Made by a program: the position numbers and the translations under genes
The notes under the pieces: generated by a model
Databases searched by the model: none
The model's input: only the letters and a program-made list of their open reading frames with translations
What the model was told of the DNA's origin: nothing
Assembly (NCBI RefSeq): GCF_018139625.1
Contig: NZ_JAGSOH010000019.1
Coordinates: forward strand, 1-64,000
Origin: Actinospica acidithermotolerans
Lineage (GTDB): Bacteria > Actinomycetota > Actinomycetes > Streptomycetales > Catenulisporaceae
Direction of reading: 5' to 3'
DNA length: 64,000 bases
Part shown: piece by piece, positions 1-64,000 of the stretch
Numbering within the stretch: the stretch's first letter is position 1
Layout of the letters: the number at the start of each line of letters is the position of its first letter

Positions 1-2
1 GC

Positions 3-113
3 TCCGACATGGACAGCAAGATCTCCCGGCTCAAGGAGCTCGGCGCGCTGCACGACCAGGGTGTGCTCACCGACGCCGAGTTCGAGGCGCAGAAGGCCAA
101 GGTCCTGGCCTAG
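3..113 (+). CDS. SHOCT-domain protein, C-terminal end (partial)
   Basis: Only the last 36 codons lie inside the window; the gene begins upstream. The visible peptide is one helical hairpin with the typical SHOCT pattern: ISRLKELGALHDQGVLT, then an acidic-aromatic turn (DAEFEAQ) and KAKVLA at the very end. SHOCT modules are short C-terminal oligomerisation elements on many actinobacterial membrane proteins. The next gene on the same strand, 74 nt downstream, ends in the same module, so the two may be paralogues or partners. Nothing can be said of the rest of the protein. Confidence 0.85.
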   Translation, partial: SDMDSKISRLKELGALHDQGVLTDAEFEAQKAKVLA

Positions 114-187
114 CCGGCCGGGCCTCGGCAGGTGCTCGACGACAGGCCCGGCTCGCCCGAGCCGGGCCGAAGGGAAAGGAAACCCCG

Positions 188-613
188 GTGAACTACCCGT
201 TGCTCAACGTCTTCCTCACCACCATGTGGTTCTTCCTGTGGATCCTGTGGTTCTTCCTGCTGTTCCGGATCTTCGGGGACATCTTCCGCGACCACGAGCT
301 GAGCGGCTGGGGCAAGGCGGCCTGGTCCGTGTTCGTCATCGTGCTGCCCTTCGTGGGCGTGTTCGTCTATCTGATCGCGCGCGGGCGCGGCATGGGCGCC
401 CGGGAAGTCGCGCAGGCGCAGCGCAATGAGCAGGAGTTCCGGGCCTACGTCCGGGAGGCCGCGGGAACCGGCAGCGGACCGGTCGAGGCGGCCGACGCGA
501 AGGGCGGCGGCGGCCAGGCCGACCAGCTGGCGAAGCTCGCCGACCTCAGGGCCCACGGCGACATCAGCGAGGAGGAGTTCCAGCGCGCGAAGGAGCACGT
601 GCTCGCCGCGTAG
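188..613 (+). CDS. Small membrane protein: PLDc_N-like helices plus SHOCT domain
   Basis: 141 aa from a GTG start preceded by a purine-rich GGGAAAGGAAA ribosome site. Residues about 8-30 (VFLTTMWFFLWILWFFLLF) and 45-65 form two membrane helices with the arrangement of phospholipase-D-nuclease N-terminal (PLDc_N) membrane proteins. There is no PLD catalytic HKD motif, so no enzyme activity is implied. A glycine-rich linker leads to a C-terminal SHOCT hairpin (LAKLADLRAHGDISEEEFQ, KEHVLAA). The truncated SHOCT gene immediately upstream suggests a paired arrangement. Probable role is membrane scaffolding or envelope stress; the function is not established. Confidence 0.85.
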   Translation: MNYPLLNVFLTTMWFFLWILWFFLLFRIFGDIFRDHELSGWGKAAWSVFVIVLPFVGVFVYLIARGRGMGAREVAQAQRNEQEFRAYVREAAGTGSGPVEAADAKGGGGQADQLAKLADLRAHGDISEEEFQRAKEHVLAA

Positions 614-685
614 CCCGCGCCGGCGACGGCGTGTCGCGGGTCGCGCGAGTGGCCAGGGACCACGCCGTGGGCTATCACAGAGCAT

Positions 686-1429
686 GTGACCAATCCGGAT
701 GACCGATGGCCCCGAACCGGGTTCGTGCACGATATCGACATGGGGCAGACGGGCGGCGCGGGCGGCAGGCTCGTGGGGCTCGCGGCGGCGGCCGGTTCGA
801 CCAGCGAGCCGGCCGCCGTCGTGCTGCTGCTGCACGGCGGCCGCGCCCACTCGTACGACCCGGTCTCCCGGGGCAACCTGGCCGCCGCGCGGATGGACGC
901 GCTGGCCAGGGGGATCCGGCGGGAGCGGACGCTGCCGGTCCTCGCGCTGCGCTACCGGGTGCGCGGCTGGAACGACGAGGGCGGGTCGCGCACCCCCGAC
1001 CCGGTCAGCGACGCGTGGCTCGCCCTCGAGGCCGTCGAGAACGGCCTCGGCCCGGTCCCGGTGATCCTGGTCGGCCACAGCCTCGGCGGCCGGACCGCGG
1101 TGCGCGTCGCCGAATACCCCACGGTCCGCGCGGTCGCCGCGCTCGCGCCCTGGCTACCGCCGGACGAGCCGGTCGACCCGCTCGCGGATCGCACCCTGCT
1201 GGTCGCGCACGGGCGCCGCGACCGGGTCACGGACGTCGGCGACTCCGTCGCGTTCGCCACCCGCGCGAGCGCCGTGGCCGACGCGGTCTACCTCAAGGTG
1301 CTCGACGACGGCCACGCGATGCTGCGCCGGCCCGGCGAGTGGCGGCGGCTCGTCGTGCGCTTCGCCGCGCTGGCCGCGTTCGGCTCGTCGGCGGGCGCCC
1401 TGGACGCAGATCGGGTCGGCGGAGAATGA
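686..1429 (+). CDS. Alpha/beta hydrolase (dienelactone-hydrolase type)
   Basis: 247 aa, GTG start. It shows the alpha/beta-hydrolase order: beta-strand and oxyanion loop VLLLHGGRAHS, nucleophile elbow GHSLGG at about residue 133, acid-strand LLVAHGRRDRVTD with Asp after the strand, and the catalytic His in DDGHAML near the C-terminus. No signal peptide, so cytoplasmic. Substrate is unknown; the size and motifs suit small carboxylesterases or dienelactone-hydrolase relatives. It stands alone between the SHOCT proteins and a DoxX-like gene 30 nt downstream, with which it could be co-transcribed. Confidence 0.85.
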   Translation: MTNPDDRWPRTGFVHDIDMGQTGGAGGRLVGLAAAAGSTSEPAAVVLLLHGGRAHSYDPVSRGNLAAARMDALARGIRRERTLPVLALRYRVRGWNDEGGSRTPDPVSDAWLALEAVENGLGPVPVILVGHSLGGRTAVRVAEYPTVRAVAALAPWLPPDEPVDPLADRTLLVAHGRRDRVTDVGDSVAFATRASAVADAVYLKVLDDGHAMLRRPGEWRRLVVRFAALAAFGSSAGALDADRVGGE

Positions 1430-1459
1430 TTTCAGACCACGAAGACGAGGAGCGGCAGA

Positions 1460-1861
1460 GTGTCGAAGACCCGTGAGGCGGGGAAGTCCACGGCCGCGAA
1501 GTCGGCGTACGCCCTGGCCGGGCTGCTGGCCGCGGCCGGCTTGACCCATCTGGCATACCCGAAGCCGTACGACCGGATCGTGCCGCGGGTGCTGCCCGGC
1601 CCGGCGCGCTGGTGGACGTACGGCAGCGGGGCCGCCGAGCTCGCCGTCGCCGCCGCGGTCGCCCACCCGCGCACCCGCCGGAGCGCCGCCGCCGCGGCGG
1701 CCGGCCTGCTGGTCGCCGTCTTCCCGGCCAACGTCCAGATGGCCAGGGACTGGCGCGGCCGCGGTACCACGGCGCGCAACCTGGCCTACGCCCGGCTGCC
1801 GTTGCAGGCCCCGCTCGTCGCGTGGGCGCTCCAGGTGCGGCGCTCCGCGTCTCGCGGATAG
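1460..1861 (+). CDS. DoxX-like small membrane protein
   Basis: 133 aa, GTG start with GAGGAGCGG upstream. It has four hydrophobic segments (about residues 15-35, 50-68, 75-90, 110-125) and the DoxX-like loop GLTHLAYPKPYDRIVPRVLP, followed by WWTYGSGAAELA and FPANVQMARDW, all typical of the DoxX/DoxD-like family in Actinobacteria. Integral membrane protein, function uncertain; the family is loosely tied to redox and quinone metabolism. It ends 12 nt before the convergent stop of the MMPL exporter. Confidence 0.75.
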   Translation: MSKTREAGKSTAAKSAYALAGLLAAAGLTHLAYPKPYDRIVPRVLPGPARWWTYGSGAAELAVAAAVAHPRTRRSAAAAAAGLLVAVFPANVQMARDWRGRGTTARNLAYARLPLQAPLVAWALQVRRSASRG

Positions 1862-1873
1862 CGCGCGGCACTG

Positions 1874-4111
1874 TCACGACGAGACGGGTTCGGCATCGGC
1901 TTCCGCGACGCGCTCTGCGATCGGCTCCTCGCCAAGGTGCGGCAGGATCCTGTCGAGCCACCGCGGAATCCACCAGTTGACGCTCCCCATCAGGAACATG
2001 GCGGCGGGGACGATGACCAGCCGGACGACGGTCGCGTCGATCAGCACGCTGACTCCCAGGCCGAGTGCGAGCATCTTCACGACGACGCTGTTCGAGAGCA
2101 TGAACGCGAAGAACACGCTGGCCATGATGAGCGCCGCGCAGCTGATCACCCGCGCGGTCACGGACAGGCCGGTGGCGACGGACTCGTGGTTGTCGTGCCG
2201 GGCGAGCCAGGCCTCGCGCACGCGGGAGAGCAGGAAGACCTCGTAGTCCATCGAGAGTCCGAAGACGATCGCGAACATCATCATCGGCACGTACGACTCG
2301 ATCGGCACCTTCTCGCCGACGCCGAGCAGCGAGCTGCCCCAGCCCCACTGGAAGACCGCCACGACCACGCCGTAGGCGGCGCCGAGCGAGAACAGGTTGC
2401 ACAGCGCCGCCTTGAGCGCGAGCACCGGGCTGCGGAAGCTGGCCAGCAGGAGCAGGAACGCGGCGGCGATCACCACGACGATGATCAGCGGCAGCCGCGA
2501 GCTGACCTGGTTGCGGAAGTCGAGTTGCAGGGCGATGGTGCCGGTGACGTACCCGGTCGCGCTCGTGCCCGCGACGGCCTTCGGCAGTGTGCTGTCGCGC
2601 AGGGTGCTCATCAGCGTGACCGTCGCGGCGTCCTGCGGTCCCGAGACCGGGGTGACCGTGGTGATCAGCACGTCGCCGTCCGAGGTGGCCTTGATCGGCG
2701 CGACCGAGGCGACGTCGGCGGTCGAAGACAGACCTGACCGCAGCGACGTCTTCAGGCCGGAGACCCGGCCCGCGTCGATGCCCTGGACGTCGACGACGAT
2801 GGTGAACGGGCCGTTCGTGCCCGGCCCGAAGGCGGCGCTCATCTGGTCGTACGCGACGCGATCGGTGTAGCCGACCGGATCGGCGCCGGCGTCGATGTGG
2901 CCGAGCCGGAGGGAGAGCGCCGGGATCGCGAGCGCGCACAGGACGAGCAGTCCGCCGAGCAGGAAAGTCACCGGGCGCCGTCCGACGAGCGCGGCGTACG
3001 CGTGCCAGCCGCTGCCGGTCTGCGCGCTCTCGGCGATCGGCTTGCGCACCCGCAGCCGGTCGATGCGCCGACCCGCCATGCCGAGCAGCGCGGGGACCAG
3101 GGTCAGGGCACTGAGCGCACCGACGGCCACCGTGATTCCGGCGGCCAGGCCGAGCTTGCCGATGAACGACAGGCCGGAGGCGTACAGGCCCAGCAGCGCG
3201 ACGATGACCGTGAGCGCGGCGGTCAGCACCGCACGCCCGCTGGACGCGAGGGTGCGCGCCGCGGCGAGATCCGGGGCGACGCCGTCGATGACCTGCTGCC
3301 GGTGCCGGGTGATCAGGAACAGGCCGTAGTCGATGCCGACGCCGAGCCCCATCATGATGGCCAGCGTGGGGGAGACGGTCGCGAAGGTGGTCGCGGCGGC
3401 CAGCATCCCGAGCAGCCCGAGCCCGGCCGCGCCGCCTATCAGAGCGCTGATGATCGGCAGGCCGGCCGCGAGCACGCTGCCGAAGCCGACGAGTAGGACG
3501 ATGATCGCCACGGCGATTCCGGCGCCCTCGGAGGCGGTGTCCTTGGTGACGGGCCTGGCCGCCGTGCCGAGCGTCTCGCCGTAGTTGACCTGCACCCCGG
3601 CGGCGCGCGCGGGGGCCGTGGCCTGCTCGACCTGCGCGACGTACGAGCTGCCGAGGTCGACGGGGTTCGTGTCGAACTGGACCGTCGAGTACGCCGTGCG
3701 CCCGTCCTTCGAGGTCGTCGCGCCGGCGAGCGGGTCGGTGGCGGACAGGACGTGCGGCAGTTTCCGGACGTCGCCGATGCTCGTCTCGATCGCGCTCTCG
3801 GCGGTGGACAGTTGGCCGGAGGCGACCGCGAACACGATCTGGCCGCTCTGCCCGCCCGCCGCCGGATCGTGCGCCTGCAGCACGTTGATGCCGGTCACCG
3901 ACGGCGAGCCGGAGAGGTTGAAGTCGTCGGCGTACGTGCCGCCCAGTGCGCGGTGGCCGACCGTCGCGCCGATCAGGATCAGCAGCCAGACCGCGACCAC
4001 GGTCCACGCGTGCCGGGCGCACCATCCGCCGGCCCGGGCGAGCAGGCCGCGCGGCCACTCGCCGTCCGAGGCGGGGAGATCGGGCGTGCGGGTTCTGTTT
4101 CGTCGGAGCAT
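1874..4111 (-). CDS. MMPL-family RND exporter
   Basis: 745 aa inner-membrane transporter of the MMPL/RND family, which exports lipids or toxic hydrophobic compounds using proton flow. One N-terminal helix (WTVVAVWLLILIGATVGH) precedes a periplasm-like loop, then two repeats of five to six helices. The family's intramembrane Asp-Tyr pairs are present in both halves: GVGIDYGLFLITRHR and GLSMDYEVFLLSRVRE. Length is normal for short actinobacterial MMPLs. A TetR gene lies upstream on the same strand, and a 14-bp palindrome identical in design to the one before tetR sits 61 nt ahead of this start. Induction by the exported compound, or a mimic, is inferred. Confidence 0.93.
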   Translation of the reverse strand: MLRRNRTRTPDLPASDGEWPRGLLARAGGWCARHAWTVVAVWLLILIGATVGHRALGGTYADDFNLSGSPSVTGINVLQAHDPAAGGQSGQIVFAVASGQLSTAESAIETSIGDVRKLPHVLSATDPLAGATTSKDGRTAYSTVQFDTNPVDLGSSYVAQVEQATAPARAAGVQVNYGETLGTAARPVTKDTASEGAGIAVAIIVLLVGFGSVLAAGLPIISALIGGAAGLGLLGMLAAATTFATVSPTLAIMMGLGVGIDYGLFLITRHRQQVIDGVAPDLAAARTLASSGRAVLTAALTVIVALLGLYASGLSFIGKLGLAAGITVAVGALSALTLVPALLGMAGRRIDRLRVRKPIAESAQTGSGWHAYAALVGRRPVTFLLGGLLVLCALAIPALSLRLGHIDAGADPVGYTDRVAYDQMSAAFGPGTNGPFTIVVDVQGIDAGRVSGLKTSLRSGLSSTADVASVAPIKATSDGDVLITTVTPVSGPQDAATVTLMSTLRDSTLPKAVAGTSATGYVTGTIALQLDFRNQVSSRLPLIIVVVIAAAFLLLLASFRSPVLALKAALCNLFSLGAAYGVVVAVFQWGWGSSLLGVGEKVPIESYVPMMMFAIVFGLSMDYEVFLLSRVREAWLARHDNHESVATGLSVTARVISCAALIMASVFFAFMLSNSVVVKMLALGLGVSVLIDATVVRLVIVPAAMFLMGSVNWWIPRWLDRILPHLGEEPIAERVAEADAEPVSS

Positions 4112-4172
4112 CGAAGGCCCTTCCCGGGTGCGTCCGCGCGCTGGCGGCCCTGTCGAAGTGGATCCTATTCAC

Positions 4173-4186
4173 ATAGTGGCCACTAT
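4173..4186. promoter_or_regulatory. TetR operator upstream of MMPL exporter
   Basis: Perfect palindrome ATAGTGGCCACTAT. The same half-sites (ATAGTG/CACTAT) recur as ATAGTGATCACTAT in front of the tetR gene at 5134-5147. Two matching palindromes before the regulator and its presumed target, AT-rich against a GC-rich background, make this a strong operator prediction. Confidence 0.85.
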
Positions 4187-4323
4187 CGCAATAGCGCCTG
4201 CTCGCATCGGCGTGGGACAATCGCGGGGCACGGTGGGAACTCTGGGCATGGTGGGAACAGTGCGAACGCAGGCGCGGTACGGCATGGATTCGACGGCCGA
4301 GCGCCCGCCGGAAACGCCGGGAA

Positions 4324-4368
4324 CGCCGAGAGCGCTGGCCGGGGAGATCCCGGGCAGCGCTCTCGGCG
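4324..4368 (-). terminator. Hairpin terminator after tetR
   Basis: A perfect 13-bp stem (CGCCGAGAGCGCT at 4324-4336, complement at 4356-4368) with a 19-nt loop that itself contains a short CCGGG/CCCGG stem. It lies between the tetR stop and the MMPL operator, so the two genes are probably separate transcripts. No U-run, as is common in this group. The remaining 4112-4420 spacer holds only this hairpin and the operator. Confidence 0.7.
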
Positions 4369-4420
4369 GCCGTTCGACGGCGATCACATGTTCTAGAGGC
4401 GGGACCCCGCCGCGCTCAGC

Positions 4421-5116
4421 TCAGTCGTCGGCGTTCTCGCCGGATCCTGACTGCTCGGCACTCGGTCCGGGCAGCTGAACACCCGTCATCGTCGCCTCGG
4501 TGAACAGGCAGGCCAGGGTGCGCTCGAACAGGTCCTCGGAGACGAAGCCGGGGTCGATGCGCCGCAATTGGACGAGCCCGTGGAAGAGCGCGATCACGAC
4601 GGTCGAGATGCTCTGCAGCGGGTAGTCGGTGCCCCGCCCCTGACCCTCCAGGAGTCGGGCGATCACCCCGGTCAGCGCGTCGCGCGACTCGCCGACGCGC
4701 TCGGCGAACGTGGCCATCGACTCGGGATTGCGCACGGCGTAGAGCCAGAACTCCGCGCGCAGCGATTCGAAGGCGACGTCCTCGTCCGCGGTCTCGATCA
4801 GCAGCTTGCCGAGCCCCGCGGCGGCCGTGCCGTCCGGTTGCCGGCCGTCGATCAGCTGCGCGGCCTCGGCGATGCGGTCGCTCGCCCGCGACTCGAGCAG
4901 CGCGAGGAACAGCTCCTGCTTGCCGCCGAAGTTGGAGTAGAGCGCGCCGATCGAGAACCCGGCGCTCTCCGCGATCTCCTCGACCGAGGCTCCGGCGTAT
5001 CCCTTGCGCGCGAACGTCTCCGCCGCGGCGTCGAGGAGCAGCTCGCGCGTGCGCGCCTTCGACTCGGCCCGGGTGAGGCGCTTCGGCCGCTGCGGGGCCT
5101 CCTCGTCTGTCGCCAT
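4421..5116 (-). CDS. TetR-family repressor of the MMPL exporter
   Basis: 231 aa. The N-terminal TetR helix-turn-helix spans about residues 22-68 (TRELLLDAAAETFARKGY, then VEEIAESAGFSIGALYSNF); the rest is the helical ligand-binding and dimerisation domain. The ATG start is fixed by the domain beginning and by a matching palindrome 18 nt upstream. It lies upstream of and parallel to the MMPL gene. Both have ATAGTG-NN-CACTAT in front, so autorepression plus control of the exporter is inferred. Ligand unknown, likely a hydrophobic compound or lipid precursor. Confidence 0.93.
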   Translation of the reverse strand: MATDEEAPQRPKRLTRAESKARTRELLLDAAAETFARKGYAGASVEEIAESAGFSIGALYSNFGGKQELFLALLESRASDRIAEAAQLIDGRQPDGTAAAGLGKLLIETADEDVAFESLRAEFWLYAVRNPESMATFAERVGESRDALTGVIARLLEGQGRGTDYPLQSISTVVIALFHGLVQLRRIDPGFVSEDLFERTLACLFTEATMTGVQLPGPSAEQSGSGENADD

Positions 5117-5133
5117 CGTGCGAGACTATCCAG

Positions 5134-5147
5134 ATAGTGATCACTAT
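5134..5147. promoter_or_regulatory. TetR autoregulatory operator
   Basis: Perfect palindrome ATAGTGATCACTAT beginning 18 nt upstream of the tetR start. It matches the half-sites of the palindrome before the MMPL gene and differs only in the two centre bases. Confidence 0.85.
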
Positions 5148-5261
5148 GTCAACGGCGCTGCCGCAACACGGCACGGCGGCGAACGGCCGTGCGGTGAACG
5201 GCTGCGCGGCGAGCAGCTGTGCTGGGAACGGGTGCGCGGCTGCACTGTCGGCGGCCCTCGG

Positions 5262-5267
5262 TAGGTT
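5262..5267 (+). promoter_or_regulatory. Candidate -10 box for near-leaderless NUDIX transcript
   Basis: TAGGTT fits the actinobacterial TANNNT -10 pattern and ends 8 nt before the GTG start of the NUDIX gene, which has no Shine-Dalgarno sequence. Transcription would begin at or 1-2 nt before the start codon. No convincing -35 box is visible. Confidence 0.4.
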
Positions 5268-5275
5268 TTCGGTCC

Positions 5276-5851
5276 GTGATCAGCAACCGCGAACAGATCG
5301 CCCGAATCATCGCGTCGATCGACCCTGTCGACGCCGTCGAGCAAGACCACCGGCGCGCGGCGCTGGAGTGGATTGATTCGGGTGCCGAGCTGTACCGATC
5401 GGTGCCGCCGGACCAACCGCCGATGCACCTGGTCTCCTACTTCGTACCCTTCGACACCCGTACCGGTTCGGTACTGCTGGCCGCCCATCGCAAGTCCGGC
5501 CTCGAACTCCCTCCCGGCGGCCACTGCGAGGCTGGGGAGCTGCCGTGGCAGACCGTGCAGCGCGAGTGCGTCGAGGAACTCGCCGTCCCGGCAGCCGCCT
5601 TACCGGGGCTCGGCACCGACCCGCTGTTCGTGACGGTGACGCAGACGCAGGGCTCTGCGGTCCGCCGTCACACCGACGTGAGCCTGTGGTTCGTGATCGA
5701 CGTCGATCCGGCCGATGCCCGACTTCGCCCGGACCCCGGCGAGTTCGACGGCGTGCGCTGGCTGTCGGTCGAGCAGCTACTCGCGGAACCGATCGAGGCC
5801 TTTGATCCACACATGCATCGCTTCGCGCGCAAGCTGATGTCGGCCGTCTGA
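5276..5851 (+). CDS. NUDIX hydrolase
   Basis: 191 aa. A complete Nudix box lies at about residues 82-104: GHCEAGE, seven residues, then RECVEEL, matching Gx5Ex7REUxEExGU and supplying the metal-binding glutamates. The fold boundaries fit (VSYFVPFD strand before the box; FDGVRWLSVEQL typical of the C-terminal half). Such enzymes hydrolyse nucleoside-diphosphate-X compounds; the substrate cannot be read from sequence. The GTG at 5276 is preferred over longer in-frame starts because the preceding 19 codons have no NUDIX-like content and a -10-like TAGGTT sits just before it. Stand-alone gene, convergent with phoU. Confidence 0.87.
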   Translation: MISNREQIARIIASIDPVDAVEQDHRRAALEWIDSGAELYRSVPPDQPPMHLVSYFVPFDTRTGSVLLAAHRKSGLELPPGGHCEAGELPWQTVQRECVEELAVPAAALPGLGTDPLFVTVTQTQGSAVRRHTDVSLWFVIDVDPADARLRPDPGEFDGVRWLSVEQLLAEPIEAFDPHMHRFARKLMSAV

Positions 5852-5892
5852 CGTGGTCGAGCGCGTGAGACGTCGAGGGCCGGCCGTCCGCA

Positions 5893-6543
5893 CTACGGCT
5901 GATCGTCCCAGGGCTCGCCGGTGCCGAGGTTCTCCACGCGGTGCGCCACCGAGACCGCGTGGTCGGCGAAGCGCTCGTAGTAGCGGCTGAGCAGGGTCAC
6001 GTCGATGGCCGTCTGCATCGGGTACTTGTCCTCCGCGCTCAGCAGTGCGGCGAACACGCCGCGGTGCAGGCGGTCGACGGTGTCGTCCTGCGCGTCGAGG
6101 GTGTTGGCGGCCGTGACGTCTCGCGTCTCGATGATCCGCGCCAGCCGGTTCGACAGCTGCACGCCGATCTCGCCCATCTGCGCGAAGGTGTCGCGCAGTT
6201 CGTCCGGGACCGCGCAGTCCGGGAAGCGCATCCGCGCCACGGTGGCTATGTGCCGGGCCAGGTCGCCCATGCGCTCCAGGTCCGCGCTCATCCGCAGCGA
6301 GGTGAGCAGTGCGCGCAGGTCGCTCGCGACCGGCTGCTGCTCGGCCAGCGAGCCGGGGGCCTGCACGTCCATTTCGCGGTAGAGCGCGTCGATCGCGCGA
6401 TCGCCCGAGATCACCGTCTCGGCCAGCCGGAGGTCCGTTTCGAGCAGCGCCTCGGTCGCCTGGGACAGCGCCTGGCCGACCAGCCGGGCCATCTCCGCCA
6501 AGGCGTGGCCGGCGTGTTCGGACTCGTTGTAGAGATCGCGCAT
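5893..6543 (-). CDS. phoU: PhoU-family phosphate-signalling protein
   Basis: 216 aa beginning MRDLYN, the usual PhoU start. It has two three-helix-bundle repeats, each with the metal-binding E-x-x-x-D type motif (ERMGDLARH, ERFADHAVS). PhoU couples the Pst phosphate transporter to the phosphate-sensing histidine kinase and keeps the response off when phosphate is plentiful. No pst genes or sensor kinase lie nearby, so this may be an orphan or second copy. It is 64 nt downstream of the Clp-N gene on the same strand and could be read from the HTH promoter. Confidence 0.88.
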   Translation of the reverse strand: MRDLYNESEHAGHALAEMARLVGQALSQATEALLETDLRLAETVISGDRAIDALYREMDVQAPGSLAEQQPVASDLRALLTSLRMSADLERMGDLARHIATVARMRFPDCAVPDELRDTFAQMGEIGVQLSNRLARIIETRDVTAANTLDAQDDTVDRLHRGVFAALLSAEDKYPMQTAIDVTLLSRYYERFADHAVSVAHRVENLGTGEPWDDQP

Positions 6544-6607
6544 CGTAACAGTCTCGCAGACCATTGCGGAGGTTCGCACCGCGAACCGGCCGCGGCCAGG
6601 CCATGGC

Positions 6608-7180
6608 CTAGAGAGCACCGCTGATCTCCGCGCTGAGTTCTGGCGCCGAAACCCCGAGCGTGGCGAGAATACTGCGCGCCGCGCTCGCTCTCACATCCAG
6701 CAGGACCAGCGCCAGCTCCGCGGTGTCGGGGCGGCCGTCCGGCCGGGCCTCGGCGGCGCGGATCGATCGCTTGAGGCAGGCGCGCGCCTGACGGGTCACC
6801 CGCAGGTGACCGGTGACGTCGCGTTTCGCGCGGCTGGACCGTGCGGCGCCCGCACGGTCCAGCGAGCCCGGACCGAACGCCTGCTCGACGCGCGCACGGA
6901 CGGCGTCGAGGTCGACGCCGATCGTGTCGAGCGCCTCACCGTCGAGATCCCTCTGCCGCGCGGCGGCCGAACGCGAGCGACGGACCAGGGCCGCCAGCTG
7001 CTCGTCGACGCGCTCCGGAGTCACGCCCCGCGCCCGGAGAATGCCGCCGACCGCGTCATCGGCCCCGGCCACCCCGTAGAGCAGGTGCTCGCAGCCGATG
7101 AAGTGCTGGCCGAAGCGGCGTGCCTGCTCCTGCGCGCGGATGACCGCGCGCCGTGCCTCGCCCTCGATGCGCCTCGTCAC
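6608..7180 (-). CDS. Clp N-terminal-domain protein without AAA module
   Basis: 190 aa. It has two Clp-N repeats: RAVIRAQEQARRFGQHFIGCEHLLYGV, with the ILRARGVTPERV extension, and after a basic linker a second ACLKRSIRAAEA, DTAELALVLLDV, ILATLGV. Clp-N domains are the adaptor and substrate-binding parts of ClpA/ClpC, but no Walker motifs follow. The GTG start at 7180 shares a 4-nt GTGA overlap with the stop of the HTH gene, so the two are translationally coupled. In this arrangement the Clp-N protein plausibly modulates or targets the HTH partner, possibly through ClpCP; that is inference. Confidence 0.85.
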   Translation of the reverse strand: MTRRIEGEARRAVIRAQEQARRFGQHFIGCEHLLYGVAGADDAVGGILRARGVTPERVDEQLAALVRRSRSAAARQRDLDGEALDTIGVDLDAVRARVEQAFGPGSLDRAGAARSSRAKRDVTGHLRVTRQARACLKRSIRAAEARPDGRPDTAELALVLLDVRASAARSILATLGVSAPELSAEISGAL

Positions 7181-7401
7181 GATCGCCTCCCGATCCGTGG
7201 CCCGTGCTTGCGGTGCACGGTCTGCTTGGTCACGCCCAGCCGGTCGGCGATCTCCTGCCACGACCAGCCGAGCCGCCGCGCGTTCTCGATCTGCAGCACC
7301 TCCAGCCGCTCGGCCAGCTCCCGCAGCGCGGCCACCGCGCGCAGCCCGACGTCCGGGTCCTGACTCGCGGCGCCCTCGGCGATCTCGAGCGTGCTTTCCA
7401 T
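7177..7401 (-). CDS. Small helix-turn-helix regulator paired with Clp-N protein
   Basis: 74 aa. The C-terminal HTH reads WSWQEIADRLGVTKQTVHRKH, preceded by a helical segment (LRAVAALRELAERLEVLQIENARRLG) suited to dimerisation. The ATG lies 3 bp from a perfect 16-bp palindrome with a second, near-identical copy 11 bp further upstream. The promoter built from these places transcription initiation at or next to the start codon, so the mRNA is probably leaderless; no ribosome site is present. Autorepression is strongly implied. Co-transcribed with the Clp-N gene (4-nt overlap). Confidence 0.85.
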   Translation of the reverse strand: MESTLEIAEGAASQDPDVGLRAVAALRELAERLEVLQIENARRLGWSWQEIADRLGVTKQTVHRKHGPRIGRRS

Positions 7402-7404
7402 GCC

Positions 7405-7420
7405 GTCAGCATATGCTGAC
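7405..7420. promoter_or_regulatory. HTH-regulator operator, proximal copy
   Basis: Perfect 16-bp palindrome GTCAGCATATGCTGAC. On the minus strand it contains TATGCT (7408-7413), which serves as the -10 box of the HTH gene, so binding would directly block RNA polymerase. Confidence 0.85.
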
Positions 7421-7436
7421 GATCCAGCCGCGTCAA
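7408..7436 (-). promoter_or_regulatory. Promoter of the HTH/Clp-N operon
   Basis: Minus-strand -35 TTGACG (7431-7436) and -10 TATGCT (7408-7413) with an ideal 17-bp spacer. The -35 lies in the distal palindrome and the -10 in the proximal one. The predicted start point is 7401-7402, that is, the ATG itself, giving a leaderless message. Confidence 0.75.
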
Positions 7437-7447
7437 CATATGCTGAC
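7432..7447. promoter_or_regulatory. HTH-regulator operator, distal copy
   Basis: GTCAACATATGCTGAC, one base different from the proximal copy; its centre is 27 bp away. It overlaps the -35 box of the HTH gene. Confidence 0.8.
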
Positions 7448-7511
7448 GCGGCGTCCGGCGCGGCCCGGCCGGACCGGCCGGCGCCCGCTCTCTCACGAAA
7501 CTGTCATCTAA

Positions 7512-7523
7512 ATTGTTAACAAT
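7512..7523. promoter_or_regulatory. Palindrome upstream of tannase-like gene
   Basis: Perfect 12-bp palindrome ATTGTTAACAAT, conspicuously AT-rich, 130 bp before the start of the exported esterase. It resembles GntR- or LacI-family sites, but no such regulator is adjacent. The rest of 7449-7638 holds no gene. Confidence 0.45.
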
Positions 7524-7652
7524 GTTGAAACCAGGGTTCTACGGTCTGGGTCTCGTACCAGCCGCGCGGTTCGACCCGCCCACGACGCCCCCCGGGCCGG
7601 GGGGAGGGGCCGGACCGTGTCCACCTTTCCCGATGCACAAGGAGGTACACGG

Positions 7653-9410
7653 GTGGAAATCAATCGTAGAACCGTGATTCGGGGCGCCGCGGGGGCCGCG
7701 GCCCTGACCGCGATCGGAGTCGCCGAAGGCGCCGCGGGCACGGCTTTCGCGAGCAGCTCGTCGACGAGCGGTTCGTCGACGTCGAGCGCGGCCTACTCGA
7801 TCGCGCTCGACTCCGCCGCGTGGTCGTACGACGCGACCAACGACGTCTACTACCAGATCGGGAAGATGTACGTCGCGAACCCGGCGGCGACCGACTACGA
7901 GAACCTCTCGATCTACGTACCGGGCGCGTATCTGACGGCGACTCTGAACAGCGACGGGTCGACGTATACCGCGACGGTCAACAAGAAGGGCACCGTCGGC
8001 AAGTACTCGGCGCAGACGGCGCCCTTCGTCATCCCGGTCAACACCCCAGGCTACGCGGGTCAGGCCCCTGCCACGTCGTACAGCTACAGCAGCGTGTCGG
8101 CGTACCTGGAGGCCGGCCTCATCTACGTGTGGCCGGGCCTGCGCGGTCGGGACACCTCGACCAGTACGCGCAACGACGCAGCGCCCTGGGGCGTGACCGA
8201 CCTCAAGGCCTCGGTGCGCTACCTGCGCTACAACCGGGACGCCCTGCCGGGCAGCACGAACAACATCTACCTGTTCGGCATGAGCGGCGGCGGCGCCCAG
8301 GACACGGTGGCCGGCACTTCCGGCGACAGCCCGCTTTACACGCCGTACCTGCGCTCGATCGGCGCTGCGATGCAGGACGCCAAGGGTCGTCCGCTCAGCG
8401 ATGCCGTCGACGGTGTCATGGCCTGGTGCCCGATCACCAGCCTGCACGAGGCGAACCTGTCGTACGAGTGGAACATGGGCCAGTTCTTCTCGACCAGTAC
8501 CCGGGCCTCCGGCACCTGGACGAGCGCCTACTCGGCCGACCTCGCGAAGGCCTGGCCGAACTACGTCAACAACCTGGGCCTGCGCGACAAGCACGGCAAG
8601 CGCTTGCAGCTGAGCAAGTCCAGCAGCGGCACCTACCTGGCCGGCAGCTACTACGACTATGTGATGGAGGTGATCACCACCTCGCTGAACAACTTCCTGT
8701 CCGACACCACGTTCCCGTACACCGTCACCACGCAGGGCGGCCCGCCCGGATCCGGCCAGACCGGGACCTCGACCACGTATGAGACGGTCGCGGACTACTT
8801 CGCCGCCCTCAACTCGAGCAGCACGTGGGCCACCTACGACTCCGCAACCAACACGGCGACGATCTCCAGCCTCGAGGGCTTCGTCACCAGCCAGAAGAGC
8901 GCGAGCAAGCCGGTCGGCGCGTTCGACGGATACTCGCGCGGGCAGACCGAGAACAACGTCTTCGCGATGGGACTCGACGAGCCCTCGCACTTCGCGCCGC
9001 TCACCCGCGACGTCGTCAAGGCGAACCAGGCGACGTACGCGACGTACTCCGACTGGGACTCGTCCTACGGCTACGCCGAGTACGACAGCGACTTCGCCCA
9101 GAAGGACGCCGTCGGCAAGGACATCGCCTGGCGCGTCGACGCGTACAACCCGCTGTACTACATCTCGCCGGCCTTCGGCGGCTACCGGCAGTCGCAGGTG
9201 GCGCCGAACTGGCGTATCCGCACCGGTATCGCGCAGACCGACACCGCCAACACCACCGAGATCAACGTGATGCTGGCGCTGGAGAACTACGGCATCAAGA
9301 GCATGGACTTCGCCACGGTGTGGGCCGAGGGCCACACCGAGGCCGAGCGCGCCGGCGGCGACCCCACGACGAACTTCATCGACTGGGTGGCCTCGATCGT
9401 CGCCAAATGA
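7653..9410 (+). CDS. Tat-exported subtype-B-tannase-like esterase
   Basis: 585 aa. The GTG at 7653 is chosen because an ideal AAGGAGGT (7639-7646) lies 6 nt before it. A Tat signal follows at once: NRRTVIRGAAGAAALTAIGVA, then a Ser/Thr-rich stretch. The mature part is an alpha/beta hydrolase with nucleophile elbow GMSGGGAQ (Ser about residue 211) and the tannase-like blocks SGDSPLYTPYLRSIGA and WCPITSLHEANLSYEWNMGQF. The acid and His probably lie in the C-terminal third (WAEGHTEAERAGGD contributes a candidate His). Subtype-B tannases split galloyl esters, an interesting link to the ring-cleavage island 20 kb away, though the substrate is unproven. Monocistronic, followed by a strong bidirectional terminator. 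Confidence 0.83.
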   Translation: MEINRRTVIRGAAGAAALTAIGVAEGAAGTAFASSSSTSGSSTSSAAYSIALDSAAWSYDATNDVYYQIGKMYVANPAATDYENLSIYVPGAYLTATLNSDGSTYTATVNKKGTVGKYSAQTAPFVIPVNTPGYAGQAPATSYSYSSVSAYLEAGLIYVWPGLRGRDTSTSTRNDAAPWGVTDLKASVRYLRYNRDALPGSTNNIYLFGMSGGGAQDTVAGTSGDSPLYTPYLRSIGAAMQDAKGRPLSDAVDGVMAWCPITSLHEANLSYEWNMGQFFSTSTRASGTWTSAYSADLAKAWPNYVNNLGLRDKHGKRLQLSKSSSGTYLAGSYYDYVMEVITTSLNNFLSDTTFPYTVTTQGGPPGSGQTGTSTTYETVADYFAALNSSSTWATYDSATNTATISSLEGFVTSQKSASKPVGAFDGYSRGQTENNVFAMGLDEPSHFAPLTRDVVKANQATYATYSDWDSSYGYAEYDSDFAQKDAVGKDIAWRVDAYNPLYYISPAFGGYRQSQVAPNWRIRTGIAQTDTANTTEINVMLALENYGIKSMDFATVWAEGHTEAERAGGDPTTNFIDWVASIVAK

Positions 9411-9463
9411 CGCCTGACAGCTGACAGCCGGCGGCTGACGACCGGCGGCTGACGGCTGACGAC
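9411..9463. repeat. GCTGAC-rich short direct repeats
   Basis: Several copies of (G)CTGAC within about 50 bp, including two CGGCGGCTGAC units and a third GGCTGAC. This is a simple slippage-type repeat between the esterase stop and the terminator. Confidence 0.6.
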
Positions 9464-9466
9464 CGC

Positions 9467-9526
9467 GAAAGCCGGATGCCCGGGTGCCCGACCGCCGATC
9501 CACGGCGGCCCGGCACCCGGGCTTTC
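9467..9526. terminator. Bidirectional terminator between esterase and mhuD-like gene
   Basis: GAAAGC and CCCGGGTGCC (split by a short bulge) pair with GGCACCCGGGCTTTC; an inner CCGCCG/CGGCGG stem caps it. It lies between two convergent genes and ends in A- and T-rich tracts on both sides. Confidence 0.8.
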
Positions 9527-9539
9527 GTCGCGCTGTGCC

Positions 9540-9869
9540 CTACTGCGCCTTCGGGCCGCTCTGCTGGACGACGTCGAACGACCAGATCTGCGAGGCGTGC
9601 GCGGCGGGGCGCGGCGGCTGGCCGCTCTCGGAGCCGCCGGCGTGCCCGCGGGCGAAATCCTGGGAGGCGTGCCACTTCTGGAAGTCCTCCTCGCTGCGCC
9701 AGCGGGTGTAGACGAGGTAGTCGTCCGTCCCCTCGACCGGCCGCAGCAGTTCGAACCACTCGAAGCCGTCGCTGGCCTCCACCGCGCCGGCGCGTCCGGC
9801 GAAGCGCTTCTCGAGGGTCTCGCGTGCCTCGGGCGATACCGACAGGACATTGATCTTGACGACAGACAT
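9540..9869 (-). CDS. MhuD-like heme-degrading monooxygenase (ABM fold)
   Basis: 109 aa dimeric ABM/IsdG-type fold. The N-terminus MSVVKINVLSV, the KRFAGRAGAVE helix and the LLRPVEG strand match Mycobacterium MhuD closely as I know it. The family's key residues are present: Asn7, Trp66 and a His at 76 (His75 in MhuD, one residue shifted). MhuD opens heme to a linear tetrapyrrole and releases iron without the usual CO. The start at 9869 gives the canonical N-terminus and has AGAAAGG upstream. No siderophore or heme-transport genes flank it. Confidence 0.82.
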   Translation of the reverse strand: MSVVKINVLSVSPEARETLEKRFAGRAGAVEASDGFEWFELLRPVEGTDDYLVYTRWRSEEDFQKWHASQDFARGHAGGSESGQPPRPAAHASQIWSFDVVQQSGPKAQ

Positions 9870-10047
9870 AAGTCGGACGAGCCTTTCTGGAGGGGCGCGG
9901 GTGACGTCGCGGTCACCGCCGTTTCCGAGCATATGCCGGGACCGGACCCGCCACGCCGTGCCGTCGGGGTGCTGCCTGATTCGCTCCGTATTACCCTAAT
10001 TTGGTGCTCGCGCGGGTTCAGGTACGACGTGCGGAGCGGAGTACGAG

Positions 10048-10728
10048 ATGCTGGAAGCGGTGCCCACCGCGCTGGTCGCGGCCTTCTCGCCCTGGACGTT
10101 GCTGATCGTCGCGGGGCTGCTGAACAAGGAGCGCCCGCTGCGCCGCGCGCTGGTGTTCCTGGCCGCGGCGGCCGTCGTGACCCTGCTGGTCGGCTTCCTC
10201 GTCGTCGAGGCGCTCGGCGGCAGCGGCCTGGAGGACCACCAGCGGCACCCCACCTTCTCGCCCGCGGTCGATCTGGGCCTCGGCCTGGCGATCCTGCTGT
10301 CCGTGCCCTTCCTCGCCCGGCGCGCGTCGCGTCCGCCGAAGGACAAGTCCGCCAAGCCGCCGCGCACGTCGCGGTCCGCGCGCAAGAGGCGGCGCCGCCG
10401 TCGGGAGGAGGCCGGGGTGCTGGCGGTCATCGCGCTCGGCCTCTTCGCGGGCTCTCCCTCGCCGATGTACCTCGCCTCGCTGCACTCGGTCAGCAAGGGC
10501 CAGCCCGACGCGGTGGCCAGCACGTTCGAGGTCCTGCTGATCGCCTTCCTGGTGCTGCTGATGGCGGAGATCCCGATCCTGCTCTACGCCGCGTCCCCGG
10601 AGCGGACCACCGCGTTCCTGACCTCCGCGAACGCCTGGCTGGCGCTGCACGGCCGGATGCTCGTGGTCTTCGGCGCCGCGGCCGTGGGCAGCTATTTCAC
10701 CATCGAGGGCCTCGCGCACCTGCTCTAG
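10048..10728 (+). CDS. GAP-family membrane protein
   Basis: 226 aa with six predicted membrane helices in two groups of three, split by a strongly basic cytoplasmic linker (KDKSAKPPRTSRSARKRRRRRREE, about residues 103-126). The helix motifs AFSPWTLLIVAGLL and GLFAGSPSPMYLASL are characteristic of the GAP (Sap, sulfolipid-addressing-protein-like) family found in Mycobacterium and relatives, where members help move glycolipids to the cell surface. GGAG precedes the ATG. The stop shares the palindrome CTAG with the convergent gene's stop. Confidence 0.8.
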   Translation: MLEAVPTALVAAFSPWTLLIVAGLLNKERPLRRALVFLAAAAVVTLLVGFLVVEALGGSGLEDHQRHPTFSPAVDLGLGLAILLSVPFLARRASRPPKDKSAKPPRTSRSARKRRRRRREEAGVLAVIALGLFAGSPSPMYLASLHSVSKGQPDAVASTFEVLLIAFLVLLMAEIPILLYAASPERTTAFLTSANAWLALHGRMLVVFGAAAVGSYFTIEGLAHLL

Positions 10729-11120
10729 GCCGACGGACCGCCCGGGCCCGCGGTCCCCTTGTCGGGCACCGGCCTGGCCGCCCCGGCGCGTTTGACCACC
10801 CGGGTGCCGACCCGGAACTGGTTGCCCCCGAAGATGGGCGTGGTCATGGTGACGGTATTGCCGTCGTCGCATTTGATCTTCACGCGGCGGGAGTACCCGG
10901 CGTCGAACGCGTGCGCCACCTCCGTGTTCTCCACCACCACGCCACGGAACTCGAGTTCCAGCAGCCGCGGATCCACCTCGCGCTCGGCACCGCCGTCCTT
11001 GCCTCCGGACACCGAGACCGCGATCGTAGCGATGAAGACGACTACGCAGAAGATCAGGACGGCGGCGATCATCGGCACTCCGGTGGCGAGTCGCGTATGT
11101 ATCAGAGGTCTTCGTATCAT
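10725..11120 (-). CDS. Single-pass membrane-anchored protein, unknown
   Basis: 131 aa from ATG (MIRRPLIHTRLATGV). One N-terminal transmembrane anchor (PMIAAVLIFCVVVFIATIAVSV, about residues 15-37) is followed by an extracytoplasmic beta-rich domain with a Cys in KIKCDDGNTVTM. No family recognised. Its TAG and the convergent GAP gene's TAG are the two strands of a single CTAG, giving a 3-bp overlap. A TTG nine codons upstream is a less likely start. Confidence 0.65.
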   Translation of the reverse strand: MIRRPLIHTRLATGVPMIAAVLIFCVVVFIATIAVSVSGGKDGGAEREVDPRLLELEFRGVVVENTEVAHAFDAGYSRRVKIKCDDGNTVTMTTPIFGGNQFRVGTRVVKRAGAARPVPDKGTAGPGGPSA

Positions 11121-11194
11121 CGAAGCGCGGCGCCGCCGTCGCCGCAACCCGCGCGTCGTGGCGCGGGCTGCGTTCCCGAGCCCCCTTCGCGGGG

Positions 11195-12070
11195 CTACTG
11201 CTTCTCGCTGCCCACCGTGTCCAGCTCGGCGATCGCGTCATCGGGCAGCCGGAGCGCGGCGCCGGCGAGGTTCTCGCGCAGGTGCCGCGCCGAGGACGTG
11301 CCGGGGATGAGCAGCATGTTGGGCGAGCGCTGCAGCAGCCACGCGAGGGCCACGGACAGCGGCGTGGCCTCCAGGCGCGCGGCGACCTTGTGCAGCGTGT
11401 CGGACTGCAGCGGAGAGAAGCCGCCGAGCGGGAAGTACGGCACATACGCGATGCCCTGGCCGGCGAGGTGCTCGATCAGCGCGTCGTCGCGGCGGTTGGC
11501 GATGTTGTAGAAGTTCTGCACGCACACCACCGGCGCGATCGCCTGCGCCTCGGCGATCTGCTCCTGATTCACCGTGCTCAGCCCGAGGTGCCGGATCAGT
11601 CCCTGCTCGCGCAGCTCGGCGAGTGCGCTGAAGCCTTCGGCGATGGAGCCGGGCTCGGGGGAGTCGAAGCCGCCGACGCGCAGGTTGACCACGTCGAGCG
11701 TCTCGAGCCCGAGGCGCTTGAGGTTGTCGTGCACCTGCTGGACCAGTTCGGCCGGCGTGCGGGCGTGCGGCCAGCCGCCCTGCTCGTCGCGGCGCGCGCC
11801 GACCTTGGTCACGATGTGCACGTCGTCCGGATAGGGCGCCAGGGCCTCGCGGATGATCTCGTTCGTGACGAACGGGCCGTAGAAATCGGCCGTGTCGATG
11901 TGCCGGATCCCCAGTTCCACGGCCGTGCGCAGGACCTCGATCGCCGCCTCGCGGTCCTTGGGCGGCCCGAAGACGCCGGGTCCGGCCAACTGCATGGCGC
12001 CGTAGCCGAAGCGGGTGACGTCCAGGTCCCCCATGCGGAAGCCGCCGCCGGGGAGCTCGTCGCCGCTCAT
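11195..12070 (-). CDS. Aldo/keto reductase
   Basis: 291 aa, normal AKR length. The beta-barrel motifs are clear: RFGYGAMQL, then HIDTADFYGP with the catalytic Asp and Tyr, and VTKVG with the Lys. The fourth tetrad residue, usually His in a QLH-like strand, is replaced: the strand reads VVNLRVGG, as in a known AKR subgroup. C-terminal IPGTSSARHLRENL binds NADP(H). The start is at 12070 with GGGAAGGGA upstream. Divergent from an MmyB-type regulator across a 142-bp promoter region, a very common actinobacterial pairing that suggests the regulator controls this gene. Confidence 0.9.
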   Translation of the reverse strand: MSGDELPGGGFRMGDLDVTRFGYGAMQLAGPGVFGPPKDREAAIEVLRTAVELGIRHIDTADFYGPFVTNEIIREALAPYPDDVHIVTKVGARRDEQGGWPHARTPAELVQQVHDNLKRLGLETLDVVNLRVGGFDSPEPGSIAEGFSALAELREQGLIRHLGLSTVNQEQIAEAQAIAPVVCVQNFYNIANRRDDALIEHLAGQGIAYVPYFPLGGFSPLQSDTLHKVAARLEATPLSVALAWLLQRSPNMLLIPGTSSARHLRENLAGAALRLPDDAIAELDTVGSEKQ

Positions 12071-12212
12071 GTGTCCCTTCCCGCTCGCCGGTACCTCCGG
12101 GAGCTTTCCTGCGGCCACGCTAGCCACCGCGGCCGGAAACAGCCTGAGCCGCGCCGATCCTGGGAGCGAGGGGACCAGGCACGCCGCCGCCCGGGCTCGT
12201 ACTGTGGAGGAC

Positions 12213-13076
12213 ATGAGCAAGACGGCGAACGCACTCGGGCACTACCTGCGGGCCCGCCGGGAGCTGATCGACCCGGCGCAGGCGGGTCTGGCGGTCGTGG
12301 GGGTGCGGCGCACCCCGGGCCTGCGCCGCGAGGAGGTCGCCACCCTGGCCGGGATCAGCGCCGACTACTACCTGCGCCTGGAGCAGGGCCGCGACCGCAA
12401 TCCGTCCCCGCAGGTGCTCGAGGCCCTGGCCCGGGTGCTGCGGCTGGACGCCGCCGCCACCGAGCACCTGCTGAGCCTCGCGGCCGCCCGCCCGACCCCG
12501 GCCCGCCGCGTGCGCCGGGAGACGGTGGCAGCCGGGATCCGGCAGCTGCTCGACGTGATCAACCTGCCCGCTTTCGTGGAGAGCCGCACGTTCGAGGTGC
12601 TCGCGGCGAACCGCTTGGCCACCGCCGTCTCCCCGAACATCCGGCCGGGCGCCAACCGGCTGCGCGCGATCTTCCTCGACCCCGGCGAGCAGGAGCTGTA
12701 CCCCGACTGGGAGCAGACGGCCAGGAACCTGGTCGCCGGATTCCGCGCCTCGGTCGGCAGCGACGTCGAGGACCAGCGGATCGTCCAGCTGGTCGGCGAA
12801 CTGTCGTTGGCCAGCGAGCAATTCCGGCGGCTGTGGGCCCGGCACGACGTCACCGCGCTGGCCGGCGGCGCGATGCGGCTGAACCACCCGGTGGTCGGCA
12901 TGCTCGAACTGCGCCGGGAGAAACTGCCGCTCGCCGACTCCGGCGGCCAGATCCTGGCGATCTACCACGCCGAGCGCGGATCCGAGGCCGCACGCCGGCT
13001 CGAGCGGCTCGAGCGGCTCGACCGGCTCGGCGCGGAGGCGTCCACCGCGCAGGAGACGGCGCGGCAGACCGCCTGA
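12213..13076 (+). CDS. XRE-family regulator with MmyB-like ligand-binding domain
   Basis: 287 aa. The N-terminal XRE HTH covers about residues 8-80 (LGHYLRARREL, TPGLRREEVATLAGISADYYLRLEQGRDRNPS, LEALARVLRL), and the RTPGLRREEVA motif is diagnostic for the MmyB-type group. Residues about 105-260 form the PAS-like C-terminal domain of this family (FEVLAANRLATA, RAIFLDPGEQELYPDW, HPVVGMLELRREKLPLADSGGQILAIYHAE). GGAGG lies 2 nt before the ATG; TACTGT just upstream could be a -10 box, in which case the transcript would be nearly leaderless. Divergent from the aldo/keto reductase it probably controls. Confidence 0.92.
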   Translation: MSKTANALGHYLRARRELIDPAQAGLAVVGVRRTPGLRREEVATLAGISADYYLRLEQGRDRNPSPQVLEALARVLRLDAAATEHLLSLAAARPTPARRVRRETVAAGIRQLLDVINLPAFVESRTFEVLAANRLATAVSPNIRPGANRLRAIFLDPGEQELYPDWEQTARNLVAGFRASVGSDVEDQRIVQLVGELSLASEQFRRLWARHDVTALAGGAMRLNHPVVGMLELRREKLPLADSGGQILAIYHAERGSEAARRLERLERLDRLGAEASTAQETARQTA

Positions 13077-13122
13077 GGGTCTCGCGCAGACGCGTAGGGT
13101 GAGCACCCTTCCACTCTGAGGT

Positions 13123-13164
13123 TTGTTTCAAGCGTGCGCGGGCAGTAGGCAGCTCTCGAAACAA
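13123..13164. repeat. Inverted repeat before 13196 gene
   Basis: TTGTTTCAAG (13123-13132) and CTCGAAACAA (13155-13164) pair at 9 of 10 positions around a 22-nt spacer. It could be a regulator site or a leader hairpin of the helical protein gene 31 nt downstream. Confidence 0.4.
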
Positions 13165-13195
13165 GCGCGTTACCGGGTCGGAAGGAGCCGTCGGG

Positions 13196-13630
13196 ATGTC
13201 GGAGATCGAGCACGACCCGTCGGCGGTTCGCGAATACGAGCGGACGCTGGCCGAAGTGGCCGGGCAGCTGGCGGTGGACGAAGCCGAGGAGACCGTGGCG
13301 CTGGCCTGGATCTACGAACTCGACGAGATGCGCCGCGAGGGCCTGCGCCTGGCGCTCACGGCCCGCATCGCGGAGCGCACCGCCCGCGAGACCCTGCGCG
13401 CGGCGCAGGTCGCCGGCCGCCCGGGCGAGATCATCCGCGCCCACAACCGATTCGCCCAGATCGAGGCCGAGACCGTCGACGGCCTCGACCGTGCCGACGC
13501 CGTACTCGCGACCGTGGACGCCGCCCTGGACGCCGTCTGCCGCGCCGCCCTGGACCGCGGCCGCCGCAACGAGCAGGCCCAGCTGCGCCTGCACGCCGCC
13601 TGGGCGGCCGCCTACGGCCCCCGCGACTGA
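13196..13630 (+). CDS. All-helical hypothetical protein
   Basis: 144 aa, acidic N-terminus, almost entirely predicted helix (VREYERTLAEVAGQLAVDEAEETVALAWIYELDEMRREGL; later NRFAQIEAETVDGLDRAD). No signal peptide or membrane segment. GAAGGAG sits 8 nt before the ATG and codon usage is typical, so it is a real gene. Family not recognised. It may form a coiled-coil bundle. It ends at a bidirectional terminator. Confidence 0.75.
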   Translation: MSEIEHDPSAVREYERTLAEVAGQLAVDEAEETVALAWIYELDEMRREGLRLALTARIAERTARETLRAAQVAGRPGEIIRAHNRFAQIEAETVDGLDRADAVLATVDAALDAVCRAALDRGRRNEQAQLRLHAAWAAAYGPRD

Positions 13631-13678
13631 TCGCCGCGTCTCAAGAACTCCCGGCCGAGGGCCGGGATCGGTTCGCAT

Positions 13679-13717
13679 CCGGCTCGGCGTCCGCCGTTCC
13701 CCGCAACGCCGAGCCGG
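13679..13717. terminator. Bidirectional terminator
   Basis: Perfect 12-bp stem CCGGCTCGGCGT / ACGCCGAGCCGG with a 15-nt loop between convergent genes; TCTTTG follows on the plus side. Confidence 0.8.
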
Positions 13718-13728
13718 AAGTCTTTGCG

Positions 13729-15150
13729 CTAGGCCGCTGCGACGTCGGCGACCTCGGCGAGCCAATGGTTCACGTTGAGGCTGTCATGGTCCTTGGCGAG
13801 GTAGCGGTGGAAGCGGCCCTGCGGGTCGCGGGCCGCGATGATCTCCCGCAGCCGTGCCCAGTTCTCGGGCGCCATGAAGCGCAGCTGCCGATGGGTCATG
13901 TCGGAGTCGCCGAGGTACTGGCCGGCGGTGACCGGCTGCGCGTAGGCCATCGCCTCGGTCAGCCATTCGCGGTTGCGCGGGAACTCGGCGGCGTCCTCGT
14001 AGACGGTGTAGCTGGCGACGTACGCCTCGGTCTGCAGCGAGAAGGCCATGTCCGGTAGGTCGCGCATCGGCGCGTTGCTCATCCAGATGGCGAAACCCTT
14101 GTCGGTCGGGTTCGTCGTGAAAAGCGGGCGCAGGTGCTCCACGGTCCGGGCGATGCCGTCCGGTGTGTTGTCGCAGTCGATCCAGGCGTTGTCCGTGATG
14201 TACTGCCAGTGCTCCGGGTTCTGCAGCGTCTGCTGGCCGCGCTGCTCGGCGAGGGTCGAGGCGGCGCAGTCCTGGACGAAGATCGCCCGGTCGATCGCGG
14301 GGCACTCGTTGAACGGGGCCAGCGCGGCGCGGGCGGTCTCCTCGTCGTCGACCATCGCGAGGCCGGTGATCAGGAACGCGCGCTTCTCGGTGCCGTCCGG
14401 CAGCGGGATCGGCGTGGAGACGGCGACGATCTCGACGTCGGTCGAGATGCGGTGGTGCGCCTCGTAGAGCCAGGCCATGACCTCGGCGAAGTCCTCGAGT
14501 TCGTAGCCGTGCACGGTGTGGCCCAGGAATCCGAACAGCGGCCGGGTCGCGAGGTGGAAGCGCACCACGACGCCCGGGAACGCCGGTCCGGAGCCGCGCG
14601 CGGCCCAGTACAGGTCGGAGTTCTGCGTTTCGTCCGCACGCACCAGCTCGCCGTCCGCCGTCACGACGTCCACCGCGACGACGGATTCGGCGGCCCAGCC
14701 CCAGCCGCGCTGGTTCCAGCCCTGGCCGCCCTGCAGCAGGAAGCCGCCGAGCCCGACCGACGGGCAGTGCCCGCCGTTGAAGAACCGGCCGCGCTGCTCC
14801 AGGAACGGCGAGAGCTCGTCGCCGCCCTTGACCGCGGGGTTCGCGGTCACGACGCGCGTCTCCTCGTCGTAGGACATCTCGCGCAGCGCCCCGAGGTCGA
14901 TGAGCAGGCCGCCCTCGCGCACGCTCCAGGCGGCCCACGAGTGGCCGCCCGAGCGGACGGCGACGGTCCAGCCCTTCTCGTTCGCCAGCCGCACTCCGCG
15001 CTGCACGTCCTCGACCGAGCCCGCGATGAGCACGGCGTCCGGCTGCCGGTCGGGACGCCGGCCGTTGAAGACCCGGCCCACGCGCGCGTCCTCCCAGTCG
15101 GCGTCGCCGGGCAGCACCAGACGCCCGTCGAATCCCAGGCTCTGAGCCAT
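13729..15150 (-). CDS. Bicovalent FAD oxidoreductase (berberine-bridge type)
   Basis: 473 aa, PCMH-type FAD domain first (DAVLIAGSVEDVQRGVRLA; VRSGGHSWAA) and BBE segment last (YLGDSDMTHRQLRFM; RDPQGRFHRYLA). His70 in RSGGHS and Cys129 in GGHCPSVGLGG are the two positions that bind flavin in bicovalent members, so this is likely an oxidase for bulky or low-reactivity substrates. The start at 15150 is supported by GAGGAG 9 nt upstream; longer starts add nothing family-like. The family includes 6-hydroxy-D-nicotine oxidase and sugar or alkaloid oxidases. Divergent from a hydrolase related to dihydroxypseudooxynicotine hydrolase, suggesting a shared pathway. Confidence 0.88.
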   Translation of the reverse strand: MAQSLGFDGRLVLPGDADWEDARVGRVFNGRRPDRQPDAVLIAGSVEDVQRGVRLANEKGWTVAVRSGGHSWAAWSVREGGLLIDLGALREMSYDEETRVVTANPAVKGGDELSPFLEQRGRFFNGGHCPSVGLGGFLLQGGQGWNQRGWGWAAESVVAVDVVTADGELVRADETQNSDLYWAARGSGPAFPGVVVRFHLATRPLFGFLGHTVHGYELEDFAEVMAWLYEAHHRISTDVEIVAVSTPIPLPDGTEKRAFLITGLAMVDDEETARAALAPFNECPAIDRAIFVQDCAASTLAEQRGQQTLQNPEHWQYITDNAWIDCDNTPDGIARTVEHLRPLFTTNPTDKGFAIWMSNAPMRDLPDMAFSLQTEAYVASYTVYEDAAEFPRNREWLTEAMAYAQPVTAGQYLGDSDMTHRQLRFMAPENWARLREIIAARDPQGRFHRYLAKDHDSLNVNHWLAEVADVAAA

Positions 15151-15199
15151 CTTCAACTCCTCGGAGGTCACCGGACCGCGCCGTCCTGCGGTACCGCTA

Positions 15200-15258
15200 C
15201 CGATAGTAGGGATCACCCGGGCCCGGCGGTGATGCGTAAATCCGATACCTACCATCGG
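15200..15258. promoter_or_regulatory. Inverted repeat in divergent promoter region
   Basis: CCGATAGTAGG (15200-15210) and CCTACCATCGG (15248-15258) match as an inverted pair at 10 of 11 positions, spaced by 37 bp, just upstream of the FAD oxidoreductase. Candidate operator for the divergent pair. The remainder of 15151-15435 holds no gene. Confidence 0.5.
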
Positions 15259-15435
15259 GGGAAACAGCAGCCCAGTGGCCGTGTGGCGGGTCGGAAGGCG
15301 GGCTGTCGCGGCTTCGGTCGAATGGATGCCATCCGTAACGCGGATATCCGGAACGGGGCTCGGACCTAGGGACGAGGGCGGCTCATGCCATAGCGTCGCA
15401 GGGGCCGCCAGCGATCACTCTCCAGGAGCAGCACC

Positions 15436-16605
15436 GTGTTCATGTACTTCCCCACCAACTACGTGTGGAGCCTCTCCGTCGTCGCGACGCTCAACAACGG
15501 CGGCTACATCGACGAGGTCGACCGCGCCTGCAAGCCGGTCCTGCTGGCGTCCCAGAACGGCGACGACGCCGGCACCGAGGAGCTGTACGCGTCGTGGGCC
15601 GCCGTCGCGGACCGGCTCGTGCGCAAGGCGCAGGACGACGAGGCTCGCGGCCGGCTCATCGGCGCGGGGGAGACCTACTACCGGGCGTCGCTCTACACCT
15701 CGCAGTCCGAGCGGCTCCAGTCGCCGAAGTGGGAGGGGCGCAACGCCGCGTATCAGAAGTCGATCGACCTGCTGCTCAAGCACGTCGAGCTGAGCGGCGT
15801 GCCGCTGAGCACCGTGGAGATCCCCTACGAGGGCGCCTCGCTGCCCGGCTACCTCTACCGCGCGCCGGGCAGCGGCCCGCACCCGGTCGTCATCCAGTGG
15901 AACGGCCTGGACTCGACCAAGGAGATGATGTACTACTCCGGCTTCCCGCAGATGCTCGCCGAGCGCGGCATCTCCACGCTCATGGTCGACACCCCCGGAT
16001 CCGGCGAGGCGCTACGGCTGCGCGGCCTGACCGCCCGGCACGACACCGAGGCGTGGGCCGGAGCGATCATCGACCACATCGAGCAGAACGCCGGCGAGCT
16101 CGGCGTCGACCCGGAGCGCGTGGGCATCGTCGGCTGGTCCCTCGGCGGCTACTACGCCCCGCGCGCGGCGGCCTTCGAGAAGCGGCTCAAGCTCGCCGTC
16201 GCCTGGGGCGCCAACCACAACTGGGCCGAGGTGCAGGAGAAGCGGCGCAACCGCGAGGGCGAGAACCCGGTGCCGCACTACTGGGACCACGTGAAGTGGG
16301 TGTGGGGCGCGGCCGACATGGACGAGTTCATCGAGAAGACGAAGGGCATGCACCTCAACGGCGTCGCCGAGCAGATCACCGTTCCCCTGCTGATCACCCA
16401 CGGCGTCGGCGACCGTCAGATCTCCGTCGACTACGCCCACCAGACCTACGAGCAGGCCGTGAACAGCCCCAAGCGCGAGCTGCGGCTGTTCGAGGACCCC
16501 GAGGGCGGCACCGAGCACATCTCCATCGACAACATGCCCTACGCGGCAGGCATCATCGCCGACTGGGTCGCCGAGACCTTCAGCGAGCTGGCGTCAGGGG
16601 CCTGA
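15436..16605 (+). CDS. Alpha/beta hydrolase, DHPON-hydrolase/FrsA-like
   Basis: 389 aa, GTG start, AGGAGC upstream. It has a helical N-terminal cap (about residues 1-115) typical of the 2,6-dihydroxypseudooxynicotine-hydrolase group of C-C bond hydrolases. The hydrolase core follows: PVVIQWNGLDSTKEMMYY, nucleophile elbow GWSLGGYY (Ser about 235), acid strand LLITHGVGDRQISV and His in GGTEHISIDN. Enzymes of this group hydrolyse a C-C bond next to an aromatic or heteroaromatic ketone. With the divergent BBE-type oxidase this resembles parts of pyridine-alkaloid catabolism. Its last 12 bp overlap the convergent GntR gene. Confidence 0.85.
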   Translation: MFMYFPTNYVWSLSVVATLNNGGYIDEVDRACKPVLLASQNGDDAGTEELYASWAAVADRLVRKAQDDEARGRLIGAGETYYRASLYTSQSERLQSPKWEGRNAAYQKSIDLLLKHVELSGVPLSTVEIPYEGASLPGYLYRAPGSGPHPVVIQWNGLDSTKEMMYYSGFPQMLAERGISTLMVDTPGSGEALRLRGLTARHDTEAWAGAIIDHIEQNAGELGVDPERVGIVGWSLGGYYAPRAAAFEKRLKLAVAWGANHNWAEVQEKRRNREGENPVPHYWDHVKWVWGAADMDEFIEKTKGMHLNGVAEQITVPLLITHGVGDRQISVDYAHQTYEQAVNSPKRELRLFEDPEGGTEHISIDNMPYAAGIIADWVAETFSELASGA

Positions 16606-18084
16606 CGACCGGACGCTCCAGCCGGTCATCGCGCACAACCGGGCCAGCGCGGCAGATCGGTCCACGGCGACATCTCCCGAATGCGCCGCGAACCGATCGC
16701 CCGGTGCCAGCCCGGTCGTGTTCGCGGCGATGAGGCGGCCGTCCGAGTTCAGCAGCACGAGCTGTTCCGGCTCCGCGCACAGGGCCGGCATGATGCGGCG
16801 TTCGAGATGGTCGCAGAGTACGTCCATCGCCGCGATGCCGAGGGGCCGTTCGCCGTCCTCGAACATCGGCACGGCGAACGTGAATGTGTACTCATTCGTA
16901 CACGCGTAGTCGACGTACGGCCCGACCACGTGCTGCCGTCTGGTGCGGATCGGCACGTCGAACCATTCGTCGTTGAGGTAGTCGAAGTAGTCCGGCGCGT
17001 CCGGATCGAGGTTGACGCGCAGCGCCTCAGGCGTGCCGTCGCTGCGCCGCCACCACCACTCGAGCCAGTGCGCCGCGTCGTGCAAAACGTCGGGCGCGAC
17101 GACGATACCGGTGCCGACGGCGAGGTCGCTGAACGACTCCAGCGTCTCGTGGAGGCGGGGCCGGAGCATGCCGAGGTCGGCGAGCGCGTATCGCTCGGAC
17201 GCCTGCGTGGCCCGCACGTAGGAAGCCTGGAACGCATCGGCGGTCTGGCGCAGGCTGTGGAATACGCGCGCGATGTCGTCGGCGAGCGCGGCCCAAGTCC
17301 GTTCGAGGTTCATCGGCGCGCTCTGCCCCTCGGCTCGGTAGAGCTCGATGCGCCGCTGGATCAGCAGTTTCGCCTCGTATGCGATCTCTGTTTCGGCCGA
17401 CCGGCGGGCCAAGTCCGGGTCCGCCTCGGCGATGGCGTCGACCAGTGCGTGCCGGGCGCGGACCGCCTCGGCGTGCTGCTCGACGTCCATCAGGGACCAG
17501 ACATAGTCGCCGAGCTCGGCGCGCAGGTTCGCCTCCTGCTGCGCGAGGCGCGGCGATTGGGCGGCGGCGGCGAGTTCGGTGGCGAACTCGCTGTCCGCGC
17601 GACGGCGCTCGTCCGGCGTCGTCGCGGTGGCCAGCTTGTCGGCTCGCCTGCGCAGCGCCTCGATCTCCAGAGCGGTCGCGCGCTGCGCCGCCAGCGCCGC
17701 CGCGGTGCCCGAACTGGCCTGCCGGAGGTCGGCGACCTCCCGCAACTGCCGGGCCGTCAGCGTCGCCAGTCCCTCGCGTCCCAGGATGCTGCCGGACGAG
17801 CGCGCCACGAAGCTTCCGCCCGCGCGCCCGCGGCGGGTGACCACGAGGCCTCGCTCGCGCAAGGTCGCCAGCGCCTCGCGCAGAGTCAGCGTGGAGACGC
17901 CGAGCTGCTCGGAGAGCGCGGCCTCGGGGGGAAGCCGTTCCCCGGCCGGGATCAGCCCGAGCCGGATCGCCTCCGCGAGCCGGTCGGCGATCTGATCGGC
18001 GCGGCCCGGCTGCCCGCCGCCGAGGGTCTCGATCGCGCGGACCGCCGCGGTGGTCAGTGCGGGGACGCTGGGCGCCGTCGCCAT
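16594..18084 (-). CDS. GntR-FCD regulator with C-terminal Cache-like sensor domain
   Basis: 496 aa, about twice a normal FCD-GntR protein. Residues 20-100: winged helix (LAEAIRLGLIPAGERLPPEAALSEQLGVSTLTLREALATLRERGLV). Residues about 100-250: FCD-like helical domain. Residues about 270-495: an extra domain with the PDC/Cache signature (VGPYVDYACTNEYTFTFAVPMFEDG, then PLGIAAMDVLCDHLERRIMPAL, VLLNSDGRLIAAN). Cache domains normally sense small ligands outside the cell; here there is no membrane helix, so ligand binding is cytoplasmic. Divergent from an APC permease; control of that uptake gene is likely. Confidence 0.85.
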   Translation of the reverse strand: MATAPSVPALTTAAVRAIETLGGGQPGRADQIADRLAEAIRLGLIPAGERLPPEAALSEQLGVSTLTLREALATLRERGLVVTRRGRAGGSFVARSSGSILGREGLATLTARQLREVADLRQASSGTAAALAAQRATALEIEALRRRADKLATATTPDERRRADSEFATELAAAAQSPRLAQQEANLRAELGDYVWSLMDVEQHAEAVRARHALVDAIAEADPDLARRSAETEIAYEAKLLIQRRIELYRAEGQSAPMNLERTWAALADDIARVFHSLRQTADAFQASYVRATQASERYALADLGMLRPRLHETLESFSDLAVGTGIVVAPDVLHDAAHWLEWWWRRSDGTPEALRVNLDPDAPDYFDYLNDEWFDVPIRTRRQHVVGPYVDYACTNEYTFTFAVPMFEDGERPLGIAAMDVLCDHLERRIMPALCAEPEQLVLLNSDGRLIAANTTGLAPGDRFAAHSGDVAVDRSAALARLCAMTGWSVRSSGP

Positions 18085-18127
18085 CGCAGCCCTCCCTCTT
18101 CGCTCGCCGAGAAGCCTTGACGGCATA

Positions 18128-18143
18128 CATTTAAGGTTACATG
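18128..18143. promoter_or_regulatory. Candidate GntR operator
   Basis: CATTTAAGGTTACATG is an imperfect palindrome of form CATNTAANNTTANATG, the only AT-rich patch in the 118-bp region between the divergent gntR and permease starts. Confidence 0.5.
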
Positions 18144-18202
18144 ATTTACGCGATTCCGCACGTCAGCCAACCCGGTTCCCCCTCAACGATGAGCGAGGCA
18201 CG

Positions 18203-19891
18203 ATGAACGACACCGCCGGCGCGCCGGCCGAGCACGACGAGGACGCGGCCCATCTCGAGCGCCTCGGGTACAAACAGGAACTCCACCGCGTACTCGGACT
18301 CTTCGACAACTTCAGTGTGGCCTTCTCCTACCTCTCGCCGATGGTCGGGGTGTACTCGCTGTTCGTCCTCGGCGTGGGCACCGCCGGACCGCGCTATCTG
18401 TGGCTGATGGTCCCGGTCGTCGGATTCATGCTGCTGGTCGCCCTCGTCTTCGGCGAGCTGGCGAGCCACTACCCGATCGCCGGAGCGCTGTACCAGTACG
18501 GCAAGTGGAGCGTCGGACCGCGCTACGGCTGGTGGATCGGCTGGATCTACGGCCTGGCACTGCTGGTGACGGTCGCGAGCGTCGACACCGGAGTCGTCAG
18601 CTACCTGACGACGCTGCTGAACAACATCTTCAAGACCGATCTCAACGGCAGCTCGCACGGCACGATCCTCGTCGTCACCGTTCTGCTGATCGTCATCCAG
18701 ACGCTGATGAACACGGTCGGCGCGAAGCTGATGGGCCGGATCTCCCGGATCGGCGTGTTCGTCGAGACCATCGGCACGTTCGGCGTCGCCATCGCGCTCG
18801 CCGTCGCCGGCTTCCACCACGGCTTCGGCTTCCTGTTCAGCTCGCAGGGCGCGGAGCACGCGGCGTCGAACCCCCTCGGCGTCGACTTCTCCGGCAACTG
18901 GCTCACCGGCGCGGCCCTCGTGGCGATCCTGGCGCACGCCTACATCTTCTACGGGTTCGAATCCGCCGGCGACATCGCCGAGGAGACGAAATCGGCCTCG
19001 CGCACCGTGCCGAAGGCGATGAGCTCCGCCCTGCTCTACGGCGGCCTGGCCTCGGCCGTGCTCGTCGTCGGCCTGCTGCTGGCGATGCCCGCCGACGCGA
19101 AGGGCTACGCCTCGGCCGCGTCCTTCAGCGGCGGCGTCCCCGCGATCCTCGCGCAGCTCCCGTCCTGGGCGCAGGACTTCTTCCTCGTCGTCGTGTGCGT
19201 CGCGTTCTTCTCCTGCGGCACCGCGGTCCAGGGCGCGGGCTCCCGCCTGATGTACTCGTACGCCCGCGACGGCGTGCTCCCCTTCAGCAAGAAGCTGAGC
19301 TCCGTCTCGAAGCGCTTCCACACCCCGGTCGTCGCACTCGTCGTCGCCGGCGTGGTCCCGATCCTGTTCACGCTGCTCGTCAACGTGACGCCGTCGAAGA
19401 ACATGCACGTGCTCTGGTTCGACGTCCCCGCAGGCGTCAACGCGCTGACGCTCCTGGTGTCCTTCGGCGTATCAGGCATCTACCTGTCATTCCTGCTCAC
19501 CGTCATCGGCTCGATGATCGCCCGCGCCCGCGGCTGGCAGCCCGCCGGCTCGTTCCGCCTGGGCCGCTGGGGCTGGCCGGTCAGCATCGCCTCCGCCGCG
19601 TACCTGGCGCTGATGCTGCTGAACATCGTCTGGCCCTCCAGCCTGAGCAGCCCGCGCGGCAGCCTGTTCAACTACGGCTGGCTCACGCTGGTCGTCATGC
19701 TGGTACTGCTCCTCATCGGCGGCGTCTACGTCGCCATCGCCCGCCCGCACCTGCGACTCACGACGGCGGCGCCCGTGGCGGCCGCGGCAGCCGCCGAGGC
19801 CACGGTCCCCGCGCCCGCAGTCGCCGGCGACGCCGCGGGAGCTGCGGAGGCTGGGGCTGCGGAAACTGAGGCAGCGGAGGCCGCCGAGTAG
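18203..19891 (+). CDS. APC-superfamily amino-acid/amine permease
   Basis: 562 aa with about 12 membrane helices and a short hydrophilic N-terminus. The first-helix pattern LGLFDNFSVAFSYLSPMVGVYSLF and the helix-6 region AYIFYGFESAGDIAEETKSASRTVPKAM are typical of the GABA/choline/ethanolamine-type branch of the APC family. It has an unusual Ala/Glu-rich C-terminal tail (about 60 residues, AAAAAAEATVPAPA and similar) of low complexity. The start at 18203 is set by alignment to the family. Divergent from the GntR-Cache regulator and followed by a strong terminator; substrate not deducible. Confidence 0.88.
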   Translation: MNDTAGAPAEHDEDAAHLERLGYKQELHRVLGLFDNFSVAFSYLSPMVGVYSLFVLGVGTAGPRYLWLMVPVVGFMLLVALVFGELASHYPIAGALYQYGKWSVGPRYGWWIGWIYGLALLVTVASVDTGVVSYLTTLLNNIFKTDLNGSSHGTILVVTVLLIVIQTLMNTVGAKLMGRISRIGVFVETIGTFGVAIALAVAGFHHGFGFLFSSQGAEHAASNPLGVDFSGNWLTGAALVAILAHAYIFYGFESAGDIAEETKSASRTVPKAMSSALLYGGLASAVLVVGLLLAMPADAKGYASAASFSGGVPAILAQLPSWAQDFFLVVVCVAFFSCGTAVQGAGSRLMYSYARDGVLPFSKKLSSVSKRFHTPVVALVVAGVVPILFTLLVNVTPSKNMHVLWFDVPAGVNALTLLVSFGVSGIYLSFLLTVIGSMIARARGWQPAGSFRLGRWGWPVSIASAAYLALMLLNIVWPSSLSSPRGSLFNYGWLTLVVMLVLLLIGGVYVAIARPHLRLTTAAPVAAAAAAEATVPAPAVAGDAAGAAEAGAAETEAAEAAE

Positions 19892-19905
19892 CTGAACGGT
19901 CGAAG

Positions 19906-19951
19906 AGACCGGCGCCGCGCACACCTCTCCCGTACGCGGCGCCGGTCTTTT
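19906..19951 (+). terminator. Intrinsic terminator after permease
   Basis: Perfect 14-bp stem AGACCGGCGCCGCG / CGCGGCGCCGGTCT, 15-nt loop, followed by a T-run (CTTTTCG). Confidence 0.9.
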
Positions 19952-20017
19952 CGCATCCGCTACACGAGTCGCGTCCGCTTCATGCGTCGCATCCGTTACA
20001 CGGCTCGCGTCCGCTGT
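19952..20017. repeat. Pair of 30-bp direct repeats at glycosyltransferase 3' end
   Basis: 19952-19981 and 19988-20017 are near-identical (CGCATCCGYTACACG start, then CGCGTCCGCT). The second copy contains the glycosyltransferase stop codon, so the 3' end of the gene was duplicated. Confidence 0.7.
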
Positions 20018-21159
20018 GCGAGCGCTTCCATCAGCGGGAGTGCCTCGGCAGGCTCCGGCAGCCCATTGATCTCGTCCTGAATCCGCCGCGCGGCGGCCGT
20101 GTACGACGTGTCGCTCAGCAGCGAAGTCACGGCCCGAGCCGCATCCTCGGCCCTGAACGCCACCGGATCGAGCTCCACCGCCGTACCGAGCTCGACGCAC
20201 CGCCGCGTGTTGTGCGGCTGGTCCGCGCCCATCGGCAGCAGCACAGACGGGATGCCGTGCGCCAACGAGCCGATGAGCGTGCCCGACCCGCCGTGCGCGA
20301 TCACCATGTCCGCCTCGGCCAGCACCTCGTCCTGCGGAATGAACGACTCGATGCGCACGTGCTCCGGTTGCGGCCCGAACGACGCGGGATCAAGCTGCCG
20401 ACCCACGGTCGTCACCACCCGGACCGGCAGGTCGCGCAGCCCGGCGAGCACTCGCTCGAAGACACTCCGGTGCGTGTCGAACGTCCCCAGCGTGAAGTAG
20501 ATCAGAGGCCTGCCTCCACCTCCGCCTCCACCTCCAGCGCGCTCGCGTCGCACCACCCGGTCACCCGATCCACACCAGAACGTCCCCTCCGGCAGCGGAT
20601 ACCGCGGATCACGCAAGCTGGGCGGCGCAGGCATGATGACCAGTTCCCCGTTCAGCCGCGCCATCTGCGGGTCGGCCACGAGCCCCCACTCCGTCCGCAA
20701 CGCCGCGATCGGGTCGCGAACGACGTCCGGCCGGGCCAGCCCGCCGGCCAGCAGCACGATGACGTTCACGCACGGAATCCCGAGCACCTCCGCCGCGATC
20801 GCCGACCCGAAGTCGACCTCGTCGCGCACGATCACGTCCGGCTTCCACTCCAGCGCGATCTCCCGCACAGCCGTCGCATGCCGCCGAGCACCCCGCCCGG
20901 CGAATCCGTCCCGCATGACCTGCTCCTCGCGCGCCAGGTCGACCGGCTCGAGCTGCGGTTCGGCCTCAGCCGCCACGCCGGCCCGCGGCTTGGGCTCACT
21001 CGTCCGAAAGGCCGCGAACCCGGCCCCCCGGATCTCCTCGTACCGCCTCCCGGAACCCGCCACGGCCACGGTGTGCCCGGCCGCCTGAGCAGCTCGGGCG
21101 AAGGGGACGAGCGGCCGGAAGTGCCCGCTGCCGCCGATGAACGTGAACAGAATACGCAT
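19996..21159 (-). CDS. GT1-family (MGT-like) glycosyltransferase
   Basis: 387 aa starting MRILFTFIGGSGHFRPLVPFA, the classic N-terminus of macrolide-type GT1 enzymes (H in GHFRP is the catalytic base position). The C-terminal nucleotide-sugar motif is intact: FIPQDEVLAEADMVIAHGG, GTLIGSLAHGIPSVLLP, DQPHNTRRC. The enzyme transfers a sugar from an NDP-sugar to a small acceptor. A run of eight glycines (GGGGGGGG) interrupts the interdomain linker, encoded by a CTCCAC-type hexamer repeat at about 20515-20537. No secondary-metabolite genes flank it; a detoxifying or resistance role is possible. Confidence 0.9.
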   Translation of the reverse strand: MRILFTFIGGSGHFRPLVPFARAAQAAGHTVAVAGSGRRYEEIRGAGFAAFRTSEPKPRAGVAAEAEPQLEPVDLAREEQVMRDGFAGRGARRHATAVREIALEWKPDVIVRDEVDFGSAIAAEVLGIPCVNVIVLLAGGLARPDVVRDPIAALRTEWGLVADPQMARLNGELVIMPAPPSLRDPRYPLPEGTFWCGSGDRVVRRERAGGGGGGGGRPLIYFTLGTFDTHRSVFERVLAGLRDLPVRVVTTVGRQLDPASFGPQPEHVRIESFIPQDEVLAEADMVIAHGGSGTLIGSLAHGIPSVLLPMGADQPHNTRRCVELGTAVELDPVAFRAEDAARAVTSLLSDTSYTAAARRIQDEINGLPEPAEALPLMEALAQRTRAV

Positions 21160-21329
21160 TTCGCCGAGCCTACCCGCCCAGCCCGTGGCACGCGGCGTGC
21201 GCTGCACGGCTGGCGGCGTTCCGGTGCTCGCTGCGCGGCGTGCTGCGTGCCTGCGTGCGGCGTACATGCATGCTGCGTGCCGAGTACCGCGAGCCGACTT
21301 GCGCAGTGCGTGCGACACGACTAGCTTCG

Positions 21330-21345
21330 TGAGAGTAAACTCTCA
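21330..21345. promoter_or_regulatory. Palindromic operator before cupin gene
   Basis: TGAGAGTAAACTCTCA: perfect 7-bp arms around AA, ending 16 nt before the cupin ATG. It likely blocks transcription or start-site access when bound. No regulator gene is adjacent. The rest of 21160-21361 is low-complexity (repeated GCTGCGTGC) without a gene. Confidence 0.6.
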
Positions 21346-21361
21346 TCACTTAGGGGGACCC

Positions 21362-21841
21362 ATGCCCGCAAACCCCGCGGCCGTACCCGTCGCCATCACC
21401 ACGGCCGACGGCGGCGAGACGATCGATCTCGGTCCGGCGCGTATCAGGATCCTGGAGGACGGCTCGACGACCGGCCACCGGCTCGGCATGGCCGAGATCA
21501 CCATCGCCCCGCACACCGACGGCCCGCCGCAGCACCGGCACGCGCGGCACGACGAGGGCTTCTACATCGTCTCCGGCACGGCGGTGTTCACCGTCGGCGA
21601 GGACCGGCACCGCGCGACGGCGGGCACGCTGGTGATGGTGCCGCCGGGAGCCCCGCACACGTTCGCCAACCCGGGCGACGAGCCGCTGGTCATGGTCAAC
21701 ACGTTCACGCCCGACCTGTACGTGCAGTACTTCAGAGACCTGCGAAAGATGATGGAGTCGACGGGCGCCCCGCTCAGCCCCGACGCCACGGCGACGGTCA
21801 TGAGCAGCTACGCCACCGAGACCGCGACGGACTACGCCTGA
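21362..21841 (+). CDS. Cupin-2 domain protein
   Basis: 159 aa with a single cupin barrel. Motif 1 is PPQHRHARHDEGFYIVSG (three His plus Glu for the metal) and motif 2 is MVPPGAPHTFAN. This resembles small quercetinase-like or sensor cupins. The AGGGGGA ribosome site lies 3 nt before the ATG, and a palindromic operator sits directly upstream. The stop overlaps the convergent F420-type reductase by 10 bp. Substrate unknown. Confidence 0.85.
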   Translation: MPANPAAVPVAITTADGGETIDLGPARIRILEDGSTTGHRLGMAEITIAPHTDGPPQHRHARHDEGFYIVSGTAVFTVGEDRHRATAGTLVMVPPGAPHTFANPGDEPLVMVNTFTPDLYVQYFRDLRKMMESTGAPLSPDATATVMSSYATETATDYA

Positions 21842-22287
21842 TCGTCTGGTCCCATCGCTGGCGGGGCGACGCGCAGAATGCGGTAGTGCTTCTTGCGAAG
21901 GACGGTGAGCACGAGTCGGGCCGCGAAAGGGAAGGCCGCCCGTCCGCGCTCAGCGTCGCAGGGACCGACGCCGGTCACACGAAGGGTCGCGCCGCCGTGG
22001 ATGAGCGTGCAGCCGCCGGCCGCCTCCACGTTGCGCAGCCAATCCACGTTGGGCCCGTAGGTGAGCTCGGCGACGAAGCCCTCGGGCACGCTCGCGAGGA
22101 GAAGCGGCGTCCGGTACTCGCGACCGCTCTTGCGCCCCCGGTGGACGACCACGGAGAACGGCCCGCGTCCTGCGAGCGCGAGGCGGCTGGTGGCGCGGTT
22201 CAGCGTGTTGTTGAGCGTGCGCAGGTAGCCCTTGCGCAGTCGTTTGAGCAGGTCCCCGCTACGGCCGGCCGTCCTCGTCACGCTCAC
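21832..22287 (-). CDS. Deazaflavin (F420)-dependent nitroreductase-family protein
   Basis: 151 aa from GTG. It has the DDN/F420H2-dependent quinone-reductase pattern: LNRATSRLALAGRGPFSVVVHRGRKSGREYRTPLLL, then VNWLRN-like VDWLRNVEAAGG, and the C-terminal YRILRV. The split beta-barrel flavin-fold family uses reduced coenzyme F420, so the host should make F420, as Actinobacteria do. The start is uncertain: GTG at 22287 or 22281; upstream codons are not family-like. Function may be reduction of quinones or xenobiotics. Confidence 0.83.
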   Translation of the reverse strand: MSVTRTAGRSGDLLKRLRKGYLRTLNNTLNRATSRLALAGRGPFSVVVHRGRKSGREYRTPLLLASVPEGFVAELTYGPNVDWLRNVEAAGGCTLIHGGATLRVTGVGPCDAERGRAAFPFAARLVLTVLRKKHYRILRVAPPAMGPDDQA

Positions 22288-22424
22288 CGATCTTACGCCG
22301 CGGTTTCCGAGGTCTCCGGCGTGAGCGCGCTCACCGCCCAGCGGGAACCGTCCGCCGCACTTTGTCAGGGGCCGGGTCGGCTGCATGATGGGTTCGGTAG
22401 CCGCGGACGTGGGTGCGCCGCGGT

Positions 22425-22508
22425 GTGAGGTGGGACGCCATGGCCGCCGCCGTCATGGACGTCGTCCGCGGCACCGAGCGGGCGAAGAAGGCGACCGCGG
22501 AGAAGTAG
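22425..22508 (+). CDS. Possible 27-residue peptide
   Basis: Short frame ending AMAAAVMDVVRGTERAKKATAEK, basic and helical, possible starts GTG 22425 or ATG 22440 (AGGTGGG before the latter). Codon use is G/C-rich at third positions and a good terminator follows 31 nt downstream. No homologue recognised. Apart from this and the terminator, 22288-22613 holds nothing I can support. Confidence 0.25.
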   Translation: MRWDAMAAAVMDVVRGTERAKKATAEK

Positions 22509-22539
22509 AAGCACAGCCGGAAGCGGAGAGGGGAACCGG

Positions 22540-22584
22540 CGGACGGCCCGGCAACCCGCGTACGAGCGGGCGCCGGGCCGTCCG
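22540..22584. terminator. Terminator downstream of zwf
   Basis: Perfect 13-bp stem CGGACGGCCCGGC / GCCGGGCCGTCCG with a 19-nt loop, 29 nt past the zwf stop. It can serve both strands. Confidence 0.8.
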
Positions 22585-22613
22585 GTGTGCCTTCTGGCCT
22601 TACATCAAGAGCC

Positions 22614-24020
22614 TCATACTTCGTCCGGCGTCCACGGCTTGTGCCACTTGGCGTGGCCGCGCACCAGCTTGTCGGCCTCGGCGGTCGGACCCCAGCTGCC
22701 GCGTTCGTAGGAGTGGACCGGCGGTGCGGCGTCGATCAGGGGCTGCACGATGCGCCAGGACTCCTCGACGCTGTCCTCGCGGGCGAACAGCTGGGCGTCG
22801 CCGACGAGGGCGCCGTGCAGGAGGCGCTCGTAGGGCTCGAGGGGCTCGCCGAGCTCCTGGGCGAACGAGGAGTCGAGGGTGAGGGGCACCCAGCCGCCGT
22901 CGTTGTCCTTGGCGGTCAGCGCGAGGCGCAGGCCCGGGTTCGGGTCGATGCGCAGCACGATCTGGTTCTGCTCGGCCTGCTGCAGCTTCGGCAGGAACGC
23001 GAGGCGCGGGGACCGGCGCAGGTGCAGGCGGACCTCGGTGACGCGCTCGGCCATGGCCTTGCCGGCGCGCAGGAAGATCGGGACGCCGGCCCAGCGCCAG
23101 TTGTCGATCTCCAGGCGCAGCGCGGCGTACGTCTCGGTGTCCGAGTCCTTGCGCACGCCCGGCACGTCGAGGTAGCCGGCGTACTGTCCGCGCACATAGT
23201 GCTTCGGGTCCGCGGCGCTGACCGACTTGAGCAGCTCGCCGGTCTTGTCGCGCAGGTCGTCCGCGCCGGCGCCGACCGGGGGCTCCATGGTGACGAGCGC
23301 GAGCACCTGCAGCAGGTGGTTCTGCACCACGTCGCGCAGTGCGCCGACCGGATCGTAGAACGCGCCGCGGTCCTCGACGCCGAAGTTCTCCGCCATCGTG
23401 ATCTGTATGGCCGAGACGCTGTGCCGGTCCCAGAGTTCGGCCAGCGCCAGGTTCGCGAAGCGCAGGTACTCGACCTCGATGACGGGGGCCTTGCCGAGGA
23501 AGTGGTCGAGGCGCAGCAGCTGCTCCTCGGCGAGCACCGCGCGCAGCCGCGTGTTCAGGTCGCGGGCCGAATCCAGGTCGTGGCCGAACGGCTTCTCCAC
23601 GGCGACGCGTGCGCCGGTCAGCATGTCGTGCGCGCCGAGCTTCTCGACGATCGGCCCGAACAGCGACGGCGGCATCTGCAGGTAGTGGACGGCGCGGGCG
23701 TCGGGGCCGAGCTCCTCGGCGAGCCGGGCGTAGAGCGCGTCGTCCGTCACGTCGCCGGAGATGTAGGACAGCCGCTTGGCGAACCGCTCGAACACTGTCT
23801 CGTCGACCTTCTCGCCGGAGTCGGCGATGCTGGTCTTCGCGTGCTCGATCAGTTGCGCGAGAGTCCAGTCCTGGGCCGCGACGCCGATGATCCGGCAGTC
23901 GAGCAGCCCGCGCCGCTCCAGGCGGTAAAGGGCGCGCAGAGTCATCTTGCGCGCGAGGTCGCCGGTGATTCCGAAGTCGACCAGGGTGTCGGCCGGCTTG
24001 CGGTTGTCGTCGCTCGCCAT
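22614..24020 (-). CDS. zwf: Glucose-6-phosphate 1-dehydrogenase
   Basis: 468 aa, oxidises glucose-6-phosphate to 6-phosphogluconolactone with NADP+, opening the pentose-phosphate pathway. NADP-binding FGITGDLARKM lies near the N-terminus (family consensus GASGDLA). The active-site block RLDHFLGKAPV carries the catalytic His and the substrate-binding Lys. EKPFGHDL and the C-terminal substrate motifs are conserved. The start at 24020 has GGAAGG upstream. It stands alone, without the tal, pgl or opcA neighbours usual in Actinobacteria, which suggests a second, separately controlled copy. Confidence 0.95.
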   Translation of the reverse strand: MASDDNRKPADTLVDFGITGDLARKMTLRALYRLERRGLLDCRIIGVAAQDWTLAQLIEHAKTSIADSGEKVDETVFERFAKRLSYISGDVTDDALYARLAEELGPDARAVHYLQMPPSLFGPIVEKLGAHDMLTGARVAVEKPFGHDLDSARDLNTRLRAVLAEEQLLRLDHFLGKAPVIEVEYLRFANLALAELWDRHSVSAIQITMAENFGVEDRGAFYDPVGALRDVVQNHLLQVLALVTMEPPVGAGADDLRDKTGELLKSVSAADPKHYVRGQYAGYLDVPGVRKDSDTETYAALRLEIDNWRWAGVPIFLRAGKAMAERVTEVRLHLRRSPRLAFLPKLQQAEQNQIVLRIDPNPGLRLALTAKDNDGGWVPLTLDSSFAQELGEPLEPYERLLHGALVGDAQLFAREDSVEESWRIVQPLIDAAPPVHSYERGSWGPTAEADKLVRGHAKWHKPWTPDEV

Positions 24021-24215
24021 GTCCTGCCTTCCGGGTAAGTGCCTCTCCGGGCGTTGCACCGGATGATTCCACACCAGCGGCCTCCATGCGCCCAGCGTGA
24101 CGTGGTTCCGAACGCGCCTCGGGGGCGACCGCCGCGGCGAGGGTGACTCCGGGGTCCGGGGCCATGAGGCCAGGGTGACGCGGCGCACGCGGCCGCGAAT
24201 GTCAGACCCCGCTAT

Positions 24216-24221
24216 TAGGCT
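24216..24221 (+). promoter_or_regulatory. -10 box for leaderless serine-hydrolase mRNA
   Basis: TAGGCT (TANNNT) ends 7 nt before the ATG at 24229, and no ribosome site is present, so transcription should start on the A of ATG. Confidence 0.5.
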
Positions 24222-24228
24222 CGCCCCC

Positions 24229-25143
24229 ATGCGAGAACTCGTTGACGCCCTGGTTCGGTCCGCCGCAGGAGAGGGCATGGAACTCTACGGCGTGCACGTC
24301 TACCGCCGCGGTGCCGAGCCGGTGGAACACAGACTGCGCTCGGACGACCGAGTCGACGTGCGGTCGGTCTCGAAGACCTTCACGTCCGTAGCGCTCGGCA
24401 TCGCCGAAGCCGAAGGCCGCCTCGCCCTCGACGACCCGGCCCTCGTGTACTATCCCGAGCTGGCCGGTTCCGCCGCGCCCGGCCTGGACCAGGTCACGCT
24501 CCGGCACTTGCTCACGATGACGTCCGGCAGCCCGCACTCCTGGTCCGCCTACGACCCCGTCGTGGTCCCGGACCTGGCCGCCGACTTCTTCGCGACCCCG
24601 CTGGCGCACGAGCCCGGCACGTATTTCAGCTACACCGGCATCGGCCCCTACATAGCGGCCCGCGCCCTGCGCGTCGCGACCGGCGCCAACGTCCGCGACT
24701 ACCTGCTGCCCCGTCTGTTCACCCCGCTGGGCATCCACAACCCCCAGTGGCACACCTGCCCCCTCGGCCACCCGGTGGCGGAAAGCGCCCTCCACCTGAC
24801 GACGTCCGAACTGGCCCGCTTCGGCCGCCTGCTGCTCGACGAGGGCCGCCACGAAGGCCGACAGCTGATCCCCGCCGAATACTGCGCACGCATCGCGACA
24901 GAGACCGTGTCGACCGTGCGGGACCCAGCGTACGAAGGCTTCCGGCTCTCGGACCGTTACGGCCTCGGCGTCTGGTGCACCCCCGGGGACAGAACGTACA
25001 AGATGGCAGGCCGCTACGGTCAGCTCTGCATAGTCTGCCCGGACAAGGAAGCGGTGGTGACCGTGACGGCGCACGTGGAAGGGGGCTCCGGGCGAACCTC
25101 GATAACGGCCCTCGTAGACGAGGAGATCGTGAGCCGCCTATGA
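24229..25143 (+). CDS. Serine hydrolase of the beta-lactamase/class C family
   Basis: 304 aa. The catalytic SxxK is Ser46-Val-Ser-Lys49 in VRSVSKTFTSVALGIAE. The Tyr motif is YTG in FSYTGIGPYIAA (usually YxN; here Gly replaces Asn). The third motif is weak (YKMAGRYGQLCIVCPD). Family blocks VTLRHLLTMTSG and SALHLTTSELARFGRLLL are clear. No signal peptide: a cytoplasmic esterase-type member, not a secreted beta-lactamase. The start at 24229 is preferred over ATG 24199 because a -10 box ends just before it. Confidence 0.85.
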   Translation: MRELVDALVRSAAGEGMELYGVHVYRRGAEPVEHRLRSDDRVDVRSVSKTFTSVALGIAEAEGRLALDDPALVYYPELAGSAAPGLDQVTLRHLLTMTSGSPHSWSAYDPVVVPDLAADFFATPLAHEPGTYFSYTGIGPYIAARALRVATGANVRDYLLPRLFTPLGIHNPQWHTCPLGHPVAESALHLTTSELARFGRLLLDEGRHEGRQLIPAEYCARIATETVSTVRDPAYEGFRLSDRYGLGVWCTPGDRTYKMAGRYGQLCIVCPDKEAVVTVTAHVEGGSGRTSITALVDEEIVSRL

Positions 25144-25272
25144 AGGCGGCCGCTCCTCGAAAGCGGCAGCGCCCGTCCGCACTCGGGCGGGCGGACAGGC
25201 GGCCAGCTCCGGCGGCCGCCGTGGACGCTCCGGCGGTGCGAGGTGTGACCACGGCGCCTGTGAAAATGCCTG

Positions 25273-25286
25273 TGACAACGTTGTCA
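25273..25286. promoter_or_regulatory. LacI-type palindrome
   Basis: Perfect 14-bp palindrome TGACAACGTTGTCA with the central CG usual for LacI-family operators. It sits 5 bp before the branched inverted-repeat element. No LacI gene is in the window. Confidence 0.6.
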
Positions 25287-25290
25287 TGCC

Positions 25291-25418
25291 ATTCCAGACA
25301 GCCCCGGACAGCAGACAGCCCGCAGGTCGCTTCCTGCCGGATCGGTGCGCAACCGCACCGGTCCGGCAGGCACCGTGGACGAGACGGTGGATCTGCGGGC
25401 CGGGTGTCTGTCTGGAAT
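25291..25418. repeat. 128-bp branched inverted-repeat element (structured RNA or MITE)
   Basis: Outer stem ATTCCAGACAG / CTGTCTGGAAT (11 bp, perfect, at both ends). Second stem CCCGCAG (25319-25325) / CTGCGGG (25393-25399). A long hairpin CCTGCCGGA-CGGTGCG / CGCACCG-TCCGGCAGG at 25333-25370 has one mismatch and a 4-nt loop. A third hairpin is CACCGT/ACGGTG at 25371-25389. All arms are nested, giving a multi-branch fold on either strand. No transposase, and no obvious target duplication flanks it. I do not recognise a known RNA family. Confidence 0.6.
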
Positions 25419-25499
25419 TCGCCTACCGCCGGTCACCACGACGGGTCGGCCGGCGGCTAGCGGACAGCCACCTCACGCGTCCTGAAACTACACAAGTCA

Positions 25500-25514
25500 G
25501 GATCACCTCCTTTC
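25500..25514 (-). promoter_or_regulatory. Maximal Shine-Dalgarno block (complement of 16S 3' tail)
   Basis: Minus strand GAAAGGAGGTGATCC, fully complementary to the 16S rRNA terminus over 15 nt. It is followed 12 nt after the GGAGG by GTG-TAG, a start directly followed by stop, so no peptide is encoded from the expected spacing. A hairpin TCCTGA/TCAGGA overlaps its 3' edge. Confidence 0.5.
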
Positions 25515-25559
25515 GGTGTGCCTCACACGCTATGCACGCCGCGGGAGAGACGCAAGGGA

Positions 25560-25783
25560 TTATTTGATCTGCGCGTAGCTCGTGTACGTGATCCCGCCCC
25601 GGAACGACTTCGCCGCGAGCGGCCGCAGCCGCGGCACGACGTACCCGTCGGGGAACAGCCGCCGCCCGCGACCATCAGGTCCGACGGATCCTCGCCGCCC
25701 TGGCCCTGCGGATCGAACCAGTCGTCGAGCATCTCGATCGAGCCGTCGACGGTGATGTTCTGCGTGATGGCCAGCGTGCGCAT
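25560..25783 (-). pseudogene. Decayed DHFR-like (RibD C-terminal domain) gene
   Basis: The first 36 codons are intact and typical of the dihydrofolate-reductase-like RibD-C family: MRTLAITQNITVDGS, then EMLDDWFDPQGQG. The frame then jumps: in another frame the DNA encodes the family's C-terminus (RRLFPDGYVVPRL, KSFRGGITYTSYAQIK, stop at 25560). Intact members are about 180 residues, so roughly 110 internal codons were deleted and the junction (about 25665-25680) is out of frame. GGAG before the ATG survives. Non-functional. Confidence 0.85.
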
Positions 25784-25957
25784 GACAGCTCCTTAGTCTG
25801 AGGGCCCCACTGATTTCACGTCGCGCCCGCCCTGGGTCTCGGCCATCCGCATCAGCATTACCTGTTGTGAAGCTGAAGTCGACGAGGTGGGCGCGTGCGA
25901 CTTATCTTGACCGATTACCCGGTGCCATGAACTGGGGCGCCGCGTGATACTCCCGGA

Positions 25958-27562
25958 ATGACGATGATGTCTCAGCGCTTGTCAACTCGCCACGCCAGGG
26001 CGACGATCGCTCTCGCCTGTGTCGGGGTGTTCGTCTCCTACCTGCCCGTCGTCGGGGTCTCGACCGCCCTCCCGGTGATTCAACAGGCGCTCAACGCGTC
26101 GACAGCCGGACTGCAGTGGATCACCGACGCGTTCATCCTGCCGACCACCGCGCTCCTGCTCTCCTTCGGTGTGATCGGCGATCTGTTCGGACGCAAGAAG
26201 GTCTACCTGGCCGGACTCGGCTTCACGGTGATCGGCTGCCTGATCGCGCTGACCGCGCACAGCGTGCTGCAGGTGTGCATCGGGCAGGCGCTGACCGGCG
26301 TCGGCACGGCCGCCCTGCTGCCGTCGACGATCGGCCTGATCGCGCACGTGTGCCCGGACCACCGGGCGCGGGCGAAGGCTATCGCCGCGTGGACGGCGTC
26401 GCTGGGGCTCGGGCTGACGCTCGGGCCGCTGATCAACGGGCAGATCCTCGAGCACGTCGGCTGGCGCTGGATCTTCCTGCCGACGCTCGTGCTCGGCGCG
26501 GCCATCGCCGTGCTCGGCGCGTTGACGGTGGCCGATTCACGGTCCGACCGTGAGCGGCACCTCGACATGCCCGGCCAGATCCTCGCGGTCGTCGGCATCA
26601 CCGGCCTGGTGTACGGCGTGATCGAGGGCGGCGGAACGGCCGGCTGGAGCTCCCCGCTGGTCATCGGCGCGTTCGTGCTGGCGGCTGTGGCGCTCGTCGC
26701 CTTCGTGTTCGTCGAGCGCGACACGTACCCGATGCTGAATCTGCGCCTCTTCCGCTCGCCGGCGTTCTCCGGCGCCGCCGTCGTCATGGCGGTGCTGCTG
26801 TTCGCTCAGGTCGGCCTGGTGTTCGCACTCAGCGAGTACTTCGGCCTGGTACGCGGCGCCTCCGCCTGGGACATCGGCGTGCGGCTGATCGCGCTCAACG
26901 GATTCACCGTCGTCCTCGGCCCGCTGGTCGGCCGGATGATGAACCGCCTCAACGCCGGGCTGGTGCTGTTCATCGGCCTGCTCATCGCGGGCGTCGGCGC
27001 CCTGCTGGTGAACCTCATCGACGCCGGCACGAGCACGCTCAAGGCCGCGCTCGTCATCGGCGTGCTGGGCATCGGGATCGCGCTCGCGATGGCGCCGATC
27101 ACCACCATCGCCGTCGACAGCGTCCCGCGCCGCCTCGCGGCGACCGCCGGGTCCGCCAACAGCGCGCTGCGGCAGATCGGCAGCGCGCTCGGCCCGGCGA
27201 TCTTCGGCGTGATCCTCACGGACCGGACGCTGGCCACGCTTCCCGGCCACCTCGCCGCCACCGGTCTGAGCCAGGCCGACCAGGGGCAGATCAACGGCAC
27301 GGTGTCGGCCGTCGGCATCCAGGCGGGCGCGTTCCTGCACCTGTCGACGGAGCAGTCCACCGGACAGGCGCTCGCGGCGTACGGCGAGAGCTTCACCGAC
27401 GCGCTGCACACGTGCGCCTGGGTCGGCGGTATCGGCATCCTCGCCGCCGCGGCCGTCTCGCTCGTGCTGATCGGCGTGCGCAAGCGCAGCGGCGATGGGA
27501 ACGCGGACGACGGCGTTGCCGGGGCGGACTCGACTCCCGCCGCCCGGGAAGCGGTCCGCTGA
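25958..27562 (+). CDS. MFS multidrug exporter, DHA2 (EmrB/QacA) type
   Basis: 534 aa, 14 predicted membrane helices. Motif A-like FGVIGDLFGRKKVYLAGL sits between helices 2 and 3, and the motif-C-like ASLGLGLTLGPLINGQIL in helix 5 marks antiporters. The family start PVVGVSTALPVIQQALNASTAGLQWITDAF is typical of drug/H+ antiporters. A short acidic, disordered C-terminal tail follows. Start at ATG 25958; the ribosome site is weak and GATACT ends 6 nt before, so a leaderless message is possible. A strong terminator follows. Confidence 0.93.
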   Translation: MTMMSQRLSTRHARATIALACVGVFVSYLPVVGVSTALPVIQQALNASTAGLQWITDAFILPTTALLLSFGVIGDLFGRKKVYLAGLGFTVIGCLIALTAHSVLQVCIGQALTGVGTAALLPSTIGLIAHVCPDHRARAKAIAAWTASLGLGLTLGPLINGQILEHVGWRWIFLPTLVLGAAIAVLGALTVADSRSDRERHLDMPGQILAVVGITGLVYGVIEGGGTAGWSSPLVIGAFVLAAVALVAFVFVERDTYPMLNLRLFRSPAFSGAAVVMAVLLFAQVGLVFALSEYFGLVRGASAWDIGVRLIALNGFTVVLGPLVGRMMNRLNAGLVLFIGLLIAGVGALLVNLIDAGTSTLKAALVIGVLGIGIALAMAPITTIAVDSVPRRLAATAGSANSALRQIGSALGPAIFGVILTDRTLATLPGHLAATGLSQADQGQINGTVSAVGIQAGAFLHLSTEQSTGQALAAYGESFTDALHTCAWVGGIGILAAAAVSLVLIGVRKRSGDGNADDGVAGADSTPAAREAVR

Positions 27563-27608
27563 CGGGGACGATGGAAGAAGGCTGACGGGGACGATGGAGG
27601 AAAGAAGT

Positions 27609-27660
27609 CGCCGGAGGTCGGTGCGTCGCGGCAATCGCCGGTCCGCACCGACCTCCGGCG
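27609..27660 (+). terminator. Terminator after MFS exporter
   Basis: Perfect 17-bp stem CGCCGGAGGTCGGTGCG / CGCACCGACCTCCGGCG, loop 18 nt, followed by TTTCG. Confidence 0.9.
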
Positions 27661-27700
27661 TTTCGTGCGACCTGCTGCGGCGTTAGGTATCGGCCTCCGC

Positions 27701-27845
27701 CGTTACGCGCCGACTTCCGCCGTTCCGCTGCCCCCGACCGTTACGCACCGACCTCCGCCGTTCCGCGGCGCCCCCCGACCGTTACGCACCGACCTCCGCC
27801 GTTCCGCTGCCCCCGACCGTTACGCGCCGACCTCCGGCGGTACGT
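27701..27845. repeat. Tandem repeats derived from the 3' end of the citryl-CoA-lyase-like gene
   Basis: Three adjacent units of 38, 41 and 38 bp (27701-27738, 27739-27779, 27780-27817), each starting CGTTACGC and containing CCGACYTCCGCCGTTCCGC, plus a partial fourth unit that contains the stop codon and last codons of the gene at 27820. Units are contiguous, so it is not a CRISPR. The core CGCACCGACCTCCG also matches the neighbouring terminator arm. Confidence 0.8.
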
Positions 27846-28611
27846 AGCGGGCGTTGCGGTCCACGGTCAGGTAGATCGAGTTGGCGACAGGTCGGGTGAT
27901 CTCCTCGGCGATGTGCCCGATCAGCCCGGCGCAGCGGGCCAGCAGCACCGCGGCCCGTAGCAGTTCCTGGGGCAGGCCGAGGTCCGCGAGGGCGGCGCCG
28001 CTGACTCCGGCGCCGTTCAGCGGCAGGGTCTTGCCGAGCACGTCGGGGTGCACGCGGCCGATCGCCTCGAACAGCGCCAGGTGCGGGCCGTAGAGCTGCT
28101 CCTCGTGCGCGATCTCGATCAGGCGGGGGGTTCGCGGGTCGCGTTCCTTGTGCACGGGGTGGCCGAGTCCGGGCACGAACTTTCCGGCCGCCTTGCTCCG
28201 CGCGACCGCGGCGCGCGCGAGTTCGTCCCACGCCGCGTCGTCCTTCGGCAGGTCGGGGGCATCCGCGAGCACGTCGGCCAAGTAGCGTCCGGTGTCCTCG
28301 GTGACGCCGAGGAACCGCGAGCCGCCGCCGAGCAGTCCGGCGGCGAGCGCGCCCTGCACGGCGTCGGGGGCGCTGAGGTACGTCAGGCGCGCGGCGATCG
28401 CGGTGGGGGTGAAGCCGTGGTCGGCCAGACCGATCAGCACCGCCTCGAACAGCCGCGCCTCGCCGGGGGTCGGGCGGCGGCGCGTGATCAGCCAGAACGC
28501 CAGCTCGCCGAAGCCGACCTCGCCCATCAGATCGCCGGCCACGTCCTGGCCGAGCAGGAAGATGTGCTCGGCGTCCGAGGTGCCGAGCGAGGTGGGGTAT
28601 TGGAGCGTCAC
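27820..28611 (-). CDS. Citryl-CoA-lyase-like / short citrate-synthase-family enzyme
   Basis: 263 aa, much shorter than true citrate synthase (about 370-430 aa) but the size of citryl-CoA lyases. The catalytic-His block GLGHPVHKERDPRTPRL is the citryl-CoA-lyase version of the synthase GHRVYK motif, and FGELAFWLITRRRPTPGEA resembles the family N-terminus. The expected reaction is retro-Claisen cleavage of a 2-hydroxy-polycarboxyl-CoA to acetyl-CoA plus an oxo-acid. GTG start in a 4-nt GTGA overlap with the CoA-transferase stop, so the pair is translationally coupled and likely consecutive: activation, then cleavage. Confidence 0.85.
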   Translation of the reverse strand: MTLQYPTSLGTSDAEHIFLLGQDVAGDLMGEVGFGELAFWLITRRRPTPGEARLFEAVLIGLADHGFTPTAIAARLTYLSAPDAVQGALAAGLLGGGSRFLGVTEDTGRYLADVLADAPDLPKDDAAWDELARAAVARSKAAGKFVPGLGHPVHKERDPRTPRLIEIAHEEQLYGPHLALFEAIGRVHPDVLGKTLPLNGAGVSGAALADLGLPQELLRAAVLLARCAGLIGHIAEEITRPVANSIYLTVDRNARYVPPEVGA

Positions 28612-29795
28612 GGCGTGCTTCCTTCGTGTGCGGGGGAGGCGAGCCCGAGCCAGGCGCGGATCTCGTCGCCGTGCTCGCCGAGGGCCGGGGGAGCGAGGTC
28701 GTAGCGGGCGGGGGTCTCGGAGAGCCGGATCGGGTTGCGCACGGTCGGCACGTCGCCAGCCCGCACGACCGGCTCCAGGCCGAGCTCCTCGGCGAGTTCC
28801 ACGCCGCCGCGCACGTCGTTGATCGGGCCGCACGGCACGCCCGCGTCGCTCAGCACCCGGAACCATTCCCGCGCCGACCTGGTCGCGAGCCGTTCGAGCA
28901 GCAGCGGGCGCAGCTGCTCGCGGTTGTCGTTGCGCCGGCCGACGGTCGCGAACCGCGCGTCGTCGGCGAGTTCCGGCACGTCGAGCGCGGCGGCGAGTTT
29001 CCGGAACTGGCTGTCGTTGCCCGCCGCGACGATGAGCTCGCCGTCGCCGGTGGGCAGGGGCTCGTACGGGAACAGGCTCAGGTGCGCATTGCCCATCCGC
29101 CCCGGGACGACCCCGCCCGCGACGTACGCCGAGGTCTGATTCACCAGCGCGGACAGGGCCGTGGACAGCAGGTTCGTCTCGACGTGCTGGCCGAGTCCGG
29201 TCGCGTCCCGGTGGTGCAGCGCGGCGAGGATGCCGATCGCCGAGTGCAGGCCGGTCATCACGTCGAAGACGGAGATTCCGGCGCGGTACGGCGGTCCGTC
29301 GGGGCCGCCGGTCAGGCTCATCAGCCCGGACATGCCCTGCACCAGCAGGTCGTAGCCGGGCAGCGAGGCGCCGGCCGCCGTGCCGAATCCGCTGATGGAG
29401 CAGTAGATGCTGCGCTCGTTCAGGGCTCTGACGGACTCGTAGCCGAGCCCGAACCTGTCCAGCCCGCCGGGCTTGAAGTTGTGGATGAACACGTCGGCGC
29501 GCTCCGCGAGCGCGCGGGCCACCTTCAGGTCCTCGGCGTCGCCGAGGTCGAGCACGATCGAGCGCTTGTTGCGGTTGACCGCCAGGTAGTAGGTGCCGGT
29601 GTCGCCGCGCCGCGGGGGCACCCAGTGCCGGGTGTCGTCGCCGCTCGGGCCCTCCACCTTGATCACCTCGGCGCCGAGGTCGGCGAGCAGCATCGTGGCG
29701 TACGGCCCGGCGAGCACCCGGGAGAAGTCGGCGATCAGGATTCCGGACAGGGGGCCCGGGGCCGGCTCGGCCAGGTCCCGCCGCTCGCTCGTCAT
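28608..29795 (-). CDS. CaiB/BaiF (class III) CoA-transferase
   Basis: 395 aa. Family hallmarks: ILIADFSRVLAGPYATMLLADLGAEVIKVE, NRNKRSIVLDL, FIHNFKPGGLDRFGLGYE, and the catalytic-Asp block GISVFDVMTGLHSAIGILAAL. It moves CoA from an acyl-CoA donor to a carboxylic acid via an aspartyl-CoA intermediate. The start at 29795 has GGAGG upstream. First gene of a two-gene operon with the citryl-CoA-lyase-like enzyme; its promoter holds the palindrome CGGACA-TC-TGTCCG, the same site as before the dioxygenase operon. The acid is unknown, but context suggests a ring-cleavage-derived hydroxy-polycarboxylate. Confidence 0.92.
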   Translation of the reverse strand: MTSERRDLAEPAPGPLSGILIADFSRVLAGPYATMLLADLGAEVIKVEGPSGDDTRHWVPPRRGDTGTYYLAVNRNKRSIVLDLGDAEDLKVARALAERADVFIHNFKPGGLDRFGLGYESVRALNERSIYCSISGFGTAAGASLPGYDLLVQGMSGLMSLTGGPDGPPYRAGISVFDVMTGLHSAIGILAALHHRDATGLGQHVETNLLSTALSALVNQTSAYVAGGVVPGRMGNAHLSLFPYEPLPTGDGELIVAAGNDSQFRKLAAALDVPELADDARFATVGRRNDNREQLRPLLLERLATRSAREWFRVLSDAGVPCGPINDVRGGVELAEELGLEPVVRAGDVPTVRNPIRLSETPARYDLAPPALGEHGDEIRAWLGLASPAHEGSTP

Positions 29796-29848
29796 GGCGA
29801 CCTCCGCTCCCGGGGTGGATCACCCCGATCCGCGAGGTGACCGCTGTA

Positions 29849-29862
29849 CGGACATCTGTCCG
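29849..29862. promoter_or_regulatory. IclR operator, CoA-transferase promoter
   Basis: Perfect arms CGGACA / TGTCCG around TC; 53 bp upstream of the CoA-transferase start. Same arms as the site at 30792-30805. Confidence 0.85.
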
Positions 29863-29903
29863 AAACTCTCGTCGCTCCTCGATCGCTTGTCAAGGAGCGC
29901 CGG

Positions 29904-30704
29904 TCAGCGGCGTTCCGCCTGCGGTCGCGACTGCCACAGCGCCCACTCCGCGGAGACCTCGCCGGCCGCGTGCAGCAGCTTCGGCAGGTATTCGCCGGTC
30001 AGCGTGGCGACGCTGGTCTCGGCCGCGTGCACGGTCACGTTCATCGCCGCGCGGACCCGGCCGTCGCCGTCCCGCACCGGCACCGCCACGGAGCGGACGC
30101 CCGGCGCGAGCTCCTCGTCGGCCAGCGCCCAGCCGCGCGCCCGGACCGTGCGCAGCTCCTGCTCGATCTCCGCGGGGCCGCGTTCGGCGGTCGGCGCGAG
30201 GCCCGACCTGCTCGGCTCCTTCAGAGTCTCCACCAGCTCGTTCGGGTCGAGCGCGGCGAGCAGCACCTTGCCCTGCGAGGTGCGCAGCGCCGGGAACCTC
30301 GTGCCGATCTGCACCCGCAGCGCGATGATCTTCGGCACCGAGACGCGGGCCACGTAGACGATGTCCGAGCCGTCGAGCTGGCTCATCGAGCTCGACTCGC
30401 CGGTCTGCGCCACCAGTTCCTCGAGGTGCGGCCGCGCGATGTCCCACAGGCCGAGCGAGCCGACGTACGCCATGCCCAGGCGCAGCACCCGCGGCGTGAG
30501 CACGTACCCGCCGCCGTCCGCCCGCACGTAGCCGAGCTCCTCCAGCGTGAGCAGCAGCCGGCGCGCGGTCGGCCTGGCCAGATCGGCGGCGGCCGCGATC
30601 TCGCTCAGCGTCATCCGCGGCCGCGTCTCGTCGAAGCACGCCAGCACGTCGAGACCGCGGGCCAGCGCCTCGACGAAGTCGGGGCCGGTGCCACGTCGTA
30701 CCAC
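29904..30704 (-). CDS. IclR-family regulator of aromatic-degradation island
   Basis: 266 aa. The N-terminal winged helix (FVEALARGLDVLACF, LSEIAAAADLARPTARRLLLTLEELGYV) and C-terminal effector domain (ETGESSSMSQLDGSDIVYVARV, RFPALRTSQGKVLLAAL, RGWALADEELAPGVRSVAVPV) match the PcaR/PcaU-type subgroup that controls aromatic-acid pathways. The GTG at 30704 is chosen because GGAGG lies 6 nt before it and the HTH begins about 10 residues in. It sits between the two catabolic operons, each preceded by the same palindrome; activation or repression cannot be told apart. Confidence 0.92.
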   Translation of the reverse strand: MVRRGTGPDFVEALARGLDVLACFDETRPRMTLSEIAAAADLARPTARRLLLTLEELGYVRADGGGYVLTPRVLRLGMAYVGSLGLWDIARPHLEELVAQTGESSSMSQLDGSDIVYVARVSVPKIIALRVQIGTRFPALRTSQGKVLLAALDPNELVETLKEPSRSGLAPTAERGPAEIEQELRTVRARGWALADEELAPGVRSVAVPVRDGDGRVRAAMNVTVHAAETSVATLTGEYLPKLLHAAGEVSAEWALWQSRPQAERR

Positions 30705-30791
30705 TGCACACCTCCGAGCGGGGGATCCGTCCGCCCCAAGACTATTGACATTACCGACCGCCTGGCGCAGGGTTCGGGTAGCGCCGCTCTG

Positions 30792-30805
30792 CGGACAGTT
30801 GTCCG
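30792..30805. promoter_or_regulatory. IclR operator, dioxygenase promoter
   Basis: Perfect arms CGGACA / TGTCCG around GT, ending 29 bp before the dioxygenase start and 87 bp from the iclR start; matches 29849-29862. Confidence 0.85.
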
Positions 30806-30834
30806 ATCGTACTCCCGGCTGGAAGGAGGGGCCC

Positions 30835-31695
30835 GTGGCGAAGCTCGTCGCCATCCTGGCCACCACGCACCATCCGTTCTACTACCGCACCAGCCGGCTG
30901 CCCGCCGAGCAGGCGCCGCCGTTTGCGGCCGAGTGGGTGCGGAAGGTCGCCGCCTACCGGGAGACGCTGACCCGGGTGCGCCCGGACGTGCTCGTCATGG
31001 TCGGCTCCGACCACTTCCACCAGCTCTGGCTGGACAACATGCCGCAGTTCCTGGTCGGCAAGGCGCCCTTCTACGACGCGAACTACTACAACGAGGAGCG
31101 CGAATTCGGGCTGCCGCGATTGCTGCTCATGGGGCACGAGGAGCTGTCCGCGTACATCCTGCGCGAGGGCATCGACCGCGGCTTCGACCTCGCGTTCTCC
31201 AACGAGCTGCGCGTCGACCACTCGATCACCTGCCCGATCCTGACGGTGCGTCCGGACAACGATCTTCCGGTGGTGCCGATCTACACCAACATCTTCGCGC
31301 CGCCGCTGCCGCGCCCCGAGCGCTTCGTCGCACTCGGGCGCACGCTGCGCGAGCTGATCGACTCCTGGCCGAGCCACCTGCGCGTCGCCGCGATCGGCAC
31401 CGGGCACCTCTCGCTGGAGCTCGGCGGCCCGCGCCAGTTCGGCCCGCACGGCCCCGACCCCGAGTTCGACGCGAGGGCCGTCGAGTGGATCGCCAAGGGG
31501 GACATCGACGGCTGCCTAGCGAACGTGACGCTCGAGAGCCTGCACGAGCCGGGCAACGCGACGCACGGGTTCATGGATTTCATGCTGATGATGGGCCTCG
31601 CCGGCTACGCCGAGGCCGACTACGCGGACAGCCTCGACCTGTTCCACACGATGGAGGCCTACTTCACCTGGTACCCGAACGGAGCCGACGCGTGA
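30835..31695 (+). CDS. Class III extradiol dioxygenase, LigB-like catalytic subunit
   Basis: 286 aa, GTG start with AAGGAGGGG upstream. It belongs to the LigB/DODA/gallate-dioxygenase superfamily of Fe(II) ring-cleaving enzymes. The iron-site His are at the family positions: TTHHPFYY at residues 10-17 and GSDHFHQLW at about 58-65. The second-shell and substrate region shows SNELRVDHSITCPIL and AIGTGHLSLELGG. Stop and next start overlap (GTGA), coupling it to the LigA-like subunit. The ring substrate is unknown; a protocatechuate/gallate-type catechol acid or a heteroaromatic relative is likely. Confidence 0.9.
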   Translation: MAKLVAILATTHHPFYYRTSRLPAEQAPPFAAEWVRKVAAYRETLTRVRPDVLVMVGSDHFHQLWLDNMPQFLVGKAPFYDANYYNEEREFGLPRLLLMGHEELSAYILREGIDRGFDLAFSNELRVDHSITCPILTVRPDNDLPVVPIYTNIFAPPLPRPERFVALGRTLRELIDSWPSHLRVAAIGTGHLSLELGGPRQFGPHGPDPEFDARAVEWIAKGDIDGCLANVTLESLHEPGNATHGFMDFMLMMGLAGYAEADYADSLDLFHTMEAYFTWYPNGADA

Positions 31696-32054
31696 GCAAG
31701 TACCTGGTGGACAAGTTCCTCTTCACGATCGACCGGGACCCCGAGCTCGTCGAGCGCTACCGCGAGGATCCGGCCGGGACGGTCGAATGGTGGGAGCGCG
31801 AGCAGGCCGGACGCATCCTGAACTGCCCCGACGCCGAGGCCACGACGTGGCTCGCGTTCACCGAATCCGAACGCGCCGCGCTCGCCGGGCACGACCACGT
31901 CGCGCTGTTCGAACTCGGCGCGCACCCGTTTCTGACGCTGACGCTCTGGATCGCCATGTTCGAGCGCGATCACGAGGAGCCGCTCGCGATGCAGCTGGAC
32001 TACGCCGCGAGGCTCGCGCACAAGTCGCTGCCGTACCCCGATATCAGCACCTGA
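31692..32054 (+). CDS. LigA-like small subunit of extradiol dioxygenase
   Basis: 120 aa, helical. The sequence (YLVDKFLFTIDRDPELVERYREDP, then ERAALAGHDHVALFELGAHPFLTLTLW) matches the alpha subunit of protocatechuate 4,5-dioxygenase-type enzymes, which caps the active site and contacts the substrate carboxylate. Expressed with the LigB-like gene through a 4-nt GTGA overlap. Presence of a separate alpha subunit points to a two-subunit LigAB-type enzyme rather than fused gallate dioxygenase. Confidence 0.87.
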   Translation: MSKYLVDKFLFTIDRDPELVERYREDPAGTVEWWEREQAGRILNCPDAEATTWLAFTESERAALAGHDHVALFELGAHPFLTLTLWIAMFERDHEEPLAMQLDYAARLAHKSLPYPDIST

Positions 32055-32083
32055 CTTCCCCTCCTCAACGACGAGGTCTCTCC

Positions 32084-33547
32084 ATGACTGCTGAATTCAC
32101 CCCCGGCCGGCCGATCGTCTTCCGCAACGCCACCATCCTGACGATGGAGGCGGGCGGCGACATCGAGAACGGGGACCTGCTCGTCGTCGGCGAACGCATC
32201 GCCGCCGTCGGCCGCGCGCTGGCCGTGCCCGACGACGCGATCGAGATCGACGCGTCCGGCGGAATCCTGATGCCCGGCATGGTCGACACGCACCGGCACA
32301 TGTGGCAGACCGCGCTGCGCGGCTTCGGCGCGGACTGGACGCTCAGCCAGTACTTCGTGTTCTACTACCTCACCTGGGGCAAGATCTTCCGCCCCGAGGA
32401 CATCCACGCCGGCAATGTGCTGGCCGCGATCGAGGCCATCGACGCGGGCGTCACCACGACGCTCGACTGGTCGCACGGCCTGCAGACCGTCGAGCACGGG
32501 GAGGCCGCGGCCGACGCGCTGCGCACCGCCCCCGGGCGCTTCGTGCTCGCCTACGGCAATCTGCTCGGCGCGCCGTGGGAATGGGCCAACAGCAAGGACT
32601 TCCGCGCCTTCGCCGAGCGCATGTCCGGCGCCCGCGACGAGAAACTCGGCTTCCAGCTCGCCTTCGACGTCACCGCCGACCCGGCGTTCCCCGAGCGAGG
32701 GGCGTTCGAGGCCGCGCGCGAGCTCGGCCTGCGCGTGACGACGCACGCGGGCGTGTGGGGTGCGACGAACGACGAGAGCATCCGCCTGATGTGGGACCAC
32801 GGCTTCATGACGCCGGACGTCACCTACGTTCACGCCGCGACCCTCACCGACGACTCGTACCAGCGCATCGCCGCGTCCGGCGGCACAGTCTCGGTCTCGA
32901 CCGAGAGCGAGCAGAGCGCCGGACAGGGCTACCCGCCCACCTGGCAGCTGCGCAAGCACGGCATCCCGGTCTCCCTCTCCATGGACACAAGCGTGTGGTG
33001 GAGCGCGGACCTCTTCTCCGCCATGCGCGCCACGCTCTCCGCCGACCGCTCGCGCGAGCACCTCGAAGCGCACGCCGCCGGGGAAACCGTCGTGCACAAC
33101 CGGCTGCGTGCCGAGGAGGTCGCGCGCTGGGCCACGGTCGGCGGCGCCCAGGCGCTCGGACTCGACGGCCTGATCGGCTCGCTGACGGTGGGCAAGAAGG
33201 CTGACATCGTTTTGATCAAGAACGACGACAGCCCGGCGATGTACCCGCTGCTGCACCCCTACGGCAGCCTCGTCTTCCAGGCGGGACGCGGCGACGTGCA
33301 CACCGTGCTCGTCAACGGTGAAGTCCTCAAGCACGCCGGCAAGCTTCAGCCCGGTCCGGCCGCCGCGCTCGCGTCCGCGAAGCAGGAAGTAGCCCGCACG
33401 CTCGACTACGCCCGCGCCACGATGGGCGACGAGGCCTGGCGCGAGGGTATGGCCCCTGAGATCCCGAGCACCGAGCGCATCCAGAACCCGTACACGTACA
33501 CGGATTTCGACGGCGGCGACGACCGCCACCGCGCCCAGGAGGCGTGA
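32084..33547 (+). CDS. Amidohydrolase-superfamily hydrolase (AtzB/TrzA/guanine-deaminase-like)
   Basis: 487 aa, metal-dependent TIM-barrel hydrolase. Metal ligands: His-x-His in GMVDTHRHMWQTALRG, His in TTHAGVWG and VHAATL, Asp in SLSMDTSVWW. The flanking beta-sandwich (FRNATILTMEAGG at the start, VNGEVLKHAGKL at the end) is as in cytosine/guanine deaminases and s-triazine hydrolases. Such enzymes remove amino, chloro or alkylamino groups from N-heterocycles. It is third in the dioxygenase operon, 29 nt after LigA, so it probably deaminates or hydrolyses a ring substrate or cleavage product. Exact reaction unknown. Confidence 0.87.
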   Translation: MTAEFTPGRPIVFRNATILTMEAGGDIENGDLLVVGERIAAVGRALAVPDDAIEIDASGGILMPGMVDTHRHMWQTALRGFGADWTLSQYFVFYYLTWGKIFRPEDIHAGNVLAAIEAIDAGVTTTLDWSHGLQTVEHGEAAADALRTAPGRFVLAYGNLLGAPWEWANSKDFRAFAERMSGARDEKLGFQLAFDVTADPAFPERGAFEAARELGLRVTTHAGVWGATNDESIRLMWDHGFMTPDVTYVHAATLTDDSYQRIAASGGTVSVSTESEQSAGQGYPPTWQLRKHGIPVSLSMDTSVWWSADLFSAMRATLSADRSREHLEAHAAGETVVHNRLRAEEVARWATVGGAQALGLDGLIGSLTVGKKADIVLIKNDDSPAMYPLLHPYGSLVFQAGRGDVHTVLVNGEVLKHAGKLQPGPAAALASAKQEVARTLDYARATMGDEAWREGMAPEIPSTERIQNPYTYTDFDGGDDRHRAQEA

Positions 33548-33588
33548 CCGAGAGCTGATTCAGACGGAAGCGATCGAGGCGGAAGACA

Positions 33589-33637
33589 GCCGAAGCCGGG
33601 AGCGCATCCGCATCCGCGTCCGCGTCCCGGCTTCGGC
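33589..33637 (+). terminator. Terminator after dioxygenase/amidohydrolase operon
   Basis: Perfect 13-bp stem GCCGAAGCCGGGA / TCCCGGCTTCGGC; the loop consists of CATCCG/CGTCCG hexamer-like repeats. Confidence 0.85.
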
Positions 33638-33736
33638 GTGTTAGGGGGCTGCTCAGGGCGTCGCGGGTACGGCCGCCGACAGATCGATCGGCCCGAGGCC
33701 GCTACCAGTCCCGACGCCCCTACCAGGCCGGACGGC

Positions 33737-34300
33737 CTAGTCCCGCCGGACGCCGGGGAGCGCTCCGGCGGGAGGGGCCACCGCGTGGGCGGCGGGCTCC
33801 AGGGCCGGGTGCGCCTGCGCGGCGGATTCGGCCTCGGCTTCGGCCGGGTGGCGCGCCTTCCAGTACGGGTTGTCGTGCGGGAGGCCGCCGCTGACCCGGC
33901 CGTAGGCGCCGAAGGTCATCAGCATGACGCCGACGGCGAAGCTGAACATGACGTTCTGCAGGTGGAAGGCGAGGAAGTTCGCCTGCGTGTCGAGCAGCGC
34001 CAGGTTGACGAAGCCGCTGATGTAGAACACGAAGCCCATGCCGAGGTTGATGTTGGACGCCATGTTCCCGCCGATGAGGGCCCCCGCGATCAGGATCGCC
34101 GCGGCCACGATGGAGATCACGCTCAGCAGCCCATTGCTCGACAAGCCGATCACCCGGTCGCCCTGGGTGCTGAAGAAGGCGAGCTGATCGAGCAGCCCCA
34201 GCACGCCGAACACGAGCAGCATCAGCCCCATCAGGCCGGCGCCGTAGCGGTAGACGCGGCCGAGGCGGTGGTCCTTCGGGAGGTGGTTCTGGAACGGCAT
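33737..34300 (-). CDS. DUF4383 membrane protein
   Basis: 187 aa with four membrane helices (about residues 20-40, 55-78, 85-105, 115-138) and a proline/alanine-rich cytoplasmic tail. The N-terminal RLGRVYRYGAGLMGLMLLVFGVLGLL and the NLGMGFVFYISGFVNLALL region are typical of DUF4383 proteins of Actinobacteria. GGAAGA precedes the ATG. It is 47 nt downstream of, and parallel with, the SDR gene. No function is established for the family. Confidence 0.82.
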   Translation of the reverse strand: MPFQNHLPKDHRLGRVYRYGAGLMGLMLLVFGVLGLLDQLAFFSTQGDRVIGLSSNGLLSVISIVAAAILIAGALIGGNMASNINLGMGFVFYISGFVNLALLDTQANFLAFHLQNVMFSFAVGVMLMTFGAYGRVSGGLPHDNPYWKARHPAEAEAESAAQAHPALEPAAHAVAPPAGALPGVRRD

Positions 34301-34347
34301 GGTCTTCTTCCTCCGATCGGGCACTGCAAGGATTGCGGCGAGGGGCG

Positions 34348-35811
34348 CTAGGACGCGCCGCGGGTCAGGTTTCTGGCCATGGCGCCGAAGACCAGGCCGT
34401 GGAACGGCTTGATCGACCACCAGTAGAGCTGGCCGGCAAGGCCGCGCGGATGGAACAGCGCGCGCTGCCGGTAGAGCGCGCCGCCGTCCAGCGGATCGAC
34501 GTTCAGCTCCAGCCAGGCGAGACCAGGCAGCCGCATCTCGGCGCGCAGCCGCAGCATGCGGCCCGGCAGGATCTCCTCGACGCGCCAGAAGTCCACGGCG
34601 TCGCCAACCCGCAGCGTCACCGGGTCCCGGCGGCCGCGGCGCAGCCCGACCCCGCCGAAGGCCCGGTCGATCAGGCCCCTGGCCTGCCACGCGACGGGCC
34701 ACGAGTACCAGCCGGTCTCCCCGCCGATCGCCTCGATCTCGTTCCACACGGCGGCGGGGGAGGCGGTGGTGAAGCGCTCCCTGAGGTCGGTGTAGAGGGA
34801 TCCGCCGGCCCACGACGGGTCGGTGGGCAGCGGGTCGGACGGCGCGCCGGGCACCGATCCGGAGGACCAGCGCGTGACCACGGCCGCCTCCCGCACGCGT
34901 CGCAGCGCGAGATCGACCGCCTCCTCGAACGGCAGCAGCCCTTCCGGCGGGTCGGGGATCACCGCGGCGACGGCGTGGTCGCGGCAGACGGCGTCGTGGT
35001 GCAGGGATTCGATCAGCGGCCGGGCGAGCGCGGACGGTATCGGCGTGACCAGGCCGACCCAGTGGCTCGAGAGCCGCGGCGTGAGCACCGGCACCGGGAC
35101 GATGCGCCGCGGCCCGAGGCCGGCGACGGCGGCGTAGCGCTGCATCATCTGGCGGTAGGTCAGCACGTCCGGGCCGCCGATGTCGAAGGCCCCTGCGACG
35201 TCCGCGGGCAGCGTCGCGGCGGCCACCAGGTAGCGCAGCACGTCGCGGATGGCGATGGGTTGAACCCTGCTGTCGACCCACGTCGGGGTGATCATCGCGG
35301 GGAGGCGCTCGGTGAGGTAGCGCAGCATCTCGAACGACGCGGAACCGCTGCCGAGGATGACCGCGGCGCGCAGCACGACGGTCGGCACGCCGCTCGCCAG
35401 CAGGATCTGCCCGACCTCGCCGCGCGAGCGCATGTGCGGCGAGAGCGTCTGGCCCTCGGGCGCGAGCCCGCCGAGGTACACCAGGCGGCCGATCCCGGCC
35501 TCGCGGGCCTGCGTGGCGAAGTTGCTCGCGGCCGCGCGGTCGGCCTGCTCGAAGCGCGGGCCGCCGAGCATGGAGTGGATCAGGTAGTACGCGGTGTCGA
35601 CGCCCTTGAGCGCGGTGGCGGTGGCCGCCGGGTCCGCGGCGTCGGCCTCGACGACCTCGACCCGGTCGATCCACGGCTGGTCGCGCAGGTTGGCCCGCGA
35701 CCTGGTCATGCAGCGTACCTGGTACCCCGCCTCAAGCAGACGGGGCACCAGGCGTCCGCCGACGTAACCGGTCGCGCCGGTGACCAGGCACGTCGTCTGT
35801 GTCGGCTCCAT
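34348..35811 (-). CDS. NAD(P)-binding SDR-type oxidoreductase with DUF2867 domain
   Basis: 487 aa. Residues 1-300 are an atypical/extended SDR (complex-I NDUFA9-like): CLVTGATGYVGGRLVPRLL is the glycine-rich nucleotide motif, and AYYLIHSM, LVYLGGLAP and LRAAVILG follow. Residues about 315-487 form a DUF2867 SRPBCC-like domain (FWRVEEILPGRMLRLRAEMRLPGLAWLELNV). This fusion is common in Actinobacteria and of unknown substrate. The start at 35811 is the first Met before the nucleotide motif. Likely co-transcribed with the DUF4383 gene. Confidence 0.87.
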   Translation of the reverse strand: MEPTQTTCLVTGATGYVGGRLVPRLLEAGYQVRCMTRSRANLRDQPWIDRVEVVEADAADPAATATALKGVDTAYYLIHSMLGGPRFEQADRAAASNFATQAREAGIGRLVYLGGLAPEGQTLSPHMRSRGEVGQILLASGVPTVVLRAAVILGSGSASFEMLRYLTERLPAMITPTWVDSRVQPIAIRDVLRYLVAAATLPADVAGAFDIGGPDVLTYRQMMQRYAAVAGLGPRRIVPVPVLTPRLSSHWVGLVTPIPSALARPLIESLHHDAVCRDHAVAAVIPDPPEGLLPFEEAVDLALRRVREAAVVTRWSSGSVPGAPSDPLPTDPSWAGGSLYTDLRERFTTASPAAVWNEIEAIGGETGWYSWPVAWQARGLIDRAFGGVGLRRGRRDPVTLRVGDAVDFWRVEEILPGRMLRLRAEMRLPGLAWLELNVDPLDGGALYRQRALFHPRGLAGQLYWWSIKPFHGLVFGAMARNLTRGAS

Positions 35812-35940
35812 CTGGTCGAACCTCCGGGCAGCGCGTAACGGGCGAAATCCGATGATTCAGACGATCCGCCGCGCCGCCCGGGTGTGCAAGTCGCACAGGT
35901 TCTGCACAAGATGGCTGCCGAGCTCCCGGTGCTCCTCGGG

Positions 35941-38900
35941 CTAGCTCGCCGCCGCCTGTCCGTACGGCGTGAGCGTCACCGGCCCGATCAGCCCGTATGC
36001 CTGCCGGGACGCGATGCCGTAGATGCCCGGCGTGACCACGCGCAGCCGGTTGAGCAGCGTCGTCGCCACCTCCACGACGATCGTGTTCTGCCCGGCCTTG
36101 AGCAGCGGGCCGAGGTCCATCGACGCGGCCAGCTGCCTGGCCGGCGGGACCCGCGTGCCGTTGACCCATACGCGGTACGTGTCGAGCACCGTGCCCAGGC
36201 TCAGCGTCGCGCCGAGGCCGGAGTTCCAGGTCGACGGCAGGGTGAACTGGGTCGTGTAGCGGCCGACGCCGGACGAGTCCTGCAGCTGCGGGATCGCCGA
36301 CCAGGCCGCGAGCGCGGTCAGGTCCACCCGCACCACCGGCTTGACCGTGGCGGTCACGTCCGTCGAACCCGGCGCGGGCTGCCAGTCCTCGGCGCTCAGG
36401 GACCAGCTCGTGAGCGGGATCGGCGCGGGGACGGCGCCGATCGTGCTGTTGAGGACGGTCCCGTCGGCGAGCGTGGCCGTGTACGAGCCGGCCTGCGCCG
36501 CGCGGGTGAGGACCTGCGTGCCGTCGCCGCCGAGCGAGACGGAGTCGGCGCTCGTCGCGGTCACCTGCACCGCGCCGTGCTCGCCCGCCCATCCCGGCTT
36601 CGCCAGCACCACGATCGTGCTCTCGCCCGGGTTGAGCGCCACCTGCACGCCGATCCGCCCGTCCTGCACCGTGAACTGCGCGATCCGGGCTGCCGCGCCG
36701 GTCCACGCGTTGAGCCGGTAGGGCACGGCGTCCGGATCGACCGGGGTGAGCCAGACCGTCTGGTTGATCGCGGTGATCTTCGAGCTCGCCGCGTGCCGCG
36801 CGTTGGCCAGGTAGTACAGGTCCACGTGGCCGTCGACGCGGTGCGAATGCATCAGGCTCGAAGAGGTCTGCGTCACCGCGGGCACGACGCCGAGCTGCGC
36901 GAGCGCGTTCGGGATCAGCGACTGGTCGGAGACCGAGACCACGTTCGGCAGCGAGAGCATCTGGGCGATGTCGGCCGCCACCTGCGCGCTGTCGCCGGCC
37001 GAGACGACGCCCGTCGCCAGCGGCTTCGACCAGTCGCCGAGCACGACCGTCGGCAGGCCGGCCTTCGCGAAGCCGAGCAGCAGCCGGGCGCCGTCCGGGC
37101 TGATCTCCGTCTCGCTGCCGGTGAACTGGTCCGGCCCGAGGATCAGCGCGCCGTACGACGGGCCGTCGGTCGCGAGCCGTCCGCCGACGACCGAGACGCC
37201 GGGTAGTTCGAGCGTCCGGTCGGTGGCGAAGCTGTGCGTCCAGCCGGTCGGAATGCCCGACGCAGTGGCCCACGGCGCGCCAATGCCGGTCGCCGTGTAG
37301 CCCTTCTGCCGGTAGAAGACGATGTCGTACTTCGGTGTGCCGGACTGCAGCACCCACTGGTTGCGCGAGAAGTACCCGGCGATGTCGGGCATGTGGCCCC
37401 ATGTCGGCTGCCGCGGACCCCAGGCCTCCGAGTAGCCGATGCCCGTCGTCTGATACGGAGACCACGCCGCGAAGCCCGGCCACGTCGCGCCGGGGGCGTT
37501 GCTGTAGGCGAACCCGTGCACCACCGACTGGTTCACGCCCGCGGCGAAGTAGCTGCCGACCGCCTGCAGGCCGGTGTACCAGGTCGTCGAGTACGCGCCG
37601 TTGGCGTACGCGAGCGCCTCGCAGGACAGCTTCAGGTGCCCGGCCAGGTCGCGGCCGCCGCACAGCACCCGGTAGTCGTCGAGGTTCTTGAACCCGAGTG
37701 TCTCTCCCTCGGGAATGTCCAGGAACGAGGCGAAGAAGAGCGAGTCCGTGTTCAGGCCGTAGGGCTGCATCCGGTACTGCATGCCGTGCCCGTGCGCCCA
37801 GTTCTGGAAGCCGAGGAGATGGTTCTCCTGGTATAGGGACGACATCACGGAGTTGACGTCGTCGCGGACGTGGGCGCTCAGCGTCGCGTCGTAGGCGAAC
37901 TGGAACTTGCCCTTGATCGAGACGATGACGGGCAGGTACGGCACGAGGTCGTAGCCCAGGCTCTGCCGGAAGGCGTCGGGCAGGCCGGAGGTCCAGATCG
38001 TCGCCACCGTGGACAGCTCGAGCGAGTCCTCGAAGAAGGCGATGCCGACCTGGCGCAGCAGCGCCTCCAGGCGCGGGTTCAGGATCGAGTCGTCCCACCA
38101 GTCGGTGACCGCCTTCGTGCCGATGGCGCTGAAGTGGTCGACCACGTACGCGGTCGGCACCTCGAACGGGCCGCCGCCCTTGGGCAGCTGGCCGACGCCG
38201 CGCAGCCAGTACGACAGCAGCACCCAGTTGCTCGAACCGGCAGGCGCCGTCCAGGAGATCTGGCCGTCGCTCACCGAGTCGGTCACGTCGATCAGCGAGG
38301 ACTGATCGAGCGGCGTGACACCGGAGACGGCGGCGCCGGTCACCCGCAGCGCCTGCACCTTGTAAAGGGTCTGCTTCGTGACGCCGCTGCCGGCCGCCAC
38401 CACGGCCGCGGGCACCACGCCGCTGTACGTCGCGCCGCCGGCGACCGTGACCACGCCGTGCGCGAGCTCGGTCGAGGCGGCCGGGCTGTCGGGGCCGACC
38501 GTCGGCGCGCACACCGGGTAGCCGGGACCGAGCGTCAGGTCGACGGACAGGCCGCGCGCCTTGGCTCGCGTCAGCGCCGCCTCGAGCGCCTCGACCCAGG
38601 CGGAACCGCCCCACGGGTAGTTCACGATGTCGAGCGTGTCCAGGCCGCTGGCGTGGATGTCGGAGAGCTCCAGGCCGCCGAAGCCGATGTCGGCGACCTG
38701 GTCCACCTCGCGGGCGATCTCCGCCGGATCGACCTGGCCGTTCGGCCACCACCAGCGGAACTTGGGGGCGACCGAGGTCGGCGGGGCGGCGAAGTTCGAT
38801 CGCCAGGCCCGGCTGACCGCGGCCGGGAAGCCCGGGGTCGAGCCGTCGGCACTGGCCGAAGCCGCGGTGCGCAGCGGCAGCAGCGCGCCGGCGCCCGCGG

Positions 38901-39015
38901 CGGCGGTCAGGGCGAGCAGCCGGCGACGGGTGAACTCGACGCCCGCGCCTGGCTTGCCGCGGGTCGGGAAGTCCTCGCCCGCCGGGGCGCTCGAACGTGG
39001 CTTGCGCTTGGACAC
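35941..39015 (-). CDS. Tat-exported GH106-like alpha-L-rhamnosidase
   Basis: 1024 aa. Twin-arginine signal FTRRRLLALTAAAGAGALLP at about residues 28-47. The mature N-terminus (PKFRWWWPNGQVDPAEIAREVDQVADIGFGGLELSDI) is the diagnostic start of the GH106 TIM barrel. Large beta domains follow, and the C-terminal WNSGLGATLSLGTVLDTYRVWVNGTRV resembles a carbohydrate-binding jelly roll. It releases terminal L-rhamnose from plant polysaccharides or glycosides outside the cell. GTG start. Lies 103 nt downstream of the GH78 gene on the same strand; both enzymes probably act on rhamnose-containing pectin or flavonoid glycosides. Confidence 0.88.
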   Translation of the reverse strand: MSKRKPRSSAPAGEDFPTRGKPGAGVEFTRRRLLALTAAAGAGALLPLRTAASASADGSTPGFPAAVSRAWRSNFAAPPTSVAPKFRWWWPNGQVDPAEIAREVDQVADIGFGGLELSDIHASGLDTLDIVNYPWGGSAWVEALEAALTRAKARGLSVDLTLGPGYPVCAPTVGPDSPAASTELAHGVVTVAGGATYSGVVPAAVVAAGSGVTKQTLYKVQALRVTGAAVSGVTPLDQSSLIDVTDSVSDGQISWTAPAGSSNWVLLSYWLRGVGQLPKGGGPFEVPTAYVVDHFSAIGTKAVTDWWDDSILNPRLEALLRQVGIAFFEDSLELSTVATIWTSGLPDAFRQSLGYDLVPYLPVIVSIKGKFQFAYDATLSAHVRDDVNSVMSSLYQENHLLGFQNWAHGHGMQYRMQPYGLNTDSLFFASFLDIPEGETLGFKNLDDYRVLCGGRDLAGHLKLSCEALAYANGAYSTTWYTGLQAVGSYFAAGVNQSVVHGFAYSNAPGATWPGFAAWSPYQTTGIGYSEAWGPRQPTWGHMPDIAGYFSRNQWVLQSGTPKYDIVFYRQKGYTATGIGAPWATASGIPTGWTHSFATDRTLELPGVSVVGGRLATDGPSYGALILGPDQFTGSETEISPDGARLLLGFAKAGLPTVVLGDWSKPLATGVVSAGDSAQVAADIAQMLSLPNVVSVSDQSLIPNALAQLGVVPAVTQTSSSLMHSHRVDGHVDLYYLANARHAASSKITAINQTVWLTPVDPDAVPYRLNAWTGAAARIAQFTVQDGRIGVQVALNPGESTIVVLAKPGWAGEHGAVQVTATSADSVSLGGDGTQVLTRAAQAGSYTATLADGTVLNSTIGAVPAPIPLTSWSLSAEDWQPAPGSTDVTATVKPVVRVDLTALAAWSAIPQLQDSSGVGRYTTQFTLPSTWNSGLGATLSLGTVLDTYRVWVNGTRVPPARQLAASMDLGPLLKAGQNTIVVEVATTLLNRLRVVTPGIYGIASRQAYGLIGPVTLTPYGQAAAS

Positions 39016-39038
39016 TGTTCTCTCTTCTCTGATCGCCG

Positions 39039-39112
39039 ATGATCTGCGTGCTGCGTGCGTGCTGCGTGCTGCGTGCTGCGTGCCGTGCGCGAGCTGCGTG
39101 CCGTGTGTTGTG
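39039..39112. repeat. TGCGTGC microsatellite between rhamnosidase genes
   Basis: About 8 imperfect heptamer copies (TGCGTGC, GTGCTGCG), similar in composition to the low-complexity stretch at about 21200-21290. Spacer only; no gene. Confidence 0.6.
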
Positions 39113-39118
39113 TGCTGG

Positions 39119-42100
39119 TCACGCCGACGCGGCGCGGAACCGCCAATCGCCGGGGCCGACGCGCCAGGTGGCGTTCGTGCCGTCGTTGCCGGTGAGCTTC
39201 GCCCCGTCGGTCGCGGAGACCTGCGCGGCGGAACCGCCCGCCGCGGCGAGCGGAAGCGCGACGGTCGCGGTCGTGTTCGCCGGGACGCTCGCGTCGAGCG
39301 AGATCGAGCCCGGGCCGGTCTGCCAGCTGGTGGAGATCCGGCCCTGCGGGCTCTGATACGTGGCGGCCGCCGAGGTCAGCGAGCCGACGACGGCGGGGGC
39401 GATCACCAGGTCGCTGAACGCGACCGAGTCCTCGCTCTGGTCGATGCCGCCGACGCCGCCGGTGAACCAGGCGTCGAGCGCGCCGAGCATCCAGTGGTTC
39501 TGCGACCCGTTCGTGCCCAGGCCGCCCCAGTCCTCGGCCAGCGAGGTCGAACCGGACACGACCTGGTAGCCGTAGCTCGGCGACGAGGTCAGCGTGGCGA
39601 TGTCGTGGATCACGTCGTGCCGCCCGGCCCGCGCGAGCACGCGGAAGACCGCGGGCAGCGCGACCTCGCCCACGTCCAGGTGGTTGCCGTTCGCGCGGAT
39701 CGTCGCGATCAGGGTGCTGAGTACGGCACCCCGGTCGGCGGCCGGCACGAGCCCTCCGTCGAGCGCGAGGGCGTTGCACGCCTGGCTGCCGGAGCTGTAG
39801 CTCGCGGTCGAGGCGTTGTAGTACTTCGCGTTGAACGCGGCCGAGATGTTCGTCGCGAGCTGCTGGTAGGTCGCCGCGTCGGAGCCGTTGCCGAGCAGGT
39901 TCGCGATCTTGACCATCGTGGTCGCCAGCCGCATGTACGCGTAGCTCGCGGTCACGCCGACCGGCGTCGTCGTGTTCAGCGTGATCCAGTCGCCGAGCCC
40001 GTCGTTGAGCAGGTAGCCGGAGGACTGGGTCGCGAGATAGCCCAGGTATTTCTGCATGGCCGGGTAGTAGTCGCGGACCGTCTGCAGATCGCCGTAGAAC
40101 CGGTACATCTGCCACGGCGCCAGGATGATCGAGCCGCCCCAGTTCGCGTCGTCCCGATAGGCCCCGGCGAACTGCGCGAGCTCCGGCGCCGTGGTCGGCA
40201 CGAGGCCGTCCTCGCTCTGCGCCTCGGACATGTCGCGCACGATCTTGCGGTACATCGCGGCCACGTCGTAGTTGCGCGCGGCCACGTCGAAGATCAGGCC
40301 GATGTCGTCGAGCCAGCCGAGCTTCTCGCGGTGCGGGCAGTCGGTCAGCGTCGAGAACATGTTGCTCTGCAACGCCCGGTTGATGATCGTGTGAATCGAG
40401 TTGAGCAGCTCGTCGGAGCAGGTGAACGTCGCGGACTCGGCGTTGGCGGCGCGCAGGACGTGCCGGGTCGCGTCGGTTGTCGCAGGGGCCTGCGGGAGTC
40501 CCTCGACCTGCAGATAGCGCAGGCCGTGGTACATGAAGCGCGGGTGCCAGACCTCGTCGCCGGTGCCCGCCGCCGTGTATGTGTCGTAGATCGGCGTCCC
40601 GGTCGTGGACTGGTCGATCAGCCCGTTCTTCAGCCGCTCGCCGGGACGCAGGGTGACGACGGTCCCGGCGGGCGCGTTGACAGTCAGCTCCGGCCAGCCC
40701 GCGGCGTTGACGCCGTAGTCGAACACGTAGATGCCCGAGGACGGGTTGGTCACCGCGGTCGCGGTACCGCTCTCCACGATCTGCACGCCCGGCATCAGCC
40801 GCCCTGACAACGCCGTCCCCGAGGCCGGCTTGCCGGTGACGACAGCGCTCTTCCATTCGCCGCCGGTCAGGTCCGCGCCGAGCGAGTCCCAGCCGGCCTG
40901 CTCCCGGCGGGCGTCGTAGTCCTCGCCGCCGTACCAGTTGCTGAAGGTCGTCGCGCCGAGCGAGGTCTGCCAGGCGCCGTCCGTCGCCACGATCTGCGTG
41001 CGGCCGTTCGGGTAGGTGAGTTCGAGCTGCGCGATCAGCCGCGGCGGGCCGAAACCGGCGGTGGCCTTGATGTACCGCGACGGGTTGGCGAGCGTGTTGA
41101 AGATGTCCCAGGTCCCGCCGCCGAGCTCGACGCCGACCGAGTTCTGACCGTGCCGGATCAGGTTCGTCACGTCGTACGTCGCGTACTGGACCTCCCGCAG
41201 TACGTTGCTGACCGGCGGCTCCAGCACGTTGTCGGTGACCGGCCGGCCGTTGACCGTCGCGATGTGGATGCCGGAGCACGAGATGTACAGCCGCGCCTTG
41301 TCGACGGAGCTGTTCGGCACGGTGAACTGGCGTGCGAACAGAGGCAGGGCGGCCGGCGCGTTGTGCATGCTGGACGGCGGATACGGCTTGTCGTCCTTCT
41401 TCATCGTGCCGACGGTGGTGAACGGCCCGTTCGGCGACTCCGAGACGCCGATGGTGAAGGTGCGCGGGTAGTTCGGCGTCACGCCCCACTGGCTCGGCGC
41501 GTCCCAGAGCTGGTAGACGGCGGCGGTGTCGAAGGTGCGGTCCTGGCCGAGGTCGAAGGTCAGCAGGATCGGCGTCGCCGAGACGTCCGTGGCCGGGTGG
41601 ATCGCGCTCTGGTAGCCGTGCGGCGCGTCGACCGAGCTGATCTTGCCGTCCGTCAGGTACTCCGGCGCCCATTGCCCGGCGACGGTGATGCTCTCCGACG
41701 CGGTCACCGCGGCACCCAGCGCGACGTTCACGCCCGGCGCCGAGGAGTCGAAGAGCTCGAATTCCGCCATCTGCAGCTGCGGCTGGAACGCCGGATCGCC
41801 CAGCGGGGCCGCCGGACGGCCGAGGTCGGTGACGGTCAGCCGCACATAGCGGGCGGTCTGCGCGCTGGTGAGCGTCACCGTCAGCGGCTGCGGCGCCTCC
41901 CACTCGGCATTGCCGATCCAGCTCGCGCTCCAGTCCGACGAGGAGAGCAGGCCGAGCTCCCACGTCGCGGGGGCGCTCCAGTCGGTGACCCGGCCGTCGG
42001 CGTCCCAGACGCGCACCCGCCACGACGCCACGGCGCGTGAACTGACCGGACGTCCGCCGTAAGCGATCTGGCAGTTCTGCGAAGACATGACCCGGCCGCT

Positions 42101-42508
42101 GTCCCACAGGTCGGGCTTGCCCGAGCGCAGCAGCTGCTCGTCGGTGGCGACCTGCACCTGGTAAGCGGTCTGCGCCGCGTACGTCGGTCCGGCGGTGGTG
42201 CGCCGCGCGTCGTCGACCAGCTGCCAGCTCAGCGTCGGAGCGGGCAGGTCGACGCCCATCGGGCTCGTCATCGAAGCGGTCCGCAGCGTGTCGATCCGCA
42301 GTGGTGCGAACGCCGCACCGGCGGCGTTGGAGCTGCCGGCCGCCGCTGATGAGGCCGTATCGGTGGCGGTGGACGACGCCGTGTCGGCGTGCGCCACGGC
42401 GCCGGGGACCATCAGGGCGCTGAGCCCGCCGACCGTCGTCGCGCCGCCGACGGCGATGAAGCGGCGGCGGCCGATGCCGTCCTCGGCTGGGCGCTGGGCC
42501 ATGACCAT
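39119..42508 (-). CDS. Tat-exported GH78 alpha-L-rhamnosidase with inserted CBM
   Basis: 1129 aa. Twin-arginine signal GRRRFIAVGGATTVGGLSAL near residue 13. The order follows GH78: N-terminal fibronectin-like domain (LSWQLVDDARRTTAGPTYAA), then an F5/8C-type carbohydrate-binding insertion (YVRLTVTDLG, VAGQWAPEYLTDGKI), beta-sandwich domains, then the (alpha/alpha)6 catalytic barrel with the diagnostic TDCPHREKLGWLDD carrying the general acid and SLAEDWGG carrying the candidate base. The start at 42508 has GAAAGGA upstream; an ATG two codons later is possible. A LacI-type palindrome lies 58 nt upstream. Secreted; removes rhamnose from plant material. Confidence 0.9.
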   Translation of the reverse strand: MVMAQRPAEDGIGRRRFIAVGGATTVGGLSALMVPGAVAHADTASSTATDTASSAAAGSSNAAGAAFAPLRIDTLRTASMTSPMGVDLPAPTLSWQLVDDARRTTAGPTYAAQTAYQVQVATDEQLLRSGKPDLWDSGRVMSSQNCQIAYGGRPVSSRAVASWRVRVWDADGRVTDWSAPATWELGLLSSSDWSASWIGNAEWEAPQPLTVTLTSAQTARYVRLTVTDLGRPAAPLGDPAFQPQLQMAEFELFDSSAPGVNVALGAAVTASESITVAGQWAPEYLTDGKISSVDAPHGYQSAIHPATDVSATPILLTFDLGQDRTFDTAAVYQLWDAPSQWGVTPNYPRTFTIGVSESPNGPFTTVGTMKKDDKPYPPSSMHNAPAALPLFARQFTVPNSSVDKARLYISCSGIHIATVNGRPVTDNVLEPPVSNVLREVQYATYDVTNLIRHGQNSVGVELGGGTWDIFNTLANPSRYIKATAGFGPPRLIAQLELTYPNGRTQIVATDGAWQTSLGATTFSNWYGGEDYDARREQAGWDSLGADLTGGEWKSAVVTGKPASGTALSGRLMPGVQIVESGTATAVTNPSSGIYVFDYGVNAAGWPELTVNAPAGTVVTLRPGERLKNGLIDQSTTGTPIYDTYTAAGTGDEVWHPRFMYHGLRYLQVEGLPQAPATTDATRHVLRAANAESATFTCSDELLNSIHTIINRALQSNMFSTLTDCPHREKLGWLDDIGLIFDVAARNYDVAAMYRKIVRDMSEAQSEDGLVPTTAPELAQFAGAYRDDANWGGSIILAPWQMYRFYGDLQTVRDYYPAMQKYLGYLATQSSGYLLNDGLGDWITLNTTTPVGVTASYAYMRLATTMVKIANLLGNGSDAATYQQLATNISAAFNAKYYNASTASYSSGSQACNALALDGGLVPAADRGAVLSTLIATIRANGNHLDVGEVALPAVFRVLARAGRHDVIHDIATLTSSPSYGYQVVSGSTSLAEDWGGLGTNGSQNHWMLGALDAWFTGGVGGIDQSEDSVAFSDLVIAPAVVGSLTSAAATYQSPQGRISTSWQTGPGSISLDASVPANTTATVALPLAAAGGSAAQVSATDGAKLTGNDGTNATWRVGPGDWRFRAASA

Positions 42509-42566
42509 GCGGGTGGGTCCTTTCTCGTCAGCATCGGGGAGAAGGGCGCAAGCTTCGCGACACCAT

Positions 42567-42578
42567 TTGAACGTTTCA
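42567..42578. promoter_or_regulatory. LacI-type operator before GH78 rhamnosidase
   Basis: TTGAACGTTTCA, an imperfect version of the TGAAACGTTTCA pattern of LacI-family sugar regulators, 58 bp ahead of the GH78 start. Confidence 0.55.
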
Positions 42579-42741
42579 GTCCGAGGCCGAAAAAAGTGCC
42601 TCGAAACCGAGGCGGGGCAGTGCGATCGAGTCGTGCGAGGGCGCGGTCCAGTCGGCGGCCGTGTGCTTGACACACGCGCACGGCGCGGATTTTGCAAGCA
42701 GCGAGCGGTGTCTCGATGCTGCGGGCCCGCCGGATCCGGCG

Positions 42742-42939
42742 CTAGGGCAGGCGGAGCTTCAGCGTGCTGAGACGCTGGTTAACGGCCGGTTTCCAGCCCA
42801 GGGAGTAGCCAGGTGGAGCGGGCAGGCGGGCGTACGCGCACCGGCGAGGTGCCCGATCCGGCGCTGCGCCGGGGGCGGCGAATCCGCGTGGCCCCCCGCG
42901 CCGGCAGCGGATCGCGTCAGCTTCCTTGCTGGACACCAT
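42742..42939 (-). CDS. Possible small protein or 5' remnant of a larger gene
   Basis: 65 aa frame from ATG with an excellent GAGGGAGG ribosome site and an operator/promoter directly upstream. It starts MVSSKEADAIR and ends GWKPAVNQRLSTLKLRLP; the middle is Arg/Pro-rich and not family-like. The expression signals look real while the product looks damaged, so a truncated or frameshifted sugar-inducible gene is the likeliest reading. Confidence 0.35.
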   Translation of the reverse strand: MVSSKEADAIRCRRGGPRGFAAPGAAPDRAPRRCAYARLPAPPGYSLGWKPAVNQRLSTLKLRLP

Positions 42940-42957
42940 CGCCTCCCTCGGCGTGGA

Positions 42958-42971
42958 CTGAAACCTTTCAG
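42958..42971. promoter_or_regulatory. LacI-type operator CTGAAA-CC-TTTCAG
   Basis: Perfect arms CTGAAA / TTTCAG. On the minus strand it follows a possible promoter (-35 TTCACC, 17-bp spacer, -10 TAGTGA), so it would overlap the transcription start of the short frame at 42742-42939. Sequence akin to the site before the GH78 gene. Confidence 0.6.
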
Positions 42972-43040
42972 AACCTCACTACAGCTGGAGAGGCTACGGG
43001 TGAACCCCGGGGGCGTCAATACCCGATCGCCTACGCGGTG

Positions 43041-43430
43041 TCAGGAATGTGCCTTCGATACGGATTCGACACGGATTCGATCCACGCCTGCCGCGCCGGA
43101 CGCCCGGCGGCATGCCGCACATCGAAGCCGCACATCGAAGACGATCCGGCCGAAGCGACGTACCCGAGCGCCAGGGCGGCATCGACGCCGAAGCGCGGTC
43201 CGGTATCGGCCAGAACGTGACCGTGATGATCCATTCGACCCCGGCCGCCCCAATCGCAGCGGTTCCGCGTCCAGCCACCGAGCCCGCGCATCGGAGATCA
43301 ATTCATCCGCCGACGCCATGGCTCTGCTGTCGATCTTCACTCGAATGCCGCACGCGCCAGCGCGCCGTGGGTGAAGGTGCCCGCGCCACGCGTCGGGCGG
43401 GACGAAGGCGTCGAAGGTTTCCTCGTTCAC
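43041..43430 (-). pseudogene. Gene remnant, N-terminal part of unknown protein
   Basis: From GTG 43430 the frame begins with normal-looking protein (VNEETFDAFVPPDAWRG, then HLHPRRAG, ADELISDARARWLDAEP) and then degenerates into Arg/Ser/Cys-rich translation after about residue 60, with more plausible residues in another frame (ADTGPRFGVDAALALGYVAS). The VPPDAWRGHLHPRRAG block reminds me of segments in DUF4132-type proteins, but this is from memory and weak. Confidence 0.35.
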
Positions 43431-43596
43431 TGATTCGCCCCCGGCGCCCCAGTCTGGCCGACGGGCCCGACAGTGCAGGTGGACGGAGCATGCGGCAGCC
43501 GGAATCTGATGAACGCATGAATTCCGGCCCGTGCGGGCACCTGAAGCCGAACGACGCGTCACGACGACGCGTCCGTCGGATGAGGAGGTCACTCCG

Positions 43597-43782
43597 ATGA
43601 CCGCACCCCGTACGATGCGCCAGTTCATGGACATGACGAAGGGCCGGGCGCTGCAGATCAGGGGCAGGATCACCGGCAGGCGGCGGACCGAGGTTCGCGG
43701 CGAGCTGAAGCAGGCCCGCGCCGAGTCCCGCGCCTCCGCCCACCGACTCGCACGGAGGCTACGCCACGTAGCACACTGGTGA
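43597..43782 (+). CDS. CsbD-like small basic protein
   Basis: 61 aa with GAGGAGG upstream. The core MTKGRALQIRGRITGRRRTEVRGELKQARAE follows the CsbD spacing of conserved Gly/Lys (KxKxxxGxxTGdxxlexeGxxxQakG). CsbD proteins are abundant general-stress proteins of unknown mechanism. More basic and arginine-rich than usual. It is followed at once by a near-perfect hairpin terminator, so it is its own transcription unit. Confidence 0.6.
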   Translation: MTAPRTMRQFMDMTKGRALQIRGRITGRRRTEVRGELKQARAESRASAHRLARRLRHVAHW

Positions 43783-43790
43783 CAGGGAGC

Positions 43791-43821
43791 GGTCGCCCGC
43801 CGGTGATACCGGCGGGCGACC
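43791..43821 (+). terminator. Terminator after CsbD-like gene
   Basis: Perfect 14-bp stem GGTCGCCCGCCGGT / ACCGGCGGGCGACC with a GAT loop, 8 nt after the stop. Confidence 0.8.
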
Positions 43822-43916
43822 GGGGTGGAACAGACGCTACGACTGAGGCGAAAGCGCGGATCTGGCAGATGCACAGGGAGGGCGGGCTCGGCGCGGAACG
43901 GGTGGAGGCGGGGCTG

Positions 43917-45671
43917 ATGACTGGGCCGTGGACCGCGTGGGAGCAGGGCAGACTCGTCGCGCACCGCTATCGGCTGCTACGTCCGCTGGGTTCCGGCGGC
44001 ACCGCCGAGGTGTGGGCGGCACGCGACGAGTCGCTCGGCCGCGACGTGGCGATCAAGGCGCTGTCCGGTCTCGACGGCCAGGTGGGCCACGAGTGCGAGC
44101 GCCTCGAACGCGAGGCGCGCCTGCTCGCCGCCCTGGACCATCCCAGGATCACCACGGTGTTCGACTTCGCCAAGACGGTCGAGGAGGACGGTGCCACCCA
44201 CCCGTTTCTGGTCACCGAACTCCTCGAGGGCGAGAGCCTGGGCACGCGGCTCCGCCGGGGCCCACTCACCCCGCACGAGGCAGTGACCGTGTGCGCCGAG
44301 ATCGCCGACGCCCTCGCGACCGCGCACACCTCCGGCGTCGTGCACCGCGACGTGAAGCCGGGCAACGTCATGCTGACCCCGCGCGGCGCAGTGCTCCTCG
44401 ACTTCGGCATCTCCCGCCGCGAGGCCGACACCGACCTGACCGGCCAGTCACTCATCGGCACGCCGGCGTGCATGGCTCCCGAGCAGTGGCACGGCAATGC
44501 CGCCCGCAGCGCCTCGGACGTGTACGCGCTCGGCTGCCTGCTCTACTGGTGCCTGAGCGGCCACGCCCCGTATCAGGAGCGTGAGCTGCCGGCCCTCGGC
44601 GTGGCCCACCTGCTCTCCGCCCCGCCGCCGCTCCCGATCCACGGCCGTCACCACGGCGAGATCAACGCGACCTATACCGCCTGCCTGCGCAAGGATCCGG
44701 AGGATCGCCCCAGCGCCCGTGAGGTGGCGGCGGTCCTGGAGCACGCGGCAAGCTCCCGCTCGCTGACCTTCCGCCCGAGCGCATCGACGCCGAAGGCGAA
44801 CAGGACCACGAGGGCGGCTAGGACCACGAAGGCGGCCAGGACCGCGAAGGCGGGTAGAACGACTACGAAGGCGGGCAAGACGAGTCGCGCAGCACGTGCG
44901 GCGACTGCGCCGATCGTCGCCGCGTCAGCAGCGTCGGCCGCCTCAGCCGAGTCAGCAGTGTCGGCCGCCTCTGCCGCCTCTGCAGCATCCGCCGCCTCGG
45001 GACCCCTGGCCGCCGCAACAGTCGCGGCAGCGGCGGCATCCCCCTCCACGGCGGCGGTCGGCGCGGACACCGCCGCGATGTCGTCACCGATCGGATTCGC
45101 CTTCCCGGACCGCCCGGGCCGTCCTGACCACTCCGACCAGTCTGACCACCACAACCATCCCCATTACGCCGCGTACGTCGCCCTCGCCGGTGCGGCGCTC
45201 ATCGCGCTGATCGTGATCCCCCTGACCCAACTGGGCGGAAGTCCCGGGGGCCCGGCCGCCACCAATGGAGCCACATCCTCGACGACGTCGGGCGCGGCAT
45301 CAGGCGCTGGGTCAGGCGAACGGGTGGCCAAGTCGTCCGCGCCGTCGATATCCATACCCGCCAGGTCCGCGCCCGCCATAGCGCCGACCACCGCCCCGTC
45401 CACCGCCCCGTCCACGGCACCGACGTTCGCCGCGCCCTCGGATTCGACTCCCCAGTCGTCATCCGCCGCACCATCCACCTTCGCTTCCTCCTCCGCATCG
45501 ACCACGCATTCAACTCAATCCACGCCCGCGACCGCCACCGGCAGCACCTCCGCCACCGGCACCTCGCCCGCAACCACCACCGACCCGCCGACCACCTCGC
45601 CGTCGGATCCGTTCAGCGCGCAGACCACCGGCGGCGGACCTGACGGCAACGGAAAGCATGGGGGCCCATGA
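43917..45671 (+). CDS. Transmembrane Ser/Thr protein kinase (PknB-type)
   Basis: 584 aa. Kinase domain about residues 18-275: glycine loop LGSGGTAEVWAARD, Lys47 in VAIKAL, HRDVKPGN with catalytic Asp145, DFG at 162, and APEQW. Then an Ala/Thr/Ser/Lys-rich low-complexity linker, one membrane helix (about 418-440, YAAYVALAGAALIALIVIPL) and a Ser/Thr/Pro-rich outer tail with no PASTA or lipoprotein domain. ATG 43917 is chosen (GGAGG 8 nt upstream); a GTG at 43779 is possible, but a terminator hairpin lies inside that extension. The stop overlaps the patatin start by ATGA. Confidence 0.9.
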   Translation: MTGPWTAWEQGRLVAHRYRLLRPLGSGGTAEVWAARDESLGRDVAIKALSGLDGQVGHECERLEREARLLAALDHPRITTVFDFAKTVEEDGATHPFLVTELLEGESLGTRLRRGPLTPHEAVTVCAEIADALATAHTSGVVHRDVKPGNVMLTPRGAVLLDFGISRREADTDLTGQSLIGTPACMAPEQWHGNAARSASDVYALGCLLYWCLSGHAPYQERELPALGVAHLLSAPPPLPIHGRHHGEINATYTACLRKDPEDRPSAREVAAVLEHAASSRSLTFRPSASTPKANRTTRAARTTKAARTAKAGRTTTKAGKTSRAARAATAPIVAASAASAASAESAVSAASAASAASAASGPLAAATVAAAAASPSTAAVGADTAAMSSPIGFAFPDRPGRPDHSDQSDHHNHPHYAAYVALAGAALIALIVIPLTQLGGSPGGPAATNGATSSTTSGAASGAGSGERVAKSSAPSISIPARSAPAIAPTTAPSTAPSTAPTFAAPSDSTPQSSSAAPSTFASSSASTTHSTQSTPATATGSTSATGTSPATTTDPPTTSPSDPFSAQTTGGGPDGNGKHGGP

Positions 45672-46531
45672 CAGGCGAATCAGAACCGCCTCGACCCGCG
45701 ATCCACACCGCGTTCGTACTCGGCGGCGGGGGAGTGCTCGGAGCATGCGAGGTCGGCATGCTGCGCGCCCTGCTCGAAGCCGGCATCGTGCCCGATCTGG
45801 TGCTGGGCACCTCGGTCGGCGCGATCAACGGCGCCGTCTTCGCCGCCGAGCCGAGCCTCGACTCCGTCGAGCGGCTGGAGAAGGTGTGGACCGAACTGGA
45901 CGCTCGCGGCGTCTTCGAGGGCTCGCTGTTCACCAGGATCGGCACCGCCGTACGCACGCGTACGCACCTGCACTCCAACGAGCCGCTGCGGCAGATGCTC
46001 GTCGACGCCCTGGGCGACGTGCCGATCGAGGAACTGCCGCTGCGCTTCGAGTGCGTGGCCGCGTGCATCGAACGTGCGGCGGAGACGTGGTTCGCCAAGG
46101 GACCCGTCACGGACGCCGTCCTCGCATCCTGCGCGGTGCCCGGACTCCTGCCGGCGGTCGAGGTCGACGGCGAGCACTACTTCGACGGCGGCCTGGTCGA
46201 CAGCGTGCCGCTGGGTCGGGCAGTCGAACTGGGCGCGCGGCGGATCTTCGTCCTCCACGTGGGACGCGTCGAGCGAGCACTGACCGTCCCGCGCCAGCCG
46301 TGGGAGGTGGCCGCCGTAGCCTTCGAGATCTCCCGCCGCCACCGCCTTTCCCGCGCGCTCGCCGACCTGCCGCCCGGCGTCGCGGCCCACCTGCTGCCGA
46401 GCGGAAGCGCTCCGGTCGACACGACCGGTGTCTCCAGTTACCTGCGCTACCGCGACTACTCGCGCGCGCACCGGCGCATCGAGGACGCGTACCGCGTGTG
46501 CACCGATTACCTGGAATCGATGCCCTCATGA
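45668..46531 (+). CDS. Patatin-like phospholipase
   Basis: 287 aa, Ser/Asp-dyad lipid acyl hydrolase: oxyanion hole GGGGVLGACEVGML, nucleophile GTSVG (Ser about residue 48) and Asp in DGGLVDSVPLG (about 172). All three motifs are intact, so an active enzyme cleaving membrane or storage lipids is expected. No signal peptide; cytoplasmic or membrane-associated. It overlaps both the kinase upstream and the acyltransferase downstream by 4 nt (ATGA), so the three proteins are made in step. Confidence 0.92.
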   Translation: MTGESEPPRPAIHTAFVLGGGGVLGACEVGMLRALLEAGIVPDLVLGTSVGAINGAVFAAEPSLDSVERLEKVWTELDARGVFEGSLFTRIGTAVRTRTHLHSNEPLRQMLVDALGDVPIEELPLRFECVAACIERAAETWFAKGPVTDAVLASCAVPGLLPAVEVDGEHYFDGGLVDSVPLGRAVELGARRIFVLHVGRVERALTVPRQPWEVAAVAFEISRRHRLSRALADLPPGVAAHLLPSGSAPVDTTGVSSYLRYRDYSRAHRRIEDAYRVCTDYLESMPS

Positions 46532-47631
46532 TCCCCGACTTCCTCCTGCGTCACACGATCGTGCGCCGCCTGTGCTCCACGGTCCTCCTGCTCCTGCTGT
46601 CCGCAATCGCGCTAGTGCTGCTCCCTGTCGTGACCGTGCTCAGTGCCCTGCTGAGCGCGGGGACGAGTGCCCTGCACCGCCTTTCCATGCTCTCCACCCG
46701 CGGCAGCCACCTACGCGCCGCCAGATTCGCGGCGTTCGCCGCCACCTACCTGGCCGCCGAGTTCGCAGGACTCTTCAACGCCCTCCGCCTCCGCGGATCA
46801 GATCAGGACGCCCACTACGCCCTGCTCACCCGCCTCCTCTCGATGCTCTTCCGCACGGCGCGCAAGGCCTTCCACCTGGAGATCGTCTCCCCTGCTCAGG
46901 GCACAGCCCTCCCCGAGGGCCCGCTGATCGTCTTCAGCCGCCACGCCGGACCCGGCGACTCCTTCCTGCTCGCGTACGCGCTGCTGACCGTCGGCGGCCG
47001 GCGGCCGAGGCTCGTCGCCAAGGAGATCCTGCGGCTGGACCCGCTGATCGACATCGTCCTCGGCCGCACCCCGAACTGCTTCGTGGGCCGCAGCGAGACC
47101 GCCCGCGCCGACGCACCCGGCCGCATCGCCGAACTGTCCGCCTCCCTGGGCCCCCGAGACGCGCTGCTCGCCTTCCCCGAAGGCGGCAACTTCACCACCG
47201 AGCGCCGCCGCCGCCTGATCGACCGCCTCCGCCGCCGGCGCGACCGCCGGATACTCGCCACCGCGGCCTCCCTGAACCACGTCCTGCCCGCCAAACCCAC
47301 CGGCGTCTTCGCCGCCATCGACGCCGCCCCGCCGAGCGCCCATGTCCTGTTCGTCGCCCACACCGGCCTGGACCACATCGAAACCGTCCCCGAAGCCTGG
47401 CGCGCCGTCCCGCTCCAGCACCCCGTCCGGCTGGCCTGGTGGTCAGTCCCCGTCACCGACATCCCGGCCGCCGACCCCGCCCGCGAGACCTGGCTCAAGG
47501 ACCAGTGGACCCGCATCGACGCCTGGATCGACCACGAAGCGGACGCGGACACGGAAGCGGTCGCGGACACGGAAGCCGAGGCGGACGCGAGCGGCGCCCC
47601 GGCCCCGCACACCGCCCTCGAAAGCCAGTGA
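46528..47631 (+). CDS. PlsC-type lysophospholipid/glycerolipid acyltransferase
   Basis: 367 aa. Two or three N-terminal membrane helices (TVLLLLLSAIALVLLPVVTVL and a second about 60-80), then the acyltransferase core: H-x4-D in SRHAGPGDSF (about residue 139), substrate motif FVGRSE and FPEGGNF. It re-acylates lyso-lipids, the opposite of the patatin reaction encoded just upstream (4-nt overlap). The acidic C-terminal tail contains a D/E/A repeat (ADADTEAVADTEAEADA). The operon looks built for acyl exchange in membrane lipids under kinase control. Confidence 0.9.
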   Translation: MIPDFLLRHTIVRRLCSTVLLLLLSAIALVLLPVVTVLSALLSAGTSALHRLSMLSTRGSHLRAARFAAFAATYLAAEFAGLFNALRLRGSDQDAHYALLTRLLSMLFRTARKAFHLEIVSPAQGTALPEGPLIVFSRHAGPGDSFLLAYALLTVGGRRPRLVAKEILRLDPLIDIVLGRTPNCFVGRSETARADAPGRIAELSASLGPRDALLAFPEGGNFTTERRRRLIDRLRRRRDRRILATAASLNHVLPAKPTGVFAAIDAAPPSAHVLFVAHTGLDHIETVPEAWRAVPLQHPVRLAWWSVPVTDIPAADPARETWLKDQWTRIDAWIDHEADADTEAVADTEAEADASGAPAPHTALESQ

Positions 47632-47659
47632 TCCGAAGGCACGCCCTCCGGCTGGATCA
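47629..47659. terminator. Weak hairpin between convergent operons
   Basis: TGATCC (47629) pairs with GGATCA (47654), with inner CCG-AGG / CCT-CGG pairs; imperfect. It lies between two convergent operons that need a stop. Confidence 0.4.
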
Positions 47660-47680
47660 ATAAGCGGTTTTACTCGCGGT

Positions 47681-48439
47681 TCACGAAGCGGCCACGGCGC
47701 CGAACGCTCCGTCGACCGCGGCGTCCTCGGTGAGGTGGCCGTCGGAGATGGTCAGGACGCGGTCGGCGATCTCCATGAGGGCCTGGTCGTGGGTGGCGAT
47801 GAGAGCGGTGACACCTTCGGTGCGTACGAGGGTGCGCAGCAGCCGCATGATCTGGGCGCCGGTGCGGGAGTCGAGTTGGCCGGTGGGCTCGTCGGCGAGG
47901 AGGAGGGCGGGTTCGGCGGCCAGGGCCCGGGCTATGGCCACGCGCTGCTGCTGGCCGCCGGAGAGTTCGTGGGCGCGCTGACGGGCGTGGTCGCCGAGGC
48001 CGACCAGCTGGAGCAGGGTTCTGACGCGCTCCTCGCGCCGGGCGGCGGGGACGCTGAGGAGGCGGAGGGGGACGCCGACGTTCTCGGCGGCGGTGAGGAT
48101 CGGGATCAGGCCGAAGGACTGGAAGATGAAGGAGACCTTCCGGCGGCGCAGGTCGAGCAGGTCGGCGGCGGAGATGGAGTCGAGGCGCCGGCCGGCCACG
48201 GTGACGGTGCCGCTGGTCGGGCGGTCGAGGCCGCCGAGCAGGTTCAGCAGGGTGGTCTTGCCGGAACCGGAGCGGCCGCGCAGGACGACGAGTTCCCCGG
48301 CGCCGATGGTGAAGCTGACGCCGCGCAGGGCCTGCACCTTCGCGGTGCCGGTGCCGAAGCTGCGGTGGAGGTTCTCGACGTGCACGATCGGCGATCCGGA
48401 GCCGGGCGCGGTCGCGTCGGGGGTGGTCGCGGCGCTCAT
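47681..48439 (-). CDS. ABC exporter ATPase, MacB/LolD type
   Basis: 252 aa. Walker A GRSGSGKTTLLNLLGGL, Q-loop IFQSFGLIPILTAAENV, signature ELSGGQQQR, Walker B ALLLADEPTGQLD, switch His in IATHD. The LLGGLDRPTSGTV block marks the MacB/LolD/FtsE branch that powers FtsX-like permeases. Start at 48439 by ATGA overlap with the upstream ATPase. Last gene of the four-gene operon starting at 54769. Confidence 0.93.
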   Translation of the reverse strand: MSAATTPDATAPGSGSPIVHVENLHRSFGTGTAKVQALRGVSFTIGAGELVVLRGRSGSGKTTLLNLLGGLDRPTSGTVTVAGRRLDSISAADLLDLRRRKVSFIFQSFGLIPILTAAENVGVPLRLLSVPAARREERVRTLLQLVGLGDHARQRAHELSGGQQQRVAIARALAAEPALLLADEPTGQLDSRTGAQIMRLLRTLVRTEGVTALIATHDQALMEIADRVLTISDGHLTEDAAVDGAFGAVAAS

Positions 48440-49422
48440 ATCGTCGGCTCCTCGCGGTCGTCGCGGTGGTCGGGGTGCGCGCCGTCCGCGCGGCCGTCGC
48501 GGACGGTGATCTGCTCGGGTTCCAGACCGAGGCGCACGCGGTCGCGCAGCTCCAGGGCGTCGATGTACTCGGCGGGCAGCTGGATGCGGCCGGCGCGGTC
48601 GAGGAGGGCGAACTCCTCGGCCTTGGCGCGGTCGCCGAAGGCGGTACGGAGCACCTCGCTGCTGGTGCGCCCGTCGCGGATCTGGACGGTGCGGGGCACC
48701 TGACCGGACACGTTCTCGTCGTGGGTGACGACGAGTACCGCGACGCCGAGTTCGTCGTTGGCGGTGCGCAGGGCCTGGAAGACGGTGTCGGCGGACGCCG
48801 TGTCCAGCTCGCCGGTGGGCTCGTCGGCCAGGACGACCTTGGGGCGGTTGGCCAGGGCCACGCCGATGGCCACGCGCTGCTGTTCGCCGCCGGAGAGGCT
48901 GTTCGGCTTCCGGTCGGCGCAGTAGCCGATGTCCAGGAGGTCCAGCAGTTCCGCGGCGCGCTTGCGGCGCTGGGAGCGGCTGACTCCGGCCAGGCGCAGG
49001 GGGGTCTCGACGTTCTCGCGGGCGTCGAGGTACGGCAGCAGGTTGCGGCCGGTCTGCTGCCAGATGAAGCCGACGGTCTCGCGGCGGTAGCGCAGGCGCT
49101 CGCGGCCCTTCATGGTCAGCAGGTCGTGGTCGGCGACCCGGGCCCGGCCCGCCGTCGGGCGGTCGAGGCCGGACAGGATGTTGAGCAGGGTCGACTTGCC
49201 GGAGCCGGAGGCCCCGACGATCGCGGTCAGCTCGCCGGGGCGGATCACCAGGTCCAGGCCCTGCAGCGCCTGCACTTCGACGCCGTCGGCCGCGTAGACG
49301 CGGACCAGCCGGTCGCACAGGATCAGCGCGTCGGCGCCGTAGCCCGCGCGCGTGCGGGCCTCGGTCTCGGCCTCGCGCTCCAGGCTCGCCAGGTCGGCGG
49401 CGGGCGTCTGCGCCTCGGTCAT
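48436..49422 (-). CDS. ABC exporter ATPase with C-terminal AbrB-like domain
   Basis: 328 aa. The ATPase is as in MacB/LolD (Walker A GASGSGKSTLLNILSGL, signature SLSGGEQQR, Walker B KVVLADEPTGELD, switch VVTHDENV), extended at both ends. The tail (about residues 270-310, FALLDRAGRIQLPAEYIDALELRDRVRLGLE) has the swapped-hairpin pattern of SpoVT/AbrB DNA-binding domains. In transporter ATPases this may be a dimerisation element rather than a DNA binder. Overlaps the permease upstream and the ATPase downstream by 4 nt each. Confidence 0.9.
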   Translation of the reverse strand: MTEAQTPAADLASLEREAETEARTRAGYGADALILCDRLVRVYAADGVEVQALQGLDLVIRPGELTAIVGASGSGKSTLLNILSGLDRPTAGRARVADHDLLTMKGRERLRYRRETVGFIWQQTGRNLLPYLDARENVETPLRLAGVSRSQRRKRAAELLDLLDIGYCADRKPNSLSGGEQQRVAIGVALANRPKVVLADEPTGELDTASADTVFQALRTANDELGVAVLVVTHDENVSGQVPRTVQIRDGRTSSEVLRTAFGDRAKAEEFALLDRAGRIQLPAEYIDALELRDRVRLGLEPEQITVRDGRADGAHPDHRDDREEPTI

Positions 49423-52094
49423 GCGTCCTCTCCCATCCTCAGCTGCGCGGGGACGTTGCGCCGGCGGACGATCGCGGCCTGCAGCAGCACGCCGACGCCG
49501 GTCAGGACCAGCGCGGCGGCCACGGTCAGCAGCGGGGTCACGGCGTCGAGCCGCAGCCCGCTCTCGGTCGCCAGTCCGGTGAACACGGTCAGGTTCAGTG
49601 CGCTGCCGAAGACCGCGGGCAGCGTCAGCGCGGCCAGCAGGCCGCCGAGCGCGGTGGTCGCGGCCAGCGGCGCGGTCTCGGCCAGGGCGATGCCGCGCGC
49701 CTGCCGCGGGCTCAGGCCCAGTGTGCCGAGCAGCGTCAGCCGGCGGGCGCGCGGGGCCGCGGTCAGGGCCAGCGCGAGCAGGATTCCGCAGATCCCGAAG
49801 CAGCCGGCCGCCGCCAGGCCGAGCGCGTATCCGAACTCGGCGAGGCCTTCCAGCGGCAGGTGCGTGAGCTTGTCCAGGGCGACGGCGCGGTACGAGACGT
49901 GGCTCTCGCCGGGCACCGTGCCGGTCAGCGCGGCGCTCACCCCCGCCGTGTTGATTCCGCTGCCGGACAGCAGGATCTCGGACACCAGCCAGTACTGCGG
50001 GTACGCGGCGACGGCCCAGTCCGGGACGAGCAGGAACGGCTCGTCCGGGCCGTACGCGGGCCGGACGGGACTCTGGGCCTGCACCGCGACGACGCGCACC
50101 TCGAATGCGGGGGCGGCGCCGGGGGACAGCTCGAATTCCGAGCCGAGCCGGTAGCCGCTGTCCGCGGAGACGACGACGGGGACCGGCCCCGATTCGCGCT
50201 GTGCCGGTAGCGCGTCTGCGAACGGCCAGGGGGAATCGGCGGAGACCTCCGTGTACGAGCTCGGATCCACCGCGTAGACCGCGGCGATGTTCGTGCCGGT
50301 CAGCGATTGCTGGGCGACGGCGGTGGCGTGCGTGACGCCGGGGACCTTCTCCAGCGCCGCGACCGCCTTCGCCGCGGCTGCCGGGGACACCCCCGTTCCC
50401 AGCGCGACCGACGCGTCGGTGCCGGTCTGGAGCCAGGACTCCTCGGACCGCCCCGATTCGACGTTCCGGTACGCCAGGCCGCCGAGTGCCGCGAGCGTGA
50501 GCGCGAGGACGATGGCGAACGTGGGCAGCGCGAGGCTCAGGGAGGAGCGCACGGCCCCGGTGAGGCCCAGGAACGCCGTGGCGCCGTTGCGCCGCCGGGC
50601 GGCCCGGGCAGCCGGAGTCAGCACGAGTGGGTAGCAGCGGACGGCGATGGCGGTGGCGACGGCCGCCACCAGGATCGGCGTGAGCGAGCCGAGCGTGTTC
50701 GAGCCGGCGCCCGTACCCGAGCCCGTGCCTGCCGCCGAACCGCCGAGGCCGGTCTGGCGCAGCAGCGCGACCGCGCCGGCGGCGAGCAGCACGAGTACGA
50801 GTTCGAGGACGCGCCGCCTGGCCTTGGGACGCCGGCGGACCGGGTCCGTGTTCTCGGCGCGCGATTGAGCGGCGCCTCGGTGATCGAGGACGGCGAGCAG
50901 CGGCGGTCCGCCGAGCACGACGAGGCAGACGGCGCCGAAGAGGTACCCGGACTGCGCGGTCGTGGAGCCGATCAGCGTTTCCGCGGCGATCCCGGCCGCG
51001 GCGAGCGCGAGGGCGGTCGGCGGGCCGAGCTCGCCGAGGACCTGGAACGCGAGCTGCGGCAGAGACTGGCCGCGGGCCCGCAGCAGCGTGAAATCCGTGC
51101 GACGACGGTCGACCAGCAGCCGCGCGCACAGCAGGACGGTGGCCGAACCGACCGTCGCCGCGCCTGTCAGGATCAGTCCCAGCACGGACTCGACCGCCGA
51201 ACGCTCGGCCTCGAAGCCGGCGATGGTCGTGGCGGGTCCGGCGGTGATCTGGAGGTTGAGTTCCGTGGCCACGGTCCCGGAGGCGAACGCGGTCATCTGG
51301 GCTTGCAGCGCCGCGGTCTCCTGCGCCGTGTACCGGCTGGTGTCCAGCGGGACGCCGTAGACGGAGATGACCGCGTCCGGGGTCCCGTTGGTGTTCACGA
51401 CCGAACGCAGTGCGGACAGCTCGCCCTCCCCGATGAGGGCGCCGGTCGACCAGAGGATGTTTCCGCCCGGCTCCACAACCTGGGAGGGCGCGGCCAGCTC
51501 CGCGTCGTAGTTCCAGAAGGAGGACGACGGATCGGTCGGATCGACGATTCCGGTGACCCGGAACCCGTACGCGATCCCCTCGATATCGAGGGTGTCGATC
51601 ACACTGCCGACCCGCGCGCCGTAGAACTTCGCGCTCGCGGCGGTGAGAGCGACGTCGAAGACTTCGCGGCCGTCGACGACGTTGACGCCCTCGGGCAGCG
51701 ATCCGGTCAGCAGCCGCTCGTGCGAGCCGAGCTGAGCCCGGTACTCGAGCTCGATCGTCGCGGAGTACGCATCGGTGCGCACTCCGAGCCCCTTGGCGAG
51801 GCGGGCGCCGGCCCAGGCCTGACCCGTCAGCGGATTCAGCTCGGCCGGAACGCCGTACGCGAAGGCGTTCAGCGTGCTGGTCAGCCTGGCGGTGCTCGGC
51901 GGGGCGTCCCCCTGTGCCGTGATCGCCCGGTTGACCGAACCGGTCGCGTCGAGACTCTGCTGAAGCGAGCTCGTGAGCTGCCGCTCGACCAGGCCCGGGA
52001 CGCCCGCCGCGAACAGCGCCGTCAGGAAGCTGAGGACGATCAGCAGCAGGACGCCGGGATAGCGCCGTGCGGTGAAGACGTGCGGCCGGCTCAT
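49419..52094 (-). CDS. FtsX-like ABC permease B
   Basis: 891 aa. N-terminal anchor helix (GVLLLIVLSFLTALFAAGVPGLVE), a long extracytoplasmic domain, a central helix group (about residues 310-480), a second extracytoplasmic domain and C-terminal helices with the FtsX-type RARRLTLLGTLGLSPRQARGIALAE and ALVLTGVGVLLQAAIVRRR. This is the duplicated MacB-superfamily layout. Overlaps neighbours on both sides by ATGA. Together with permease A it should form a heterodimeric exporter or envelope-remodelling machine. Confidence 0.88.
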   Translation of the reverse strand: MSRPHVFTARRYPGVLLLIVLSFLTALFAAGVPGLVERQLTSSLQQSLDATGSVNRAITAQGDAPPSTARLTSTLNAFAYGVPAELNPLTGQAWAGARLAKGLGVRTDAYSATIELEYRAQLGSHERLLTGSLPEGVNVVDGREVFDVALTAASAKFYGARVGSVIDTLDIEGIAYGFRVTGIVDPTDPSSSFWNYDAELAAPSQVVEPGGNILWSTGALIGEGELSALRSVVNTNGTPDAVISVYGVPLDTSRYTAQETAALQAQMTAFASGTVATELNLQITAGPATTIAGFEAERSAVESVLGLILTGAATVGSATVLLCARLLVDRRRTDFTLLRARGQSLPQLAFQVLGELGPPTALALAAAGIAAETLIGSTTAQSGYLFGAVCLVVLGGPPLLAVLDHRGAAQSRAENTDPVRRRPKARRRVLELVLVLLAAGAVALLRQTGLGGSAAGTGSGTGAGSNTLGSLTPILVAAVATAIAVRCYPLVLTPAARAARRRNGATAFLGLTGAVRSSLSLALPTFAIVLALTLAALGGLAYRNVESGRSEESWLQTGTDASVALGTGVSPAAAAKAVAALEKVPGVTHATAVAQQSLTGTNIAAVYAVDPSSYTEVSADSPWPFADALPAQRESGPVPVVVSADSGYRLGSEFELSPGAAPAFEVRVVAVQAQSPVRPAYGPDEPFLLVPDWAVAAYPQYWLVSEILLSGSGINTAGVSAALTGTVPGESHVSYRAVALDKLTHLPLEGLAEFGYALGLAAAGCFGICGILLALALTAAPRARRLTLLGTLGLSPRQARGIALAETAPLAATTALGGLLAALTLPAVFGSALNLTVFTGLATESGLRLDAVTPLLTVAAALVLTGVGVLLQAAIVRRRNVPAQLRMGEDA

Positions 52095-54769
52095 CGGCCC
52101 GCCCCCTCACGGAGCACGGCAGCCGATTCGCGGCGACGGGCTCCGGCGAGCACGAAGGTGAGCAGCGGCACGGCGAGCAGCGCCGCCACACCGACCAGAA
52201 CCTGCGTCCACGGCGTCAGCACCGTCACCGCGGGCTGCGGCTTGGAGGCGCTCGCGGTCAACGTGGCCACGGGGATCACCACCCTTCCGAGGAGCAGCCC
52301 GAGCGCGACGCCGGCCAGCGCTCCGGGACCGGCGAGCAGCATCTGTTCGAGGCAGAGGGTGCCTGTCCGCCCGCCCCGGGAGAACCCGAGCGCGTCGAGA
52401 AGCGCGAACTCGGCCGACCGCTCCGCGCGCGTGCTGAGGACGCTGACGATCAGGCCGCACAGGGCCAGCAGCGTCGTCGCGATGGCCACGGCGAGCAGCG
52501 CACGCAGCGATTCCTCCGTCAGCGGCGCTGAGCGCAGTTGGCCCTGGACCTGCGAGCGGAAGGTGACGACGGCGCCGGCGGGCAGCCCGCGCGGCGTGTC
52601 GGTGGACGAATCGCCGAGCCACACCTCGTTCGGCGCGAGATTCACCGCCGCTTCGCCGACGACCAAGCCGCCGCCCGGGGTCGAGATCGACGGGAAGCCG
52701 GACACGATCGCCACGATCCGGACCGTGATCGTGCCCGAACCGACGGGCACCGACGTGAGATCGCCGACGCCGAGACCGAGCGTGTGCGCGAGCGTCGAGG
52801 TGGCGACGGCCGGAACCTGGCCGCTCGCGCCGGCCTTGCCGGAGACCTCGTTCATCAGGGTGCTGAGCGGCACGGACGAGAGGTCGGAACGCAGCTGCAC
52901 GGTGCGCGCGGCGCTGGCCGGATCGACGGCCAGCAGCGTGGTCAGCAGTGCGCCGCTGTCGGGGACGAAGGTCGAGCGGTGGAGCGGGCTCACCTCGTGC
53001 ACGCCCGGCGACGCGGCGAGCGCGGCGAGGTCGGACGACGTGAAGCCGGCCCCGGTCACGCGCGCGTCCGCGTCGGCGCCGACGGTGAAGGCGGCCTGAT
53101 CCGCCGCGGAGCGCTCGGCGCTGGCGTACTCGCTCAGCGAGAGCACGCCGGTGGCGACGGCCAGCATCGTGAGCAGCACCGGGCCGGCGAGCTTCAGCGG
53201 CCTGCGGCCGGTCTGCCAGAACGCCAGCGGCACGGCCAGCGTCCGGCTGCGCCGCGTCAGCCGGTCGCCGAGCCGCGCGAGGAGCGGCAGCAGCCGCAGC
53301 GCGAGGGTCGCGCCGGCCGCGAGGGCGAGCGCGGGCGCGGCGATCGCGATCGGGTCGTAGGTCGAGTTGCCCGACTGGTCGGTGCCGACGATCGAGTTCG
53401 AGGTGAGCAGTTGCCAGCAGGCGAAGCCGGCCAGCGCGAGCAGGGCGAAGTCGAAGCCCGCCCGGCCGGCGGCGGTGAACGCGGCCTGCCTGCTCTGCCG
53501 CGCGCGCAGCGCCAGCGGCGAGACCGCCGAGGTGAAGGCCGGCGCCAGGATCACCGCGACGGCCGCGAGCGCGCAGCCGATCACCCCGGCCCAGACGGCC
53601 GTCGGGACGGCGGCGTGCGGCAGCGACGCGCTCGCGCCGCCGCCCAAGCGGTCGATCGCCCTCGCCAACGGTCCGGCGGCAAACGGCGCGGCGACGACCG
53701 CGGGCGCGATGAGCAGCATGGATTCGACGGTGCGCAACCGGATCAGCTGCGACCCGGTGCCGCCGCGTGCCCAGAGCAGCGCCGCTTCCGTCTCCCGCGC
53801 CTCGGACAGCAGCCGCACGACGATGAAGAGGGCTGCGAGCGCCACGACGAGCAGTTCGAGCAGCCCGGCGTACACGAGCGACTGCGCGACCTGCGCGGCC
53901 GGCGCGAGGCTCGCGAGCAGTTCCGGCAGTTCGGTGGAGGCCCCGGGGTTGCCGAGGTCGGAGTCCGTGCCGAAGGCGGAGATCAGCGACTTCAGGGCGG
54001 CGGCGTGCGCGGCGAGCCCGGACGCGCTGATCGCCTGCGTGTCGGGGACGGCCTCCCACTCCATCTGCTGGGCGGAGAGGGTCCCGCCCGCGAGGAACGC
54101 CGGGTCGGTGAAGAAGGGGCCGACCGTCGTGGAGCCGCTGCTCTGCTGGCTTCCGGCCCCCGCCAGCGGGTCCAGCCCCCAGTACGCGCCGGAGGCGTCG
54201 ATCGGCTCGAACACGCCGGTGACGAGGACGGTCACCGCGGAGTCGTCGTCGGTCAGGACCCTGATGCGGCTGCCCGGCGCGACGCCGAGCACAGACGCGG
54301 CGGCGCGGTTGAGCGCGACCGGCACTTCGGCATTGACCGATTCGCCGTGGCTCGGCCACGAACCGGCGACGAGCGTGCCGTGCGACCTGAGATCCTGCGG
54401 CGCGAGAAGCGCCGCCGCCTTGCCTGCCTTCGCCGCCGAGCCCGTCAGCGAGAGGTCCAGCTCAGGGGCCTCATACACCGTCACCTTCGCGCCGCCGAGC
54501 GCGCCGCTCACGTCGCCGCGTATCTCGGATGCGGCCTGGTCGGCGGGAACCGCGGGCATCGAACCCGTGAGCGCGATCGATGTGCCGCTCGCGCTGCGCA
54601 GCGCATCGCGTACCGCGGCGTTTCCGGCCTGGCTGCTGTACATGATCAGCGCTGCGGCGAACGCCGTGGTCAGCACCACTGTCGCGATCACGGCCGCCAA
54701 CACGACGCGATGGACACCCATCCGGCGCAGTGCCACCGGCACCCGCGCGCGACGCGGCTGCAACCCCAT
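52091..54769 (-). CDS. FtsX-like ABC permease A
   Basis: 892 aa, nearly the same length and layout as permease B: N-terminal helix (VVLAAVIATVVLTTAFAAALIMY), extracytoplasmic domain, helix group with RLLSEARETEAALLWARGGTGSQLIRLRTVE, second outer domain, and C-terminal FtsX helices with RSAEFALLDALGFSRGGRTG. First gene of the operon; GGGTGAG precedes the ATG. The 299-bp space upstream holds a hairpin and a MITE. Substrate unknown; such systems export peptides, lipids or antibiotics. Confidence 0.88.
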   Translation of the reverse strand: MGLQPRRARVPVALRRMGVHRVVLAAVIATVVLTTAFAAALIMYSSQAGNAAVRDALRSASGTSIALTGSMPAVPADQAASEIRGDVSGALGGAKVTVYEAPELDLSLTGSAAKAGKAAALLAPQDLRSHGTLVAGSWPSHGESVNAEVPVALNRAAASVLGVAPGSRIRVLTDDDSAVTVLVTGVFEPIDASGAYWGLDPLAGAGSQQSSGSTTVGPFFTDPAFLAGGTLSAQQMEWEAVPDTQAISASGLAAHAAALKSLISAFGTDSDLGNPGASTELPELLASLAPAAQVAQSLVYAGLLELLVVALAALFIVVRLLSEARETEAALLWARGGTGSQLIRLRTVESMLLIAPAVVAAPFAAGPLARAIDRLGGGASASLPHAAVPTAVWAGVIGCALAAVAVILAPAFTSAVSPLALRARQSRQAAFTAAGRAGFDFALLALAGFACWQLLTSNSIVGTDQSGNSTYDPIAIAAPALALAAGATLALRLLPLLARLGDRLTRRSRTLAVPLAFWQTGRRPLKLAGPVLLTMLAVATGVLSLSEYASAERSAADQAAFTVGADADARVTGAGFTSSDLAALAASPGVHEVSPLHRSTFVPDSGALLTTLLAVDPASAARTVQLRSDLSSVPLSTLMNEVSGKAGASGQVPAVATSTLAHTLGLGVGDLTSVPVGSGTITVRIVAIVSGFPSISTPGGGLVVGEAAVNLAPNEVWLGDSSTDTPRGLPAGAVVTFRSQVQGQLRSAPLTEESLRALLAVAIATTLLALCGLIVSVLSTRAERSAEFALLDALGFSRGGRTGTLCLEQMLLAGPGALAGVALGLLLGRVVIPVATLTASASKPQPAVTVLTPWTQVLVGVAALLAVPLLTFVLAGARRRESAAVLREGAGR

Positions 54770-54854
54770 CGACTCACCCCCGTTCGCCCGTCAGCGCGCG
54801 ACGACCGAGCGGACGACTCCTGGCGGTGCGAACTCGCGCGAGGCAAGAGCTTAC

Positions 54855-54891
54855 GACATCCGCCCGTCCGGTGACCGGACGGGCGGATGTC
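54855..54891 (-). terminator. 18-bp-arm hairpin terminator
   Basis: Nearly perfect palindrome: arm GACATCCGCCCGTCCGGT and its complement separated by a single base. It is placed to end the transcript of the giant gene, from which it is now separated by the MITE. Confidence 0.75.
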
Positions 54892-54903
54892 GCAGGCCAC
54901 GGA

Positions 54904-55072
54904 CTAGGCCGTGTCTTCAAACTATCGCCGGGTCCGCGACGCCTGCCACGCACGCTCGCGGCGTTGCAGGGGCGGTTGCAGACGACCGAGTATGCGCCCG
55001 CCCCTGCGCCTTGCGAGCGCACGCGTCAGACGCCGCGGCCTGATCCGACGCAAGTTTGAAGACACGGCCTAG
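54904..55072. mobile_element. 161-bp MITE with 4-bp CTAG target duplication
   Basis: Element 54908-55068 has perfect 16-bp terminal inverted repeats (GCCGTGTCTTCAAACT at the left, its complement at the right), flanked on both sides by CTAG. Size, ends and YTAR-type target match non-autonomous derivatives of IS5-family elements. It encodes no protein. The right CTAG provides the stop codon of the giant gene; because CTAG is duplicated by insertion, the pre-insertion gene ended with the same stop. Confidence 0.88.
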
Positions 55073-58000
55073 GCGCCGTTTCCGTTCTGGTTACCGCCGT
55101 CGCCGTTTTTCGCCGCCTCCTGCTGCGCGGCCACGATCTTCGCGACGTACCCGGCGTTGAGGGTGTCGGCGTGCGAGAGGAGGTCGTTGACGAGGAAGTC
55201 GGTGAGCATCTTCTCGCCGAATTGGAGGGTGATGTCGGCGAAGCCGCCCGAGTGGAACCAGCGGCCGGACAGGCCCACGTGGCCCAGCGTCTTGACGGCG
55301 CCGACGGTCAGGCCGCCGACGAGGCTTCCGGCCATGGCCCGGCCCGCCGCGTCCCAGAGGGCGTCGCCGCTCAGGACCGTGCCCTCCTTGCCGACGCCGA
55401 GGGTCGAGCCGGTGATGAGGGTGGCGAAGAAGCTGCCGAACGCCGGGACGAGCGTGCCGCCGACGAAGTAGTCGAAGGTGCCGGAGCGCCAGCGGGTCGG
55501 GTTCTCGTTGCCCGCCCACTCGTTGTCCCAGTGCTTGTCGTTGTTGTACGGCTGGCGGTTCCAGTCCTTGCCGCCGTCGATGTTCCGCAGGCCGTCGCGG
55601 AAGTCCTTCAGCCAGGTCTCCGTCAGCACGCCGTAGCCGGCCTTGAAGCCGCTGCGGACGGCGGCGCCCGCGAAGAAGCCGCCGACCTGGCCGGGCGTGA
55701 AGTCCCAGCCCTCGGTGGCGCCGGTGATGATGATGTTCGCCACGACGTCGATCGTGAAGTCCTGGAGGAAGTCGAACACCGACTTCTGGCCGATCTTCGT
55801 CCACTTGCCGCGCAGCTCGCCGACCGCGCCGTCGCTCCGGGTGAACTGCACCCGGTTGGGCTCGCGCAGCATCCGGTTCCAGCCGCGGAACTCGTTGAGC
55901 GCCGGAACCAGGCCCTTGACCTCGCGCTCCAGGCCGACCTGCGTCCACTGGCCGAAGGTGCCGCGCTCCATGATCGCGCCGGAGGTGCCGCGGTAGCGGA
56001 TCAGATCGCCGTTCAGGTCGGTCATCCGCCACTGCTTCTGGAAGCTCTCCTTCTCGATGAAGTACACGCGGTCGCCGCCGGGGTGCGTCTCGGTGATCGC
56101 GTCGCGCTGCCGCCAGACGCTGCCGAAGTCGTACTCCTTCCACACGTTCATGCCGTGCGTGCCCTGGTCGCCGTAGATGCGGACCTTGCCGCCGATCGAC
56201 TCGCGCACCGTCAGGCGGGTGCCGTCCGGCTGCACCCGGACGTCCCGCCAGTCCGCCGTCTTCGGGCTCCTGGCGTCCTGGGTCAGCGCGTGGAAGTTGC
56301 CGTTCGAGTCCTTCCATTCCCGCACGGCCCGGCTGGCGTTGTCCATCTCGCCCTTGGCGTTGAACTTCGCGGACTCCCAGGTGCCGTTGGGCTCGCGCCA
56401 CGACCGCAGCGACGAGCCCTTGTTCAGCGCGCGGTAGTCGCGGATCTGCAGGAAGCGGCCGTCGTTCCGCTCGAAGTCGGCGAAGGAGTCGTCCCAGGAG
56501 CCCTTGCCGCCGTTGCGGTACGAGATGCGCACGCCGTCGTTGCCCAGGCCGTCGTCCCAGCTCCAGCGGCCGGTGCGCGGGTTGCCGCGGCCGACGATGT
56601 CGCCCGCGTCCATGCCGCCGAAGTGGTCGTTGCGCTCGATGAGCTGGCCCATCGTGTTGCGGGTGATCGACGGCATGTTGTCGTGCGGGCCGACCCCGTG
56701 CGGCTGGGTCGCGTCGAACTGCGGCCTGGCGTCGGAGGTGAAGTGCACGACGTCGCCCTCGTCCGTCGTGTACCTGGCCACGCGCTCGATTCCGGCGGGG
56801 TCGGTGAACCGGTCGGCCCACGTCTTGTTGTTGAAGAAGCTGCGGGTGCCGGACTGCACGACCGTGCTGCCGTTCATCTCCCGCCAGTGCAGCGGCGGCC
56901 GGCCGGCCGGGTTGTTCAGGCCGGCGGGGTACTGGTCCCAGCTGCGGCCGTCGGCGGTCTTGCCGATCTCGATCTTGTTGCCGTTGTCCAGCTTGATCGT
57001 GCTGCGGACGAGCTTGCCGCCGTCGGTGAAGTCGAAGTTCGATCCGTCCGGGGTCAGCACCCGCACGCCGTGCCCGGCCCGCGCCCCGGCCGCGTCCTTC
57101 TCGACCCAGCTGAAGACCTGGAAGCGCGAGTCGCCGGTGAAGAATCCGCGGTTCGGGAAGTCCACGGTGTCGTACTTCGAGGTGTGCCACTTCCACAGGA
57201 AGTCCGGGATGCGCTGCTCGGAGTACCGGGTGAACTCGAGCGTGTGGTTGTTGGCGATCGTCTCCAGGCTGCCGGTGTCCTTGCCCTGCTGCGAGATCTC
57301 CTTGAACGAGGTCTTCACCCCGAAGCCGTTGACGGCGTCGCCCGAGATGCCGTGTTCCCGGTAGTGGCCGGCGTGGGCGACGAAGTTGAAGGCGCTCCAG
57401 TGCTCCTGGGCCGGCCGGAACGCGGCGCCGTCGCGGAAGGTGTCCTTCCAGCCGAAGGCCCCGGAGCCCCACGGCGTCCTGGCCCGGTTGCCGCTCAGCT
57501 TCAGCGCGCCGTCCTTGTCGAACCGGGTCCAGGTGAACGAGCCGTCCGGCATCTTCTCGCCGCGCACCAGGCCGCCGTCGATGCCGGTGCGGTACTGCCG
57601 GATCGTCGCGCCCCAGCTGTTGACATCCTTGGCGTCGACCCCCGCGTCGTCGTTCGCGAAGCGCCGGAAGCCGTTGTCGGTCAGGTGGCCCGCGTCGTCC
57701 CAGCTGGTCCACTGGCGCCGGCCGTTCGGGAACTTGAGCACCTCGAGCTCCTGGCCGATCGCCAGCCGCTCGCGGCCGAACAGCGGCGTCTTGTCGGCGC
57801 CGGTGAGCAGCAGCGTGCCGTTCTTCTGGAGCGTGGCGCTGCCCGAGCTGTTGTACGCCTTCGGCAGTCCCGCGTCCCGGGCGCCGGCGTCGGTACGGGT
57901 CCAGCGGCCCGTCCAGGTGCCGTCCGCCCCCATCCGGAATTCCACGTCGAAGCGGTCCGGCGTCAGGCCGCCCTTCGCGTTCCGGATGCCGATGCGCGCG

Positions 58001-61000
58001 CCGATGAGACGGTTGCCCAGGTTGAACGTCCGGGTCTCGCCGAGGTGGGCGGCGGCTGTGTCGGTGAGGATGACGCTGTTGCCGTCGGCGCTGCGGGTGA
58101 GGGTGAACCGCGTCGAGACCGCGTTGCTGCCGTCGCGGACCTGGAGCGTCGGGTGGTTGTTCGCGTCGCGGTTGAGGTAGTCCGTGTTCAGCTGCAGTCC
58201 GCTGGAGTCCTGAAGGTGGTCCTGCCGCGACTCGATCCTGCCGAGGTTCTGGGTGAACTCCGCATAGTCGCCCTCGGTGAGGCCCACCCGGGTGTCGGTG
58301 AGCCGGACCACGTTCGCCCGGGTCGTGCTCTGCGCGAAGTGCGGGACGACGGCGTCGGTGTTGTCCCGGACGGTGACCGTCGGCCGGCCGTCGGCGCCGA
58401 GGTTGAGGTGGTCCTCGTGGATGTGCAGGTTGCCGAAGTCCTGCAGTTCGGTGCGCCGGTAGTGCATCGCGCCAGTCGCGCCGTCGAACTCGACGTGAGA
58501 GCCGCGGGTGGAGAAGGGGTGGATATCGGTGACGTGGAAGTGCCCGTTGGCGGCCCGCGCGCCGCGGAAGTTACCGACCACCGCGTTGGTGTTCGAGTCG
58601 CGGATGGTGATGGCCGGGTTGCCGGCGCCGTCGGGGTTGAGGTGGTCCTCGACGAGGTGCCGGTCGTTGAAGTCCCCGAGGTTGAAGCGCTGGGTCCGGA
58701 TGTTCCCGGTCAGGCCGTCGAACTCCGTATAGGCGTCGTGCGTGTGGCCCAGGCGGGTGTCCGTGACCATGTAGTGCGTGACGCCGAAGCGGTTGACGTC
58801 GAAGTCGTGCGAGACGCTGCCGTCCGCGTTGCGGATCGTCGTCGTCGGGAATCCGCCCGGTGTGAGGTTGACGTGGTCCTCGTGGATGTAGCGGCCGCCG
58901 AAGTTCTCCACGTTGAGCTGCTGGTAGTGCATCGCTCCGGTGGCGCTGTCGAACTCTGCCACCGAGCCGTGAGCGTGTCCGTTGCCGATGTTGGTGACGA
59001 CGAAGTCGCCGTTGTGCTCGTCGACCTGGAAGTCGGGCCGTCCGCTGCCGTCGGCGTTGTGCACGCTGATCGTCGGCTCGCCGTGGACGTCGAGGTTGCC
59101 GTGGTCCTCGAAGACGTGCAGGCCGCCGAAGTCCTCGAGGTTGGCGCGCCGGGCCAGGATGCTGCCGCTCAGGCCGTCGAACTCGGCCGTCGAGCCGTTG
59201 CGGTAGGTGTGGCCGATGTCGGTGACGACCAGGTTCCCGGCGGCGTTGCGGCCCGCCTGCAGGTCCGCCGACACGGTGCCGTCGGCGGCGCGGACGGTGG
59301 TCGCCGGATCGCCGTGGACGTCGGGGTTGAGGTGGTCCTCGTGGACGTGCAGGCCGCCGAAGGACTCGAGGTTGGTGCGCCGGGTGATGAGGGCGCCGCT
59401 GAGGCCGTCGAACTGCGCTCCGGCCCCGCGCATGTAGGTGTCGCTGGTGTCGGTGAGCACGAAGTTCCCGGCGGGGTCGCGCTCGGCCCGGAAGCCTGCG
59501 ACCACGGTGCCGTCGTCGGCGCGGACCGTGATCGTCTGCTCGCCGGTGCGGACGTCAGGGGTGAGGTGGTCCTCGTGGATGTGCATCCCGTCGAAGGACT
59601 CGAGGTTGGTGCGCCGGGTGATGATGTCCCCGCTGAGGCCGTCGAACTCGGCCGTGGAGCCGTTCGAGTGCGTGTGGCCGACGTCCGTGACGACGAGGTT
59701 CCCGGCCGGGTTCCGCTCGGCCTGGAAGTCAGTCAGGACCGTGTCGTCGTGCGCGCGGACGGTGATCGTCGGCTCGTTGCGCGGGTCGAGGTTGATGTGG
59801 TCCTCGTGGACCTGCATGCCGTGCGACTGGGCCAGGTTCGTGCGCCGGACCAGGATCCCTCCGGTCACGCCGTCGAACTCCGACGCGGCGCCGTGCGCGT
59901 GCGTGTTGCTGACGTCGGTGACGATCAGGCGCCCGTCGCCGGTCCGCTGGATCTCGAAGCCGCCGATCGGCAGGCCGTCCTCGTTGCGGACGGACATCGT
60001 CGGCGCGCCGGTGTTCGGGTCGAGGGTGAGGCGGTCCTCGTGGACGCGCAGGCCGCCGAAGTCCTGGAGGTTCGTCTCCCTGGCCCGCACCGAGCCGGTG
60101 GTGCCGTCGAACTCGGTGAAGTTGCCCTCCTCGTGGGTGTTGCCGGTGTCGGTGACGGTGAAGTGGCCGTTCTCGTCGCGGATGACGAGGAAGCCGGCCA
60201 TCGCGAAGTTCTCGTCGTTGCGGATCGTCGTCGTCGCGCCGCCGGTGTTCGGGTCCGCGTGGACGTGGTCTTCGTGGATGTGCAGCCCGTTGAAGTCCTG
60301 GAGGTTGGTCCGCTGGGTGAGCACGTGCCCGGTGACGCCGCTGAACTCGGTGGAGGCGCCGTTGCGGTAGTGGCCGGGCGCGATCTCGGTGACCGTGAAG
60401 TGGCCGTCGAGGTTCTGGGTGATCTGCCGTCCGCCGATCGCGTTGCCCGCGTCGTCGACGAGAGTGTGCGTCTCGCCGTTCGGGCCTGCCGTGTGATCGG
60501 TGCGGATGTGGACGTTCGTCAGGTCGAGGGTGCCGTGGTCGCGTGTCGTGAGCTGGCTGAAGCGGAGGTCGTTGGCCCCGCCGAAAGCGAGTGTGTGGAC
60601 GCCGTCCTCGCTGGTCAGGGTGAATCCGGCGTGTGCGCCGTCGTGCTCGAAGTTCCAGCGGACGCCGGGGATGTCGCGGAAGGTCGCGCTGCCGTCGCCG
60701 TAATTCACCCGCAGGGTGCCGAAGTCGCCGCCGTACTGCGACGTGTGCAGGTCGGCACGGGTCAGCACCGCGTGGTCGACCCCGGTGGAGACCTCGACGA
60801 TGTCGCCGTTGTGCGAGGTGACCGTGATCGTGTTGCCGTTGATCTCGGCGTGGGTCGGCGGGACGTCGGCACCGTCGTGCGTGGTGATCGACATGGTGTG
60901 GGCCTGCGGGTCGTGTATGTCGACCGTGAGATCGCCGATGCCGTGGCCGTCCGCGTGCCGTAGCGGCATTCCGTAGCCGGCCATGTGGCCGCCGGCGTCG

Positions 61001-63999
61001 TAGCCCATCCAGACGTCGCCGTTGTCGGTGAGGTCCAGCCGGAAGCCGCCGGTGCCGTCCTGCGCCGGATGGAAGGAGAACGCGTCGGTCGTGCCGTCGC
61101 GGAAGAAGGCGTGGGCGAGGTTGTTCTCGTGGTCGAGCAGCACGCCCGTCGTCTCGTTGCCGAGGTGGTCGAACAGCTGCCTGGGCTCGATGGTGAGCCT
61201 GCCCGCGAAGTCGAACTGCCACATGCGCCAGTCGTTCGCCGCGCCGATGGTGATGTTGCCGTTCGCCGAGTGCTCGACGTCGAGGCCTGTCAGGTGCTCG
61301 TCCGCGGTGCGCAGATCGGCCAGGCCGCCCGCGGTGTGGTCGACCGTCACGGTCCCGAATTGCTGGCCGTGCACGTCGACGAGCACGCGCTCGGAGGCGA
61401 TGAGCGTGCCGTCGTGGCTGAACTCGCGGAACCCGTTGTTGTCGAACGAGTCGATGCGGATTCCGCCGTGCGCGAGGTCGTCGGTGAGGGTGCCGTGGAA
61501 CAGCGTCTCGCCGTTGTGCACGTTGACGACCTCGCCGAACTCCTGGCGGTCGGTGCCGAAGGAGATCACCAGCTGGTGGTCCTGGCCGAGGGCGCGGGTC
61601 GCGACCGTGACTTCGCCGGTGTCCTCGTGGACGTGCAGCGGAACGTCGGTGTCCTTCATGCCGCCGAGCAGCCGCGGCCGCTCCTTCAGCGAATCCAGGA
61701 CGGCGCCGCGGTCCTGCAGCGTCAGGTCGAGGGCGCTCGTGCGCACGTCGTGCAGCTTCGCGCTCGCCTCGGCGAAGCCCTTGGCAGCGTTCTGCAGGTT
61801 GTGGACGGACTCCGCCTGCGCGTTCGTCTGCGGGGCCTTGCCCTTGAAGGCCGGACCGGCCTCACCCACCTTCGGGTCGGCTCCGTGGAACTGCAGGTCG
61901 TGGTCGGCCTTCGCCTGGATGAACAGGTTCTGGGCCTGCTTGAAGTCGGTCCAGGCGACGGCCAGCTTCTCGCCGTTGGGGTCGATCAGGCCGGGCTTTC
62001 CCGCGAGGTCGGGTTCGGAGAACTCGGTGCCGCGCGAGCCCGCGGAGTGCGCGGCGCCCTCGTCGACGCCGGTGCTCGAGACCGCCGGGATCGAGCTCGA
62101 GTCCGTCGCCGGCTCGATGATGTCGTGCTTGGTCCCGAACTGCCCCTCGCTGATGTTCACCCGGATCCCCGAGTCGTTCGCGTGGACGGGGATCTCCGGG
62201 TTCGCCTGCAGGTTCCTGATCTCCGGCGGGATGGCGCCGCGCGAGTCCTCGCCGAGCCGGCCGACGTCCAGCTGAGGGGCGGTCAGCCGCGGGGTGCCGG
62301 TCGAGGCGTTCAGGTGCACGGCGGTGGCGCTGTCGTTCGCCGCGAGGTGCTGCAGGGCGTTGACGTCCGGATTGGCCAGGTGCAGCGCCTCGCCGGACAT
62401 GTTCACGTTCAGTTCCGTGTGCGCGTGCGTGCCGATGTTGACGTCCACGTTGGCGACGTTCGCCGTGAGGTTCACGTGCGCCGTGTCCACGTTCGTCACC
62501 TCGACGTGGCCCGCGGAGATCGACTTGCCGTCGATCTTCAGGCCGGAGTCGGTCTGGGTGACCGGGAGCCCGTGCATGTCGGCGACGTTGATCTGCGTGT
62601 GCGCGATGGCCGAGAGGTTGGGCAGCTCCTGCGCGGTGGGCATCTTCGTGACCGCGTTCGAGGCCAGGTCCACGTTGTGCAGGTCAGAGGTCTGCAGGTT
62701 GTTGATGTGCAGCGAGGGGATGTTGATGTGCTGCAGGTTGCCGGTCATGTGCACCGAGCTCGAGCCCAGGTTCGGCGCGCTGGTTTCATGCAGGATCGGC
62801 ATGTTCAGGTTGCCGTCGTGCAGACCGGAGACGTTGACGTCCGTGGTGTGGATCACCGGCAGGTTCAGGTTGTCGGCGTGCATCGCCGGGACGTTGATGT
62901 CAGTCGTGTGGATCGTCGGCACGCTCAGGTTCTCGCCGTGCATTCCGGCGACGTTGATGTCCGCGGTGTGCAATGTCGGCACACTGAGTTCGCCCGAGCG
63001 CAGTCCGGCGATGTTCATGTCCCCGGTGTGCATCCCGGCCACGTTGATGTTCGCGGCGTGCAGGTTCGGGATGCTCATGTCGCCGCTGCGCACCGACGAG
63101 ATGCTCAGGTTGTCGGCGTGCATCGAGGGGATGGACACCTCGGCCGAGTGCAGCGTCGGCACGCTGATGTGCGAGCTGTTCATGTCGATGTTCGCCGGCA
63201 GCTTGTCCTCGTGGACGGTCACGAAGGACAGGTCGTTCATCTTCGTGATGACGGTGCCGTTGCCGATGTTGTTGAGTTCCTTGGGGAACCGCAGGTCGGG
63301 GATCTCCAGCTTGTTCAGGCCGAAGTTGGTGTGCGGCATGTGCGTGCTGATCGTCCCCACGCTCAGCGCGTCGTGCGTGAACCCGGCGGCGAGGTTGCCC
63401 ATCGAGATCCGCGGCGCGGAGATGTGCCCGTCCAGCGTCGCCAGGCGGAAGTCCGTGTTCAGATTCGGCAGCGAGGCCTCGAGGCCGTGGCCGATGTTGA
63501 TGTCGATGGCGCTGGTCTTCGGCACGTCGAGGTAGCCGAAGCCGGCGAAGTGGAACTCGCCCGTCTTCACGCCGCCGAGCGCGAGCTTGCTGAGGTCGAG
63601 CAGGTTGGTCGCCGGGGAGGCGGTGATGCCGAGGCCGCGCTCCAGGAAGCCGAGCCGGAACGCGGACATCAGGCCCAGCTTCTCCACCTCGATCGCGTCG
63701 ATCGGCAGGATCAGGCTCAGGAAGCTGCCGGTCCGCAGGCTGGTGAAGATCTTCAGGCCCCCGGCGACGAACAGCTCGCCGAGCTTGGCGGCGAACGTGG
63801 TGCCCGCGGTGATCAGCGTGGTCGGCAGGTCCTTGAGCCCGTTGAGCACCCAGACTCCGCCCTTGAGGACGAAGTTGCCCATCTTCGTGAGCGTCTCGAT
63901 GGACAGCAGGTCCGTGAACTTCGTGTTCACGAGCAGGTCCATGAAGTCGGACAGGCCCGCGCGGATGGAGACGAAGCCGGTCTTGGCGAACGACGCCAT
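55069..63999 (-). CDS. Giant repeat protein (2976 aa), polymorphic-toxin/surface-shaft-like
   Basis: 2976 aa from ATG 63999; only one base of the window lies upstream, so the true start may be further on. Regions: 1-190, amphipathic and hydrophobic helices, no signal peptide; about 270-415, about 14 copies of a 10-residue unit like PTLHTADINV / PSMHADNLSI (beta-solenoid expected); 670-780, charged helices; about 1165-2000, about 11 units of about 78 residues (LHVHEDHLN, TVRAADGT, NLVVTD, AEFDGLSG, RRTNLE); 2000-2740, WDxxG/DG-rich units reminiscent of RHS/WG repeats (WTSWDDAGHL, FTWTRFDKDGAL); 2740-2976, two glycine-rich helical stretches (GGFFAGAAVRSGFKAGYG, AMAGSLVGGLTVGAVKTLG) and a Gly/Asn tail. 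No catalytic toxin motif seen. Gene length and even codon use show it is intact. Confidence 0.85.
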   Translation of the reverse strand: MASFAKTGFVSIRAGLSDFMDLLVNTKFTDLLSIETLTKMGNFVLKGGVWVLNGLKDLPTTLITAGTTFAAKLGELFVAGGLKIFTSLRTGSFLSLILPIDAIEVEKLGLMSAFRLGFLERGLGITASPATNLLDLSKLALGGVKTGEFHFAGFGYLDVPKTSAIDINIGHGLEASLPNLNTDFRLATLDGHISAPRISMGNLAAGFTHDALSVGTISTHMPHTNFGLNKLEIPDLRFPKELNNIGNGTVITKMNDLSFVTVHEDKLPANIDMNSSHISVPTLHSAEVSIPSMHADNLSISSVRSGDMSIPNLHAANINVAGMHTGDMNIAGLRSGELSVPTLHTADINVAGMHGENLSVPTIHTTDINVPAMHADNLNLPVIHTTDVNVSGLHDGNLNMPILHETSAPNLGSSSVHMTGNLQHINIPSLHINNLQTSDLHNVDLASNAVTKMPTAQELPNLSAIAHTQINVADMHGLPVTQTDSGLKIDGKSISAGHVEVTNVDTAHVNLTANVANVDVNIGTHAHTELNVNMSGEALHLANPDVNALQHLAANDSATAVHLNASTGTPRLTAPQLDVGRLGEDSRGAIPPEIRNLQANPEIPVHANDSGIRVNISEGQFGTKHDIIEPATDSSSIPAVSSTGVDEGAAHSAGSRGTEFSEPDLAGKPGLIDPNGEKLAVAWTDFKQAQNLFIQAKADHDLQFHGADPKVGEAGPAFKGKAPQTNAQAESVHNLQNAAKGFAEASAKLHDVRTSALDLTLQDRGAVLDSLKERPRLLGGMKDTDVPLHVHEDTGEVTVATRALGQDHQLVISFGTDRQEFGEVVNVHNGETLFHGTLTDDLAHGGIRIDSFDNNGFREFSHDGTLIASERVLVDVHGQQFGTVTVDHTAGGLADLRTADEHLTGLDVEHSANGNITIGAANDWRMWQFDFAGRLTIEPRQLFDHLGNETTGVLLDHENNLAHAFFRDGTTDAFSFHPAQDGTGGFRLDLTDNGDVWMGYDAGGHMAGYGMPLRHADGHGIGDLTVDIHDPQAHTMSITTHDGADVPPTHAEINGNTITVTSHNGDIVEVSTGVDHAVLTRADLHTSQYGGDFGTLRVNYGDGSATFRDIPGVRWNFEHDGAHAGFTLTSEDGVHTLAFGGANDLRFSQLTTRDHGTLDLTNVHIRTDHTAGPNGETHTLVDDAGNAIGGRQITQNLDGHFTVTEIAPGHYRNGASTEFSGVTGHVLTQRTNLQDFNGLHIHEDHVHADPNTGGATTTIRNDENFAMAGFLVIRDENGHFTVTDTGNTHEEGNFTEFDGTTGSVRARETNLQDFGGLRVHEDRLTLDPNTGAPTMSVRNEDGLPIGGFEIQRTGDGRLIVTDVSNTHAHGAASEFDGVTGGILVRRTNLAQSHGMQVHEDHINLDPRNEPTITVRAHDDTVLTDFQAERNPAGNLVVTDVGHTHSNGSTAEFDGLSGDIITRRTNLESFDGMHIHEDHLTPDVRTGEQTITVRADDGTVVAGFRAERDPAGNFVLTDTSDTYMRGAGAQFDGLSGALITRRTNLESFGGLHVHEDHLNPDVHGDPATTVRAADGTVSADLQAGRNAAGNLVVTDIGHTYRNGSTAEFDGLSGSILARRANLEDFGGLHVFEDHGNLDVHGEPTISVHNADGSGRPDFQVDEHNGDFVVTNIGNGHAHGSVAEFDSATGAMHYQQLNVENFGGRYIHEDHVNLTPGGFPTTTIRNADGSVSHDFDVNRFGVTHYMVTDTRLGHTHDAYTEFDGLTGNIRTQRFNLGDFNDRHLVEDHLNPDGAGNPAITIRDSNTNAVVGNFRGARAANGHFHVTDIHPFSTRGSHVEFDGATGAMHYRRTELQDFGNLHIHEDHLNLGADGRPTVTVRDNTDAVVPHFAQSTTRANVVRLTDTRVGLTEGDYAEFTQNLGRIESRQDHLQDSSGLQLNTDYLNRDANNHPTLQVRDGSNAVSTRFTLTRSADGNSVILTDTAAAHLGETRTFNLGNRLIGARIGIRNAKGGLTPDRFDVEFRMGADGTWTGRWTRTDAGARDAGLPKAYNSSGSATLQKNGTLLLTGADKTPLFGRERLAIGQELEVLKFPNGRRQWTSWDDAGHLTDNGFRRFANDDAGVDAKDVNSWGATIRQYRTGIDGGLVRGEKMPDGSFTWTRFDKDGALKLSGNRARTPWGSGAFGWKDTFRDGAAFRPAQEHWSAFNFVAHAGHYREHGISGDAVNGFGVKTSFKEISQQGKDTGSLETIANNHTLEFTRYSEQRIPDFLWKWHTSKYDTVDFPNRGFFTGDSRFQVFSWVEKDAAGARAGHGVRVLTPDGSNFDFTDGGKLVRSTIKLDNGNKIEIGKTADGRSWDQYPAGLNNPAGRPPLHWREMNGSTVVQSGTRSFFNNKTWADRFTDPAGIERVARYTTDEGDVVHFTSDARPQFDATQPHGVGPHDNMPSITRNTMGQLIERNDHFGGMDAGDIVGRGNPRTGRWSWDDGLGNDGVRISYRNGGKGSWDDSFADFERNDGRFLQIRDYRALNKGSSLRSWREPNGTWESAKFNAKGEMDNASRAVREWKDSNGNFHALTQDARSPKTADWRDVRVQPDGTRLTVRESIGGKVRIYGDQGTHGMNVWKEYDFGSVWRQRDAITETHPGGDRVYFIEKESFQKQWRMTDLNGDLIRYRGTSGAIMERGTFGQWTQVGLEREVKGLVPALNEFRGWNRMLREPNRVQFTRSDGAVGELRGKWTKIGQKSVFDFLQDFTIDVVANIIITGATEGWDFTPGQVGGFFAGAAVRSGFKAGYGVLTETWLKDFRDGLRNIDGGKDWNRQPYNNDKHWDNEWAGNENPTRWRSGTFDYFVGGTLVPAFGSFFATLITGSTLGVGKEGTVLSGDALWDAAGRAMAGSLVGGLTVGAVKTLGHVGLSGRWFHSGGFADITLQFGEKMLTDFLVNDLLSHADTLNAGYVAKIVAAQQEAAKNGDGGNQNGNGA
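57990..60540 (-). repeat. About eleven tandem 234-bp coding repeats
   Basis: Direct repeats inside the giant gene. Each encodes about 78 residues with HEDH, TVTD or VVTD, EFDG and RTNL(E/Q) landmarks. Similarity is clear at protein level and partly at DNA level, for example the recurrent GGTCCTCGTGGA block. It is not CRISPR: there are no spacers. Confidence 0.85.
62760..63190 (-). repeat. About fourteen 30-bp coding repeats
   Basis: Each 30-bp unit encodes a decapeptide with a central His and alternating hydrophobics (IPSMHADNLS, VPTLHTADIN). The periodicity suits a beta-solenoid shaft. Confidence 0.8.
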
Positions 64000-64000
64000 G

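What the first reader, a model, noticed from the sequence alone, without database searches (positions are those of the whole stretch)
55069..63999. 2976-residue modular repeat protein of unknown class
Three distinct repeat fields (10-residue solenoid, about 78-residue EDH/EFDG units, WDG-type units) plus helical N-terminus and glycine-rich C-terminus form an architecture I cannot assign. It looks like the shaft and shell of a contact-dependent or polymorphic toxin but has no toxin domain and no immunity gene after it. The glycine-rich helices at 2740-2976 could insert in membranes. The downstream parallel neighbour is an ABC exporter operon.
Basis: partly seen in the sequence, partly recalled or inferred. 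Interest (0 to 1): 0.72.

Follow-up and report, generated by a model that had tools for sequence, protein, structure and literature searches.

The report
Giant cargo of undescribed type VII system
The "2,976-residue repeat protein" is the cut-off end of a 3,218-residue, cysteine-free giant protein that several families of soil actinomycetes encode beside a dedicated, apparently undescribed type VII-like secretion motor and its small helper proteins, so it is most likely that motor's exported cargo.

Summary
The ORF and its repeats are real, but the window edge cut off 242 N-terminal residues. The full gene (contig 55069-64725, minus strand) encodes 3,218 residues with no cysteine. The missing end is a helical domain with an LxG motif that matches T7SS_signal/LXG/WXG100 models below cut-off: a type VII secretion-type N-terminus.

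Homologues of the C-terminal 1,200 residues occur in 19 of 395 sampled Actinomycetes genomes. Most sit in a conserved cassette: a distinct EccC/EssC-type ATPase clade, one or two WXG100-like proteins, a ~300-residue partner carrying [FWY]xxxD in 27/27 cases, the giant, a beta-helix/EccA-type AAA protein and an ECF sigma factor. I could not match this cassette to published T7SSa-T7SSj.

The same N-terminus also carries an inositol-kinase-like or a RelA/SpoT-like cargo, which argues for substrate rather than machine. The 10- and 78-residue repeats are lineage expansions; the conserved body is predicted all-beta (local resemblance to Rhs/teneurin shells) and ends in a helical domain.

The C-terminus is conserved, not polymorphic, and no immunity gene follows. 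The ABC exporter downstream is unrelated. Function after export is unknown; a fixed Rhs-like effector is my leading guess.

The parts
55069..64000 (-). Giant gene, the part inside the window (residues 243-3218 of 3218). The gene starts outside, at contig 64725: residues 1-242 (LXG-like / T7SS_signal-like helical domain 1-150 with LxG motif, hydrophobic segment 163-235) lie at contig 64001-64725
   Evidence: codon score consistent with coding; N-terminus:
62626..63192 (-). 10-residue (decapeptide) repeat field, residues ~512-700
   Evidence: autocorrelation; weak pentapeptide-repeat match E 0.001, below cut-off; about half absent in the A. durhamensis orthologue (alignment)
58021..60528 (-). 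78-residue EDH/EFDG array, 11 units, residues 1400-2235
   Evidence: HMM of the unit; 6 units in A. durhamensis, 0-2 in others
55927..57951 (-). Conserved all-beta 'WDG' body, residues 2259-2933
   Evidence: alignments; model all beta-strand; Foldseek top hits Rhs/teneurin/Tc-C, E 1e-15 to 1e-8 but TM-score ~0.1
55105..55905 (-). C-terminal all-helical glycine-rich domain, residues 2941-3207
   Evidence: model; mean pairwise identity 41-43% over 22 homologues
55462..55611 (-). Most conserved stretch (GGKDWNRxPYNxDKxWDNEWAGNENPxRWRSG), residues 3039-3088
   Evidence: 63% mean pairwise identity over 22 homologues

Best explanation
It is the dedicated exported giant substrate of a type VII-like secretion cassette. 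The helical LXG-like N-terminus binds the WXG100-like and WXG300 partners, whose [FWY]xxxD motif together with the LxG motif forms a composite export signal. An EccC/EssC-type ATPase pushes the cysteine-free chain across the membrane; the EccA-type AAA protein probably handles or strips the partners. Outside, the chain folds into a long beta-hairpin body, lengthened by lineage-specific decapeptide and 78-residue repeats, that carries a conserved helical terminal domain. Shown by sequence: gene extent, motifs, synteny, ATPase clade, domain swapping. Inferred from relatives: partner binding and export. Speculative: that the body is an Rhs-like shell and that the helical end is a fixed, non-polymorphic effector.
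For: T7SS_signal/LXG/WXG100 matches in homologous N-termini and LxG-type motif. Cassette conserved around the giant in Catenulisporaceae, Frankia and relatives, Streptomyces, Embleya; giant and WXG300 in the same genomes (16 shared, 0.8 expected). ATPase homology to EccC/YukB (4nh0 E 2e-109, 9qks 4e-91), one clade, SH-aLRT 100. WXG100-like partners match EsxA best in PDB (E 0.0036). [FWY]xxxD in 27/27 WXG300; FxxxD of Lap1 is needed for LXG export (PMC9600955). Cysteine 0.053% in giants against 0.80% in other genes. Same N-terminus with other cargo: IPK, RelA_SpoT-like; same C-terminal module with another N-terminus in Frankia.
Against: No Pfam match is over its cut-off for the N-terminus or the small proteins. 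EccB, EccE and mycosin were not found in the giant loci but sit at the separate canonical locus C288; how a complete channel is formed is unknown. The Rhs-like fold rests on local 3Di similarity (TM ~0.1, pTM 0.52) and is not seen by Pfam; one of 14 members gave a weak YD-repeat match. No experiment shows export.
Confidence: 0.7

Rival explanations
1. The giant is a structural part of the secretion machine (an envelope-spanning conduit or receptor, as proposed for EsaA in T7SSb and TsdI in T7SSd), not a cargo.
For: It is inherited with the ATPase almost one to one, is not polymorphic and has no immunity gene. TsdI is likewise a large repeat protein of a T7SS (PMC11217815). One hydrophobic segment near the N-terminus.
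Against: It has a substrate-type N-terminus that also carries unrelated enzymatic cargo, and the C-terminal module also occurs on a different N-terminus. TsdI has a Sec signal and a C-terminal TM helix; no typical Sec signal is apparent here by eye (no predictor run) and the C-terminal helices are only borderline hydrophobic.
Confidence: 0.15
2. A surface or sheath fibre/adhesin of hyphae exported by T7SS: the repeats set its reach and the conserved end anchors or binds; it is not a toxin.
For: Repeat arrays change length between close relatives (11, 6, 1-2 units) while the terminal module stays conserved; single-layer beta-sheet proteins (OspA) are also among the fold hits.
Against: Sibling cargos on the same N-terminus look like enzymes that act inside cells (IPK, RelA/SpoT-like). 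This differs from the best explanation only in the role after export.
Confidence: 0.25
3. A classical polymorphic/contact-dependent toxin with a C-terminal toxin and immunity gene.
For: LXG-like N-terminus and Rhs-like beta body followed by a separate domain; Rhs effectors such as Tse5 use this plan (PMC12744356).
Against: The C-terminus is 41-63% identical across genera and families; no immunity-like gene follows; no toxin family hit.
Confidence: 0.08

Closest known systems
LXG effectors with Lap targeting factors of T7SSb (TelC/TelD, EsxX, TspA)
   Same: Helical N-terminal domain with LxG/FxG motif, small WXG100-like partners encoded beside it, FxxxD motif in a partner, EssC-type ATPase
   Different: Below the Pfam LXG cut-off; one partner is a ~300-residue protein; effector is 2.3-4 kaa with a conserved, not variable, end and no immunity gene; in Actinomycetes
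T7SSd of Olsenella/Bifidobacterium (Garrett et al. 2024, PMC11217815)
   Same: Actinomycetota; EssC-like ATPase, WXG100, a Ser/Thr kinase in some of our loci, one very large repeat protein
   Different: No TsdI-like (Sec signal, Ig domains, C-terminal TM) or TsdH seen; has instead an EccA-type beta-helix AAA, ECF sigma, WXG300 and LXG-like giant. Their supplementary data could not be searched
Canonical T7SSa/ESX (EccB-E, MycP)
   Same: EccC-like motor, EccA-like AAA domain, WXG100 proteins
   Different: Giant-linked ATPase falls below EccCa/EccCb cut-offs, and EccB/EccE/mycosin were found only at the separate C288 locus of the same genome
Rhs/teneurin/Tc-C shells (RhsA, RhsP, Tse5)
   Same: Long predicted beta-hairpin body before a terminal domain; best fold matches
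   Different: No RHS/YD family match over cut-off, no global superposition
T7SS-linked Rhs toxin of Listeria (PMC10327511)
   Same: T7SS locus with a large shell protein
   Different: An Rhs toxin by its title; paper not read in full

Membership tests
LXG effector (PF04740) | Pfam LXG model over its cut-off | tested here: not met
   22.4 bits for residues 1-158, cut-off 26.5
LXG effector (PF04740) | LxG/FxG motif in the helical N-terminal domain | tested here: met
   [LFW]xG followed by [TS]AD-type residues in nearly all giants with intact N-terminus; helical model, domain 1-150
LXG effector (PF04740) | Lap-type WXG100-like partners with FxxxD | tested here: met
   [FWY]xxxD in 27/27 WXG300; WXG100-like neighbours
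WXG100 family (PF06013) | small helical hairpin over Pfam cut-off | tested here: inconclusive
   E 0.002-0.07, below cut-off; profile best PDB hit EsxA E 0.0036
T7SSa (ESX) | ATPase over EccCa/EccCb cut-offs | tested here: not met
   413 and 321 bits against 509 and 347; own C288 EccC passes with 945/865
T7SSa (ESX) | EccB, EccE, mycosin in the same locus | tested here: not met
   Not found among the neighbours scanned with Pfam in C110/C177; present at C288. EccD not specifically tested
T7SSb | ATPase over the EssC cut-off | tested here: not met
   538 bits, cut-off 778
T7SSb | N-terminal FHA domains on EssC | tested here: inconclusive
   FHA-like by eye; no Pfam or PDB match
T7SSd | TsdI/TsdH components | tested here: inconclusive
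   None recognised among called genes; no TsdI/TsdH sequence was available for a direct search
Rhs/YD-repeat protein | RHS/YD family match | tested here: not met
   No RHS Pfam hit; YD_repeat_2x in 1 of 14 homologues, E 0.007
Rhs/YD-repeat protein | closed beta-shell fold | tested here: inconclusive
   Foldseek E 1e-15 to RhsA/Rhs core, TM ~0.1, pTM 0.52
Polymorphic toxin | variable C-terminal domain with adjacent immunity gene | tested here: not met
   Conserved C-terminus; no recurrent immunity-like gene
CdiA contact-dependent inhibition | two-partner-secretion N-terminus, CdiB/CdiI partners | tested here: not met
   No such domain or neighbour in Pfam scans

The most novel reading that the evidence does not exclude
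A further type VII secretion subtype, not among published T7SSa-T7SSj, spread over several actinomycete families and present on megaplasmids, whose signature is one dedicated, non-polymorphic giant (2.3-4 kaa) LXG-like substrate with a shell-like beta body and a conserved helical terminal domain.
Probability: 0.55. Interest if true: 0.8.

Novelty: new variant of a known kind. Interest (0 to 1): 0.68.

Why it matters
Known T7SS substrates range from ~100-residue Esx proteins to Rhs-sized toxins; a motor dedicated to a conserved, nearly cysteine-free 2.3-4 kaa protein would show what T7SS can export and what for, outside toxin warfare. The compact cassette in Streptomyces clavuligerus ATCC 27064 (a standard strain) makes this directly testable, and the swapped IPK and RelA/SpoT-like cargos point to a wider effector set in antibiotic-producing and plant-associated actinomycetes.

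Tried and rejected
ABC exporter as partner: no homologue beside other giants. Glycine-zipper toxin (EsxX/TspA/Tse5-like): no GxxxG enrichment over shuffles and only borderline hydropathy; not excluded but unsupported. Known family for the C-terminus: none in Pfam, NCBIfam or PDB sequences. Rhs membership by sequence: no. FHA domain on the ATPase: not detected. Fold search with the N-terminal model: nothing with E below 0.001, model too weak beyond residue ~150. WXG300 against PDB: nothing. Phages: no match. Papers on a T7SS of S. clavuligerus: none held. The starts of a few giants (L051, L106-L108) were mis-called by my simple gene caller. I did not use the N-terminal 242 residues of the own protein for structure prediction because they lie outside the window; the A. 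durhamensis orthologue stood in.

Full report
WHAT IS THERE. The window is contig C110:1-64000 of a 7.9 Mb draft genome in the same genus as the genome whose contigs match Actinospica durhamensis records. The minus-strand frame 55069-63999 is real but truncated by the window edge: it continues to an ATG at 64725, giving 3,218 residues. Two related genes exist in the genome: a 2,352-residue protein on C177 with homologous ends (37% identity over ~1,190 residues) and a 5,229-residue frame on C361 that shares only the N-terminal ~385 residues and ends in an inositol-polyphosphate-kinase domain (PF03770, E 1.3e-13).

REPEATS. The 10-residue field (residues ~480-700) and the 78-residue array (11 units, 1400-2235) are far beyond chance. 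They are not the essence: the closest orthologue (A. durhamensis, 60% identical) has 6 units, others 0-2, and about nine decapeptides are missing there (alignment). What is conserved is the N-terminal ~480 residues, the beta body and the helical end.

N-TERMINUS. The part outside the window reads MTRPSDWSALGLSSDPTPGDPDQV...NLSGATADALKAQ. Own-protein Pfam matches are LXG E 1.3e-4 and T7SS_signal E 3.4e-4, both below cut-off; among 12 homologues 9 match T7SS_signal (best 3.1e-6), 6 LXG, 5 WXG100. A model of the A. durhamensis orthologue is all-helical with confident helices only up to residue ~150. Residues 163-235 are the only segment over the usual hydropathy threshold. No cysteine occurs in 3,218 residues; over 21 giants cysteine is 0.053% against 0.80% in 60 other genes of the genome, a composition expected of exported proteins.

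NEIGHBOURHOOD (outside the window, contig coordinates). LamG protein 64863-65948 (+), LysM-SLT transglycosylase 66003-66908 (-), a beta-helix protein fused to an EccA/CbbX-type AAA domain 67030-69006 (-), then after an insertion an ECF sigma factor 76778-77368 (+), a ~300-residue protein (WXG300) 80319-81227 (+), a WXG100-like protein 81336-81653 (+) and a protein kinase from 81773 to the contig end at 82603; the kinase gene resumes on C375 next to an EssC-like ATPase, C375:37083-41636. On C177 the order is beta-helix-AAA, ECF sigma, membrane protein, EssC-like ATPase, WXG100-like and WXG300 (divergent), giant. The same set recurs in Catenulispora, Actinocrinis and Frankia, in Streptomyces-family and other genomes, on S. 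clavuligerus plasmid pCLA1 and in Embleya. The WXG300 profile found strong hits (E 1e-15 or better) in 17 of 395 Actinomycetes genomes and the giant's C-terminal profile in 19; 16 are shared, 0.8 expected (Fisher p 1e-24, not corrected for shared ancestry). All 16 neighbourhoods fetched from the WXG300 search held a giant, some cut by contig ends. In a second Frankia group the C-terminal module sits behind a different N-terminus, with the beta-helix-AAA and ECF sigma genes nearby in some.

MOTOR AND PARTNERS. The ATPase profile finds T. curvata EccC, B. subtilis YukB and EccC5 in the PDB. It scores below the NCBIfam cut-offs for EssC, EccCa and EccCb, whereas the same genome's C288 EccC passes EccCa/EccCb and lies with EccB, EccE and mycosin. 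In a tree of 41 sequences the giant-linked ATPases (plus one whose locus carries the RelA/SpoT-like variant) form one clade, SH-aLRT 100, separated from canonical EccC by a long branch; other actinomycete EssC-like proteins with other partners lie outside. The small proteins match WXG100 weakly, and EsxA/EsxB entries are prominent among their PDB hits, the best being EsxA (E 0.0036). All 27 WXG300 sequences carry [FWY]xxxD at one place, and the giants carry [LFW]xG. In T7SSb, FxxxD of Lap1 is required for LXG export and is modelled next to the LxG motif (PMC9600955); the same pair of motifs is described for EsxX/LapX3 (PMC12744356). I infer, not show, the same mechanism here.

BODY AND END. 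AlphaFold2 on the C-terminal 1,200 residues (14 sequences; pLDDT 68.6, pTM 0.52) gives beta hairpins to residue ~914 of the segment and helices after ~923. Foldseek's top 11 PDB hits are Rhs, teneurin and Tc-C proteins (E 1.5e-15 to 1e-8), but TM-scores are ~0.1, so only local hairpin architecture is supported. No RHS/YD family match over cut-off. The helical end contains the most conserved stretch of the module (63% mean pairwise identity), the opposite of a polymorphic toxin tip, and no recurrent immunity-like gene follows. The borderline-hydrophobic helices leave a membrane role open.

WHAT IT PROBABLY DOES. Substrate rather than machine, because the N-terminus is swapped onto other cargo (IPK, RelA/SpoT-like) and the C-terminal module onto another N-terminus. 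T7SS-linked exported alarmone synthetases are known (PMC12691689), which supports reading the N-terminus as an export domain. After export, a fixed shell-type effector or a hyphal surface fibre both fit; I lean to the former.

KNOWN OR NEW. Garrett et al. 2024 (PMC11217815) list T7SSa-j; only T7SSa and T7SSd are actinobacterial, and their described components do not match this cassette. Their supplementary data were not readable here, and papers outside the held library were not searched, so novelty of the subtype is likely, not proven.

Noticed in passing
G000:C361:6909-22598 (L027/L028): 5,229-residue frame with the giant's N-terminus, an unrelated body and a C-terminal inositol polyphosphate kinase domain, next to its own EssC-like ATPase and three WXG-like genes.
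   Followed up: partly
L145:6927-11468: 1,513-residue variant with the giant's N-terminus and a weak RelA/SpoT match (E 0.005), in a cassette with the same ATPase clade.
   Followed up: partly
L162, L163, L165/L166, L167: Second Frankia class of giants (about 3.4-5.4 kaa) with the same C-terminal module, a different N-terminus and, in several, a recurrent ~400-residue gene directly downstream.
   Followed up: partly
G338:C69, G124:C1, G212:C151: Two giants near each other in one locus.
   Followed up: no
contig C110:71960-73243, outside the window (L008:9960-11243): 427-residue protein similar to the N-terminal part of the EssC-like ATPase only, beside another beta-helix protein; possibly a remnant or a regulatory copy.
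   Followed up: partly
contig C110:66003-66908, outside the window (L008:4003-4908): LysM-SLT transglycosylase next to the giant; could open the wall for export. Not conserved beside other giants in my tables.
   Followed up: partly
window 49419-54769, minus: Two FtsX-type permease genes with ABC ATPases downstream of the giant, about 300 bp gap, no terminator found; unrelated to the cassette.
   Followed up: yes
G000:C386 and C377 (L083, L084): Two further EssC-like ATPases (36-37% identical at best to the giant-linked clade) with other partners.
   Followed up: partly
window 39119-42697 and 43779-45671: By eye, a large secreted glycosidase-like protein (rhamnosidase-like) and a Ser/Thr protein kinase.
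   Followed up: no
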